Shown piece after piece: positions 1-64,000 of a stretch of 64,000 nucleotides of DNA. This stretch comes from Ulva prolifera (lineage: Eukaryota; Chlorophyta; Ulvophyceae; Ulvales; Ulvaceae), in the NCBI GenBank assembly GCA_023078555.1, contig CM041198.1, positions 10,153,836-10,217,835 on the forward strand. The letters are read 5' to 3'. Each line of letters opens with the position of its first letter. Position 1 is the first letter of the stretch. Made by a program: the position numbers and the translations under genes. Below the pieces are notes generated by a model. That model made no database searches. It saw only the letters and a program-made list of their open reading frames with translations, and was not told the origin of the DNA.

Positions 1-499
1 ATGCTCACTCGGAGCACTGCCTGTTTTTCACTGTTTGCTCAGCGCATCGCAACATAGAGGCCGTTCATCCCGATGTAGTTGATAGTATTTTAATTTCGTT
101 CTCAGCCCTAATCGGCCGACCATCCTCAAGGAAGAGAAGGTTTATGAACACTGCAACTACACCAAGCAGTGCAGAGACAGGCGTGCATCAATGCTGATGG
201 CACGGCTGAGCGCACAGACGCGCATGCAAGCATGTGCAAACATATGCACGCAGCGTGAGTGCATTTACGAGCAGCTGGCTAGAACAACGCTAGCAACGAG
301 CATGGCTCAGTTACGTAGCTAGGCCACGACACTAGGCATTCGTCCGCTACATCAGCACCTGAACACTAATGTGTGTGCCGGACGTGGGCGCCCTCCTCGC
401 CCTGCGTCAGATCAGCGCGGGCGTTGAGGTTGAGCCAAGATACCGGGCCACGCCTTTTGACCACACTTAGCAGACCCTGACACCGATACACAATCTACA

Positions 500-2642
500 G
501 ACCCGCAGTATGCCTACAGCATGCTGTCCAGGGAGGAAAAGGAGAAGCACCTCGGTGCATCACTCCCAAAGCTCCTTCCGCAGGGCGGGGTAGCCCACTC
601 CTCGCTCACCGTTCGGACGGCACTAGCAAGGAGTTGCGGAACGAGATGGCCGTGCAACAGCTCAACCCCTTGGAGTCGCTCTTGTTTACAAACGCGTATT
701 TGCCCACCCTAAAAGATGCGCAGCGGCTCGCCCCAACGCCTTGGTCACGTCCTGCCATGATGTTTCAATATGCACAGGGCGACCCAGACAGTGTTGTGGC
801 TGCTGTGGACGCAGTCCTCTCGCAGCATGCACGGAAATGTGCAAAAACAATTGTATACTGCACTCACCCGGAGAATGCACGTCATGTGGCGACGCAGCTA
901 CAGGATACAGCCGACAGGCTCCGGGCCTGCGGCACATCGCTTGACAACACGGCCTTAATCGATACCTAGGTGAAGCAGCGCAGCCATAACACGGAGGCGC
1001 TCATTGTCAAGCTTGTTGGGCTGCCGATGGCGGCCCAGTCAACTTGACTGAAGATCGGGGTCATGTAACACTGCCTCTAGCACAGGGAGGCACGGCACAC
1101 CTCCTCCACGCTGCGCAGTGCAGTGCGCTTCTGCAATATTTACCGGCCGTTGAACATGGTACGCTGCACGCATCGTTGATGTCCTGCCCAGTAGCGGCTC
1201 ATGATCAGGCCGAGCACGTCCTCCTTCCCCACTATCATGGAAGCATGGGGCTGATCATGAGGCACTACACTTTGGATGTCGCTGACGCGGCACGCCTGCT
1301 GCCGATAGTGCTGGCGCAGTGCCCCTTAGCCGCCCTCGCTGTTCTCTCTCTCTCATGGCACCCCGACACCCTCCCTTTTTACATATGCCGCTCTTGCGTC
1401 TTGCGGAGACGCCACGCCGACTTCCATTGCCGCTCGAGCTCCCCCTGCTACCCCAGCCTTGCCCCCCGCCACACCAGGATCGCGCCGGGTTTCTCACACC
1501 CCCTTGTGCGTCCTCACCGCCCTGCGGCACGTAGCAAGAGCTGCAGCATTCAGCCTTGTAGCAGGGCGTTTGGTCGATGGCTGCCCCCCGTGCTCGCAGA
1601 GCTGCTTAGCGGGGCAAGTCTTGCTTTCTCTCCGGGTGCGCCGGTGATGTGTGCATCATCCGCTGGCCGACTTGAGCGTCAGCGCCGCAGCACTCCACTA
1701 TGGCGCCTCGGCAAATGCCTCTGATCAACACAAAAAACTTGGCCGTGCTGGTGCTGGCGCCTTCACCCTGGCTCCGCTGTCGCACGAGACATACGGGCGA
1801 GTCGACCTGGCCGCGTTGGCACTACTCAATAGGCTTACTGACATGGCTGCAGGGTCTGGCGTCGCCTCGATCGAGGCTTCTGTTCCTCACAAACGCGATG
1901 CGCGAGCTTTCCACGGAGTTGTGCCATGCGGTCGATTGCCTATTCCGCGCCACTGCCCTGCTGATGGCGCGCCACAAGGGCAAGGCAGCATAGGCGGGAC
2001 TCACAGTTCCGTCCGAAAATCTCTTGTCGCTCACAGGCCATCTGGCCTGAGTGGCGGGCCGCCTCACGAGATCTGGGCTAGCCACACGTGTACAACGTCT
2101 CTCGTTGGCCTCTGCCATCAGACAGCTGGGCTCTGTCCAGCACGTGGACGGGTGGTGGCCCTGTGACGTGTGATTGTTGTTCTACAGCTGGCACAGCCCT
2201 GACGTGACCTGATGCAGGCTCGGCTGAGGAGGGCCGTACGGCGGCGGGTCTGCTGCGCTGTTGGTGTGTGTGGGGAGGATTGGGGGGCTGAGGGCTGCGG
2301 GCCCCAGCTTGCAGGCAGTCTGATTGGGCAATCTTGCGTTAGGCCGCCTTGGGCGCGGCTGTGGATGTGTTCATGGGTGGGTGTGCAGGTGTGCATGTGT
2401 GGGCTGGTGTGCATGTGTGTTAGAATGGAGCTCGTGTGAGTCGGTGTGGGCGCGTTGGGTTCTGTTCGTGCGGTGCATCGGAGGGACTAATTTGCTTGGT
2501 GCACATGCCGGTGTTGGGCGATTGCTTGTCTTACGGGGGGATGCTGGCTGTGGCTCGGGTGTTATGCTACTTTGAGGACCCTTTTTTTGAGCTGATCGCT
2601 GTCTCTGCGGTGCTGCCTGCCTCTTCAACTTTGTCCTCGTAA
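500..2642 (+). mobile_element. Degenerate non-LTR (LINE-like) retrotransposon fragment, copy A
   Basis: Broken reverse-transcriptase-type coding sequence spread over several frames. Around 634-969 the translation contains YLPTLKDAQRLAP followed by a QGDPDSVVAA segment, matching the palm-domain region of the better copy at 29-32 kb (CHDDAYVQGD there). Around 1620-1990 it carries the C-terminal block LSHETYGRVDLAALALLNRL, also present in the other copies. The 3' part is GT-rich non-coding DNA, ending near 2640 in a tail (CGGTGCTGCC...TTTGTCCTCGTAA) that recurs at the other copies. Stops and frameshifts show it is dead. The 5' boundary is uncertain; no target duplication was identified. Confidence 0.6.
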
Positions 2643-2920
2643 CGCATCCTCACACACCCCCACCGCGGTGGGGCGGCTCAACACAATTCTGACCGGCCGT
2701 CGCCGGACGCATGGAGCACGGGGGGTCCTAGCCCGCAAGCTCATACTTCCCTTTACACACCACAAAGCACAGCCATTGCTACGGAGCACCGCCACTACTG
2801 CGCAGCAGGGCCGAGGGCCATGGCACGTCCCGGCCACAGGCAAAGCGGGGACCGCCAATGCCGCTCGCCTGGCGGACCTGCTGAGTCAGACAGCGGAGAC
2901 AGTTGGGTGGTGGTGCAGTG

Positions 2921-3033
2921 TTACAAGGACAAAGGCAGCAAGGCGGGCAGTACCGCGAAACCGCGAAAGAAGCAAGCAGACAAAGCACACACCCAGACAC
3001 CCACGCACGCAACACCCACCATGCCCAGAGGGA
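2921..3033 (-). mobile_element. Short 5'-truncated LINE 3'-end insertion with 12-bp target duplication
   Basis: A 113-bp segment whose reverse complement matches the 3' tail of the LINE at 29-32 kb (same order: GT-rich part, CTTGCTTCTTTC, GCCCGCCTTG, CTTTGTCCTTGTAA). It is flanked by a perfect direct repeat GGTGGTGCAGTG at 2909-2920 and 3034-3045. This is the signature of target-primed reverse transcription that stopped after about 110 nt. The tail ends in TTGTAA rather than poly(A). Confidence 0.85.
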
Positions 3034-3534
3034 GGTGGTGCAGTGCAGGCAATAACGGGCAGCCCGCCGCTCAGGCAAGATGACTAGCGGCGAGAGGTCT
3101 TAGAAGGGGTGGCTGCGCAGCTGGAACTACCAGAGTTTGACGGGCGGGAGTTGTCGCCTGCCCAGAACCTGGCCAGGTCAAGTCTAAATGCCGGGGGCTG
3201 TCATGGCGTGTGTTTATGTGCCTGCGGGCACACAGGGAGCGCCCTGGGGCAGCTGGGGAGAGGGGAATAGGTCTAGGCGCATGTCTATGTAAGCAGCTAT
3301 GTACGTTGTGGGTCCTGAGCAATGGGTCAGTTGTGGGCGTTGGAGGCATGGACGTACGTGCCATGCCTGCGTGGAAAACTGAGTTTGCGCTGGTAGCTGG
3401 ATGTGGAGGGCGTTTCGAACTCCTTTTCAGGATGCTGTTGCGGCTGGGTGTGCATTGTTCAATATTTGACTGTGTCTGCCCCGCAGCATCCTGGACCCCC
3501 ATGATCTTTTGGGCATGGTATGATCCCCCAGGGA

Positions 3535-3559
3535 GGGGGGGGGGGGGGGGGGGCGGGGG
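3535..3559 (+). repeat. Poly-G tract
   Basis: 19 consecutive G (3535-3553), then CGGGGG. One of four long G-homopolymers on the plus strand between 3.5 and 13.2 kb. Confidence 0.9.
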
Positions 3560-4310
3560 ACTGTGTCAGTGGTGTGGCGATCTGTGGCCCCCCTGCAGAT
3601 GCGGGACACGTTAGATTCTGGTGGTGCTGCTCGCCACGAAAGCTTTTACGGTGTCCCACAATTTGGCTTTCTCCCTGCGCAGCCAGGGAGAATCTCAAAG
3701 GTCTTAGACGTGACTGGCCGCCACCAAGGATGTCAACACGTGTATCGCTGTAGACTTCAAGGCGGCAACATCTGCCCCTGATGATTAGACAAAGGACCTC
3801 TTGCGGCACAGAGCCGTTGCCTCTGCAGCTGGGATCGAGATGTGGGCCATGCGCCAACTCGTGATCACAATGAAACACCAAGCATCCATTCATCTACTTG
3901 CAGCCATGCCGGGGTCGGCCGTGGCGATGCACCTAGTACCTGGAGTTGTCCATGCATAGGAACCGCGGAAGGTTGCTCCCCGGTAAACGATACATCATGC
4001 AGCAGCAGATTCACAGCATTACCGCAGTTGGAAAGCCTTGTCACTGCGAGTCCACGAGTTGCGGGACCGATTCCGACCCACGTAAACCACACAACGACCC
4101 CGAAATCCTGAAGCACACCCTCAGATGGATCATACGCGGATGGTCTTCTGGACCGTGGCGAGCCGAGCGTCATGTGTCCACGTACGGATTGCAGCAGGAA
4201 CAAAGGAGGTCCACAGGCTCGTCTTCAGCGTGGCACTTGCGCTCCTCAAGAGCTCATATTATCACTCACGAACAGCGGCTGTGTAAACATCGGGATCTTG
4301 AGCCCACGCT

Positions 4311-5562
4311 ATGGATCTCAGCTTGGATGAACAAGCTTTGCTCGATAAATTTGCCACACTGAAGCGTGTTCAGGTACTACACAACAATCATGACGATCAC
4401 TTGCGCTGTCGTGAAAAGAGCCGCTTGGTGCAAGTAACATGTATACAATGCAGAGCAGCAGCGCAGAGGCTTCGCCTTGCGAACGTAAACGACCTCCAGA
4501 GTCCGATGCAGAAAGACGAGCAAAGCTTCACGAAGCAGCGAAGCAAGCTCTGCTTGCGTCTAGCCCCGCGCAAAATGACACTTCTGCCCAAGCTACAGCT
4601 GCAGGCGCACTGGAGCACGATGTGTCGGGCACTTCAGACGATGAGCCCCTGGCTCAGCCCAAACGGGAAGAGAAGAAAGGCAGGCCTGTCAAGAAAAAAT
4701 CCTCTCACACTACGATCCTGGACAAGCCATCCGCACGGCGTTCGCTTGAATCGCACATACTGCAGGAGACAGGGAAGCATGCTGCCAGGTGTGATGCACC
4801 AGCCTTGAGGCAGAAAGCTTGGTATGTATATATTAACAACGGACAGAGGCCGTGCATGCGACCGGTTCTGGGAATCCACTCGCAACCCACTCACTGATTC
4901 ATGGCACTAAGCCGGGCACGAGCGCGTACCACAGCCCTGCCAGGTATGTATCTATGCATGAAGACAAACCCATACTCATGGGGACATTGCCAACTTCGAG
5001 ATGTGAATGTGCTTGACGTTCGTACCATGGCATATACAAGCGCTGCTTTTGGCATTCTGGTAGGGTGAGCACCAAGCAATCATCACTGCTTTCAGATGCA
5101 CAACTCCCTGCAGCGTGGCTCAGTGCTTCCGAAAGGCCGTCCCTGCACCTGCGGCCGGGTCCGAGCTTAGTAGCTTACTTGTGCACGCTTGTGCCCATCA
5201 ACGTGACCATCGCCATTGCATCTGTCTGCTCGATGATTGCTGCCCACACTGACAGGTAGGCACAAGCTGCTGTGTTGCATCCCATTGATATGCTCGCCAT
5301 GCCACTGGACCCAAATGCAGCACCGTTGCATGAATTTAAGATTCACGGTGCGCACTGCAGATGTGCTGGAACATTGCCAAGGCAAAGCGCAGATGCTGAG
5401 GCAATGGGGGCTCAGATGATGTCAGGCAGTTCGCCGGCCACTGCAGAAGCTATGCACGATTGCTACAGCATCAATGCTGTAACAACGGATGCTGGTCAAG
5501 CGTCAATGCCAGACCTCGCAGCATCAATTGGGAAATGCGAACTTGTGTACGATGATATCTGA
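4311..5562 (+). CDS. Unrecognised multi-exon gene (hypothetical protein)
   Basis: I do not recognise the family. Exon 1 (4311-4373, 21 codons) starts MDLSLDEQALLDKFATLKR and ends CAG before GTACTA. Exon 2 (4454-4821) follows an ATGCAG acceptor in phase and encodes a charged, Ala/Glu/Lys-rich segment with a basic stretch (KREEKKGRPVKKK), suggesting a nuclear protein. It ends before GTATGT. Further exons probably lie up to 5562, where an open segment after an ATGCAG acceptor at about 5320 ends CELVYDDI-stop, but I could not link them in phase. The short N-terminal Leu/Glu/Lys pattern faintly recalls NELF-E, which is weak. A LINE-tail fragment (4826-4944) sits in the presumed intron after exon 2. 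Confidence 0.4.
4826..4944 (-). mobile_element. 3'-tail fragment of the second LINE-like family
   Basis: About 115 bp resembling 45646-45772 and 46219-46313: ACAAAGGACAGAGGCCG-like start, GGAATCCACTCGCAA, CATGGCACTAAGCCGGGCAC. At 45.7 kb the same sequence lies directly downstream, on the minus strand, of a LINE C-terminal coding fragment, so this is read as a stranded 3' end. Confidence 0.6.
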
Positions 5563-7084
5563 TATTACTCTTGACACAGCGACTGGCTGAGTTGCCGCAC
5601 CCGCCTGCATACCAACCTGCATGGGCAGCCGCGTGCAAGGTTAGCACTCCGTGCCCAGTGCTCCCACCACCAGCATCGGGGTGTCATGCAGTTCTCCGGG
5701 CCTGACAGCTGTGCTCGCTCTGTTCTCAACCGAGGAAGCATGTGAGACACCCAGCGATGCATTCGGCCAAAATCTTGATACCCTCTCATGCTGGCACCCC
5801 CAAACCCCCTGTCAACAAAACGCATCTGGCTCATGGTCCACGTCCATGCCGTTGCAATTCCCCTGGTGCTTACTAAAAGCAGTCAAGAAGTTTCTGAAGC
5901 TTGCTTGAGCCTTTGATTGCTGGAAGGCAGGCGGCGTATGGCAGCAGCGCTCATGCGAAGCTCAGCAATGTCTGCAACAACATGTAAGATGACTGGAGTC
6001 CACGACGTGGCCCTGAAAGGGGTCATGAACAAAGGACTCATTCAAAGGTTGTAAGATCCATGAAGCTGTGATTCATGCATCCGAAACAGCTGTACACATT
6101 CGGTGCCCTTTGTGGCACATGCAGCACATGGCGGTGTCCCCATCCTCCTCCACCTCCCTCCTCACCCCATGCGACCTACCCACAGTCCTCCACAGGGATT
6201 CGCAGTGGTCCTCGGGCAGCGAACAAGGAGTGGTCAAATCTTTCTCCCTGAACGTTATGTTGCACGGTGGACGGTTGGTGAGGTGTCCTGTGTTGTTGTG
6301 CATGGGCTGCAGCTCTCAAATTTTGAGCAACTGCAATGTTTCACCGCTCGTGCCACAAAGTACGAAAGGCTTGTGATTGCCGACTGGGCCGCTTCATCCT
6401 GCTGATGGGTGGTTTGAAGTCCACCCGCCAGTTTCCATCAGCTGCAGCAGCGCCATGGAAACGCACCATCGGCATGTTGATGCCCGAGGTACGCACGCAC
6501 ACAACGGCTGTCAAATCAATCTCGCCTGGCACAGCCTGGTCTGTCGGGAAGGTGTCACATGGCGACGAGTGTGTAGAGTTCATCCTCTAGCATGCAGTCT
6601 AGAATTAATGCGAGTGCAGGATCTTGAGCATGACCGCTAACTCTTGGGGTATCTCCCAAGAGGGTGTGATTTGGTTTGTGGCATCTTGGCAGCGCAGTGG
6701 TTTGAGAGACGGTGATATTTGACCGTCTTGTGCTGAGTAGGATCCAGCAAACGCACTCAGCAAGCCCCTGTAAGCAGCCACAGCCGAGTGCGAAGTGTTA
6801 ATATGGTGTGCTCAAGGCAACCCCAATGCCATGTGGCCAGGACCATCACCACAGAACGCGCTATGCATGAACTCCATGGCAGCAGCCCGCCCTCACCATG
6901 CAGACGCAGGAACTTGCCCAAGCACGGCACGCTCAACCACCCTGGTCAAAGCCCACAGCGTCACCCAGGCATTGCGACCCAAACGGCCACTCGACGGACT
7001 CACGTCCACGTCCCCGGTTGACCCGCCGCGCACCACGTGCACACATAAACACGCGGCTTGTGCAGCAACATTGGTGTGTCTAAA
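5563..7084. other. Intergenic DNA, nothing recognised
   Basis: Several open frames of 75-100 codons overlap on both strands around 6.07-6.64 kb, none with a recognisable domain or consistent splice structure. The last 200 bases may belong to the 5' part of LINE copy B. Confidence 0.4.
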
Positions 7085-8664
7085 GTGACGACAGCTCAGG
7101 CAGAGCAGATTCTCCTGCCTCACTGTCACGGAGACATGGGGCTGAGGTACTGAGCTGAGATGACCGAACACGTAGTATGCCCGTCATCTGCCGCGCTGGC
7201 ACAGTGTGGCCGAGGTGCCTCTATCCAACTCAGTCTGCCGTTCCATGACAGCGCTGCTGTTCAGATGCAGCATGTGATTGGCAGATATCTCCAGAAGTGG
7301 AGTGCTTCTGTCCCAGACCTCAAAGCCGGCCCCGGCATTGCCGTGGGATGGTTGCAGGACCATGCAGCAAGGCTGCACCTGATGCAGCTGCAGCGCTTGA
7401 TTGCGCAGCTGCATATAGCTACCACGTCACCATGGCTCACGGCACTCCCAGGCCCAGTGGTGGGACTGTCCGGAATCGATTCCACGGTGTACGCTCAACT
7501 GCAGCTCAAGGAAGCCTTGGTGCCCCACATCAGTGGCGGCTACGCCTGCCCCTGCGGATGCGGCGATGTGTGAGGGACACCACTCCCTAATCTGTAAGCT
7601 GCGGTGTGGCACCGTCGTCGCCCGCCATAACCTGCTTATGGAGTCGTGGCGCCCCGCGTCAAGGCGCACGCTGGCATTGCTTCGGCGGTTGAGCACCTGG
7701 GCAGGCTCTGTCGCAGCCTGGGCCAACGTCTCCCGGACCGCACCGCAGCGGCCTGTCCATTACCTGCCACCACATCCTCAGATACCCTGGCTTAAACCAC
7801 TCCCGCTGTCCGCCATGGCGACCGGGATCCCCGCACCCCCCCGCCCCCTTTCACCCCAGTGCCTGCTCCCATATGTCCCGGCGCGCATGATTCATAGGCT
7901 CCATTGGCCTCCCCCAACACGCTCCCCAAATGAGATTGTTGACAAAATCCAATTATCCTGCTTGATTGGCTATTACACGATCGTTTGATAGATCATTAAG
8001 ATTTCGGGCTACAAAATACGCCCATCTTGTTTAGTGCTAACCTACGTGTCTTAAAAGTACAGCGACAGCATCAAATAAGTGTCAAATGTACTACCAGCCT
8101 CTCAACTCTTGGACATACTTTGCCCTCTTCGTATATTCAACCTGCAATATGATTTATTATGCTGGCCAACGGCTGATGTTGAGACTTGTTAAGAAAAGTC
8201 ATTAGAACATAATTAATGTTTCACTGAATAATCATATACATTAGATTCGTAGCATATAATAATGGTACTATTGAGATTTCTGTGCTACATACAAACCACA
8301 TATGATATGTATCATGAATGATAACACAACCCAAAACTATTCAAAATACCTGCAGGACGAAGCCATAATCACAAAATGTAAGCTTTGGAAGCAAAAGTTC
8401 GTTTCAAGACTGTCGATATTAAAGAAATCGCTTCAGAAAGCATAATCTCGCACGGAGCAGCCCAGCCCCTCTCCTTAGCCGCCGTTCCTTTATCCTCCAG
8501 AGATGCCACGCTGGCATCCGGCCCCCCACCCCCGCCCTCACGCCCCCACCAGTCTCGTGCAGCGCCAGCCGAAGCAGTCAGCGACCCGACAGGGCCCCCC
8601 CTCGAAGACGGCCCCCTGCTCTTGCTAAGGCGCTGAGGCAAGGTGGCGTCCTTGCTTTCTCACC
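7085..8664 (+). mobile_element. Degenerate LINE-like fragment, copy B, interrupted by AT-rich DNA
   Basis: At 7160-7573 a translation includes SPWLTALPGPVVGLSG and CPCGCGDV. After a frameshift it continues as GHHSLICK...GTVVARHNLLMESWR. The same order is seen at 30.3-30.5 kb (LTALPGPVTGLFD, CPCGRSDASGTHSLICK, VVARHNLIMETWR), so this is the post-RT region with a C-C-H-C type cluster. GC-rich LINE-like sequence resumes at about 8456 and shows the CTTGCTTTCTC block of copy A near 8650. Frameshifts and stops indicate a dead copy. Confidence 0.6.
7930..8455. other. AT-rich island of unknown origin
   Basis: About 520 bp that is much richer in A/T than either flank, with no long open frame and no family resemblance. 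It interrupts the GC-rich LINE copy B, so it may be an insertion. I could not find a clear target duplication or long terminal inverted repeat. Confidence 0.4.
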
Positions 8665-8811
8665 CCGTCGCTTGGACTTCAAGCAAGTAACGGCGGGCAT
8701 GGCACGCCGCGTCCACCTCTGCTCGCGCAGCCATGGCCCTGCAATTGGTCGAGCGTGCAAGGGATCACCCCAATCAGCATGGGCAGCAGGTGGGCAGGCA
8801 GCTGAAGCCCA

Positions 8812-8860
8812 GGTGTGGCAATCCAGTGGCATAGCGGCCATATCACTGGATTGCCACACC
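8812..8860. repeat. Perfect 17-bp inverted repeat (hairpin)
   Basis: GGTGTGGCAATCCAGTG at 8812-8828 and its exact reverse complement at 8844-8860, separated by 15 nt. Could be a small foldback element or an RNA hairpin. Confidence 0.85.
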
Positions 8861-9090
8861 AGGACACATCGCAGGCGCGCCCCAATACGACTCCAGCCTG
8901 GGGTCACTGCCATCAAATGAGCTTGATGCCAGGTCGCATAACTCACGCCGCTCAGACCAGGTGGCTTATGTGTCAATTCGGTGTGCGGGATCTGACTGCA
9001 AACGGGCAAGCGCCTCTACGGCGTACGCAGCCCCGCGAGCCCTGCCCTGCGCCTCAAGGTGCCATGGTGAGCACGCACGCAGCTGTCGTG

Positions 9091-9166
9091 TTGCAAGGAC
9101 AAAGGTGGTGAGGCGGGCAGAACCGCGAAAGAAGCAAGCAGATCAAGTACACACCCAGACACCGAC
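9091..9166 (-). mobile_element. Short 5'-truncated LINE 3'-end insertion (76 bp)
   Basis: The reverse complement carries the same 3' tail as the 2921-3033 insertion (GCTTGCTTCTTTCGCGG, GCCCGCC, CCTTTGTCCTTGCAA). It is flanked by an imperfect direct repeat, GCACGCAGCTGTCGTG at 9075-9090 and GCACGTAGCTGTAGTG at 9167-9182 (14 of 16 match), consistent with an older target duplication. Confidence 0.75.
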
Positions 9167-9703
9167 GCACGTAGCTGTAGTGCAGCTGGTGCAACCCGAG
9201 TCCCCTTCAAGTGGCACACGCATGTAGATGTGTTGAATCGCTCTTCACGTCAGCGTGGCAGCATTCGGATCATCTCGCCCTAAGGACGTGTCACAACGCG
9301 GCTGTCCAGATCCGTGCTCGCCAAGATGCTGAAACAGCGCGGACAGCACGATGGGTAGGGACCGCGGCATACCGGTGCACCACGGCACGTCAAAGTGGTA
9401 TGCCGTGCCTGCAGGAATCCCCTGTCATGGTTCTACAGGAGTGAACACGACTGGAGACGCCCAATAAGCCTCCGAACAGCTCAGTGTGACCACTCGTGGC
9501 GACAGGCTGGCACGGCTACGTTGACCGCTAACAGGTGTCCCAGAGCAAGATTATCTTCACGGATCACCACTGAACGGGACAAGATCGCGGCGGGTTGATC
9601 ACGTTTGAGGACTTCGAGCGTGGCCAGCATCAAGCGCCGTGTACACCGCCTTCGGCCTGCCTGCATTTCAGCTCCTGTGATCGGACCGTGACGCTCGAGG
9701 AAC

Positions 9704-11655
9704 ATGGCTGGCCCGCATGTGAATTTGTTAGTAGTTTGTTTGCTCATGTTCACAGGCCCTTTGCTCACAGGGGCCATTCCTTTGGCGTTTTCTTTCGCTA
9801 ATGGTTGGACGACTTGGGTGCGTCCTCATGGTCAAGGTATATTGTCATTTGTGTGATCAGCCACTCCTGGGGTGCTGACGTTGCTGCTTCCAGATGGACC
9901 ATGTTTGCAGATGAATTTACTCGGGGCTGGCGTATTGATTGGCGCAGCCTTCGCTGTGGTACGTGCTGCTTTCGATCGTCATCAATCAGATGTACATAGA
10001 TTTTCATCAAGGTTAACCTTATGCACTGGAGCGCTTTCGCTTGTTCCAGCCGGTTTAATCCCGCACGTCGGAAGCGACTGTCGGGATTTGCCTCGGTCGG
10101 GGGGGCGGGCGCAGGGGGGGGGGGGGGGGGGGGGGGGGTGTAAAGTGTGACGTCGGCGGGCTTGTGCACATCGAGTCCCCCACCAACCACGAGCGCAGGT
10201 TGCTGGGGTGAATCAGAAACTTCCTCTTCTGCTGCAATGCACGCAGCAGCCGCATGTACTGTTTTCGGGTCTCTAAGTAATAGTGCACAAGCGGTATGAC
10301 CTCACCCCCAACAGGTTCGTCCAGGTGCTCCCAGAAGGTTTCAGGGCGTTGTACGAGGCAGTTCCGCCATGTGAAGCCGGCGATCATGCCGGTGATGAAG
10401 ACCCTGAGCAAGAAGCACTGTTGACAAGCGATGGCAATCATCACCAGCAGAGCTCGTCATCCAATCACTGGCTACCTGGAGCGGCCCTCCTGGCAGGATT
10501 TCTGTCCATGGTTCTTTTCGAATTTGCTCACAATGATGCTCAGCCTGGACAATCAAAAACGGGCGACTGTGCCAAGGTCCGTGTTCAGTGCTTGAACTGA
10601 AAATAGCTACAGATCTGGATCACTTATTGCAGCAGAACAAGTGCCAACGTTACCTAGACCTGCTGCAAATTGCACAGGCGCCACAAGCAGTGCGACACGC
10701 GGCGTCAATTTCTACACATGCATGCCCTGGACACCTCCTCTCATGTCCAGTGACTGCCATGTAGCAATCAGACCAGACATGCAGCTGCGTAGCATCATCT
10801 TGTGAGCAAGTCTGGATCGGGCATCACTGGAACCCCTCCAGCCCAGACCTGCTAGCCCTGAATGCCCTCAAAGTGATGGACAGCGAAGAAATAGCAAAGA
10901 AGCTTGTGGAGTGTTCCTGCCTCTGGAGCAGTGTGTTGACATCTTTGTCTATTGCACGTTGGCATACATGAACTTGGCCGCCACGATCGAGGTGGCGATG
11001 CGCCCAGCACCCCACAGACTGTCATTGACAAAATTCACCAGTGATCACCAGGTGTCTGCAGGGGATCCAATGCGGCCCCCAGAGCAGCACTCAAAGCGAC
11101 TCATCATCGGCATCACACGAGCGCTCGGTCTTACTTGCTCTTCTGATGCATGCCGCCACTGACGGCTTGGCCGTGGGGGTAGCTAGCATGTCAACATCAA
11201 CACGCCTGGCAGTCGCAATTGGCATGGCAATGGTCCTTCACAAGGGCCCCGTTGCTTTTGGCCTGAGCGCATATCTGATCAGCCAGCACGCGACCACTGC
11301 AAAGGTTTGCATGGTGCGTCGACCGACCCGTTGGACTGACTGCAAAGCTAGCAGCGTTGTGTGCCAAAGGTCAGTTTCATCAGTGCTGTTGCAGGCCTTG
11401 ATAGTCTTTGCTTTGGTCGCACCGGCTGCCGCTCTGTTCAGCTACGGAACCCTGCGGATGATGAACAAGTCGTCCTCCAACACCTTTGTGGCTACATGTG
11501 TTCTTTATTCCGCAGGAACGTTTGTGTATGCAGCATGTGACCATGTCCTGCCGGACCTGAGTGGCGAATCGCACTCATGGAGCAGCGTAACTGTTGTGTT
11601 TTTGGGAGCGGTGATTCCCTGCAGCTTGAACCTGCTGGACTTGCAGCCTCACTGA
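9704..11655 (+). CDS. ZIP-family metal transporter, paralogue 1
   Basis: Predicted to import Zn or related divalent metals into the cytosol. Exons 9704-9817, 9911-9958, 10325-10576, 11062-11304 and 11395-11655 join in phase 0 to give 305 aa. Exon 1 gives a first membrane segment (TGPLLTGAIPLAF), exon 2 MNLLGAGVLIGAAFAV, and exon 3 VLPEGF (residues 55-60), an acidic/His loop and a further membrane helix. Exon 4 carries the ZIP metal-site helices HAATDG (168-173) and LHKGP (197-201), and exon 5 the last helices and the C-terminus. The VLPEG...HKxP pattern and short loops resemble the ZIP9 (SLC39A9) branch; this is family knowledge, not a search. Intron 2 contains a 25-nt poly-G tract. The start is the ATG matching the paralogue at 14.8 kb. 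Confidence 0.88.
10114..10138 (+). repeat. Poly-G tract in ZIP-1 intron 2
   Basis: 25 consecutive G, preceded by GGGGGCGGGCGCA. It lies inside the 366-bp intron between the second and third exons. Confidence 0.9.
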
Positions 11656-12780
11656 CCCCAAGGCTACTGGCGGATGCTGTGCTCATACTGACACCTGCTC
11701 ACATCAACTGAGTCAATGCACCGTGTGTATGCGTATGCCTGGCACATACTGTGTCAGCTGCGTACTGCATTAAATGTCCCAGCAGTCAAAGCTTCAATGA
11801 GATAAGGCGTTGGCTTTTCAATGCCTCTGCTATGACCCAAGGATTGCCTTGTCAGTGAGTGTAGGGTGGCCAAGGCGTGGTGCTTTTGACATTCTAGACG
11901 CGCTCTCTGCTGTGCTCGCGGTGCTGACATGCTCTATGTGTATGTGTGTGTGGGGGGGGGGGGGGGGGGGGGGGGGGGTGATCACGTGGATCTCTTGCAT
12001 CTGTGCAGGCTTGACTGTGTGTCTGTCACGAACAGCATATGATTCATGTGGATTCACCGGCCGGAGTTTGAATTACTGTCTGCAGAGTATGCATACCATT
12101 GTAGGTAGATTGTCATCCAAAACTGGACACCAGATATGCAGCTCCCCCATCAAGTGCTAGGTTCAGTCGTCACAGGCTGTGATGCAACAGGGCGATAGCC
12201 GAGTCAAAGAGGCCATAGCAATGCCAAGGGCAGCGTGTTCTTGCCCTGGCCAATCAGGGATCCTCTTGTGACTGGGCCGGTGCTTGGTTTGGGGCAGGCT
12301 GCTCCAGCACGCAGTCGAAGCATAACAGATACCGGTGTAAGTATCGTCAGATGTTCAGTTGTCCATCCAGGATCTGCATGGGTGACGCCCTGCACCGCGC
12401 TGGGCTTCCTGGCACTGGCTGCATCCAGCGGTGCACCTCGGGTGATGATGCATTAGGTAGCCTGTGCCAGCGTAGCTCTGGTGGCGTTTGATGCTGGCCA
12501 CATGGGCCCGCGGACGGGCCCAGATGCAGCACTGGCAAGTCAATTGCAGGTGCACATGCATGGTTGGTGCTGCATGTCTTGTCCTTCAAACGGATCTCAT
12601 GAACCCATTTGGCCGTACCAGGGCAGTCTCGTGGACCCGCTCGATGAAGAACGAGCTGCGACGGGCATGGGTGTAGACACTCCAGAAGCCAGAGCAAATC
12701 AACTATGTACATACCTGACTCGGACGCCGGCGGTCAATGTTGTCACAGACATTGGCCCCACATAATATTGGGACTCACAC
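11656..12780. other. Spacer downstream of ZIP paralogue 1
   Basis: No gene recognised. It contains a GT-rich stretch leading into 27 consecutive G at 11952-11978. Overlapping short open frames on both strands at 12.35-12.77 kb have no recognisable features. Confidence 0.4.
11952..11978 (+). repeat. Poly-G tract
   Basis: 27 consecutive G after a short GT microsatellite (TGTGTGTGTG). Confidence 0.9.
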
Positions 12781-13303
12781 CCACCCCCGGTGTTCTGGAA
12801 GTGGTCTGGTACGCGCTTCGGGAGGATTGCCTGCGCAACAGTGCGTCTGCTGTGAGTGTGAGGGGCGGGCTGGGGGTTTGGGGCTGGGCCGGGGCCCTGC
12901 AGTCAGGAGGCCCGGCCGGGCAGCCTCGCGGTGCGTCGCTGCGGGCACTGCCGTGTCCGGGACCCATACGTGTGGACAGGGATGGGGGTATATGTGTGCC
13001 GGAGAGCGTGTGTCACAAGGGCACAATAGGCGAGCCGGGTAGCTCCGCTGGGGAAACGCACAAGCACAGCAACGCCACCGTCGATAGCGGATACCGCCAT
13101 AGCGTACGGTGTGTAAAACGCATCCACGGCTCCCGTGTGTGTGGGTGGGGGGGGGGGGGGGGGTTCTGCCTGGGCGTGTGTGTGGAGTCGTGGCTGTGTT
13201 TGCTCGCAGCTGTTTGGGCGATGTGGGTTCGGCTTGTCCTGGCTGTGGCAAGGGTGCATTGGGTTGTTGGACAACTTCTGGGGCTGCTCGCTGGATTCGC
13301 GGT
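12781..13303 (+). mobile_element. LINE-like 3' UTR, left part (split by a nested insertion)
   Basis: G/T-rich non-coding DNA like the 3' region of the copy at 31.6-32.0 kb, including 17 G at 13147-13163. It stops abruptly at TCGCGGT (13297-13303). The expected tail, GCTGCCCGCC...TTTTGTCCTCTTAA, resumes at 14428 after a repeat of the same TCGCGGT. The left boundary is uncertain. Confidence 0.5.
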
Positions 13304-14420
13304 TAGGGCTGTAAATTAAACATGTGGGGGCATGAATTAACGTTGATTAACAAAGCTAAAGTAACATAAACGTAAGATAGGCTAACAAATCTTCATTAAA
13401 ACGTGTTTTGACCTAGCGTTTTCCTGCTTTACCAGAAAATTGTTAAACATGTCGAGGAGGCAGTTTCGGCCAATTGCACGGCACAAACACGTCCACAGCC
13501 ACCGAGATGCACCTATTGCACCGCCTGTCAATTATCTGCGTCTCCTGCGCAACTTGATGATGATGGAGATGCTCCTAGGCTGTCAGACTGTAGGCCACAT
13601 GCTACAGCACCCTCGTTCTGGCACACCAGCTCTTCCTCATACACTTCATCAACAAAACCAAGCAGATTTTCAAATCATCGAATTTCGTCAACAGCTGCAT
13701 CATTATCGCCTAGGCGATGGAGGTTCATTTTGGTGTACTCTGTCGTTGCCAGCGTACTGTATTTCATTGACCTTCTCTTGGAGGTCAAGTTGTCTAGAAA
13801 CACATTCCACAGCCTCTCCACAGTTGCACAGCAGGGCTTCGCAGACATCATTTCGATGGCAGCCTCTCTCGAGCTCGGCAAACTTTTCAACAACACCACG
13901 AGACACAACATCAGTCGCAGCTGGCTTTCTGCGCAGATTGGAGCCACCTACATCTGCCGAACGAGCGAGATTTGCCTCATCGGAACTTTCAGTCTCTTGC
14001 AGAGATTCAGCAGGACGTTTGCCTTGTGCCATGTCTGGAAGTTGCTCACTGCCAAATCAATGACAGGTGCACACGGGCTACGGAAACTGATTCCCACAGC
14101 ATGAGCAAGCGCATAGCGACACGGATTTAAGTACTAGGAGCCAGCAACAGGTGTGCTGCGAGTTATATCATGACCACCGTGATTTGTTAGTGATATTTGT
14201 CCTATGAGGTCGGTCAAAGCCATCTGAATACAGCCCTTTTTGGCTTCAATTTTGATTTTAAAGCACCCTTAAAGTTAAAATGCGTTAAAGTAAAATAAAA
14301 GTAAAATGACCCCTTTAGAGCCTCGAAATCGTTGTAACGTGAAAATTGTAAAGTAATATAGCATTTTCAAGTACGGTACAATGGGGGTCAAGTTAAATTT
14401 ACAGCTAATTACAGCTCGAA
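13304..14420. mobile_element. AT-rich element nested in a LINE 3' tail
   Basis: 1117 bp with AT-rich ends, flanked by the direct repeat TCGCGGT (13297-13303 and 14421-14427). It begins TAGGGCTGTAAATT and ends in a sequence whose reverse complement is TTCGAGCTGTAATT, an imperfect terminal inverted repeat around GCTGTAA. The 7-8 bp duplication and TAGGG start are compatible with a hAT-type non-autonomous element. The centre (minus 13675-14032) holds a 109-codon open frame starting MAQGKRPAESLQETESSDE with no recognised domain; it may be a captured gene piece. Confidence 0.55.
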
Positions 14421-14427
14421 TCGCGGT

Positions 14428-14462
14428 GCTGCCCGCCTCGTCGCCTTTTGTCCTCTTAACAC
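14428..14462 (+). mobile_element. LINE-like 3' tail, right part
   Basis: GCTGCCCGCCTCGTCGCC then TTTTGTCCTCTTAA: the terminal block seen at about 2613-2640 and 32009-32041. It belongs with the LINE 3' UTR that ends at 13303. Confidence 0.7.
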
Positions 14463-14802
14463 ACCCATCCCCGTTCATCCAGAGTGACGGTCATGCTGAA
14501 TGACTCATGCGCGCGCAACACGCCCTCGTCAATAAGTCGCCCCGTGAGATTGCGCGCAAGCCAGCCACGACGTGAACCAAGCATGAGTCGCTAGGTTTCT
14601 TTCGTGTTGTTCGTCTTTGGCCAGTGGAAAGTGCGCAGGTTGGCATGCTGGTCCCCCTGCTCGGCCGAGCGGAATGATCCCGCGCTGCAATAAATCCGCA
14701 GATACTGACGATCGATGTTTAGAATGCAGAGTAATGCAATCGTGATCTGCGCCCAGTGTCACTCGTTGCGTTCTCTAGTCTCGTGGCGCTGAACTGATCA
14801 TC

Positions 14803-16900
14803 ATGGGTGTGGTACACTTGGGCCTGATTTGTGCTTTGATGTTCATCGGCCCCTTGATCACTGGCGTAATCCCTTTGGCGTTCAACGTTGCAAACGGCTG
14901 GATGAGCTGGGTATGCTCTCCCAGTTGATCATCGGATTGCTCTTTCGGTCTTGGCACCTGGCTTTCGTGCAGATGGAGATGCTAGGGGCTGGAGTAATGA
15001 TCGGCTCAGCCTTTGCTGTGGTACGTCATGTTATTACGGACGTATTACGACAACTCCAGTTGCAAGCTTCCGATATCTGCCCAATGTGACATGCTGCGCT
15101 TATTGCTCTTGCCAGCTGTGTTGCAGATGCCAGTCACTGCCTGGTACCTCACACCCCACGGTTTCAGGTCCTCCCAGAAGGCTTTCACGCCTTGTACGCA
15201 GCATCAACGAAAATATCCGCTGATGAACATGACCACGGTCATCCTGAGGAAGATCCAATGCTGAGGCTGCATGGACACGGTGATAGTTACCACCATGGCC
15301 ACTCCATACCACATTGGCTACCCGGACTGGCCCTGCTGGCAGGGTTCCTTGTGATGCTGATTTTTGAGTTCGAACACCATCACGCAGAGCACGAACAGCC
15401 GGGAAGAGACAGCTCCAGCAAGGTCCGTTCTCGCTTGCGCCCATTCCTGGTGTGCCAAGGCATGCTCGTTTGCCGTCATGCTAGCCCCTTGTAGGGTAGT
15501 CTGACTCGACATAAACGCATTGCAATGAAAGCTTTGTCATGTTGGTAGATGGGTGATGAAGGCTCTGCTTACCCCATTGCATGCGCGCTGTGCTTCTGTC
15601 AGACTTCAGAAAACACTGACGAGCCAATCATCCCCTATCACGTCAGATCATGTGCAATTTTTATGGCATGAAATGTCTGATGGCGCTGTGCGCTGGGACT
15701 GTGTTGCCTGGTCGTCTCACAATTCCTGTGCTTGCACGCAACAGTGTGCACACCGCAGCACGACTGCGGATGAGTGAAAGCATCCATGATTGTACGCACG
15801 ACAAGGCCTGAAGCAGAAATGCAAAGACTGAAACCCACACCATACCACATAGGTACCGGACAGGACACCACGCCATACCAGTACCAGAATATATGTGCTT
15901 TGAGCAGCCGCGGGGTCAGGTAAACCGACATCCCGCAGTCCTAGCGCCTGTGTACCATGACAATCACTGGCATATGGTGGGGGTCACCAAGCACCACAGC
16001 CCATCCCCTTGATGTGTGGGCACTCACCACTACGGCAACCAGTATTGGTCAAGCCAGGTGGGGCACAGGCTGTTGCAGTCTCCTGTCATGCAGGGCGTGG
16101 ACATAGCCCATGGCCGTACATGACAAATTGTGCAGTGCAAAGCACACACTTTGCCAAGTCTCACGCAAACAGAATCATGTCAAGGCACAGCAAGGGGTCC
16201 GGTCTTGGTTTCTCGGACTCCTGTCACAGCATAGCATGCTATCATGCTTGAGACCATGCAATCCATCCATTTTGGCGGTTTACAGCAGTGAAGAGGCGGT
16301 GTATGCAGGCACGAGGGTGCAGCCACAAGCATACTCATGGCTTCCCATCGTCAGCTTCCGGTGGCTCTGTCCTGGCTGCACTACTTGTGCATGCTGCGGC
16401 AGATGGCCTGGCTGTTGGAGTGGCCAGCATGTCAACTTCAGCACGGCTGGCCGTCTCTGTTGGCTTTGCAATGGTTTTACACAAGGGCCCCGTGGCACTT
16501 GGCCTTGGCGCATATCTGGTGGGCCAGAATACCCCCACTGTCGCAGTGTTACGGGTGCGCTGCTCTTCCACCGCATGAATGCATGCCTGCTATTTGCACT
16601 GGTGTCATCAGGTGGCTACCACTCTCCTTGTGGTTGCAGGACTTGTTCTTGTTCGCTTTGGCTTCACCGCTCGCCGCACTGTTCAGCTATGGCCTGCTGC
16701 GTCAAGTTTCGGGGGCTTCGTCTGGCACGTTTGTTGCTATGTGTGTTCTGTTCTCCGGCGGCACATTTGTATATGCAGCTTGTGTGCATATGCTGCCTGA
16801 CCTGAGTGCGAAGGCGCTTTCATGGAACAGCCTCGCTGTGCTCTGTCTTGGCGCACTCATTCCCTGTGGTATCAATCTGCTGGACTTGCATCATCACTGA
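14803..16900 (+). CDS. ZIP-family metal transporter, paralogue 2
   Basis: Predicted divalent-metal importer, closely related to paralogue 1. Exons 14803-14910, 14973-15020, 15168-15422, 16309-16554 and 16640-16900 join in phase 0 to give 305 aa. The exon 4 end at CGG before GTGCGC is preferred; an alternative donor 9 nt earlier also keeps frame. Exon 2 (48 nt) and exon 5 (261 nt) have the same length as in paralogue 1. Motifs: VLPEGF (53-58); a His-rich cytosolic loop (LHGHGDSYHHGHS in exon 3 and HKHTH at 143-147), typical of ZIP metal-sensing loops; HAAADG (165-170); and LHKGP in the next helix. The His-rich loop is much stronger than in paralogue 1, which may mean different metal affinity or regulation. 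Intron 3 is 886 bp. Confidence 0.88.
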
Positions 16901-18291
16901 TGGCCAAGGTGATGACACGGTGCCTCGCTCTTACCAGTGACTATTACTGCACCGCTTCGAGGCTCTGTGGTAGGGTAAGACGTTGCTTTCAGTAGATGAG
17001 CACACTGCGTGCCAGGGTTTATGTGGCTACAGCAAGGGGCAAGGTTGACAAATACCAAAACCTGGATTCGAGTCCCCCCCCAGCCGCCTTTGCAGGACAG
17101 CGTATCCACATAGAGACCATACACTCAGAGAAGATTGACACTGGTCATGTACAATCCTGTCGATGTCTACAAAGGACACAGCGTGTGATAGATTCTGCGC
17201 AGTCCTGCAGTCCATGGCTCATTTCCCCAATTGTGTTCCACACGATCATATGCAAGTATGGGACGAAGGGATTGAGAACTGACAAAACAAGCAAAACTCA
17301 CACATCCTGTGTAATTCGACTTACCATGGTGGCTCCAAAAGAGAGCACGTAAAAAATCTGCCCTGGCAGCCCTTCACAGAGCTGATCGGCAATGCGGATG
17401 CTGTTGCTGAAGAGGCGGCCCCCCAGGTCCATGCATGCTGTACAGACAGAGTGCCAGCCTATTCGACCAGTTGAGCATCGTAATGATCTCAGTGAACCTG
17501 ATCGTGGACTGTGTGGTGCCAGCTGGACTACAAGGGCAGCATGGCCATTGCCATAGGCATCGCACATCTCCCGCGAGGGTATGCCCTACGCTATGCCTCT
17601 CAGTCAGGGCTCGAATCGCTCATAGTGGAAATTGGGGGTGCGGTGGAGTGGCTATGGTACCTTAAGGCTGTTGTGAGTTACTTGTCAGCAGTAATGTGGC
17701 TTCATCGCGCTGTGATCCAGTGCAAGTCTGGCGGTGCTACCTGCCTCTACGATTTTGGCTTTGTACAACAATGGCACTGTTTGTGGTGATGTGTTAAATT
17801 ACATGGCACATATGAAATTGTTTAGCCATGGGTGAGGTCTTTGCGATGGGAAGCTGACCAAAAACTTGTCAGGTGAGGCGCCATAGTGCCAATGTGCTCA
17901 TTCACGCAGTTCATGCATCCTGATGCTTGCCGCTGCCACCTACTCATCAACTCTGATCTCAAGTTACATCTTGTCGATCAGTACCGTAGAGGGTCATACT
18001 ATACAGAGTCTATATCAGCATCAATTTAGAAGCCATAGCATGATGGCACCAGCCATGACGACACCCAAAATTGGCTCCACCATCGACATTCAGGAACACA
18101 GTCGGCGTCACTATTCGAGTAACTTGTACGAGATGTCGGACTGACATCGTGGTCTCAAATTATTTGACTTCTTAGGGAGTTGAACAGAGGACTACCCAAA
18201 CGCCGCACCTCCAGTGCACCTCATCTAGCAGGATCTTCCATTACCTGGCTTGACATATTCAGTGAGCGCAGACAGATCGCCATGAATTGTT
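16901..18291. other. Spacer between convergent ZIP-2 and EamA-A genes
   Basis: Transcription from both sides converges here (ZIP-2 plus, EamA-A minus), so both 3' UTRs should lie in it. No exon, repeat or RNA gene was recognised. Confidence 0.45.
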
Positions 18292-20105
18292 TCACGATGG
18301 TGTGTGACCCACGTCCTTGAATGGGACAAATGCACGGGATAAGTCACCTTCACAGCGGCACTGTGCCGCATTCAACTCAGCCACTGGGATGCAAACTGGA
18401 GTTGTCGCAATCGGGCTGTCATCAGAATCGGTGATGTCTGGTGACAAGAGCGGTGCGTTATCTGCACCTGCAAGCTGTGCAAGCTCTAAGCCAAGCTCAG
18501 GTCCTGTGAGCCGCTCCCATGCCCTCCTGGACTCGTCTCTACCCATGTGTGCCACGACCACACCTGCCGCGACGAGCACAGAGCCCCCAATGCTGCTTGC
18601 CTGTACAGGGTCATTCAAAAACACTGTGCCGAGGACCATTGCATGGACCAATTGCAGCAGATTTATCACTGCAGCCTTTCGCAGGGAGAGCAGATTGAAG
18701 CCACGGGCTAGGAAGATTTGTCCCAACAAGCTTGCAGCGACCAAGCCTCCCAGAATGAGCCACTCGTGCAGGCTCGGGAAAACGACAGATGTGGGCAGTC
18801 CCAGGAGCATGAGAACGAGCGACACAATGCCTGCTGTCATGTGGAACCAGACTGACATCACAGCTTCTGGCTCACTAGAGGCCAGAGATCGGATGACAAA
18901 AATAACCGGTACAACCGCAAAAGCTGAGCCCAGGCCCGCGGCTGCCCCCACAGCTTGAAAAGCATGCCTATCTTCTGTACTACTAGATAGCAGTGAAGGT
19001 GCAAACGTCACGGCGACACCTCCTGCACATCAGAAACGATCAAAGGTATTCCTAGGCATGCAGAACAGCTCATGCATTGTTGCATGCAGCTGCCCATGCT
19101 GCATGACAAAGAATGCACATGTCCCACATCTGAGATTGGGCACGCGCTTCACTGCAGAGCACGAGCAATGTGAATCAGGAAGTATAACTCACCTGCACAT
19201 GACAAGAAAGCTGCAGCAATCGCCCATCGTGGGACATGATAGCCAGAGAGGGTAGACAGAATGGGTGTGGCAATGGCGCTGGTAAAGTGTATCGCGACTG
19301 CATCGCCAAGGTGCAGTGAATTGATACTGAAATAGTATAGGCTCAGCCCCCCAGCACCTGCTACGCCGCGAAGGAGGAGCTTGCCAAAGCAGCATGGTTT
19401 CCCAAACACCTGAAGGTCGGGATCCTTCCTGCGCATCTGCAGAACCACGACCACAGACAGTAGCAATGATATGAACGACCTGAAGGCAATAATCTGCATG
19501 TGAAGAAGCGAATTCAGCCTGAGCAGCCACCCAATGCAGCAGCAACAATGTGGTGCATACGCTGCGGGTGGCAATGCCAATGATGTGAGTGCAAGGCCGC
19601 CGCGCACTTGGGCGCTGACTGCATGCTGGAGCACCAAACCTGCCATTGCCGATCGAACAAGCACCGCGGCAGGTGGAGAGCCATATACAGCCGTCAGGTC
19701 AGCGCGCTGTACCTTCTCACTCCGCTGATTCCGAAAGAAATCGCAGTTGGCATTGTTTCATACAGAGGAATGCTGACACTGTCACCCACTTCCTGGCAGA
19801 GCGATGCACATTGATATGACAGGATTCAGCTCAAGCAAACTGATGCGATCGTGGGCACATCTGGCCACCAATCATCCCGCTCGCCTGTCTACATACAGCT
19901 GATCATATTTTGCAAGTCCTGACCAAGGTGCCATTGCCTGCATCGAGATCTCGCGCACCTGGAACACCCTGATCCTTTCATGCAGAAGCTTGACGCAAAA
20001 CGCGGATGTGGCCAAGCCCAATGATGCAAGGAACATGCAAAACGCGCCATTTGACCATACATGATCAGTGCATTGTGACACAAGAGAGTCACTTGCTGCA
20101 TGCAT
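18292..20105 (-). CDS. EamA/DMT-family transporter, paralogue A (5' end uncertain)
   Basis: Predicted multi-spanning drug/metabolite-type carrier; the substrate cannot be told. Minus-strand exons: about 20105-19959 (SNGAFCMFLASLGLATSAFC, helix, ends VFQ before GTGCGC), 19493-19193 (301 nt, starts IIAFRSFISLLLS) and 19022-18292. The 301-nt exon joins the last through a split Gly codon (SCAG-GVAV), as in EamA proteins where a Gly-rich helix ends the first half. The last exon holds the second set of helices (FHMTAGIVSLVLMLLG; GQIFLARGFNLLSLRKAAVIN; NDPVQASSIGGSVLVAAGVVV) and an acidic hydrophilic tail of roughly 80 residues. First exon(s) upstream of 20105 are unresolved; 20105 is only the in-frame Met. 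Resembles the SLC35G-like branch. Confidence 0.78.
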
Positions 20106-22442
20106 GCTTTGATGTTGGATCTTCTGCCCTGCATCATAAAAAAGAGTATTTCATAGCTCAGCGAAACAGCACTCCTATTTTCACCATGCTCCAGGGTACA
20201 CCCAGTCAATGCGGATGTGAGGCAAGACTGAGTATATTTTGCCAATGCCCACAAAGTACAGCTGGGATACACAGCAGCAAAGATGACCAGCCTCGAGCAA
20301 GCCTCGTCCACGCTGCTCTCATTCTACAACAGCTTTTGATGCGAGCAGCAGATGGGAACCTTCGGCGCAATCACTGGCAGCTCTATGACTCTTAGAACCG
20401 CACATGTTCTGTGTTTCGTCTGCTCCCAAGCCATGAGGGGTCATAGACTAGAATACACAGAGTCTAGCACAGCGACGCTGTGCCACACCAGGGTCCACAG
20501 AGAATCAAAGCATGGCCTGCTCAGAGCAGATTCGCTGATCTGGGGCTTAAATCCGATCAACAACGCGCAAGGCTGAGGTGACTCTAGTGCCTGTTGGCCG
20601 CGTTCACGGTACGCACAGCGTAAAGCCCTTGCTGATATGTACGCATACTACAGTTGTCGTGACCTCAGTCGTTCGAGTAGATTGCGGACCTGCGCGCATG
20701 CATTATTCGATGATTGGGGACGTCCAGGCTGAGTGATCAAGGAGAGACATCAGAGCAATGATCACATGCATGAGATCGTGCCTTGGCGATCGCAGTGACC
20801 GTGGTCACGTTGCAATGTTCATGGCTCTCTCGGCTGTACAGGCGAGTATGTAATGTTTGGCCATCTGCCACTGCCTGCCCAACGAGCGCTCTAGATGGAT
20901 GGGGCTGCGCAGCATATATAGCAAGCGACCTACCACTTTCGCCACCCACCACTTTCGCCACCTGAATTAGTGAAGCGTCGCGTCACAATCGTAATGATGC
21001 ACATGTATATACCCGTTCGCACGGACATGGAGCCGCTCTGCCGTTGACCTGTCTTCCCGGTTGGCATGGAGCACCAAAGTGGCACATCACGTCGTCCGGA
21101 CGATGTTGAAGTGCATCGCGACCATTATATATTGAACCTTACGTCCGCCGCAACGCACTTGTCAACACCTGCCGTTGCCCTCTGAGAATTCGGTGCACCG
21201 TGTGGTGGTGGACTCTGCTTGTGCCTTGTATGCGATGTGCGGAACATGGGACTACTGCTATCTGCCTTTGAGCAAGAAATGAGCAAACGATTGGACTTCA
21301 ATAAGGCAGGGTGTCTAAGCCACGCGTAAGGTGTATGTCGGGCTACACTTGACATTGGCTCAAGCTGGGAAGTGCTGCGAACTGTGGTGCCGGCAGTTCC
21401 ATGCCAAAACACATGCAGCGAGCTGGAACCGCCGCCGCATGGCGTTTGCGTGACTGCATCCCGGCTCACTGTATGGCCAAGCGGTCTCTGCCTTCTTGTC
21501 CGTTTCCCTGCGATGCAGCCACAGCATACCGTGGTCTGGACACTCACCGCCACGCGCCCCAGCGTGCGACGGCACCTCGTGCCAGGGAGAAGATCCAAGC
21601 CAGTATTAATCCCACTTGATATCATCGTTTGTCGCAAACCTACAGATCGTACCGAGCATAGTCAGCCAAGCTTCGGGGGCTGTAAGGCGCGGAGGGGTCA
21701 GGATGTGCCTTGCATTCACCCACAGCCAACAGGTCCGTCTAGGAACTTGACATCGGCCTAGGCTAGCACTGTACCAATCTACGTACAAAATCTCAAAAGC
21801 TATATCGCGTGCACGGCTGAGTGCATGGCCCGCTGCATGTCCCAATTAGCTGCAGAACCCCGCAATGGGGTGCTCTTTTGAATAAAGCAATACACTAAAA
21901 AGTGCATTCTCTCTCTTGCTTGCAGTGAGCACCAAGACCCATCAAACGGCTCCCTTGTCCCCTGCAGCTCTGAGTGCCAGGCGAAGACTGCCACCCAACA
22001 AAGAACCAGCCTTTGCTTTGGATGTGCAAAACACGTGGTTCTGCGAGACAGGGGAATGGTGCTCTGTTTCGGTAGGAAATGATGCAGGTAACTCTGTCTG
22101 TTGCACTGACGTGGGTGTGGATGGCGCTGCATGTTTGATAATTGCACTATGTGCAAGATGGCTGCAAGATCGTGGCCACGTGATGTTCCAGGCACCTCTC
22201 CACCGCCTGCACTTGTGAGCGGGACATGGCCGTGTGGCAATGGAGACCAAGCCATAACACAAGATGGTGTTGCCACATCGTACGGCTTCTTGTCTTGGAG
22301 CTTCACCTAAATAAGCACATGTTTGCGCATGCCAAATGATATGAGTTGAAACGTTTACCATGTCAGACCGAAAACTTCGAGAGGCGCATTCTTGCTGTGA
22401 ATCTACTAGGTCAGGAATACGTGCCTACTACGGTTATGAACG
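20106..22442. other. Spacer between the two EamA genes
   Basis: May hold the promoter and first exon of EamA-A near 20.1-20.3 kb and the 3' UTR of EamA-B near 22.4 kb. Open frames at 21.1-22.3 kb overlap on both strands and have no recognisable domain. No clear repeat seen. Confidence 0.4.
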
Positions 22443-24099
22443 CTACGGTGTGGGGGCTGTGGGTGACAACAGACAATCTGTGTCAGCACTCGGCCTAGCA
22501 CTCAAAGTTGCGGAGTCTTGTGAAAGCTCTTCAGCGCCCCGCCCCTGTCCATCACCAGCCTGTGCCATAAGCACTCCTGCTGCCACAAATGCAGAGCCTG
22601 CAATTCCGGATATCTCCAACGGGTCATGCAAGAAGAGTGTGCTTAGGACGCGTGCATGCACCACCTCCAGCACATTGATCGCTGCTGCCTTGGATGGTGA
22701 CAGCAATGCAAAGCCTCTTGCAATGAACAATTGCCCCGCGCAGCTTGCCATGGCCAAGGCTAACAGAATTTGCCAATCACTGGAAGTGGGCCATGTGGCT
22801 GGACGAGGATATCCCATAAGCATAGGAACCACGGCCGTGATGGCTGCCACCATGTGAAACGCAACCGCCACCACAGCAGCAGGCTCCCTGCCCGCCAGTG
22901 CTCGTATGCAAAGGAATGCACATGTGGCCACAGCAGATGCGCCCAATCCCGTGAGTACACCCAAAGAGTGCAAAGCACTCGTGTTGCCAGCAGTCCCGCC
23001 CAGGAACGATGGCTTTGAGATAAGTGCGATTCCCCCTGCATGTGACAAATCTTGTGAGTGATGAGTAACATGGACTACATCATCAAACAAGGCAAGCCGC
23101 TTTGAACGTATGAAGATAAGGCATCACGGCAGCTGCCGATATATGCATGGGGGGGCTGCGAGAGATCCATTTGTGTCAGAGGCCATGTTGAGCAAGGCAT
23201 GTGTCCACGCATAGGTTGCCTTCACAGAGCCAGAGCGCCATGTCCGAACCTTGCAGGTTTCCATAATTCCTAGGCAAAACATTTGACATGCTACCAAAAT
23301 ATGCACCAGCTCAAGTGTCAAAGTCTATATCGCACCTGTGCACGATAGACATGCAGCTACTATGCTCCACTTGGGCGCCTCATAGCCGATTAGGACTGAG
23401 GTTAATGATGTCAAAATGACATTGCTGAAGAAGATGGTGACGGCATCACCGAGTGGCAGCAGCGTAATGCTGATGTAGAACAGTGTCATGGCCACAGCCC
23501 CTGCTGTTCCTCGTGCCAACAGCAGGCCCACATTTTCCAGGCGGCCAAACAGTTGTACTGACGGGTCTGACTGCCGCAAAAAGATCACCAAGATTGTGCT
23601 CAGAGCCAGAGAGACGGAAGACCTGAACGCAACAATCTGAACAACCTACTGTCAGCGCAATGCGGGGTGAAGCTGGAATGCTGAAGTGTGTGGCTGCTGA
23701 GCAAGGGCAGGAAGAAGGTGCGCTGAAAAAAAAAGTTCACTCCACTGTACATGCGGTGTGCATGAACTGTGAACGAGACTGGTTGTGGAGACCTTACACG
23801 CACTAACATAAGCCACAATACGCTGTATAGAGGGCTATCTGCGCGTCAGCAGAACCGCAACAACCGAAGATGCATTGCACGGTTGAGCTGTGGGGAAACT
23901 ACAGCATCTGTAGTTCTGAACATGCCTTCCCAACAGGTGCCATACGAAAACACCTGGACAAAGCCATTGCAGGAATAAGCAGACCTGAAAAATAGTGAGC
24001 CCATCGCCCAGTAGCTTCACGCAGAATGATGCTGCAGCCCACAGCAGTGACGTCATGAACATGCAGATTGCGCCATTCGACCAAAACGCATTGGCAAAG
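22443..24099 (-). CDS. EamA/DMT-family transporter, paralogue B
   Basis: Same predicted role as paralogue A. Minus-strand exons: 24099-23985 (starts after CTGCAG; FWSNGAICMFMTSL..., ends TIFQ before GTCTGC), 23636-23336 (301 nt; IVAFRSSVSLALST..., PLGDAVTIFFSN) and 23035-22443. The middle exon is exactly as long as in paralogue A and the last junction again splits a Gly codon (SCTG-GIAL). The last exon has the second helix set (GQLFIARGFALLSPSKAAAIN; HDPLEISGIAGSAFVAAGVL), but its hydrophilic tail is shorter than in A. The reading frame is also open upstream to 24350, so the true first exon is not settled. Head-to-tail with A, this is a local tandem duplication. Confidence 0.78.
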
Positions 24100-24399
24100 C
24101 TGCAGATCAGCCAGCAGCGCCCGCGTGTGTCATTATTCATTGCTTGTCTCACACACACCCTGTAGCAATTGAGTGTGCAACAGCCAAAGAAATGCTGCCA
24201 GCGGCGCAAGATGGGTGAGGCATCGATGTTGAACTGTGTACTTGCAACAGAGCGAGCGGGGCCAGATGTATGCCTAAGCAGTAAATGTGGCCATTCACGT
24301 GTAAGCCGTGGATCTGGCTGTGGCCACATGCACTTTAGCAACTCTGACATTTCTGGGCTTGTCCCCTACATTCCTATCTAAGCCTGTGCCGCTTGCAAT

Positions 24400-24958
24400 A
24401 TGTGTGATGCATATCAACGAACCGAGATGTATGTCTTCTGTGTTCGCAACGCTGATTTGACTGATGTGTCTTTGGTAACGTCATTCTACTGTAGGCTAGG
24501 GATCACGCTCCGGTGAAATGCTGCCAGACCTGGCTCACCGTCCATGAAGAGAAGCATGCAGCACATGTCCTGCAGGCCAGTTACGGAGATGTAGTTACCC
24601 GGATGTGGGCATCGCACATGTTGTCAGGTGATGTTACTAGTGCATGCGCCCGGTGCTTTGGAAATCATGAAGGAGAAGCCGGCAATGAATCTCCGAATAT
24701 ATTTGCTGCATGGTAGGGCTAATCGTCGTGGCGCTAGATGGTCAGAAGCATCTGGCGTTTAGCATCGGTCGGAGCAACGGAGTTGGACACCACGTACGTG
24801 AGGCACGGCGTGGAGCAGACCCCACGCGAGATACATGTCCATTTGACCAGTGCAGATGTTTCTGTTCATCATCTGTGAGGTAGAGTGATGCAGTTTCATT
24901 TGGTGCTGGTGGTTCCATTCTATGGGTCAGAGTCCTACCGCGCGGTGGCCGCGGGTGG
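24400..24958. other. Spacer upstream of EamA-B
   Basis: Nothing recognised apart from an open frame at 24742-25131 (minus) without features. Confidence 0.35.
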
Positions 24959-26130
24959 CCCCCCCATGTTATTTTCCCTGACGGTTGTACACCACGCCAC
25001 CCTCGCTGGCACGCAGTCTCGATAAAACTCCAAGCACGAGCATCAGGACAACAGCAGGAACACGACAAAGCCTTCTCTTTCCTTATAAAGCAACCTGAGT
25101 TGGCTCTGCAGCCAAAATGCGTGAAATACAATGGCGCCTTGGACTTCTATCGCGTTGCGGACCTGTCCAGTAGTCATGTCTCCCGCTAACAGGGGGTCTC
25201 CCGGGTACCCAGCCGACACTATATCATATACATGATGGGCCGGCCCGGCAGGCTCGAGCAGTTGCTCTGGGCAGGTCTCGTTCGTCCACCACAGACTATA
25301 CAGCTGCTGCCTCCAGAACTCTTCAAGCATCATGGTATGACATTGTGATTGCTTTTGATCCTGGGTATGGTGCTGGCAGCGGCATCGATGCAACCTGCAC
25401 GTGCCCGTGCACGTAGGCGTCAGGACTGTCGCTGCATAAAGTCGCTGCCGTGCATGAATTGATGCAACTCATGTAGCACAAAGACTTAATGGCTAGGTTG
25501 TGTATCAGTGTGGTGCACAGCATACAAATCGTATTTTGGGAGTACGGCTTCCTGTGAGCGCAGTTGACAGTACCTTCACATCACGGGCTGCATTGAAGCT
25601 TTCGACATGTTGGTACAGAACTTCACCCACATGTCATATCTATGGCGCGTTGCTTGCGCACAGAGGCTTTACACTGTACACGCATCGTATGCGTGATGCC
25701 ATCGCAGCGGGTCGTTCAACACAGACGTGCGTGAGGCTGCAGCCACGTTATATCTGAGCACGCAACAGAAAAACGTCATGGCGTGCATCAGGGAACGTGA
25801 TGTGATGTTGCAATGGTGCCAAATTTACCACTACCACGGCTGCCTTACACGCGATGTGTGCCTCGCAGCCCAATTCCTGCAGTAGCATCGCCGCGCATAG
25901 TCGCTTTCACTTTCTATTGCAGTGCATTTCATCGTCGTTTTTTTGCGAAACTATTGAACTGGTACAGGAAGAAAACGACAACACACCGTTTTCAAATGCC
26001 CTGCATCAAGGGCCGCAGAGGTATTACTGAAATAGCTAGCTGTCCGTTTCATTGCACATACACGAAGGCTCACAAAGTATCCACCCAAACAAGATTTGGA
26101 ATCTGATCACCACTAAATCATCACTGCAGA

Positions 26131-27081
26131 GTGAGAACATGCCTCAGCAACATGACTGCAATCATCAGAGGTGCATGTGCGACGCGCCTGTTATGTCTGA
26201 GTAGGATTCTACAACATAGCCAAAGGCACAGGAAAAGTACCTCTGCAGTGTCATGGAGCTGTGCTCTGTGGCTGTGCAAATGCCACGGAGCTGCGACTCG
26301 GTGTGCCAGGCGAGACATAGCCTATTATCATGCACTCAGCATGCAGCACCTGATGCTGAAACATGGTACTGGTGGTGCCTTTCATATGTGCATCAGCATA
26401 CTTGACAATCAGAGCTGTATGTGCTCAAGTTCCAGAGTGGTCAGCTCGGGTGTGCTGTGTGAATGCCGCAGATGTGCCGTTCTGCGCGCCAAGCGAGACA
26501 TAGCCTATTGTCATGCACTCAGCATGCAGCACCTGATGCTGAAACATGGTACTGGTGGTGCCTGTCATATGCGCATCAGCAACCTTGACAATCAGAGTTG
26601 TATGTTCTCAAGTTCCAGAGTGGTCAGCTCGGGTGTGCTGTGTGAATGCCGCAGATGTGCCGTTCTGCGCGCCAGGCGGGACATAGCCTATTATCATGCA
26701 CTCAGCATGCAGCACCTGATGCTGAGACTCGGTACTCTGGTCATATGCAGACATGCTTGGGCTTCAAAACATGAAACAAGAATACCTTCACAGGCGGTAC
26801 ATGATTCTGGGCTCGCTCAGGTAGCAGCACTTGGCACCAGTGCTTACTGGTCAAACGATAGGGTAGCAGCTTCGCCACTTATTCTACTGGAGAGCTGCGC
26901 AACAAGGTGCTCCTGCGTCTCTGGCAGGTGTTCTTGTGCAATGTGTGTCAGCTGCTGTGGGCAAGTGAATTTTGCAGAGTTCTTCCTAATGCATGTCAGT
27001 CATTCCAGTTGCAAGTCAACGAAATCTCCGCGACAATTAGGTGCATTCTACAAACGGGAAAAGGTCTGCAGCTCGCAGTGA
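26131..27081 (+). other. 316-codon open frame with 61-residue tandem repeats
   Basis: The frame stays open across 2.4 copies of a 183-bp repeat. The repeated protein block reads RDIAYYHALSMQHLMLK, then a linker, then SSSRVVSSGVLCECRRC (each unit rich in Cys, His and Ser). Because 183 is a multiple of 3, every unit is in the same frame. It begins at an ATG but shows no recognised domain, and coding status is unproven. It sits in the loop of the large inverted-repeat element, so it may be an element-encoded protein or simply a minisatellite that happens to be open. Confidence 0.35.
26306..26750 (+). repeat. 183-bp tandem repeat, about 2.4 copies
   Basis: Unit starts at CGAGACATAGCCTATT are 26311, 26494 and 26677 (exact 183-bp spacing). 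The first two units differ at only a few positions; the third breaks off after CACCTGATGCTGA. Confidence 0.9.
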
Positions 27082-27759
27082 CATCGCTGAAGCGTCCACA
27101 GCCTTGGTGGGTCCACCACAAGTGCAGCAATTGGTATCTTATATTACTTGAACGCTACAATTAACCTGTTGCAACTGCTCCAACGAAGGCAGTTCAGATG
27201 CTGCTGCGTTCGCAGTGTTTTGTACTGGGCTGGGATCGAATTATCCACTCATGTGAACAACGGCCACCATGGGCTACAGAATCGCGCTCAGGATGTGACA
27301 TACAAATTTTGGTGCATAATACCGGTCGAAAGCTTGCTCGTCCGGATAACGGAAGGTGGCAAAACGGGCGCACGGGAAGGTCGAGCTCCGAACATAAGAC
27401 ACACACTTCGCGCCGGGTGGCGGGAGAGCAGTTTATGATATGTCAACGATGCATTATCGGGAAGACAGTCAAGCGCGGCAGCGACTTTATGGAGCGACAG
27501 TCCTGACGCCCACGTGCACGGGCACTTGCAGGTTGCATCGATGCCGCTGCCAGCACCATACCTAGCATCCATAGCAATCACAATGTCATACCATGATGCT
27601 TGAAGAGTCCTGGAGGCAGCAGCTGTATAGTCTGTGGTGGACAACCAGACCTGCCCAGAGCAACTGCTCGAGCCTGCCGGGCCGGCCCATCATGTATATG
27701 ATGTATTGTCGGCTGGGTACCCGGGAGACCCCCTGTTAGCGGGAGACATAACATCCAGG

Positions 27760-27795
27760 TATGAGGCTCGAGACGCAAGTCTCGAACCTCATATC
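27760..27795. repeat. Hairpin in the right arm of the inverted-repeat element
   Basis: TATGAGGCTCGAGACG and CTCGAACCTCATA form a stem around a very short loop with one mismatch. It lies exactly where the right arm stops matching the left arm. Confidence 0.7.
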
Positions 27796-28635
27796 CTGAA
27801 GAATGAGTATCGTGTAATGTACTGCGCTGCCATCTTGATCAACGTAAAGGTGGTTGTCGTCGTTGATGAAGTGAACGACACACTCGCGCTTTTCGTGCTC
27901 GACACGGAACAACCGGTACCATCAAGGATACACAGATTCCGCAGCGCAAATAACCTAAGCCAATTATATCTTCGATTGATGTGCGCTGTGCGACGTTGTT
28001 GGCTGTGAAGACAGCACCGTGAATCTCAGTTGTGCCAGCCTGGACTTTGATGCCGGCAGCAATGGTGGCCTGCCCCGCTCGCGACAGATATGTGCTTCAG
28101 CAGATCATTCATCGTTCTCACTGTTCCAGACAGGCACAGCCATTGTATCGTTTCCAAACACAATTATCACCGAAGTGCAGTTGTGTTTTTGCGTCGTGGC
28201 ACGAAAGCCGACCTGGACGCGGACAGGCTTCCGATCGGAGGTAATGCCGAAAGCGCGGTCGATTACGAATTCGAAGTTGCTGTGTAAGAGTGCGACGGGA
28301 TGCCGAGCAGTACAGTCGAGAAGCAGTCGCCAAGTGCCACAGCGACACTAAGTGACAGCGCAAACTCGCCGTGAAAGCTATGCTTTACATAAAAATGACA
28401 AACTAAGAATGTCGCGTGTTTCTGCTGTTGTTCTGATGCTTTTGCTTGGAGTTTTATCGAGACTGCGTGCCAGCGAGGGTGGCGTGGTGTACAACCGTTA
28501 GGGAAAATAACATGGGGGCACGTGGCTGTGAACTCGAGATCATGAGGCGAAGCACCAGGCTGCGGAACTGCCACGAACACAACGCCGCAAGCACAGCCAG
28601 ACCCCACAAACTACGCAAGTGCCGCGCGGCATTCC

Positions 28636-28659
28636 TCATATCTCTGATCAGAGATATGA
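28636..28659. repeat. 24-bp perfect palindrome
   Basis: Centred on CTGATCAG, with matching TCATATCT and AGATATGA arms. It lies just outside the inverted-repeat element. Possible protein-binding dyad or cruciform; function unknown. Confidence 0.85.
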
Positions 28660-28997
28660 AGGTTGGTGCGGGATGGTGCGGTGGCACTCACGTGCTGCAC
28701 AAACAAACGCCTCCGACGCGTGGGCGGCGTACGGCTGAAGAACGAATCAGCTGCCACGCGATATGACGAAGCTGGGGGCCGCCAATGCACATAATTCTCG
28801 GATGTACAGTTCAATTAATGCATGCAGGTGCATCAGATCCTGTGAATGATCTGAGGTAGAAAAGTTCACTGGATGATGCTATGTACATGACGATCACGGA
28901 TTCATCCTTGGCGCGGCCCTCACAGGTCTGCCTCGCCCATACCTGCCACTGTGGCCGGTAGCTACGCATTGATGCTTTCATAAAAGTCCATGCAAGA

Positions 28998-31900
28998 GTG
29001 TCCGGAATGCATCAGTTCGAGCATCATCGGGACGGGCATGCCACAGACACAATGGCGCCCCGCCGGCCGCAGATCGGTGTGGGCATCCAGGGGGGAGCGG
29101 AGATCCCGGGCCAAGCCCTGAAACCAGACTTTGCGGATCCAAAAACCGTCACGGTGTCCGCGGATCTGCAGAATTCCTTCAATTTGATGTTTAGGGAGGC
29201 AATGGAGGAGCAGCTGACCGCATTACTCCTGGAGCTCCCACCATACTTGTGAACAGTGTGTGGGCGGAGCAGAGCGCTCCTCGCCCGCCGCCCAGATGGC
29301 ACCTGCGCGGAGCTGCGCAGCGAGACAGGCGTGCAACAGGGCGGCCGCTCCTGTTCGCGCTCGCCTACCTCCCCACCCTGAAAGAGGCGCAGCGGCTTGC
29401 CCCCAACACCCTTGTCACGTCCTGCCATGATGATGCGTATGTGCAGGGCGATGCGGACAGTGTGGTGGCTGCTGCGAACGCGATCCTCACGCTGCATGCA
29501 TGCAACCGCGCGAGAACCGTTGTGTGCTGCACCGATTCGGAGCAAGCGCGTCATGTGGCAGCGCAGCTGCAGGCTACGGTCGCATTCTGGTCTGCGGCAC
29601 GCCGCTGGGCACCGACGCCTTCATCGACGCCCACGTGAAGCAGCGCTGCCGGCACACAACTGCGCTCATCGACAGGCTGATCGGGCTGCCATTGCCGGCC
29701 CAGTCAAAGTGGGTGGTCCTGTACTACTGCCTCCAGCACAAAGAGGCGCACCTGCTCCGCAACACGCGCTGGGGTGCGCTCCGGGACCATCTGCCGACCG
29801 TCGAGGAAGCCACGCTGCGTGCCCTGTACAGCACGTGCAACATCATGGACGTGTCTGACCTGACCAGATCTCAGGCCCTCCTGCCTTATCGTCACGGCCG
29901 CATGGGGCTCCGGCACTACACCGCAGGTGTGGTGGATGCAGCACACCTGTCATCGGTGGCGTGCGGCGCAGTGTGCGCTTGCCGACGGTGTTGAGCGCGG
30001 CCGGCCGTTCCGCGGCAGCGCAGCCGTGGAGCTGCAGGGTGTGCTTGACTGGCTGCGCGTGACGTGGGGTCACGTGATCGCCGACCTCGGCGCCGGACCC
30101 GCTGACGCTGCAGCATTGGCTCTGGACACCACGGTGAAGCTGCGCCTGACGCAGCTGCAGCGGGGGCGATCTCGCGCGCTGTGGCCGACGGGCACAAAGC
30201 CGCCGTCTTCGCTGCGCTTTTCATGGCAGGCAGCGGCCGATCGGCCCGGTTCCCCGAAGACGGCCAGGCGGCGGCAGTCAGACTGCGCAGTTGCATGGGG
30301 GCCATGGCATCGGCTTGGCTCACTGCACTTCCGGGTCCAGTGACGGGCCTGTTCGACCTGGAGTTCGGCGTGTACGCACGGCTCCGGCTCGGGGAAGTCC
30401 TTCTGCCCCGTCTCAGCGGCGACGATGACGGATCCTCCAAGTGTCCCTGTGGCCGCAGCGATGCGTCTGGGACGCACTCACTGATCTGCAAGTCGCTATT
30501 GGGTACCGTTGTTGCCCGCCACAACCTCATCATGGAGACATGGCGCCGCATCATGGCACGCGGCGGGATCGCGTCAGCGGTTGAGCCTCACATGAGCAGG
30601 CTCCCCCGTGGCCTTGGCCCCAGCATTGGGCTCACCCGCAGCGCCCCGGACAGCACAGCAGTAGATTCCCCGTCACTCACCACCAAACCCTCACCCAACC
30701 AGGCCTTGGTCGCGCCCGCTCCCCCTCATGGCGCTCAGACCCCGTCCCCCAACATCCCGCAAGCTGCTCCAGCATACCCGACGGCGCGAGGACGACCGGC
30801 CCGACTCCTCTCCCGCCCTCGCCGCGGTCGCGCCCGCTCTCTCCCATGGCGCCCTAGCACCCTCTTCCCTCACGTACGCGGCTGTCCTCGCGTCCTCTGG
30901 TGACGCCACAGCGGTGTCCGGCGCCGGCGCCCCCGCTGGTGCGGCCGCCCCCCATCTTGCGCAGGCAGTGCCGCCAACGCCGCAGCGGTCGGTCCAGGCA
31001 CAGGCCATCCCGTCGACGGCTGTCCCCCGTCCTGAAGACCCGCACAGAGAGGTGACATCCTAACGTTCTTCCCGGGAGCGCCGGTGATCGGCGACGGGTG
31101 CGTTACCCATCCGCTGGCTGCCTCGAATGTCAGCGCCGCAGCGCTCCACGATGGTGCCTCGGCAGAGGCCGCCGACCGGCGCAAACGCAAAAATCACGGC
31201 TGGGCCGGCGCGGGCGCGTTCACGCTGTTACCGCTGTCGCATGAGACGTATGGACGGGTCGGCCTGGCCGCCCTCGTGTTCCTCAACAGGCTTGCTGCTG
31301 TGGCTGCAGGGTCTGGCGCGGCCTCTCGGCTGCGATTCCTCAAGAATGCAATGCGCAATCTCTCAAAGACACTCTGTCGTGCAGTGGCGCGCCAGGTCCG
31401 CGCCACAGCTCCGCTGATGGCACGTCACGCGGGCAAGGCAGTTTTGGCGGGACTCACAGTCCCGTCTGATGACCTCTCGCCGCTAACAGGCCATCCGGCC
31501 TGAGCGGTGAGCTGTTCCTCGGGGACCCTGCGAGCTTGACGACACCGACCGATGGCCTCTGACCCCAGGGCGGCCGGCTCCGCTTTGCGTGCGAGATGAC
31601 TTCGTCGGCATGTGCAGGGACCGCAGGGATGGCTTGGGCGCCGTATTGTCCCGGGTGTGTTGCAGCGCAGGCCGGCGGGGCTGCGAGGTGGTGGGCCGGG
31701 CTGGCAGGGTGCACTGTGGGTCTGAGGGTGGGGTTGGGGCCTGGGGCGGCCCCCGGCAGTCGAGCGGCCCGCATGGGCGGCCTTAGGCGGCAGTGTGTTG
31801 GTCGTGGCCCTGTCGTGAGGCGACAGGCATTGCGGTGTTGAATACGGTGTGGTTGTGTTTGGGGCGTTGTGTTTGTGTCGGTTTGTGTGTGGGGGTGTGA

Positions 31901-32043
31901 ACTTGGCGGTCTGCGGGTCTGTGTCGTTTGATGAGAACGTGGTGGGACTTGTGTGTGCTGCATGCGTGGGTGTCTGGGTGCGTGCTTGCTCTGCTTTCTT
32001 CTTTCACGGTGCTGCCCGCCTTGCCACCTTTATCCTTGTAACA
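28998..32043 (+). mobile_element. LINE-like retrotransposon, best-preserved copy (D), frameshifted
   Basis: 5'-truncated and broken by frameshifts, but the domain order is readable. 29100-29252: reverse-transcriptase palm motif A (TVSADLQNSFNLMFREAM). About 29325: the template-grip motif GVQQG. 29340-29600: LPTLKEAQ...SCHDDAYVQGD, with CHDD where YxDD is expected (motif C). 29640-29990: thumb-like region ending LLPYRHGRMGLRHY. 30300-30540: LTALPGPVTG and a C-C-H-C cluster (CPCGRSDASGTHSLICK) followed by VVARHN. 30600-31050: Pro/Ala-rich linker. 31084-31503: C-terminal domain with GAFTLLPLSHETYGRVGLAAL. GT-rich 3' UTR 31504-32041 ends CTTTATCCTTGTAA. The lineage is not certain. Confidence 0.75.
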
Positions 32044-33076
32044 CCCTGACTGGCTGCACAGTGCCTCGGGACTCCTGATGACATGGGGATCATTACTGTA
32101 CTCTTACACAGTTGCATCGACATGGCAACGTGCACACCAACTTGCACTTACAAGCTGTGCGACTGCACAGAACGCTGCGTGCGAGTGCGCAGCTGCATAC
32201 AGGGCAAAGGGGACTGCACGTCAAGCTGGCAGGCGCCCCCTTCCTTGACTTTTAGGTATCTACGTAGATCAAAGCATGTAGATATGCCACACTGGTGGCT
32301 CTGTGGTGGCTCCGTGGTGAAGGTGATTGATTGATTGCAAAGGGCAGGCTACAGAGGTGGACGACTTTGACGCAGCACAGCGCCTTCTCAGAGGCTCAAC
32401 CACATGTCTGGAGATGATGGTGGCTGGCGGCACTATGACAGTCGAATACAGGCTATGGGCATCATGCTTAGGTGGCTGAAAGACTGATTGCGCAGCTTTG
32501 ATACACTGCATTTGCAGGTTGCACCCCTCAGGCTCCGAGGCGGTCCACCCTGCACGAGCAGGCACCAGTGCAGGCGTGGATGGCCGCACGCCATCTCAAT
32601 GAGATGGCTTCAGTACGGCCTGCTGCAAGCATGAACGCGGCACTCCCGTGCCTGCCGTGAAGCAGGCAGCAGAGCGGGCATGCCGTTCCGTTCGAAAGGC
32701 CGCCATGAAAGTACGGTCGCTTCAGCAAGCGGTGTACGCCTGAAGAATCCTCATACACGGCGACACGTTTTAATTGCGATGTGCAGGAATGTCACGCTTC
32801 AGTGACCGCCAGCATGCGAATCTTGCAGGTCCAAAGTATCAGTGTCGGCAATGTCCCGTGCCCCGATCGCCACCAAGCCGTTTCTTGCGCGCCTGGTTCA
32901 AATATCGCATAAATCTGTAACTCTCAGCCACTTACAGTGAAAACACTCAGTGACAAGGATTTACGTTTTCTTATAGCCAAGTTGCCCTCTGAGTCCTGAT
33001 CCGGAATTAGCCTCATCTGAGAGGAGTGTTTCAAATGATCTAGAAAAACGAACATAGCTTCCCGGACATTTCATGG
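32044..33076. other. Spacer between LINE copy D and the ankyrin gene
   Basis: No gene recognised. The last 150-200 bases probably include the promoter and 5' UTR of the ankyrin gene. Confidence 0.4.
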
Positions 33077-34060
33077 ATGATGGTTGTGCCCGAGAATAAT
33101 GAAGCATATGCACAGGATATTGCATGGCTGCAGCAGCAAATGCAGCAGTGTGGGCAACTGCTGCCAGATGACGCCGACGACTGGAATGACCCTTGCGAAG
33201 ATGGCTCCCTCGGAGCTTTATTTGAAGGTGATCTGTCCAACCTCGATTCATCTTGCTGGCCGCAGCTTGGCCTGTCGAAAGTTGGTGGCTGCTCGATCCG
33301 ATGTATCCTTGTACGTGCTTGCACTCCGCAAGCTCCCGGATTCCCTGGATTGCTCAGGCAAACTAGCACAAAATCACCAATCACTATTTATGCTTCATTC
33401 GATCATGTATTGATGTCGGGAATACTGTACAGCTGTTGAAGACGGGGATCATGACAAGGCACTGGCGATGTTGAACGACACTTCCGTGAGAGAGCATATT
33501 AACGTGTTGGGGCCTGAAGGTGACACACTTCTGCATCTGTCATGCCTTTATGCACACGAAGAGTGCGCCCAGCTCTTGCTGGAGCATGGTGCTGACGTCA
33601 CTGTGGTTGACGAAGACTGCTCGACAGTGCTGCACGACGCCGCGGCCGGGGGGTACGCATCCAACATCTTCTCGCCAGCAGCACTGCAGCGACAACTTAC
33701 CTCTACATCTAATTACGCATGTTAAGAGGTGCAGCATGCATGTCATCATGTAAGGGTGAATGCAGGAGCATCGAAATTTTGCGGATGATCCTGGACAAGG
33801 ATCCGTCGCTTGTTTCGGCTGTCGATACTGACGGTGACACCCCCTTACACAACGCAGCCAGAGGAGGATGGACTGAGATTGTTGAGACGCTCATTTTAGA
33901 GGGCGCATCTCCGCTCGTCAAAAATAAAGTAGGGGAGACGCCTCGACAAACATGCGGGCCGGAAATTGAGACAGGAGTTGCAGAAGCCCTGATAATTGCC
34001 GAAAAGGCGCTGGCGTGTGAAGGCGCGACTGCAGCAGGGACGGATCCACAGGTCAGATAG
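33077..34060 (+). CDS. Small ankyrin-repeat protein
   Basis: Likely a protein-protein interaction protein of the cytosol or nucleus; no partner can be inferred. A first exon from ATG 33077 (MMVVPENNEAYAQDIAWLQQQ..., acidic: DDADDWNDPCEDGS) runs to about 33270; its donor is unresolved. Exon 33433-33652 encodes EGDTLLHLSCLYAHEECAQL followed by LLEHGADVTV, and exon 33766-34060 encodes DGDTPLHNAARGGWTEIVET and KVGETPRQTC. These give about three ankyrin units; the TPLHxAAxxG and LLLExGADV signatures are clear. The last two exons join in phase through a Gly codon (AAAGG-SIEIL). The protein ends about 45 residues after the last repeat. Acidic N-terminus plus ankyrin repeats is a common regulatory layout but not diagnostic. 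Confidence 0.72.
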
Positions 34061-34377
34061 TGCCTGCCTCAAACTGGGAGATCAAGCGATAAGCGTTGAA
34101 TGCTGTGATAAGAGACTCTGTGCCAGCACACCCTGCACTACTCGCCTTCCATTGCAATCATCGGGTTGATTCTTGGGTAGGTGTACCAAGATTTCGATGG
34201 GAATTGTGCAGGGCTGAGGCAAAGCTGCTTTTCTGTCTTGCACAGCACAGGCCCTGGTCAGCTTCTGGCCTGTTGAGGTGAAAAACTGAGTTGGTCATTC
34301 TCAGGTCTGAGCTGGGTTACCAACGAAGTCTTAGATTTAGACTTGACTGTACACTTTTATGCTGTGTACATCCAGCG

Positions 34378-34925
34378 CATACCGTAGTAAATGTATTTAG
34401 CAAGGTTCGTTGCGAGATCCGCGGGGACGGGGCACGAAAACCATTTTCATTGTTTTTGGAGCAGGCGCTGCGGTGGCGACAGGGACAGACAGGCATTTTT
34501 CGTTCCTCGTCAGAAATATGCTGTGAAGGTCGAGACACACACTTTTTATACTTTAGACCCTCGTCAACATCAGGGAATCGTTGCCTGATCATTTGATTTG
34601 ACAGCACGTTCGAGTGGACGCTAAGAGCGAAAGCTGTGTCGACGATCTCGCGAGACCACAGCACGACGACGACGTCGCTGAGCAAGCTAGGACAGGGCAT
34701 AGGACAGTCCATGTTCCGTCACTGTGCTGTATCACTGGCAGGGACGGGACAATCATTGGTTTGCTATTCGTTGCGACAGCGACGAGAAGCCCGGGACACA
34801 CACACCGGTATATCATATTTTGCCAATTCGTCCTTTCTGTGGCCACATGACGGGACAGCCGACTAAATCTCGTCAACCTTTCGATTTTGGGGACAGACTC
34901 TGACGAACCTTTACATTTACTACGG
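34378..34925. mobile_element. MITE-like inverted-repeat element
   Basis: Left end GCATACCGTAGTAAATGTA then (6 nt) AAGGTTCGT; the right end, reverse-complemented, reads GCATACCGTAGTAAATGTAAAGGTTCGT. Inverted termini of about 28 bp with one 6-nt gap enclose about 490 bp containing several GGGACGGGACA-like motifs. A TA dinucleotide flanking CCGTAG on both sides could be the duplicated target of a mariner-type element, but the symmetry extends 3 bp further, so the exact end is ambiguous. Confidence 0.55.
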
Positions 34926-35040
34926 TATGCTGTGGAGACAGCCTGCACAGCCAGCGGTATACGTGTAGACACCTTGATGCTGTGTACATCCAGCACAGGT
35001 GCTGTGGAGACAGGCTGCACAACCGGCAGTGTATGTGTAG
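34926..35040 (+). repeat. Two-copy ~70-bp tandem repeat
   Basis: TGCTGTGGAGACAGCCTGCA with CGGTATACGTGTAGACACC is followed, about 70 bp on, by TGCTGTGGAGACAGGCTGCA with CAGTGTATGTGTAG. It abuts the right end of the MITE-like element. Confidence 0.6.
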
Positions 35041-35729
35041 TACGTTTATCAGGTTACCTAATGTACCCACCACCACTTTTCCCGAGACTCACCCACGAGC
35101 CTTCTACAAGCGCAGTGCGAAGCAATTTAAATGCCACACACCTCCTGCCATGCACAGACCCGCCGCTGGGGATGGCCGCCCCAGACAGCAACCACCTATC
35201 CGATATTGCCGCTAGCGGCGAAGAAGGAGTCGGCAAGGCGCCATTAAAGTGTTGTTTGTGTTTGTGTGGGTCCTTCGCAGCCTTTGAAGTTGGGACAATG
35301 CATGCGCACCGGCATGCGTGATCCAGCACACCTACATGCAGCTTGCGATCGCTGGGAGGCGTATGCACCTGTGCATCCAGTGGGATGATTTGTTTTATCT
35401 CACTGATTTGGTACTTGCCACACAGGTGTTCGTTGGTTGTGCACGTGTGGAGCCCTGCAGAGGTTGGGAATGTTTCACACGATGCCGCTACTGGTTCAGG
35501 GGCTCGGACATAGCATGACCGTGTGGGTGGTCCAGACAAGCGGACTCTGCTCTTGTTAATCTGATCGCGTGCGAATTTCGAGTCACTTGCGTGTCCGGCT
35601 TTCGCCCGACAGGAGCTTTCCGGTCGCATAACTGCAATGATCGCATGACGTAAAGACCTGGATTCGCTATTGATCGGCCAAAGCAAAAATTCTAGCTTTT
35701 GTCCGACACTTCTCTTGTCGACAGGAGAT

Positions 35730-37084
35730 ATGGGCGGTGGTGACTCGGCAGACGCGATGATGAAGAAAGCTGAGAAGCTCTTGCGCCCTTCAATGCTATC
35801 GATGCGTCTGAAGCCGGCTTGGGACGACGCTATGCCATTGTTTGAAAAGGCAGCCCTGCAGTATAAGGTACCGTGCAATTGCGCAGGCGTAGCTTGCGTC
35901 GAGATGAAGCAACCGTTGCTGAACTGGAGTGCTACTTGCTGCAGGTCACAGGCAGCAACGAAAAAGCTGTCGAGGCTTACGAAAAAGCGGCAGAAGCCAA
36001 TCTAAGGGGAGGGGGCACGTCATGGCATGCAGCGAAACATCTCGAGGCAGCTGCCAAAATATGTGTCGAAATGGGTAAACACGATCGCGCACATCAGCTG
36101 CTCATTGACTCCTCCAACGAATATATAAGTTGTGGCAAGCTGAGCCCAGCAGCAGAGTGCTTGGGGCGTGGAGCTCGCTGGCTCGAAGAGGTGAAACCAG
36201 ATTCTGCCTGTGACTTGTACAGGCAGGCTCTAGATATGTACATGAAGAGTGAAATGGGCAGCATGGCGCATGATGTTGTGCAACGTGGTGCTGGTGCAAT
36301 GATCAGAAAGGAGGCATTTGCTGAAGCTGCTTCACTGTTGCTGAAGTGGGCAACTATTTGCTATGGACATGAGAACACCGCATTGATGAACCGTGCATAC
36401 CTAGGTCCGTCCACTCCTCAAGTAGTCGATGTCTGGCACACGCATAACGCCTAATGTGTTGCAACAGCTCTGGGAAAGTGGCCAACAGTGTCACCCACTG
36501 CAAGGGTGCATATGCATGGCCTGAAAAGGAGCTGACATCGGGGCATTGCAGATTACTTGCGATGTGCAGGAATTGTTGTCATATATTTATACGATGGTAA
36601 AGCTGATGAAGCATGGGCATCTTATCAGGATTTTCTTGGGTTGGAAGACTTTGCAGTGAGCGCAGAAGCATATGCCGCCGAGAATCTGCTGCAAGCATTC
36701 TGCAGCGCCGACACCGCCATGATACAAGCGAAAGTTAATCAAGGCAACTGCTGGAGGGCACTAGATGTGCAGGTATGCATGCTCCGCTGACACCTGAATA
36801 GTGTGAGTTTCAATACACAAAACGGCAAACAGGTCACATGTAAGTCTGCGCAGCCATGCACACAGTCAGGGGGAGACGTGATTGTCTCGTGATTGTCTCT
36901 GTCCAACCATCGTACTCACTGCTGATGCATTCAGGTGGGAAGGTTGTCTCAGCAGCTACCTTCTTCTAGATGTGACCTGGCGGCCATGTCCTCATTCCTA
37001 CAGCAACAGATGAATGAAGCTGGCGCCCAAGATCTCGAAGCAGAGCACGTCAGTGCTGGTGATGATGATGACTTCCTCACCTGA
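35730..37084 (+). CDS. NAPG: Gamma-SNAP (NSF attachment protein, gamma type)
   Basis: SNAPs recruit the AAA ATPase NSF to SNARE complexes for disassembly after membrane fusion. Exons 35730-35867, 35945-36404, 36552-36772 and 36935-37084 give 322 aa, close to the usual length of gamma-SNAP. Helical TPR-like units are visible: AWDDAMPLFEKAALQYK (30-46), NEKAVEAYEKAAEA, SWHAAKHLEAAAKICVE, SPAAECLGRGARWLEE, SACDLYRQALDMYMK and FAEAASLLLKWATIC. The SWHAAKHLE and RGARWLE positions match the gamma rather than alpha type. The C-terminus is acidic (GDDDDFLT). Exon junctions are phase 0 (first, third) or split one codon (G-AT, second). Intron 1 is only 77 bp. A TGTAA element lies 112 nt after the stop. 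The start is the first ATG, preceded by an unremarkable leader. Confidence 0.9.
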
Positions 37085-37195
37085 ATTAACTTGCTACAGC
37101 TTGGCATGACCCAGGGGGGCAACACAGAGGGCGCCAATTCTAGCGTATTGACTGAGACCTCATGTTAGGCCTCTTGTCAGGCTTATGTGGTAAGA

Positions 37196-37200
37196 TGTAA
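37196..37200 (+). terminator. Possible polyadenylation signal TGTAA for gamma-SNAP
   Basis: TGTAA is the usual green-algal poly(A) signal. It lies 112 nt downstream of the stop codon. The call depends on the host being a green alga. Confidence 0.4.
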
Positions 37201-39985
37201 GCCCTGCGCGCCGGGGTGGCTCCCCGCACCCTTTTGTGATCCCTTACTGCCATCATCACTCTCACATAGTGTTCTCGCCTTTGTCTGGACCCACAAGGTC
37301 TACTGACATGTGTAGCCTGCCTTGTCAATGTGCGTCTGCTGCTTCCTTTGCTGTAATAATGAAGCAAGTAAACGGATGCAATGGCGTGGGACGCCTACGT
37401 GTGGTGACAGGTGCAGAGGAGACACAATTCGCTGCACAAAGATAGATTTGCGAGAGCGCACACAGCGCGCATGCTCCATCAAAAGGACATTCCGAGAGGA
37501 AATAAAAGATGGTCTCGCTGATTTAGTGTGCCGACACGATGAATTTCTGAAGCTGAAGGTCTGACGTATGGTCAACCATTCGAACCCACCCACCACCATT
37601 GCGATCACTGTCATTGGCAGGAACGGCGGAAAAACAGGGACCCGAAGCTGGGAATGGACAGTAGGAAGTATACCACCATCGTCTCTGGAGCTGTCATTCC
37701 ACTCGACCGCAATCTCCATTGTGCAGTGCGAAGATCACTTGCAAGAAAGCCTCATCACACTCTTTGTTTTGTCCTGGGACTGCTCCGGAGCAGGACCAAC
37801 ATCTGCATCTGAAAGCGGACTTCAGCTGGTGCGTATTGCAGTCAAGCGATTTGAGGCCTGTGCCAGTGTTGTCATGTCGTTCGTACGGAGCAAGCTGATG
37901 GCACAGTTGCTTTTCCGCATGCAGCTTTCTTGGACCCGACATCAAGCAAATTAACCACCACAAACATTGCTCCTGCACTGCGCCGCATCGTGACGGCCTG
38001 TTCACGAGAAGACGTGCTAGAGTCATGAGCATTTGCCTGCAAACAGCAGGGTATTCAATGTATGGCCGCACGCACGTGTGTGTTCAAGGAACAAGTTGTC
38101 AAGGCAGGTACCACTGCAGGACCCACGCCTGCGGCCTGAACACCACTCACGCCAGCCACCGCCGGCACTCCACACAGAGAACCACTCAGACATCGCTGTC
38201 TACCAACTCCATCTGCGCACGTTGGCACCAACACACTCCCATACCACACCCGGGCACATGCCAACCCAAACCCGCATGCGCCCACCCCAAACTGCGCCAC
38301 CAACCCGGCAAATCCCACCGCCCACACGGCTCGGGCGGCCAGACAAACACACTCACCCCCGCCTCAATGCTTCCACCCAGCAGCCCGCAAGACGCCCACC
38401 TCTCTACTGTGAAGCACGCTCACTCTACCACGAACGCCGTGGCGCGGCGGGGCCACGCCATAGGCAGCACGCTCCGGCGACGGGTGCTGCATGCACTCGG
38501 AACATCGCCCGTCGGGCAGAGGCATAGAGCTGAGCAGCAGAGTTTTCGAGGAGGGCAGGCAGACCGGGGCGATCAAGCCAGGCGGCCAGTGAGCGGCGAG
38601 TGGTCGTCGGACGGGATGTCGCATGCACGAGTGCACAGAACGCGCGAGACAGCGGCATGCGATCTCATGAATCTGATGACCAATTGTGATAGAGACTGAT
38701 TGCATCTTGTATAGAGGCTTTATATGAGGACGTTCAACAGTATGCTGGCGGAGATGATATGTTGACATCGGCCGTGGTGCGAACAGAGAAAGACTCGGTC
38801 CTGAGTATCGCACACTGAAGTGAATCGAAAAGTAAGCCACATCCTTACCAGACATTGGGTGGGACTTTTGTGGGGTAGCATGCAGCTCTGAACACATGTA
38901 AGCACATGCTTGCCCAGGGAGGCTCCATACACTCAAATGATCCACGAACGATACTGGTCAATCTCCCAGCCCACCTCTAGCTAGTCCGGTGCAGTGCACA
39001 GTGCACTCTGTGCGGATCTTCTGGTGGCGTCGGTTGGCAACAAAATGTGCCCGTTTCGGGGCATTTCCCACCATGTATGGGTGTACTTACCTCTGGGTGG
39101 GTGGGGGCCTGCACTCGACTCCGTATGTCTGGCTGCATGCTGCTTGATGGCGAAGGTGACTGTGGGCTTGCCAGCCCCTGGGAAGCAGAGTCCGATCACC
39201 TTTTTGGGCGTGGTGCTAGAGCTATATCCAATAGGTCCTGTCTTGGGCAGGGCTTCTTGCATGCCCAGCGCCCAGCGATATGATGAAACGTATTGATATC
39301 AGTACAGACTGTGCTGTGCTGTAGTACGGCAACGGAAGAGAACGAGAAAACATCAAATCAGGCATCATGGCAATTCCACAATGGCATCGGCCTCAGCCGC
39401 CCAGGGGGGAGGATACACCATTGGCAGAGTTGCGGTGACTGCGGCGGTCAGTCCATTCCATATGGTACCTCTTCGTTGCCAAGCGTGCCGTGGGGTTCGC
39501 AGGATACTGCATGTTGGTCGGAGATTGCGATCCAGGGAGCGGTGGTGTTAAAAGGCGATCGCGCGCCGGGGCGACAGGCATCACACATGCCGCGGCACTA
39601 CTCAGTAATGGAGTCCTGCGATGGGCCTGAATTGGACCTTGGGCAGTGATCTGCTTGTGAGTACGCTTGCATTCTATGTTGTGTGGCGATGGGGGACCTT
39701 CTTGACTGCGATGTTGCGCAGCTTGCCTCCGTGTACAACCGATGCATGTCCGGTCAACGCACAACATAGCCGGTGTATAGTTTGACAAATCGGGACACGA
39801 TGAAGTCACAGCTGCATGCGTTGCGGGCACTGAACGTCGTTTCTCGATGTAGCTGCGAGCTGGTTGATGATCCGGATGAATGCCTCATACGTGAGCCAGG
39901 ACCTGCCGCTTATGGGATAACCTGGCCAGAAAATTTAGCAACATGATCGGTAGTGTATATATAGTAGCTTACCGACAGTAATGGG
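37201..39985. other. Long spacer, no gene recognised
   Basis: Open frames at 37.3-37.95 kb overlap on both strands without features. 38.1-38.7 kb is C-rich on the plus strand (CCACCC, CACACC runs) and gives two long overlapping frames, a composition effect. The 5' exon(s) of the channel gene may begin in the right part; a frame starting MASASAAQGGGYTIG near 39380 is a weak candidate. Confidence 0.35.
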
Positions 39986-39986
39986 G

Positions 39987-42900
39987 TGTATCTAGCTTGG
40001 CTCGTGCTCCTGTTGGCGACACCATGCTTCTCGTGTACCTTTGATCAGCCGCGCCATTGCTCGCATCCTTGGTTTGGCGGAGATGCTGCTTCACACCAAG
40101 TAGGAATTTTGCTGCAATTTCTGTTGCGTGGAAGCTTCAGATCTTATGAGTGGAACGTCAAGGTGTAATTTGCATTGTTTCAGAGTGACAACACAATCCC
40201 CATGTTGCATCGCTGTGTCTCATCCAGTGCTGATATCATCTAGTGAACCCCGAACGTTGTGGTAGGCACGATTCAAGGATATCACAATTTGGTGGTTGCA
40301 GGGAAAAAGCTCTGCATCATCGCCAGCTGCTACTTTTCAAGCCACATGGCACCAAGGCCAGCGATGACATGACTAAATCATGGCCATGGATGGCACGGCC
40401 ACGTACCATCCAGAAGCACTCAGCTGGTCTGGGCATGTATTTCAGAACACTTCTGTACTTTGTTGCCATCATGTTGATTCTTACAGGTCTGTCAGCCGTT
40501 CCTCTGATATCCAATTCAAGCAACCAGAACTTTGCAAAAGATTATGCATTGCAACTGACTGGCGAGCCTGCACTGCCCGTCCAGCAGTGCCCAAAAAGCT
40601 TTGGGGTGCGCAAACATAGCCTTTAGATGGAACAGCCAGCTACCGGGTGATTCGAATCTGGACTGATCACAATCTTCTACGTATCGATCTTACTGTGATG
40701 CCATTTGCAGCTCCTCTGACTCCGGCGTTGGCTTCAGGTGGGAGGTTTCATTCTGGACCTGAGCTTGGGAGCGGTCTGTGCAGACAGCCCATATTCTGGC
40801 CAATTTGATTGTATGCCTTACCATTATGCGTGTCCGCAATTCCTGATTGTTTCATCAGATGCTGGATCGCGGAGTTGTCGATTTCAGATGAGAATATTTT
40901 TGTACAGGCCCAGCCACATGCATATATGATACCTCCAAACTTTTGCTACCGCTGTGTAATGATGTGGACTTGCCAGACCCTTCGTGTAGCAATACACAAC
41001 CTTGCCCTTCATCAGACGTCTGCACAGAAGAAAATCCTGATGCAAAGAGTGTGCTCTGTTTCTTTTCGGTCCGCCTGCAGTGCTGCTCTGATGGTTGGCC
41101 CATGCTGTATGGCCTGGTCAAAGACATTTACCACAAGCGATCCAAAGGCTGAGTCTCTGGGAGCTGTGACACAGGGCTGGTTCAGGCTTTCTTACGCAGC
41201 TCCGCCTGTTTGCAGCGTGCTGCTCGTGCTGCAATATGACTCTGGACACGGAACAGCTCAATGACGTACCCGTCTATCAGGCCTGGATTTGGTGCACGGT
41301 TGGAACTCTGTTCTGGGCAATATGGGTTGCCTTCCTGCAGAAGATGCAAGCTGACATCTCAGCGGAAATTAATGCCAGGAATGTCACAGCTGCTGACTAT
41401 ACAGTCTGGGTGAGTGGGTTAGCCGGAACTAATGCAGATGATGCAATCCTCCGGGATTTTGCAGAGCATTACGGCCAAGTCATCTCAGCATTTCATGTAT
41501 GCAATGTTGGGACAGTGCTGAACTTGAATAACCAGGTGAGCTATGGATTGTACCAGCTGTGCATATTCGTGGCTTGGGCATGCAAACCGAAACTATCTTG
41601 TCCTGTCCAAGTCAATGCTCGAGTGTGGTGCAGCTTGAGAAGACAGAGCTTCAACTGGAGGAAGCTCAACAAATTTTGAACCTTTGTGGGTCAAGTCATG
41701 GCGGTTTCTGGGGTTGGGTTTACAGGCGCAGTGTTGCGGGAGTGTCAAGCATGGCCACGAAGGAGCGCAGCCTGCAGAAGCACCTTGGAAAACTGAAACA
41801 ATCTTTTGTAATGGCGCAGAAAGAGCCGCTTCAAGCCACCGGAGTTGCACTCGTGACCTTTAACTATGCACGTCACAAGCAGAACATGGTGATTGACCAC
41901 AGCCGATCAGCAAAGCTGGCTGATACCATCTTTGCACCGGGAATGATCAGAGTTTTCCATAGTCTAACAGGTGTGCGCAGATGCCTGTTTTAGCAGCTGA
42001 TGTAAGCCCATGAATCGGAACAAGGCCACCTCGTAGCTCACCAGATCATCTCATTTTCCCGCTCCCAGCTTACAATTGTGCATATCGCATCAAGTGCAGG
42101 AGGGTTCCTCTCGCGTGCTCCAAGGTTAAGTGGCACAAGTCAGGGCAAAAGCGCTGAACGTTTCATCACAGTTCAGAGGGCGCCTGAACCAGCAGATGTA
42201 TGGTGGGAAAATGCTACAATCTCAAGAAATGTAGAGTTTCGCCGGATCATGTCCTGGACATCATACTTGCTTCTGGTGGCCATTTCATGCGGAATTCAAG
42301 GACTGCTTACATATCTGTCAGAGCAGGCATGCTTTCAGAGACATGTTTGTGCCATGCTTCTGTGACCGTGTGTCTGCTTGCGTTACTACTCCGTACCGAG
42401 TATGCACAATTGGTCTGACATGCAATTTTATGCACCGATTTGAAGTGCTTTATTGCGGCTGCTCAGCCAGAAGGCGCATACGGGTACTTTTGCACAATAT
42501 TGGTGAATCTGCAATACTGGTGATTCTGATTGTTGCTTGCAGGAGCGTCAGGAGCGCATTCAAACTTCTCGGGTGGTACAGGTGGAAACGGAGGCTGAAG
42601 CAATGGAGCCTGTATGATCTGATCCCCTAACAGACTGACATGCATTTCTGGTGATGGCGCCTGAATTCTGAACTTGTTTTTGCAAGGCTCCCGTGCACAT
42701 GATCGCCCAGGCACACATGTGCAACACCTGAAGCACTGTTGTGATCATGTTCGGTTTGTTCACTGGTTCCAGCTGGACACATCTGCAGCAATAGCACATC
42801 TGTTATGCCTGTGTTCAGGACACAATGGGCCCTGGTGCTCTAGAGGGCCTTCAAGACTCGGTATCGTTGCGGGCGCTGTCCATTGTCCAAGGGCTTGCCG

Positions 42901-45058
42901 TGTCCATCTTGAACATCATGGTTGGAGTGCTCATTCCCGTCGTGACGGACTTTGAGAGGAATTTGACCTCCACAACAGCGATGTTGTCGCTCGTGCTCAA
43001 GCTTTGCCTGTTCTACCTCCTGAACAGCTTCATTGTGCCCATTGCTGTTGTCACGGCATTGCCTGGCTCCGAGGGGCTCTGGTGTGTCTGAGTCCTCCTC
43101 CCGAGAGATCCTGCTCACCACAATTGGTGTATTCCTGCAGGAGCATAAGAAATTATCTGAAAGGAAGCAATTGCAGGTACACACGTGGGGGGATTGTTGA
43201 AGCTGCCTTTTATATTCAGGCGATCAATGCTGTCCTGCCGGACCTGATTAGCGTGTTTGATGTTGCGCGCATGCTGCGGTACCACTTCTTTGCAAATATG
43301 GCCCATACTCAAGCCTACATGAATTCGGCCATGGAACCACCGCTCTTTAACCTTCCCCTCCGATTTGCGTCAGCTGTGCGGACAGTGGCGCTTGGCGTGT
43401 TGTACGCTCCTGTACTGCCCATCAGCCCGGCAATCAGTGTTGTTGGCTTGGTGGTGTCATACTTTGCAGACCAGTATCTCGCACTCCATATATCCCGGAA
43501 GCCTCGAGCATTCGATGTGGACACCTTGGCTGCTGTGAATCACATTATTGAACTGCTGCCAATGGCCCAGATGCTGCTAGTATTTCTGATTTACTTCAAG
43601 GATGCTGATGGCATCGTAGCCCCGTTTGTGGTTGGCACAGTCATCTGGAGCTTTTTTTTCCTGGTCCCACTGGGGAGATTGGCTCGTTGTGCACGAGATA
43701 GGAATCAGGAGGAGGACGGCACTCGTGATGTCAGGTGGGTGCTGCCGTCCTTGCTGCTTCCCTGGTTAACTGCGTCTTGGACATACCTTGCTCTGTTCTT
43801 GCCTCCTGGTCACCATGGCTCAGACAGTTTTGCAGCACCGGAAGCGTCACGATGACCTGCTGTTCTTGCGTCTTCTCGTTCTCCTCGGTGTCCTTATTTC
43901 GACATGTCAGGGACGTAGGCTGTACAATTCAAGTATGTGCTGCGACGTTGTACACCACCTCCATCCGTTGTGGTGTAGCTCAGCCTCTTCCCGCTGTGCA
44001 GCTTTGATATCTTCCGCCAGGTGGGTCTCCAAGCCACATCAGCAAATCACCGTTCTGGGGGCATCGGTGGGGCTTACACATACAACCCCATGGCTGACCT
44101 TGGACCAGGGACGTCAGTTGTCGCGGAGTTCTATTTTCCCAGCGTCGCCCAGCGCATCAGCAAATCTTGGTCTCAGAAGCTCTCCAGCCGCATTGACATG
44201 CGCATAACAGGGCCCAACACAGACGTAATGCGGTCGGACCGCTGGCAGCAGCGCCAGCGAACAGGTGGTCCTGAAGCCACATCGCCGCCGCCACTACAAG
44301 ACAACCGAGTTGTTAGCCTGAAGCCAGCAGCTATCCAGCAAGAGGCCATTGATGATCCCTCCTTCTATCCGCAGCCTGCGTTCATGCTGAACATCTCCTT
44401 CGGCGATGCGCAGACTGTAGCCCCACCTGAACTCAGCACAGATCCGCCATATCCTACGGAAGAGCGGCCCAGCGTCACATATGTCTTTGATGTTGGCAAT
44501 CCTCAGCGACTTCACCAGCCTGGCTTTTATCCTTCACCTTTTGCCCCATCATCAGTTCCAGATGTGGGCCCGGTGCAGGCCTCCGTACTACACGGAGCCC
44601 CTGTGCCTGGTGGCCAGCCCACTCATCACACTCATGGTCACGTTGCCATGCCGCATGGCATGGGTAGCAGACCTGCTCATGCTGTGAATTCATTGGTGCC
44701 CCCTGAGCCAACGTCGCCGTTGCCCGATGCAGGGATGGGCCCATGTGTGCAAGACCCGCACTACCCCGAGCATGCTGCGGCAGGCCCGCCCGGGGCTTAT
44801 CCAACTCCAGTGACCCCTGTAGTGCAACATGACCCGTTGTATGCTGTTGGCCATGGTGCACCTCATCCACCCCCACACACTCAATTGCCTGTCCTGTTTT
44901 CACCAGCCGCTCCACCCTACCCGCCTCAAGCAACTCATGATGCCCATGCAGCGATTGGATATCCAGACCCTCATGCAACTGCACCGGTCCGTGAAGCAGT
45001 TCTGCCTTCTTATCTTTATGGAAGCTACCCGAAGCCTGATCCCAAGCCAGCTGTATAA
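39987..45058 (+). CDS. OSCA/CSC1/TMEM63-type cation channel with Pro-rich tail (5' end uncertain)
   Basis: Predicted hyperosmolality/tension-gated Ca-permeable channel of a membrane. Supported exons: about 40303-40605 (GLGMYFRTLLYFVAIMLI helix), from 40738 (Cys-rich loop), 41216-41535, 41634-41970, 42100-42326, 42543-42611, 42819-43081, 43177-43734, 43836-43932 and 44021-45058; all from 41216 onward join in phase. 41216-41535 has a helix (IWCTVGTLFWAIWVAFLQKM) then the RRM-like cytosolic part (YTVWVSGLAGT...DFAEHYGQV). 41634-41970 is coiled (KTELQLEEAQ). The family signature APEPADVWWENATIS is in 42100-42326. The DUF221 pore region follows (NIMVGVLIPVVTDFERN; LWYTRGGIVEAAFYIQAINA). The last exon is about 345 residues rich in Pro, His and Ala. 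Intron 42327-42542 appears to be GC-AG. A hydrophobic leader near 39987 could be an upstream exon. Confidence 0.82.
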
Positions 45059-45064
45059 TGCAGC

Positions 45065-45167
<103 letters not shown>

Positions 45168-45179
45168 AGAGAGAGAGCG

Positions 45180-45450
45180 TAGCCAGTCATCGTATTGCTG
45201 GTCTACGCAGGTACGGTCATCATGTTTGATGCTTGGTTATGTTGGTGATGACCGTGGAGTTATCATGGTTTATGGAATTGTGCAAGTAGATTGCCGTATG
45301 CCGTGTGTTCTACCCGTCAATACTGAGCAGTGTGCATATTCCAAAAGGTTTGTCATTACTCTTGTAAGTCATCGTATTGCTGGTCTACGTAGGTAGACTG
45401 CCGTATGTTGTGTGTTCCACCCGTCAATACTGAGAAGTGTGCATATTCCA
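45180..45450 (+). repeat. Diverged tandem duplication, ~106-bp spacing
   Basis: GCCGTATGCCGTGTGTTCTA with CCGTCAATACTGAGCAGTGTG at about 45294 recurs as GCCGTATGTTGTGTGTTCCA with CCGTCAATACTGAGAAGTGTG at about 45400. AGTCATCGTATTGCTGGTCT also occurs twice (45184 and 45366). Confidence 0.75.
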
Positions 45451-45459
45451 ACATGGGGG

Positions 45460-45645
45460 AGTCCGCCGCCGAGCACTCGGCCCGTGTGAGGCACGACGCC
45501 TTGATAGCGGAAGATCAGGTTGCCGAGGGTGTCACCGCACCAGTCTGTGTCGCGCTTGTACGTGTCTTCGATCGCTGAGGTGTCACCAGAGAATTGCAGG
45601 CCGCGGAAGTGTAGCGTGGCTAGAACGTTGCACACATGTACAACG
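45460..45645 (-). pseudogene. Coding fragment of unknown origin, minus strand
   Basis: The minus-strand translation contains NVLATLHFRGLQFSGDTSAI, then EDTYKRDTDWCGDTLGNLIF, with protein-like composition. No start or complete gene is visible. It abuts the LINE-derived segment at 45646, so it may be a piece of the same or another mobile element. I do not recognise the family. Confidence 0.35.
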
Positions 45646-46313
45646 TAAGTAGTTACAAATGACAGAGGCCGGCATGGAGCCGTTTCTCGGAATCCACTCG
45701 CAAATTCACTCACTCATTCATGGCACTAAGCCGGGCACAAGCGCACTCCACACCACAGCCCTGTCGATGATTCCAGCCAAAGATTGAAGGCCCGCACGGA
45801 GCACATGGAGATATGCATTCCCTTTGCACAACGCCACACTCAACCGGCGCAAAGCATTTGTCACAAACACACCATGGTCCACCACACCGAGACGCAACCT
45901 CCGCCAGCCGATTCAAGTGATCCATATATAGCAGGCTGTCCCAACCGACCATGCGTCTCATGAGACAACGGCACAAAACTATACGCATCAGTGTCGTACG
46001 CACGATAAGCATTGCGTTTCTGCACGTCCCACACCACCGCAGCAGACCCGTCCTCCCGAGCCGCCCGGCTGCAATACGTACCAACAGACGGGTTTACAAG
46101 CGACACATCCCCTATGCATAAAGGGTCATCAGGCGGCACAAACATCATGTCCCCCACCTTCTCGTGGGCCATCGTCTTGAGCGCCTCCTCCAGGCCCTCC
46201 TCCCGCGCGGCAGCGGCGGTATGTAGTTACAAAGGACAGAGGCCGGGCAGCGAGCCGTTGCCAGGAATGCACACGCAAATCCACTCACGCAGTCATGGCA
46301 CTAGGCCGGGTAC
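45646..46313 (-). mobile_element. LINE-like fragment of the second family (copy E)
   Basis: Minus-strand coding remnants: VGDMMFVPPDDPLCIGDVSL, then DAYSFVPLSHETHGRLGQP, then NRLAEVASRCG. This is the same C-terminal domain as GDGCVTHP...LSHETYGRVG...FLNRLAAVA in copy D, so the two families share that domain. Downstream on the minus strand (45646-45772) is the 3' tail, and a second tail copy lies at 46219-46313, so two insertions are stacked. Both tails begin on the plus strand with GTTACAAA, i.e. the element ends in TTTGTAAC. Confidence 0.65.
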
Positions 46314-46507
46314 TGTTGTAATGGCCAAGTCTGTATGCTCGGAAGCACACATATTCCAGATATGCAGGCACCGATTGTGGATACATGTGTATGTATCTCA
46401 GGCTAGTGCCCTGCTAACATGAGTCAGCCAAAAGTATCCCAAAGAATACCTCAGAGTGCAAGCCTGTACCTCGTCAGAGCTGTGCACATGAGTTGCACGC
46501 ATACAGC

Positions 46508-46863
46508 TGTCAGAAAAGCTATCATTCGTGCAGGTCAGGACGCGCAGTCCTTGTTCAGGTCAGGTCAGTACAGCCAGCATCTCATACCTGCTGCGCACAG
46601 AGGTAGAACCGAGAGATGCTTAAAGGGAAGTGCTAGTACCGTGAAACAGTAAAGAGAATGGTTACAGATCTCAGTGTGCACATGCTTATATGCACACTGA
46701 ACACTCAACACTCAAGGTTACGGCGGGAAACCCTCGCACGATCTCTCTCACTACATCGAGACGATCCTCGCTGGCGGCTTACCCCTACACTGGATCCGCG
46801 GATCGTTCGTGCATGGGTGCACCTGTCACCACACTGCTGCCCGCAGGCTCATGCATTGTGACA
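46508..46863 (-). repeat. 3' LTR of the copia element
   Basis: 356 bp with 6-bp inverted ends (TGTCAG...GTGACA, pairing through TGTCA/TGACA). It contains several CAGGTCAGG repeats. Confidence 0.93.
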
Positions 46864-46880
46864 CTCCCCCATAAACCCTG

Positions 46881-49800
46881 CTACGTCTCCACTAGCTGGA
46901 GTTTATTACGAACTTCTAGCAAAGCAGGTCCGGGCAGCACTTTAGTAAACACATCTGCTAACTGATCGACAGTACCAACCCATGCTACCTTAAGTTCATC
47001 CATCTGGACATATTCCCGCACTCGCAAGTGCCGCACACGAATGTGCTTGGATCTGTCAGTGGACACAGCATTAACAGCCAAAATGTTGGCACTCTTATTG
47101 TCACCCCACAGAGTCGGCTTATGTGGGACGAGTTTCAAATCGAGAAGCAACTGCTTCACCCACATCAACTCGTTGGCTGTTGCACTCATCGCGATGAGCT
47201 CAGCCTCTGTTGTATCCCCAGCCACTATACTCTGCTTCTTCGAACGCCAGAGAACACAGTTCCCATGCACCCGAATAACCATACCAGACACGCTTTTCAG
47301 ATCAGCAGAGTTCGCAAAATCTGCATCTGAATAAGCCTCTAACAAACACCCGTGTCCCTCAGAGCCTATAAATTTTATTCCTAAGTTCTTTGTGGACTGC
47401 AGGTATCTCAGAACATGTTGCACGGCAGACCAATGTTCCTTTAGACTACTAGACATGTGCCGGGCCAGGGCATGTGCCACATAGCTCAGGTCAGGTCGTG
47501 TCACTCCTGCAATATACTGGATGCTTCCTACAGCACTCATAAACCTGGAATGCTCAGCAGCACTGGCTTTTTCCAGGTCAGGATGCTCTTTCGCACTCCT
47601 TAGTTGTTGCCGCGGCACTAAGGGAGTGGGAGACTTGCGACAGTCAGACATACTGTACTTTTCAAGCAAGTTTCGAATTTTGTTTCGTTGTGTCATGATG
47701 ATTGTTTTGGCCTTGCGATCACGCATGATCTCTGTGCCAAGTGCCCATGCAAGTTCACCTAAATCTCTGCCCTCAAATTTCGTGAGAATGATGTCGACAA
47801 GTTCTTGTAACCCCGCAGAGCTACTAAATATGAACAAGTCATCGACCCATAAGAAAATAAAGCAGCGACCAGATGTTCTGACATACAGTCCGGGATCACT
47901 TTGTGCGCACACAAATCCCATCTCAGCTAAGACCTTTATTAAAGCTTTATGCCACTCGCGAGCAGCTTGCTTCAGGCCATACAGGGTTTTATGCAATCTC
48001 CAGACACGTGCTGTCCCGTCAGTGAAGAACGGGGGCTGTTCAACGAACACTTCTTCTTCTAGCTCGCCATTCAGAAAAGCGCACTGAATGTCTATGTGCC
48101 TAATCTCTAAGTCTTCTTGAGCAGCAACTGACAGCAACACACGCAGTGTCGCATAACTACCGACAGGAGACCAAGTCTCAAAAAAGTCTACACCTTCTAC
48201 CTGAGAAAAACCACGAGCTACATATCGTGCCTTATACCGCTGAACCTCGCCAGCAGGCCCACGCTTGATCTTGAGCACCCATTTGCCCGAGATAGCCCGT
48301 TTGCCCGCAGGCAGATAGCACAACCCGAAGGTTCCGTGCTCACCTAGTGCATCTACCTCCTCCTGCATGGCACGCAGCCATGCATCCCTGTCAGCACTCG
48401 CGAGTGCTTCCTTCAAAGAAGGCATATCAGGGTCGGAGGCCTTCTGCTTCCTGGCGGCAGCTGCTCGGCGCGACCCACGACGCTGAACACTCTGCTGCTC
48501 ACCAGACTCCACATGCTGAGGCTTCAGGCCTGCACAGGACACTCCACAGTCAGCCGCGGCTGATGTGTCCTGATCACAAGCTGAAACATCAATAGCAGCT
48601 ACAACCGTCTCACTACTAGCAACGTCAGAGCCCGCAGGCTCATGCATTTGTACAGCTGCTACATCCGCAGCCAATGGAACAAGGCGTCTGCGTACAAGAG
48701 GATTGATTTTAATACGAGGTAAGGCAGCTGGAATGGCCCTCACCTCGTCAGGCAAATCAACCCCAACTGCGGCTGAGGGGTCCGGATCCTCTCCCCCTAA
48801 TTCGGACCCGGTCTCCACCTCATCTGGCTCATCCTCCCAGAAGGGCCTCGGCGCCTCAGCTCCTCGCAAGGGCTGAGCAACTGCCCCCGCGCCAGATGCT
48901 GAGGCCGCTGCCGAATTACTCCCAGAGCGGACCCGCTGAGCCTCCAGATTCTGATGAGCCGCAGCTCTTTCATCATCTGAGACGGTGTAGTCCATGCGCT
49001 GTTCGTCATCGTCGTCATAGATGCCACGACTGTCATCATCGGACGGATCCTCCATGTCGTCATCAGACGCACTGACAGACATTGGAATGGGGAACGCAAC
49101 TTCTACACCAGGGTCGTGCAACACAGCATTGCGCGTGACAACATACCGCGCGGTGCGAGAGGGCGTGGCGACAGGATGATGCACTTCGCCGTGAACACGA
49201 GGGGGGGCAGGGACGGCAGGATGAGCAGCAGCTCTGGACATTGCACGCGTGCGGTGCAAAGCTGCTCTGGCTATTTCCGGCGTTGCCCTAGCAGGGTCAC
49301 GTCGGATAATCTCCGCAGAGGAGCCAGCTCCAAATCGTGGAGAGTACGCAGTAGGATCAGGGTCAGGGTTGTCCTGCCGGAATGTCATTTCCATGACAGG
49401 GACCCTACCATGACCAGGGGGGGTGTGGAGCTGGTCACGCAGACGGCGCAACACTCCCCCATCATACGTGTGCTCTGCCGCGAAAGGAGGGACATCGGCG
49501 TCAGTCACACGCTCACCCTCATCGTCCCCCTCGAAGGCAACCGTATAGGAGTTCGCAAATTCCTTAGGTTCCCTCTTGTCCACAACGGCGGACGCATCGT
49601 ACTTGCGTACGTGCCGGATCATCTGATCCGCAGTGCACATCACCTGACGCACAACAAAAACCCTACCCCCAGGAACGTCCTGGGCGTACACACGCTGCAT
49701 GCTGGGGCCTAACCCAGCCCCGACCCAATATGCAGGCACACCCCGCGGGGACAACTTCCGCAGTTTGTCATCCCTAGGGTATGCATACACTTCAACCCCC

Positions 49801-52439
49801 CATGGACGCTGCTGCCGCAGCAGATCTTGGAACACCTCAACGGAGGTGTCTCTGAAAAAGGCCATATAAGGAATGATATCCTTATCACAAGACCGCACTA
49901 AAAACTCATCTAATTCTGTCGTCGCAAGCAACTTGTACTTGCGCTTTTCCTCATCCCTCAACTTATCGCGCTCGGCCTTTTTCATGCGCTTACCCTTCCC
50001 CAGGCTCTTCTCAGCTTCGTCAACATCCGCAGATGCGTTGACAGCATGCTGAGCTTTCAAGCCCTTGAGGATGCTCGCCAATTTGTCATGGTACAACGCC
50101 GACGACGGCGTGAGGTTGTGACCATGGACAACACTGGCGAGGCATTCAATCCACAGAAACAGAGGCAGGCCGCTCGCGAGCAGCACAGCACGGAGTGACT
50201 CGAAGGCCACTCCGATCCTCCTCTCGATCATGCCATTACAGCGATGAGCGGCTGTGGGGGTTAAGCGGTGAGTGATGCCACGACGCTGGAGGTAGAGCTT
50301 TAAGGCCGCGACCATAAACTCTCCCCCTTTGTCGGTGTGTAGGATGCGCACACCCGGTTCACCTGGCTTCACCACATTCACCCGAATGCGTTCGATAATA
50401 TAAGAGATCATGGCCGCAGCCTCACTCTTTTTGCGCAGACCTACCACGAAAGTATAACGGGTAAAGGCACACATCACAAACAAAACATATTTCACACCAC
50501 CAATTCCTACCGGAGAGACATGACCAGCTAAATCGGCATGCAGTTGCTCACCAGGCCACTTGGCCTGACCCATGAGCTCACGATCATTGGCAGAGAAGTT
50601 ACCCGCAGGCACCTTGCCAATTCTGCAGCCGTGACACCGATTCCCCAATGGCTCGGAATCGACATCCAAATTCAAATGACCATAAAATTCACTATTAGAT
50701 TGCATGCGTTTAAGGACCCAATTTGACTGGTGAAAAGACAAGTGTGCTAGAAAAGCAGGTTCCAGCAAGTATGCATCATGCGGGACCTCAGCTCCCCCAG
50801 CATTGGGTCGCTGCAGGTCAATGGCCGCGACCGCCACATGATGCCACTGCTGTTGATCCTCAACAACTGAGGTCGGACTGCTCTGGTTAGACCAGACTAC
50901 CCCCCTATTGACAGGCGCACCGACGAGAATGGGTTTGGTCTCTACTGCCATTTTGAACGCAAAGACAGGGTGACCATCCATATCTAGTTCCTGATATTTG
51001 GCATCGTCCTCTACGTCGGTAGCCATATCACCCAGACCAGGGACATACAACACATTCCTACGCGTGTCTAAGAACATCTGCTCGTGTCTAAGACCCATCG
51101 TGCTGAGCAGGTTGTACGGACATTCAGGAGCATAGTATACACCGGGAATTTCCACATCCAGTGGGTGCGTGTTCCCATGCTTGTCCACATAAGTACCCAG
51201 GTTCACCTGAATGGTTCCCCTACCCATGATAGAAAGCTGCCCTGGTCCCGCGAGATTGGCAACTTTCTGACACGGGCCGTACTCAGTGAACATTTCCCGA
51301 TTTCCTACTATATGCATGTCCGACCCACTATCAACAATGATGTTCCACGGCATGGACGCGTCCGGCTGTGGATACTTGGCAGGCATTTCAATAGTGCAAA
51401 CATCTCTGGCCGCAGCCTGTTTGCGTTGGGGGCAGTTCGCACGCAAATGTCCCTTCTTCTTGCAGAAGAAACAGGTCCTGGTCTCCTCGCGAGGAGCCTG
51501 GCCAGCTGCGAGAGCAGCGACCACAGGGCCGTCACCACGGTGCTGCTTGCGCCAGCCATGGTTTGGTTTGCCCGCGGGCGTACCAGACCTAGCCTGCAGC
51601 GACCGCTGTTGTTTGAGCAAATCAGCATGCTCAGTCAAACGGGCTATTATAACATGAGGGGAGGAGTGTTGAACTTCGCCGCGCACAGCGTTGAACTCCT
51701 CCCCCACCTCTAACAGTTTCAATCGAAGCCATCGCTGGCCCACATCGGCACCTAGTGCCTCCAGTTGAGTGTAAACACTCATCACCTCACCACAATATGT
51801 CGCGACATCTTTATTGTGTTGTGACAAAGAATTGAAACGACTCCACAGTCTATGGATCTCGGCTTCAGTGCTAGGTCTGTACTTGGCAGTCAAGTAAGAC
51901 CATGCTTCACACAAATGTGACATGCGATAGACAGTCGTCCTATCCGCGTCAGGCAAAGACATTAGGACCTGTGTCCTCGCCCTAGCGTGAACACGCTGTT
52001 CGTCCGCAGACGGTGCGTGCTGCAACAGATGATCTAACTCGAACTGACCTAACCACAAAAAGACTTTCTGTTCGTACGCAACGAAACTTTCAGTCTTGTA
52101 ATTCCAATCAGGCAATTTCCCTTTAGTCAAATCAGGTTCGCTACGCCCCCGAGATGCGCGCAGCGCCTCGGTTAACGTCTCGAGTGATATGAGTGACTCA
52201 GTGTGACCAGGATCGTCCACGACATGAGAGGAAAAAGGCACCTGCTGACTGCTCTGCCCAGTGCGGGAAGAGGGTCGTGGCCGGACAATTCGGCCGCCCC
52301 GGAGCAACATACCCGCAGGCTGTTCTCCGTCAGGGAGCTGCTGGTCAGCGTCCCTGTCGACGAGAGCCTGCTGGTCAGCATCGTCACGCCTCTCCTCGCG
52401 AGGAGAGTTGGCGTTGGAGTTGGCGTTCGAGAGAGACAT
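46881..52439 (-). CDS. Copia gag-pol polyprotein
   Basis: 1852 aa, single frame, minus strand. Order (approximate residues): gag with a CCHC zinc knuckle CFFCKKKGHLRANC (323-336); aspartic protease with IIVDSGSDMHIVG (~368); integrase with a zinc-binding GCRIGK region (~600), catalytic LHADLAGH (~631), ILHTDKGGEF (~700) and the Glu in GMIERRIGV (~738); reverse transcriptase with FLWVDDLFIF (~1531); RNase H with AYSDADFANS (~1705), TTEAELIAMS (~1741) and DNKSANILAV (~1783). The integrase-before-RT order defines the Ty1/copia superfamily. All catalytic positions appear intact. Acidic Ser/Asp-rich stretches (about 1120-1300) separate integrase and RT. The start is the first Met in the frame, about 300 bp inside the 5' LTR. 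Confidence 0.95.
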   Translation of the reverse strand: MSLSNANSNANSPREERRDDADQQALVDRDADQQLPDGEQPAGMLLRGGRIVRPRPSSRTGQSSQQVPFSSHVVDDPGHTESLISLETLTEALRASRGRSEPDLTKGKLPDWNYKTESFVAYEQKVFLWLGQFELDHLLQHAPSADEQRVHARARTQVLMSLPDADRTTVYRMSHLCEAWSYLTAKYRPSTEAEIHRLWSRFNSLSQHNKDVATYCGEVMSVYTQLEALGADVGQRWLRLKLLEVGEEFNAVRGEVQHSSPHVIIARLTEHADLLKQQRSLQARSGTPAGKPNHGWRKQHRGDGPVVAALAAGQAPREETRTCFFCKKKGHLRANCPQRKQAAARDVCTIEMPAKYPQPDASMPWNIIVDSGSDMHIVGNREMFTEYGPCQKVANLAGPGQLSIMGRGTIQVNLGTYVDKHGNTHPLDVEIPGVYYAPECPYNLLSTMGLRHEQMFLDTRRNVLYVPGLGDMATDVEDDAKYQELDMDGHPVFAFKMAVETKPILVGAPVNRGVVWSNQSSPTSVVEDQQQWHHVAVAAIDLQRPNAGGAEVPHDAYLLEPAFLAHLSFHQSNWVLKRMQSNSEFYGHLNLDVDSEPLGNRCHGCRIGKVPAGNFSANDRELMGQAKWPGEQLHADLAGHVSPVGIGGVKYVLFVMCAFTRYTFVVGLRKKSEAAAMISYIIERIRVNVVKPGEPGVRILHTDKGGEFMVAALKLYLQRRGITHRLTPTAAHRCNGMIERRIGVAFESLRAVLLASGLPLFLWIECLASVVHGHNLTPSSALYHDKLASILKGLKAQHAVNASADVDEAEKSLGKGKRMKKAERDKLRDEEKRKYKLLATTELDEFLVRSCDKDIIPYMAFFRDTSVEVFQDLLRQQRPWGVEVYAYPRDDKLRKLSPRGVPAYWVGAGLGPSMQRVYAQDVPGGRVFVVRQVMCTADQMIRHVRKYDASAVVDKREPKEFANSYTVAFEGDDEGERVTDADVPPFAAEHTYDGGVLRRLRDQLHTPPGHGRVPVMEMTFRQDNPDPDPTAYSPRFGAGSSAEIIRRDPARATPEIARAALHRTRAMSRAAAHPAVPAPPRVHGEVHHPVATPSRTARYVVTRNAVLHDPGVEVAFPIPMSVSASDDDMEDPSDDDSRGIYDDDDEQRMDYTVSDDERAAAHQNLEAQRVRSGSNSAAASASGAGAVAQPLRGAEAPRPFWEDEPDEVETGSELGGEDPDPSAAVGVDLPDEVRAIPAALPRIKINPLVRRRLVPLAADVAAVQMHEPAGSDVASSETVVAAIDVSACDQDTSAAADCGVSCAGLKPQHVESGEQQSVQRRGSRRAAAARKQKASDPDMPSLKEALASADRDAWLRAMQEEVDALGEHGTFGLCYLPAGKRAISGKWVLKIKRGPAGEVQRYKARYVARGFSQVEGVDFFETWSPVGSYATLRVLLSVAAQEDLEIRHIDIQCAFLNGELEEEVFVEQPPFFTDGTARVWRLHKTLYGLKQAAREWHKALIKVLAEMGFVCAQSDPGLYVRTSGRCFIFLWVDDLFIFSSSAGLQELVDIILTKFEGRDLGELAWALGTEIMRDRKAKTIIMTQRNKIRNLLEKYSMSDCRKSPTPLVPRQQLRSAKEHPDLEKASAAEHSRFMSAVGSIQYIAGVTRPDLSYVAHALARHMSSSLKEHWSAVQHVLRYLQSTKNLGIKFIGSEGHGCLLEAYSDADFANSADLKSVSGMVIRVHGNCVLWRSKKQSIVAGDTTEAELIAMSATANELMWVKQLLLDLKLVPHKPTLWGDNKSANILAVNAVSTDRSKHIRVRHLRVREYVQMDELKVAWVGTVDQLADVFTKVLPGPALLEVRNKLQLVET

Positions 52440-52745
52440 CCTGCATCAGGACAGATGGTTGTGTGTCGCGCGCAGCAACTAACCAGTGGGATTGCTCGCA
52501 AGCAAACAGGTTGAGAGAACAAGCGAACGCGTTCGCTTTTCTCAGCGCTTATCATTAAAACAAGCTTCTCGAATTGTGTCTAACAACAATATACTACGAG
52601 AGAGCTAAATGATGCCTGCGCTTTTGACCGCAGTCTGAGCGCCGGCAGAACAGTGGAATGCCCGCCGTGTCTGCGCGCAGACATTGGCCGACGGCTTTCC
52701 TGAACAAGACCATAAACAGACATTACGCTAACTTCATCGATACCA

Positions 52746-53101
52746 TGTCAGAAAAGCTATCATTCGTGCAGGTCAGGACGCGCAGTCCTTGTTCAGGTCA
52801 GGTCAGTACAGCCAGCATCTCATACCTGCTGCGCACAGAGGTAGAACCGAGAGATGCTTAAAGGGAAGTGCTAGTACCGTGAAACAGTAAAGAGAATGGT
52901 TACAGATCTCAGTGTGCACATGCTTATATGCACACTGAACACTCAACACTCAAGGTTACGGCGGGAAACCCTCGCACGATCTCTCTCACTACATCGAGAC
53001 GATCCTCGCTGGCGGCTTACCCCTACACTGGATCCGCGGATCGTTCGTGCATGGGTGCACCTGTCACCACACTGCTGCCCGCAGGCTCATGCATTGTGAC
53101 A
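52746..53101 (-). repeat. 5' LTR of the copia element
   Basis: 356 bp, same sequence as 46508-46863 by eye. It should carry the promoter for the element on the minus strand. Confidence 0.93.
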
Positions 53102-53677
53102 ACAGCTACATGTGCATAACTCCACATGCCCATAAAGTGCCACCAGCATTCCTCAGCATGTATAATCTTACATACCTATCCCATGTGTCATGCCACCTTA
53201 TATATATGCCACAGCCTTTTGGCAGTGCGAAGTGCCAGCGCAGTGCGTGCCCCATCATGCATGCGTCGCATGCATACCCCCGGACGGCGCTTGCGCACGC
53301 CAAGGGTGCAGCGTCAACGACCATGCCAGCCAGTCTACGTCTGTGTCTCCATGCAGCACCATCCTGCTGTATTGGATTGACAGAGGATGATACATACCAA
53401 ATCCCAATGCCCGCAGAAGATCGCCAGATCTCGCGGGATGCTGCACCCTGATCCATACAGAGATCAACGAGCAGCGCGATTCCACAGTTCCAAAGAGCTA
53501 TCAGTAGCGAGGACAGCACAAAGCAGGGATGGGCCTGGGCACATATATTCCAAGTGTTTTGCTGTGATCGACACAATTACCTTTGGTCGATTGGGGCGCG
53601 TCTGGTCCAGTCATTCCGTTGTGTGCTGCATTGTTACCCGTGTCGTTCTCTCCTGTCGTTTCTGTACGCTCGCTAGG
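53102..53677. other. Flank of copia insertion, nothing recognised
   Basis: Overlapping frames of 60-156 codons on both strands without domains. Begins with the ACAGC target duplication. Confidence 0.4.
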
Positions 53678-53685
53678 GTGCCCAG

Positions 53686-54569
53686 CAGTGCTCTACAGAC
53701 CGATCGGTTTCCCGACAAAAATTGAAAAAAAGGCGAAAAAACCGATGGCCAGCGAAGCGAGCCATCGGTTTTCCCGTCAAGCCACGGGGGGCTGGCGGGC
53801 GAAGCCCGCCGGCCGCCACCGAGGCATGGCGGGAACCCCGACAGAATTCCGACAGCTCGGCGGGCCTGGTCAAGACTCGGGAGTCCCGACAGCTTGTCGG
53901 GCCTGGTCCGGCCAGAAGAACACTAAACGGAATGAACTATTGCTGACATCGGTGTTACCTGTTGCTTGAGTGTTGCGAGAATGACCTTGCATAACTTCGG
54001 GTTTACCGGCCGAGTGCCCAAGCGCACAGCTGATCATGATAATCATGATAATGCTTCATCATCAGCTGACAAAGACAGGAACGAAGCCAGTTGTTCGAAA
54101 AGAGTAGCTGCGGATGGCTCTGTCGTTCGGTAAAGGTTGTCTGATACCAAAGTGCACGCACGCCAGCTTCAGTTTCCATGGGTGGAATACGAAGTACGAT
54201 CACAAATTAGTGAACGGGAGAAGACAAAAACGCAGGCGTGGTCAACAATTCTCACCAGTGGCACTGTACGATATGTGACTCTTGTAAGAACAGCGACTTT
54301 ACGAAGTACAAGTTCAAAGATGCGCACAAAGATGCGCACAGAGCTGTGCCGCACCCATTCTTCAATTGATTAGACTTCGTGCAATAATCAGTTGGCAAAT
54401 GCTGTAATGCAAATGACCCCGTAATTTGGTTTGAACATCCCCGACAGATTGCCACAGCGTTGGCGGGAAACCCCGACATCTACCGACCGTCTTGGAGGGG
54501 GCAGCCCGACCAAAACAAGGGTTTGGCATCGGTTTTCCCACCAAGAAAAAACCCAACTGTAGAGCACTG
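53686..54569. mobile_element. hAT-like non-autonomous transposon (884 bp)
   Basis: Terminal inverted repeats CAGTGCTCTACAG (53686-53698) and CTGTAGAGCACTG (54557-54569) are perfect. They are flanked by the 8-bp direct repeat GTGCCCAG at 53678-53685 and 54570-54577. An 8-bp duplication and a CAGTG start are typical of the hAT superfamily (Buster-like branch). The interior has no transposase. It contains many short palindromic motifs such as GCGAAGCGAGC, GGCGAAGCC and CCCGACAG/CTGTCGGG, concentrated near both ends. Confidence 0.85.
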
Positions 54570-54599
54570 GTGCCCAGCTCCCTGCGCTACCCGACTAGT

Positions 54600-54860
54600 C
54601 AACATGTACGAGCATGTACCACAGCTCGGCCGGTGATACCAGCCAAAGCTTGAAGCCCCGCACGGAGCACAAGCTTAAGAGCATTCCCCTTGCACAACGC
54701 CACACTCACCGGCGCAAAGCATTCGTCACAAACAAAGCACGTACGGTTCACTTTAAGCTTACCACACCGAGACGCAACCTCCGCCAGCCGATTCAAGGTA
54801 GGCTGTCCCAAGCGACCATGCGTCTCATGCGATAACGGCACAAAACTGTCTGTACGCAAG
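54600..54860 (-). mobile_element. LINE-like fragment of the second family (copy F)
   Basis: Minus-strand remnants SFVPLSHETHGRLGQPTLNR and LAEVASRCG, then FAPVSVALCKGNALKLVLRA, colinear with copy E. It starts 30 nt after the hAT-like element and lacks the region upstream of the SHETHGR block. Dead fragment. Confidence 0.65.
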
Positions 54861-54935
54861 CACAAGTTAACAATTGACGTCAATTGACGTCTCGGCGGGG
54901 CGCAAGCATGTTAGCGTCCCACAAACTCCTTCGAA

Positions 54936-57900
54936 TACAAGAACGACTTTCACCCGTGACATGTCACGGGCTGTCGATCTCGCCCGAGACATTGTCACGG
55001 GTGTGCAATTACGGGCTTGCGGCTCGCACCTTTGCCGGTGGCTGCCCGTTACAAGCTGGCGTGTGTGTATCGGGTGCGTTGTCGTGGGCGGTCGGCCATC
55101 GCCCGCCCGAGACAGCGGACTGCAGCAGTTTCGGGTGACTGGGTCTGAAAGCTGCTTGGAAGCCTGTTTGTGTTCGAATGCTCTTTGCAGGACGCTTGCG
55201 CAATGTGGCCATTACTGCGCGCGCTGAACGACTAAACTATCGTGGTGCTATCTACGCGACAACTGCATCGAATTTCAACGTCCAACTTCCAGCCAACCGA
55301 TTGTACATATCAAGCAACAGGTGGTGTGTTGGCTGCAGAGGTGAGGCAGCTGAAAGCACACAGGTTCAGCGTTCTAATGTCTTCGTAAACTGGATTTGGA
55401 GTATTCTCAGCCAGGCATTACTCAATAAGAACGGATCACGCTGGCAGCATAACGTATTGCCTTGCTCCGCGGGACGCCGCATTCGGGAGCCTAGCATACG
55501 CCTGAATGTGCCGTTTGTGAATCTGCGAACTTATCACCAATGACGCCAGCCTGACTTCGGAGTTGATTAGACAGGAGTGCGGAAGCACTCGTAAATGTTC
55601 ACCAGATGACAGACATTTGTTACCACTGCAAGAGTTACGAGTGTGTGTCAACACTCTGAGACAGTACAGGCGCCCCTGCACTGGATTTGATACTGCATAG
55701 CACTCCGCAATCATCATACATATATCGAGGTTGCCGATCTGAGCTACGCGTTGACAGGATGTCTAGTCGGTCTCAACATATAGCCGTTCGTCCCGCAAGG
55801 CCTTGTCGCCACAAGTAGAAGCGAACATGTCGCCTGCACATTATATTGGAGATATACCTCACATTGGGGGAGTAGAAGTTATGTTGACAGGTGGAAGTTT
55901 ATGATGTGATGTGGCCTGCAAATGTTTGGAGGCTGCGTGCAGACGTCCGTTCACGCTGCAATCGTACTGCAACTTCCCGAACCGCGAATAGTCTAGCCAA
56001 CACGATGTCGGTGTCTACCAACAGAAAATGTGTACTGCTGAGCAGCTGTCTCTGTCGTCGCTTAAAATATTTCATTTTTGTTGCGGAGTAGTGTCGCAGC
56101 GATCATCGGCGACTTCAGCTTCAGCAGGGCAACACGCAGATCGATGTGCAGGCCTCCCCATTTGACATCGTCTGCATGCTGTCTTTTGGAAGAGGTGTGT
56201 CTGGGGGGTGCGGCGGTTGCCTTGTCGTTTTCATTGCACTGGTCCTGGTCAACTGCGCCCATGGCAGCAGCGTCTTTGCGTTTTACGGTCTGACAAAGGT
56301 CGCAAATAGATCAGGCTACATCTGTCAGCATCAAGTCAGTCAATGTGCAGGGGGGGCAAGCACACAGATTGAACCTTCCGTTCAAGACACTTCAGCACTG
56401 CAGTTGCTGATGCTGTAGCATATATCTCGAAATGATGTCTCGATATGTGCTTTCACATCAACAGCAGACCTCGCAACTGCCTCAGAGATGCCGGAACATG
56501 CACGAGTATGATCACCTAGCCAGATTTATGAGCAAGACTTGCAGTCATGCATACCGATTCATCCAGGTAAACCCATGATTGATCAGCTTCTGCCTCACCA
56601 CAACAGAGCCTGAGACAAAGCCCAAGCCTACAGTAGATCTGCCACACGAGGCATGCTTCTACAAAGGTGCTGATTTGTGCACATTCAACAGGTTTGACAC
56701 CTGAGCCTGACATTGCGTGGCAATTTCGACACATGAGCATGATTTCAGGGCTAGGAGCAGATTGTTACAGCAGTTGTGCTGCTTGTGGCAATTGAGAGGG
56801 CTGCAGATTCGCAAATGCAGCCAACACTGACCTGCCACAAGAAGCACAAGGTGGGCACTGTTCTTCTCTGTGCTGTCAGTGTCTGTGCACGAAGATGAGC
56901 ATGCTAGACTGCTGTGCTGGCTGCTTCGCCTCTGAAGTTGTCCCAATTGCAGGCAACAGCTAGAAACGGCACAACAGCATAGAGTCCTGACACTAACGAG
57001 CAAATCCACTATGACTCACAGAAGTCAAGGAAGTCAAGCAGAAGTCAAGTAGAGGACGGAATCGAGTCTCCCAACAGTGTTTGTGCCGGATGCACGCTCA
57101 AAGGCGCCCGGTCTGCACTGCCGGGCGTAGGAGCCAGGCTGCAGCTTATGCTTAAGGAGATGTGACCTGGCCAGCCCAGTGGTTTCGTGGGAGTAGGGAC
57201 GACATGATGTCAGCGCTGGCGGTCTAGCGCTGGTACCGAGCATGCGTGAATGTGGCTGGGCACGCCATGGACAATCGAATGTGATTTACAATACTGTAAT
57301 ATGTTACTTGCTTATTGATGGCGTCGCATCGCTGCGCATGCGCTGGTACTGGCCTGGCGGTAGTGCACCCGTGACACGCGTCGCCCGTTACACAACGCGA
57401 TTACAGGTTGACGTGCCCGTAACAGCTTATCACGGGGAGGCGTCAACCAATGTACGCGCGCGGAACGATGCATTCCGATAGACGAGTCAACTATATGTTG
57501 AATGAGTGCACCGAGTGAGCTTGTTTCCAGGTCTGGGATGCCCCAGGCATCGACCAGGCGCGGTTCTCGAGTGAGCAGAGTAGCTACTCACAGATGTAAA
57601 ATCAGGTCCACCAGAGCCCCAGTACAGCCATACCGAGCCTGAAAGTAAGCACGGCATCTGTAAACCAATATCCCCCTGGGTCGAGCCTCGAGGCCAAGCC
57701 GCATCGAAAATGGAGCCTGGCCGGCACACCTACTTACGCACCTGATCGTCGCAGGTGACACTATTAACATGCAGGCAGATCGCCGGAATTATAACCTTGA
57801 TACAGACGTTGGTGAATGTGAACAATCGGGGCCGCATCAACGACCCAGCTGTATTGCAAACGAACCACATAGATATTGGCGAGCAGGCCTCAACTGGACG

Positions 57901-58415
57901 CCCGCTACGGACCGCACACGCCATGGCGCAGCAGACATTCCAAAACGATTACATACCTGCCCAACTTGACATTAGGCGGCTAAGAACGTGTCGTTCTCGC
58001 CAGTACGCAACCCGGCAGTCGCGGTCATGGCAGGCACCATATCTGCAGGTCAACGCCAACGTTTACTGAACCACCACCTGCTCACCAGTAATAGACCGAT
58101 CGAGTGATTTAACGGCTTTAGTGGCATTCAAGCTGACAAGAGCGTCTTGGATCGCATCTACGGTACCCGCCTGTTGGGCATGCACTCACCGAAACACGCT
58201 GGACACGGTCGACATGCCAGCCCGTTTATTTCCGAGGACACACGGTATGCAACCTGTAACATGATTTGATATTTCTGCACGTGATGGGGTGCAATTGCCA
58301 GCCCACAGGAGTCGATCACGAAGCACCGAAGTCGAGTAAAAGGGCCCGTGATAAAGGGTCCAAAAAGCGTCACGGGCGCCTGTCACGGCCGTGCACGGGT
58401 GAAGTCGTTCTTGTA
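54936..58415. mobile_element. Candidate 3.5-kb DNA element with subterminal CCCGTGAC repeats
   Basis: Left TACAAGAACGACTTTCACCCG (from 54936) matches, reverse-complemented, the right end CACGGGTGAAGTCGTTCTTGTA with one single-base gap. Next to the left end is the palindrome CCCGTGACATGTCACGGG (54954-54971) and another TGTCACGGG near 54992. Near the right end CCCGTGA, GTCACGGG, TGTCACGGC and GCACGGG occur within about 60 bp. Arrays of one short motif beside both termini are typical transposase-binding sites. No transposase was recognised inside. Both termini are flanked by or begin with TA; a longer target duplication was not found. Confidence 0.55.
54954..54971. repeat. 18-bp perfect palindrome
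   Basis: CCCGTGACATGTCACGGG, directly inside the left end of the candidate element. Confidence 0.9.
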
Positions 58416-58564
58416 GTGTTCGTAACGAACTGCGTGTGTCGCATGGCTCGCAGTTGGAGTTGTGATGCATACTGTCGGTCAGCAAAATGCTATTGGGGGC
58501 TTATAGGCGAAAAAGTAAACTATTCTGTGAAATTCATCGCTGAAAACCGAAATGTTCAGCACCC

Positions 58565-58630
58565 CATATCGCGAGCGAAGCGAGCGATTAAATAATGCAA
58601 CCACCCACCTATCGCGAGAGAAGCGAGCAG
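58565..58630. repeat. GCGAAGCGAGC-type short palindromic repeats
   Basis: GCGAGCGAAGCGAGCGATT and GCGAGAGAAGCGAGCAGAA about 45 bp apart. The same GCGAAGCGAGC core lies in the hAT-like element near 53753. Such dispersed cores are familiar from green-algal organelle genomes. Confidence 0.6.
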
Positions 58631-59071
58631 AAAAGAAACCCTTACGGGCCTCAATCGCTTGGCGCTGCTGAAATAGAACGCATACTCACTGGAGCGAGCA
58701 GCGTCGTTGTCATACACCCAAGAACCAGAGCACACATGGGGCGCCCAAAGAAAGCCAGGCTGCTAGGCCCGGACTTCCAGTTTGCTAGTCTTTACAATGG
58801 CGCAGCCCGAGGCTTTACTAATGCATGTACTCTCGATAATGATCAGCCCGTAGAGCCCGAGCCTGAAGTTGCTGACACTAGTGACGCCGAGCTCGCTGCG
58901 AAACCACAGCGTGTACCGTTCAACCCATTCGACGATCGGTGGAAGGACCTGAGGCTCTGCAATCCATCTGATCCCACGGATAATTCTTGGATCTGCACTA
59001 TTTGCGAAGCAGATCCAACGACCGGAGAGGACGAGCTTGCATTCTCTGCCATGTCTTTTTTTGAAGAATAA
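58595..59071 (+). CDS. Hypothetical small protein (possible single or last exon)
   Basis: 158-codon frame; a more likely start is Met at 58736 (MGRPKKARLLGPDFQFASLY). The protein is acidic in the middle (EPEPEVADTSDAELA) and ends with WICTICEADPTTGEDELAFS and a short tail before the stop, a CxxC pair with Trp-rich context (FDDRWKDLRL). The composition is protein-like, but I recognise no family and see no clear splice signals or partner exons. Unproven. Confidence 0.3.
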   Translation: MQPPTYRERSEQKRNPYGPQSLGAAEIERILTGASSVVVIHPRTRAHMGRPKKARLLGPDFQFASLYNGAARGFTNACTLDNDQPVEPEPEVADTSDAELAAKPQRVPFNPFDDRWKDLRLCNPSDPTDNSWICTICEADPTTGEDELAFSAMSFFEE

Positions 59072-59463
59072 GTATAGAAACCGACTCGACGTGCACTTAG
59101 AAGCATGCATGCGCCTCAAAATGTAGCAACTGTACACGCCGAGAACATTTCCTTTCCATGCAGCCTACCAAGTGTGCACGGCAAAGAATCGGCGCTTGTA
59201 GTGATGTAAGCTAAGATTAAGTTACACATATCTGGCCATTGTATGGCAAAGCAAACAAACAGTGTAGTGATGTAAGCTGCCGGTAAGGTTGAGTGTCACT
59301 GTCACCGCAAATTCGCGCTATGTCGCGGCTTAAGACATAAAAGAATTCAGATTCTGAGCCGAAATCGCTTAGCTTCAATATGGAATAGATACTTTTGTCT
59401 GGTGCAATCGCTTGTTAAGACAGAGGTGCTAAAAGCCTAGAAAAAACGCTGCTGTGGTGTGGG

Positions 59464-60874
59464 AGGGGGTCATCCACTCCCGCTAAAGGGTGGTCCCCCC
59501 CCGGGCGCGCAAAATTCGCTGCGAAACAGAGAAATTGGGGAAGGTTTCCACTATTGTCTATGTTGAATGAACAATCGTAGTGTTTTAGTTCGGAGTCTTG
59601 GGCAAAATGGGTCACAATCGCCGAAATGGCCGGTCTGGTTGGGGAGAACCTCGATTTGCCGTCCTCGGCTCCCCAATGTTGCCCAGTGTCTCAGCTCCTT
59701 TCCCAATCTTTCCCAAACTTCTTCTACAACCTTTGCTATTGTGTTATGTTGCCCCTAGACGGCCGCGCTGCATCGAATTTGTCAATTGGGAGGCAGCTGA
59801 TTCGTGCACGTTGAGACGGCACGCAGGGGTAACAGTGCACAAGTGAGACAAAGCGAGTAGCTTTAACTGTGTCTATTCGAAAATTATCACACCATTTTAC
59901 GTGTCTTGGCATCTGCAGTTTCAGCGCTCTCGAATCGTTCCTGTCGCTCTGACAGGGCAGCAGACGGTGACCCGGAGGTGCACCAAATGGACCCTGCTTG
60001 ACAACATAAGCAAAATCACGAGAGCATATAAACTCGTTTTGTTGCCTGGACATCGACAGGAACCAAGTCACAGCCGTTCGGAGCATTTGTGCTCGTGCAG
60101 TGTGCAAGCCAATGCAGTTGCAGAGCTGAACAACGGTCGAGGCTAAAACGGGCCCACATACAGGATGCAAGTCCACATCCTGGAGTAAGTGGCGTAGTGT
60201 GGTCGATGTGTTTAGTGAGGTGGCGAGTCTGTCGTGGAGAAATTGAGTGCCTGACATCATCCGATGTGGGCTACTTCTCGCGAGGACGCTGTCAAACAGC
60301 GCAGAATGCTTGTTCCGACTGCTGATCTAATGGTCGTGTTTTGGTATGCGATGAGCACGTGGTTGCGTCGCGTTACGAAAGAACTGTGCGTGCAAACGTG
60401 CCATACAGCCGTCGACGCACGTAATCGGCGTTGTCTCATTGATCAACGACACTGCTTAACATATAACAAAAACACCATCGATCGACGCTTGCTTGCCGTC
60501 TCCGGCAAGTTGATTGGCAGCCGAACGACACTACGTACTGTACACACTGTGTCGGGTCACCCGCATACAACGGAAATACACCAACCACAAAGCTGGCAAC
60601 ATATTATAGCCTATTTATGGCGTGGTTCGTGTTCTGGAAGCAAAGGCGAGTGATTGGGGACGTTATCTCTTCGTTCTGTCGATATTGGGGAGAATGGCTG
60701 ATTTGTGCCGAAAAGGGTACGAACCTTGGGGACTTTTCCCAAGACTGAGATCGAACACTACGAGTTCCCAACCTACCTAAACAATAGTGGAAACCTTCCC
60801 CAATTTCTCTGTTTCGCAGCGAATTTTGCGCGCCCGGGGGGGGACCACCCTTTAGCGGGAGTGGATGACCCCCT
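59464..60874. mobile_element. Non-autonomous transposon with 94-bp perfect TIRs and 8-bp TSD
   Basis: 1411 bp. The first 94 bp (59464-59557, starting AGGGGGTCATCCACTCCCGC) are the exact reverse complement of the last 94 bp (60781-60874). Weaker inverted similarity (CGTAGTGTT, AGTCTTGGG and TTGGGGAGAA blocks) continues perhaps 100-150 bp inward. GGTGTGGG flanks it directly at 59456-59463 and 60875-60882. An 8-bp duplication fits hAT, Mutator-like, Merlin or P elements; the long arms favour a Mutator-like or hAT MITE. A 174-codon open frame inside (minus 59736-60260) has no recognised transposase motif. Confidence 0.9.
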
Positions 60875-60882
60875 GGTGTGGG

Positions 60883-62085
60883 CTGGCCAGGTGGATTCAG
60901 GTTATGCAAAGGCCCCATCAGTTTTCATGCTGTGGTGAGTTCTTGTGGTTGCTTGTGTTGCATCCGGTCGCTGGTTTGGCTTGATGTTTTTTTGTTTGCT
61001 TTGCCATACAATGGCCCGATATGTGTATCTTACGTATCCGTTTTCATGGCACCGCTGCAATTGTGACGCCACGCTGCATGATGATCCAGACGCACCACAT
61101 GCATATGTCCATGCTCGATTTTGCGTGGGTACGCGTTGACCCAACAAGCAAGGAAATGCATGAACTGCGGGTGCTCATCCTGGCGTACTGGGTCAGCAAC
61201 ATCATCGTTCATGACGGCGTCATGAATATGGTGGTCCAGGTGTAGCGAAATCATATGATTCAACGGCGATGGCACAGTAGAGCGCCAAGCTCCCATATAC
61301 ATTCGACATCAGGATGATCACCGCAAATTAGACCGACACGGCAGTGCCAAGAGATGTCGATGGTATGTTTGAGGCTTGATCAAATGTCAAAGATGTCTCC
61401 TGGATCACCATTGCTCTACCTGTATGCTCAAGCTTGGCAGCGGGCACCGCGACATAGCAATTTTACTGCCGACCTGCATGTCGCACTTCAGTCACACATA
61501 CCACACCAGCGTGACTTTTGGAATGATTGATGTCATCAGTTTCCTGGCTGTGTACTCGAATGAATGCATACGGCGCCAGCTTCCGCAAACAAAGATTGAT
61601 GCAGACTGGTGTCGTTGTCATGCGTATGTGTCTGGAACGAGCACCTGGACGATTCAATTTGTGCGATGTCTCTGAACATCAGATTTATGTGACCTTTACG
61701 ATGCATCGCTTGCGATCGTGTCCGGGTATCTGTGCCTACCTGCAGATCAACCAACTTCCAGTTGGTTCCCGGCTGCTTGGCTGCGTTATTCTATGTCACA
61801 GAATTTATATTTCTCTGATGAAGAAATGTGTATGAGGTGATCCCTGGGAAGAGTGCCAGAGACACGGTGTGTGCCGATGAACAGAATCGTTTCTATCCGA
61901 ATTTCCGGCAATCCGTGGCGTGACTAGCCCAATTTCTTTTCTCATTGATCACCTTATTTCTAGCAAGGACGATGTGTCTTGCCTGTGGACCCGGTGGTTT
62001 GCATGCGTGAGCCAGCTCGTCCGTCATCGATGCCTCCCCAGCGCACACGTGCAACTCGACGCTGAGCCAGAAGCATCTCTGGACA
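60883..62085. other. Spacer before the coiled-coil gene
   Basis: Short frames only. The right end (about 61.87-62.08 kb) may hold a leader exon or 5' UTR of the downstream gene. Confidence 0.4.
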
Positions 62086-63775
62086 ATGTCTGCATCAAGT
62101 AGTTCATGCTGTCTGCAGATGTCGATACAGAAGCCAAGTGCGTTTGCGACAGGCGAAGGCCCACAGATTGGACAACCACAGACCTCTGCCTCGCCTCCAG
62201 GCCAGCAACCTCTTACACGAGGATGGAGCTTTCCGCAGGGAAACACAGAGTCACCTGCAACTCCACCGTCGTTTGCCCCCGCACAAGCTTCGTCCGCAGG
62301 AGCGACAGCCATGCAGTCTCATGGGGTTTTCTCTTCTGCCAGTGCTAGCTCCATGACCATCCCAGGATCGCAGTATCTGTCGCCAAACAACATCAGCAAA
62401 CGTCGGATGAGCAGGCATCAATCTCTTCCGGTGCCTGGAGATCAATTCGCTTCCCTGGTGAAACGCCAAGAAGCGGCTCGGCTGAGGAAGATCAGCAATG
62501 GCCTATGTCGCAGTGCTTCTGTTAGCAGCACAGGTGCCATGGGAGCTGCTCACGGTATCAGTATTCCTGGGGCTAGTACCAGCAGCATGAAGGGCACAGG
62601 GTCGCAAGCCCAGCAACAACAGTGCTCCAGTAGCATGCTCAGTTCGGCACAGTCTTCCTCGCAGATGTCGTCACTCATGCAAGCATCCATCATGCAGAAT
62701 AGCATGATGCTGACACAGATGATGAATCAGCGTATAGCATCAAGTAATGCAGCCTTCAGGCAAAATCACATGGCCCATGGCCACCAGCTTCCCCAGGTAT
62801 GCTTGCAGCAGCGACACGTGCCTGCACAACTATCTGCACTGCATCCAGTGATCGTCCATGTAGTTCAATCATTTCCCTTGGCATCAATATTCATGCACCG
62901 AACCTTCGGCAGGTGCAGCAAGGACTCGAGCCACTGTGCAGGTTGCCAAGACCGTCACACCTGTGCATATTCAGCCGATGCCTGTCGTGTCCATGCAAAT
63001 TCCCACCGCGCCGTCCGAGACGCAATCCGGAACCTCGGCGCAGGCTTCATACAGCACCATGATGCCACCTAGGCCGGCCATCAATATGACTTTGCATGCG
63101 GTAAGCCCAGACAAGAGTGCTCAACAGCCAGGCAGTCACGGCTCAACCACGTCAGCATCACCCCCTCAAGCCCAGGCACCTGGCGCCAGCCCTCCGGTTG
63201 AGCCATCCGCCCGCATGGCAGCCGAGCTGGTTGTCATGCTGGGGGCGAAAATGAAAGAGATCTGTGAGCACCAAACGGTGCTTGTGGAGCAGATGCAGCG
63301 CATGCGAGAGAAGATTGACGAGAAGGATGAGATGATCAGGAAGCTGCAGGAGCATGAGCGGACCGACACAGCAGCGCATGTGCATGAACGAGGGCGAATG
63401 TCACATGAGCTGCTGCGCCTGAAAGAGCAGGTCCAGGAGATTCAGTCTCTGAGCGAGGCGATGCCAGAGTCAGTCTCTGAGCGAGCTCCGACGCGAAATC
63501 GTCTCGCCGATGGTGTCGCTAAGCAGGTTTCAGAGCTTAATATCGATTCAGGCGACACTGATGAGGACTGCTCGACAATCAAAGGCGATGACCCGGATGG
63601 TGAAGAGCCATCCACTGCCAGTACTGCTGACGACAAGACTGCCAGTCGCCCAAGTAGTGTCACCAAGACCTCCGGCAGATACTACTTTAAACCAACAACA
63701 AGCAGTGCCCGCAGGAAGAGGCGCGAGCTGGACGACCTCTTCAGGCCTAAGGACAGCCACCACAGCACCCACTGA
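62086..63775 (+). CDS. Low-complexity, coiled-coil protein of unknown function
   Basis: Two supported exons, 62086-62796 and 62942-63775, joined in phase 0 (LPQ before GTATGC; VAKTV after TGCAG), about 514 aa. Met at 62086 is the first in frame; Met at 62119, which follows a CTGCAG, is an alternative if an intron lies upstream. Exon 1 is rich in Ser, Gln, Pro and Met (MSSLMQASIMQNSMMLTQMM) with a basic patch (SKRRMSRHQ). Exon 2 has a Pro/Ser region, then a heptad-rich coiled coil of about 80 residues (MKEICEHQTVLVEQMQRMRE, DEKDEMIRKLQEHE, LLRLKEQVQEIQSL), an acidic segment, and a basic C-terminus (TSSARRKRRELDDLFRP). This suggests a nuclear or scaffold protein. I do not recognise a family. 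Confidence 0.65.
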
Positions 63776-64000
63776 CCCATTGCCAGGCTAAGCTGGTTCA
63801 ACCTAAGTTGCTAGCAGCAGAGTCGTAAACTTCATGCTGGGCATCTTGCATGGTGTACATAGATGATGGCATCTGCCTCAGAAATAACAGGCATTCTCTG
63901 CTCCCGGCGGGAGAAATTCACATTATTTTTATCTCGATATCTGAAATTGTATGGCCGGATCGCATCATGCTGCTGTGTACAAATGTAGTTGGTCCTTTGC
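63776..64000. other. 3' flank of the coiled-coil gene
   Basis: No further exon recognised. AT-richer sequence from 63.9 kb is probably 3' UTR or downstream spacer. Confidence 0.4.

Follow-up and report, generated by a model that had tools for sequence, protein, structure and literature searches.

Results and Discussion

A Copia-type element on the minus strand

The window analysed here, a 64,000-nucleotide stretch from what appears to be a green algal genome (C3:10153836-10217835 of the host assembly), contains at 46508-53101 on the minus strand a full-length Copia-type LTR retrotransposon. The locus raises the question of whether this copy is a lone intact survivor, very recently inserted and possibly still active, or one of many such copies. 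We conclude with high confidence that it is complete, relatively young and one of a large Copia (Ty1/copia) family.

The structural part of the original prediction was borne out. Base-by-base alignment of the predicted identical LTRs (46508-46863 and 52746-53101, 356 bp each) gave 356/356 matching positions, with no mismatch and no gap, and the 5-bp duplication ACAGC abuts both outer LTR edges exactly (on the plus strand, ACAGC followed by TGTCAG... on the left and ...TGTGACA followed by ACAGC on the right). The stop-to-stop frame 46881-52445 on the minus strand comprises 1854 aa, or 1852 aa from its first Met at codon 3, and is, as predicted, an uninterrupted Gag-PR-IN-RT-RH polyprotein filling most of the interior. 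The catalytic motifs, likewise predicted to be intact, were all recovered (14/14 motif patterns tested). The features of the element and its insertion site are as follows.

46314..46507, plus strand: left part of the interrupted target repeat, LTR-like, beginning TGTTGTAATGG (flank searches, self-comparison)
46503..46507: target-site duplication, copy 1, ACAGC (flank sequence; single copy in the uninterrupted paralogue L038)
46508..46863, minus strand: 3′ LTR, TGTCAC...CTGACA in element sense, 356 bp (LTR alignment)
46864..46875, minus strand: candidate polypurine tract TTTATGGGGGAG in element sense, adjoining the 3′ LTR (chosen by eye)
46881..52439, minus strand: Gag-Pol ORF, 1852 aa from the first Met, including the stop codon (ORF call)
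47013..47330, minus strand: RNase H motifs SDADFA, TEAELIA, WGDNKSA and HIRVRHLRVRE (motif scan)
47616..48332, minus strand: reverse transcriptase domain RVT_2 (Pfam), with WVDDL at 47835-47849 (motif scan)
48336..49478, minus strand: linker of ~380 aa between integrase and RT (limits set by eye)
50214-50237, minus strand: third integrase catalytic motif, NGMIERRI (motif scan)
50253..50555, minus strand: integrase core match, rve (Pfam)
50625-50744, minus strand: integrase HHCC motif (motif scan)
51087..51338, minus strand: Pol_BBD match (Pfam)
51321-51332, minus strand: protease DSGS (motif scan)
51432..51473, minus strand: Gag zinc knuckle CX2CX4HX4C (motif scan)
51633..51989, minus strand: Gag, Retrotran_gag_2, E 6.7e-6 (Pfam, just under the curated cut-off)
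52734..52745, minus strand: primer binding site, 12 nt, TGGTATCGATGA (complementary to the initiator tRNA-Met 3′ end plus CCA)
52746..53101, minus strand: 5′ LTR, 356 bp (LTR alignment)
53102..53106: target-site duplication, copy 2, ACAGC (flank sequence)
53107..53620, plus strand: right part of the interrupted target repeat, right edge approximate (flank searches, self-comparison)

Pfam searches placed RVT_2 far above its curated cut-off (188.9 bits against 31.6, E 1.5e-55), Pol_BBD above it and rve narrowly so (33.1 against 32.6 bits). Two models stayed below their cut-offs, that of copia Gag at 26.1 against 27 and a zinc finger at 21.6 against 26.2. Integrase precedes reverse transcriptase in the polyprotein (rve at residues 631-731, RVT_2 at 1372-1610). 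A motif scan found the zinc knuckle, DSGS, HHCC, D-D-E, RT VDD and RNase H motifs. With E up to 0.01 allowed, the sole PDB sequence found was that of ‘Integrase’ in 7z0h and three further entries (E 4.3e-11), which we take to be the integrase of Ty1. The purine-rich stretch preceding the 3′ LTR ends in GGGGGAG, and is presumed to act as the polypurine tract by analogy with LTR elements in general.

The element shares with the Copia superfamily the Gag-PR-IN-RT-RH order in a single frame, with integrase before an RVT_2 reverse transcriptase carrying the catalytic aspartates (WVDDL), as well as the CCHC knuckle, protease DSG, HHCC, D-D-E and RNase H motifs, the Gag model scoring just under its cut-off. 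It also shares a pair of TG...CA LTRs with a 5-bp target duplication, an initiator tRNA-Met primer site beside the 5′ LTR and, as judged by eye, a polypurine tract before the 3′ LTR. It differs in the 640 residues lying between rve and RVT_2, which include a weakly constrained linker; this spacing and the 1852-aa polyprotein are presumably longer than is usual for Copia. Osser resembles the element in having a green algal host. PMC3587641 names Osser of Volvox carteri among Copia elements. A search of open-licence papers for literature on green algal copia elements gave little or nothing.

Insertion into an LTR-like repeat

The flanks were considered as unique DNA, and this was rejected on finding flank matches at many places in the genome. 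The best 40 matches per flank were scored, giving 39 left and 39 right matches besides the window itself. Among the matches listed, left and right matches lay adjacent at 21 places outside the window, overlapping by exactly 5 bp at 20/21 and by 3 bp at the other, and a 5-bp overlap is what is expected of uninterrupted repeat copies with one ACAGC. Moreover, when the two flanks were joined with one ACAGC, they aligned with the uninterrupted copy L038 over 710 bp (94%), and the junction itself was free of gaps. On the evidence of these alignments, the element is inserted inside an LTR-like repeat and has duplicated 5 bp of its target. Some copies of the target repeat lie ~9.04 kb apart in the same orientation (e.g. 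C3:5093401 and C3:5102446) and this, together with its TG start, suggests that the repeat is probably an LTR of another element. Self-comparison found no further copy of it in the window, so the interrupted target here looks like a solo LTR.

The family in the genome and the age of the window copy

Family searches covered the host assembly (88.9 Mb, 44 contigs). In this assembly the chlorophyll a/b-binding family (PF00504) is represented by 38 exon-level matches, while among 14 control genomes a cyanobacterium alone gave a signal. One translated match hit 77 distinct PDB sequences at E up to 1e-80; of the 60 listed, almost all bear the names of chlorophyll a-b binding, Lhcb or siphonaxanthin proteins, and the top two are long chains called LHCI. 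We judge from this that the host is a green alga. A rough, unconfirmed first look for the family gave 935 candidates with the LTR as query and 340, 339 and 341 with three internal segments. The best 40 candidates of each query were scored and 20 other copies were read whole, out of 86 candidate places of which some are double listings of one element; drawn in this way, the sample is biased towards close relatives. Exact 5-bp duplications were present in 16 of the 20. The LTR pairs of 19 fully read copies (L058 left out) comprised 7 with no mismatch and 12 with 1 to 22, and of 7 further pairs 6 had none and one had a single mismatch, giving identical LTRs in 13/26 other measured copies of this biased sample. 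The LTRs of different copies mostly differ from those of the window copy by 2-14%. An open frame of 1851-1864 aa was found in 9/20 fully read copies and was lacking in 11/20. Two propositions were thereby rejected: that the window copy is the only intact one, given the nine other open frames, and that its LTR identity is unusual, given the absence of mismatches in 7/19 and 6/7 other pairs.

The prediction also said that every other retroelement in the window is broken and that this one stands out as possibly active. Within the window this agrees in part with a self-comparison, where the LTRs of the element form the only near-identical direct pair of at least 100 bp; other direct pairs of at least 100 bp are 67-91% alike, including a local tandem repeat. 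A tblastn search of the window with the element's protein (E up to 1) found no match beyond the element itself. At the level of the genome, however, the claim does not hold, as the counts of identical LTR pairs and open frames attest. The window copy is therefore no lone survivor: its large family includes further copies that look just as fresh. In itself it is an ordinary, well-preserved, relatively young Copia element.

Identical LTRs, an exact duplication, an open frame and uninterrupted paralogous sites together support a structurally complete and relatively recent insertion. The predicted ‘very recent’ origin stands only in this relative sense, since 0/356 differences is a weak bound, limiting LTR divergence to below about 0.84% (95% level). 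At ~1e-9 per site and generation, a Chlamydomonas rate assumed here, 0.84% still corresponds to some 4 million generations. Present activity of the window copy is plausible.

Another family copy lies at C3:10145262, ~8.6 kb to the left of the window, with 95% identity in the RT segment. Two copies at C6:5923623 and C6:5929851 start 6228 bp apart, about the element length minus one LTR, and these match coordinates suggest a tandem array with a common LTR. L054 and L055 are full copies with 1 and 0 LTR mismatches respectively, yet their 5-bp flanks are unlike on the two sides, which suggests exchange between copies after insertion.

Selection on the coding region

Between the window copy and the nine other open copies dN/dS ranged from 0.086 to 0.136. 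Across all pairs of the ten open copies it was 0.15 for Gag, 0.08 for PR-IN, 0.28 for the linker and 0.07 for RT-RH, the linker between integrase and RT being the least constrained region, and these values are to be read knowing that picking open copies favours low dN/dS. Judged by these ratios, the excess of synonymous change shows that the lineages of open family members multiplied under selection for their proteins. All 14 motif patterns are complete in the window copy and in 7/9 other open copies, with L046 lacking two and L055 one. In synonymous divergence RT-RH exceeds the other regions of the frame by a factor of 2.5 to 3.5, which is also consistent with mixing of copies.

A primer site in two versions

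A first initiator-tRNA pattern, in which a different anticodon-loop sequence was assumed, gave no match in the assembly. A second pattern gave four matches, three of them tRNA-Met(CAT) by ARAGORN and one (L062) not, against one match for its reversed control; with CGATA prescribed as the end bases, this pattern would overlook initiator genes that end differently. The three tRNA-Met genes are taken for initiators from the T-loop. Those on C4 and C8 are identical over 72 nt, and that on C10 differs from them at two positions, which form both sides of one acceptor-stem pair. The 12 nt of the primer site pair with the ends of the three genes plus CCA, although positions 9-12 alone constitute an independent match because the bases opposite positions 4-8 were already prescribed by the pattern.

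Base 9 of the primer site is A in 11/29 copies, fitting the C4 and C8 genes, and G in 18/29, fitting the C10 gene. The 29-copy set was required to carry TGGTATCG[A/G]TGA, so that constancy of the other 11 bases is by construction. In an unfiltered 21-row alignment no position of the site other than base 9 (7 A, 14 G) shows a common variant, with one further difference in L058 and an extra base at the site end in L050 and L053. On a tree built from the next 1.4 kb, base 9 requires 8 changes, where shuffled labels average 8.96 and 650/2000 shuffles need 8 or fewer; base 9 is therefore without tree signal. Eleven other two-state sites of similar frequency require 4 to 7 changes on the same tree. 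This test is only suggestive, as the tree is itself affected by recombination. Base 9 differs from that of the nearest copy in 13/29 copies, with ~14 expected from random pairing, and it splits close relatives: the window copy has A and L057 has G, and L046 (A) and L048 (G) are separated by only 3 differences in 1429 bp.

These patterns are most simply read as the primer site being copied anew from the tRNA that serves as primer. Recombination by itself might scatter base 9, yet it would not explain why the variation mirrors the tRNA difference. On balance, we lean towards each insertion of the family bearing the stamp of the initiator-tRNA version that primed it, with the site rewritten in every cycle. 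If true, primer choice would be naturally recorded in the copies of this copia family. PMC7472051 discusses primer-site variation relative to tRNA primers for mouse ERVs. Two-version priming in an algal copia element was not found in a narrow search of open-licence papers.

A mosaic copy

Copies compared for mosaic structure were the closest relatives of the window copy. The closest full copy among them, L057 (C3:1797216), differs from it at 54 aligned positions, of which 16 are in the LTRs. Between the LTRs the 37 substitutions are unevenly spread: 9 fall in tract 1403-1540 (138 bp), 12 in tract 4334-4757 (424 bp), and the other 5320 bp account for 16. Permutation scans reached the observed cluster in 0/10000 cases with a 150-bp window and in 10/10000 with a 450-bp window, tracts and scan widths having been chosen after the differences were seen. 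Tract 1403-1540 of the window copy matches L054 and L060 without a single difference (0/138). No donor was found for tract 4334-4757, the best copy being L057 itself with 12/424 differences; in a search with this region the best scored match was 98% over 501 bp. When 17 copies (L045, L052, L053 and L058 left out) and 426 sites were put to a PHI-type test, the statistic was 0.217, whereas 200 shuffles averaged 0.283 (sd 0.0045) and went no lower than 0.271. Among the relatives compared, these alignments show the window copy to be a mosaic and family members to have exchanged sequence.

Onsen of Arabidopsis, which we take to be a copia family, offers a parallel. PMC5668417 describes pairwise recombination between Onsen family members during bursts, so that Onsen, like the family studied here, is an LTR family with recombinant new copies. 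The Onsen recombinants were shown there in new insertions and extrachromosomal DNA, whereas ours are deduced from integrated copies alone.

We propose that RNAs of different family members would be packaged together, that reverse transcription, primed by either of the two initiator-tRNA versions, would switch templates, and that insertion would be made by the element's own or a sister copy's enzymes. Template switching has reportedly been seen in Triticeae.

Age, mobilisation and route of exchange

Gene conversion could produce both identical LTRs and clustered differences. The window copy might thus be older than it looks, its LTRs having been equalised by gene conversion or by assembly collapse. 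Sequence exchange does occur in the family and an assembly can collapse near-identical LTRs. However, LTR pairs are identical in half of the other copies measured, yet LTRs of different copies mostly differ from those of the window copy, and homogeneity within copies but not between them is as predicted by recent insertion. The open frame and exact duplication also speak against great age, and we consider an older copy very improbable. A recent copy could alternatively have been mobilised by the enzymes of a sister, its frame remaining open for lack of time to decay. L041, L042 and L048 combine interrupted frames with identical LTRs, which implies either that copies without a full frame spread or that they decayed quickly after insertion. 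Against this, the window copy retains every motif pattern tested and its dN/dS against the open copies is at most 0.136. Mobilisation by a sister seems unlikely, though considerably less so than great age.

The clustered differences might also have arisen by DNA-level gene conversion between integrated copies instead of by template switching. Sequence alone does not tell these two routes apart, and the PHI-type test detects exchange, not its route. However, at each of the 7 LTR positions that separate the window copy from L057 the difference is present in both LTRs, a pattern simply explained by one reverse-transcription event with a recombinant LTR. The recombination during bursts described for Onsen (PMC5668417) also favours the reverse-transcription route, and conversion between integrated copies is in our view the doubtful alternative to template switching.

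With its many copies that look young and recombine, a copia family of this size in a compact algal genome would lend itself to the study of bursts and exchange, and typing the two versions of the primer site in genomic copies could reveal which primer was chosen. The signs of recombination and of two-version priming across the family are more useful findings than the single copy.

Other features of the window

An Rfam search of the window at gathering scores gave no match, and no tRNA genes were found in it. Inverted repeats at 24961-25457 and 27469-28518 (285 bp at 94.7% and 104 bp at 95.2%) enclose a 183-bp tandem repeat at 26305-26736; this unit of ~3.5 kb (24961-28518) may be a DNA transposon or a fold-back element. 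The stretches 408-2054 and 29070-31507 resemble each other over long, diverged segments (67% and 72%); by eye their frames are reminiscent of the C-terminal region of non-LTR retroelements, but no Pfam match was obtained for the three frames examined. The stretch 11123-11655 has a ZIP match in its frame and its DNA is 68% like 16364-16900, while 18292-19029 and 22443-23123 both have EamA matches in their frames; the two pairs are likely duplicated transporter genes. A 244-bp direct repeat (79%) at 45752-45980 and 54618-54847 brackets the element and its target repeat. A long (GT)n run of 49.5 copies (97%) occupies 45067-45165.
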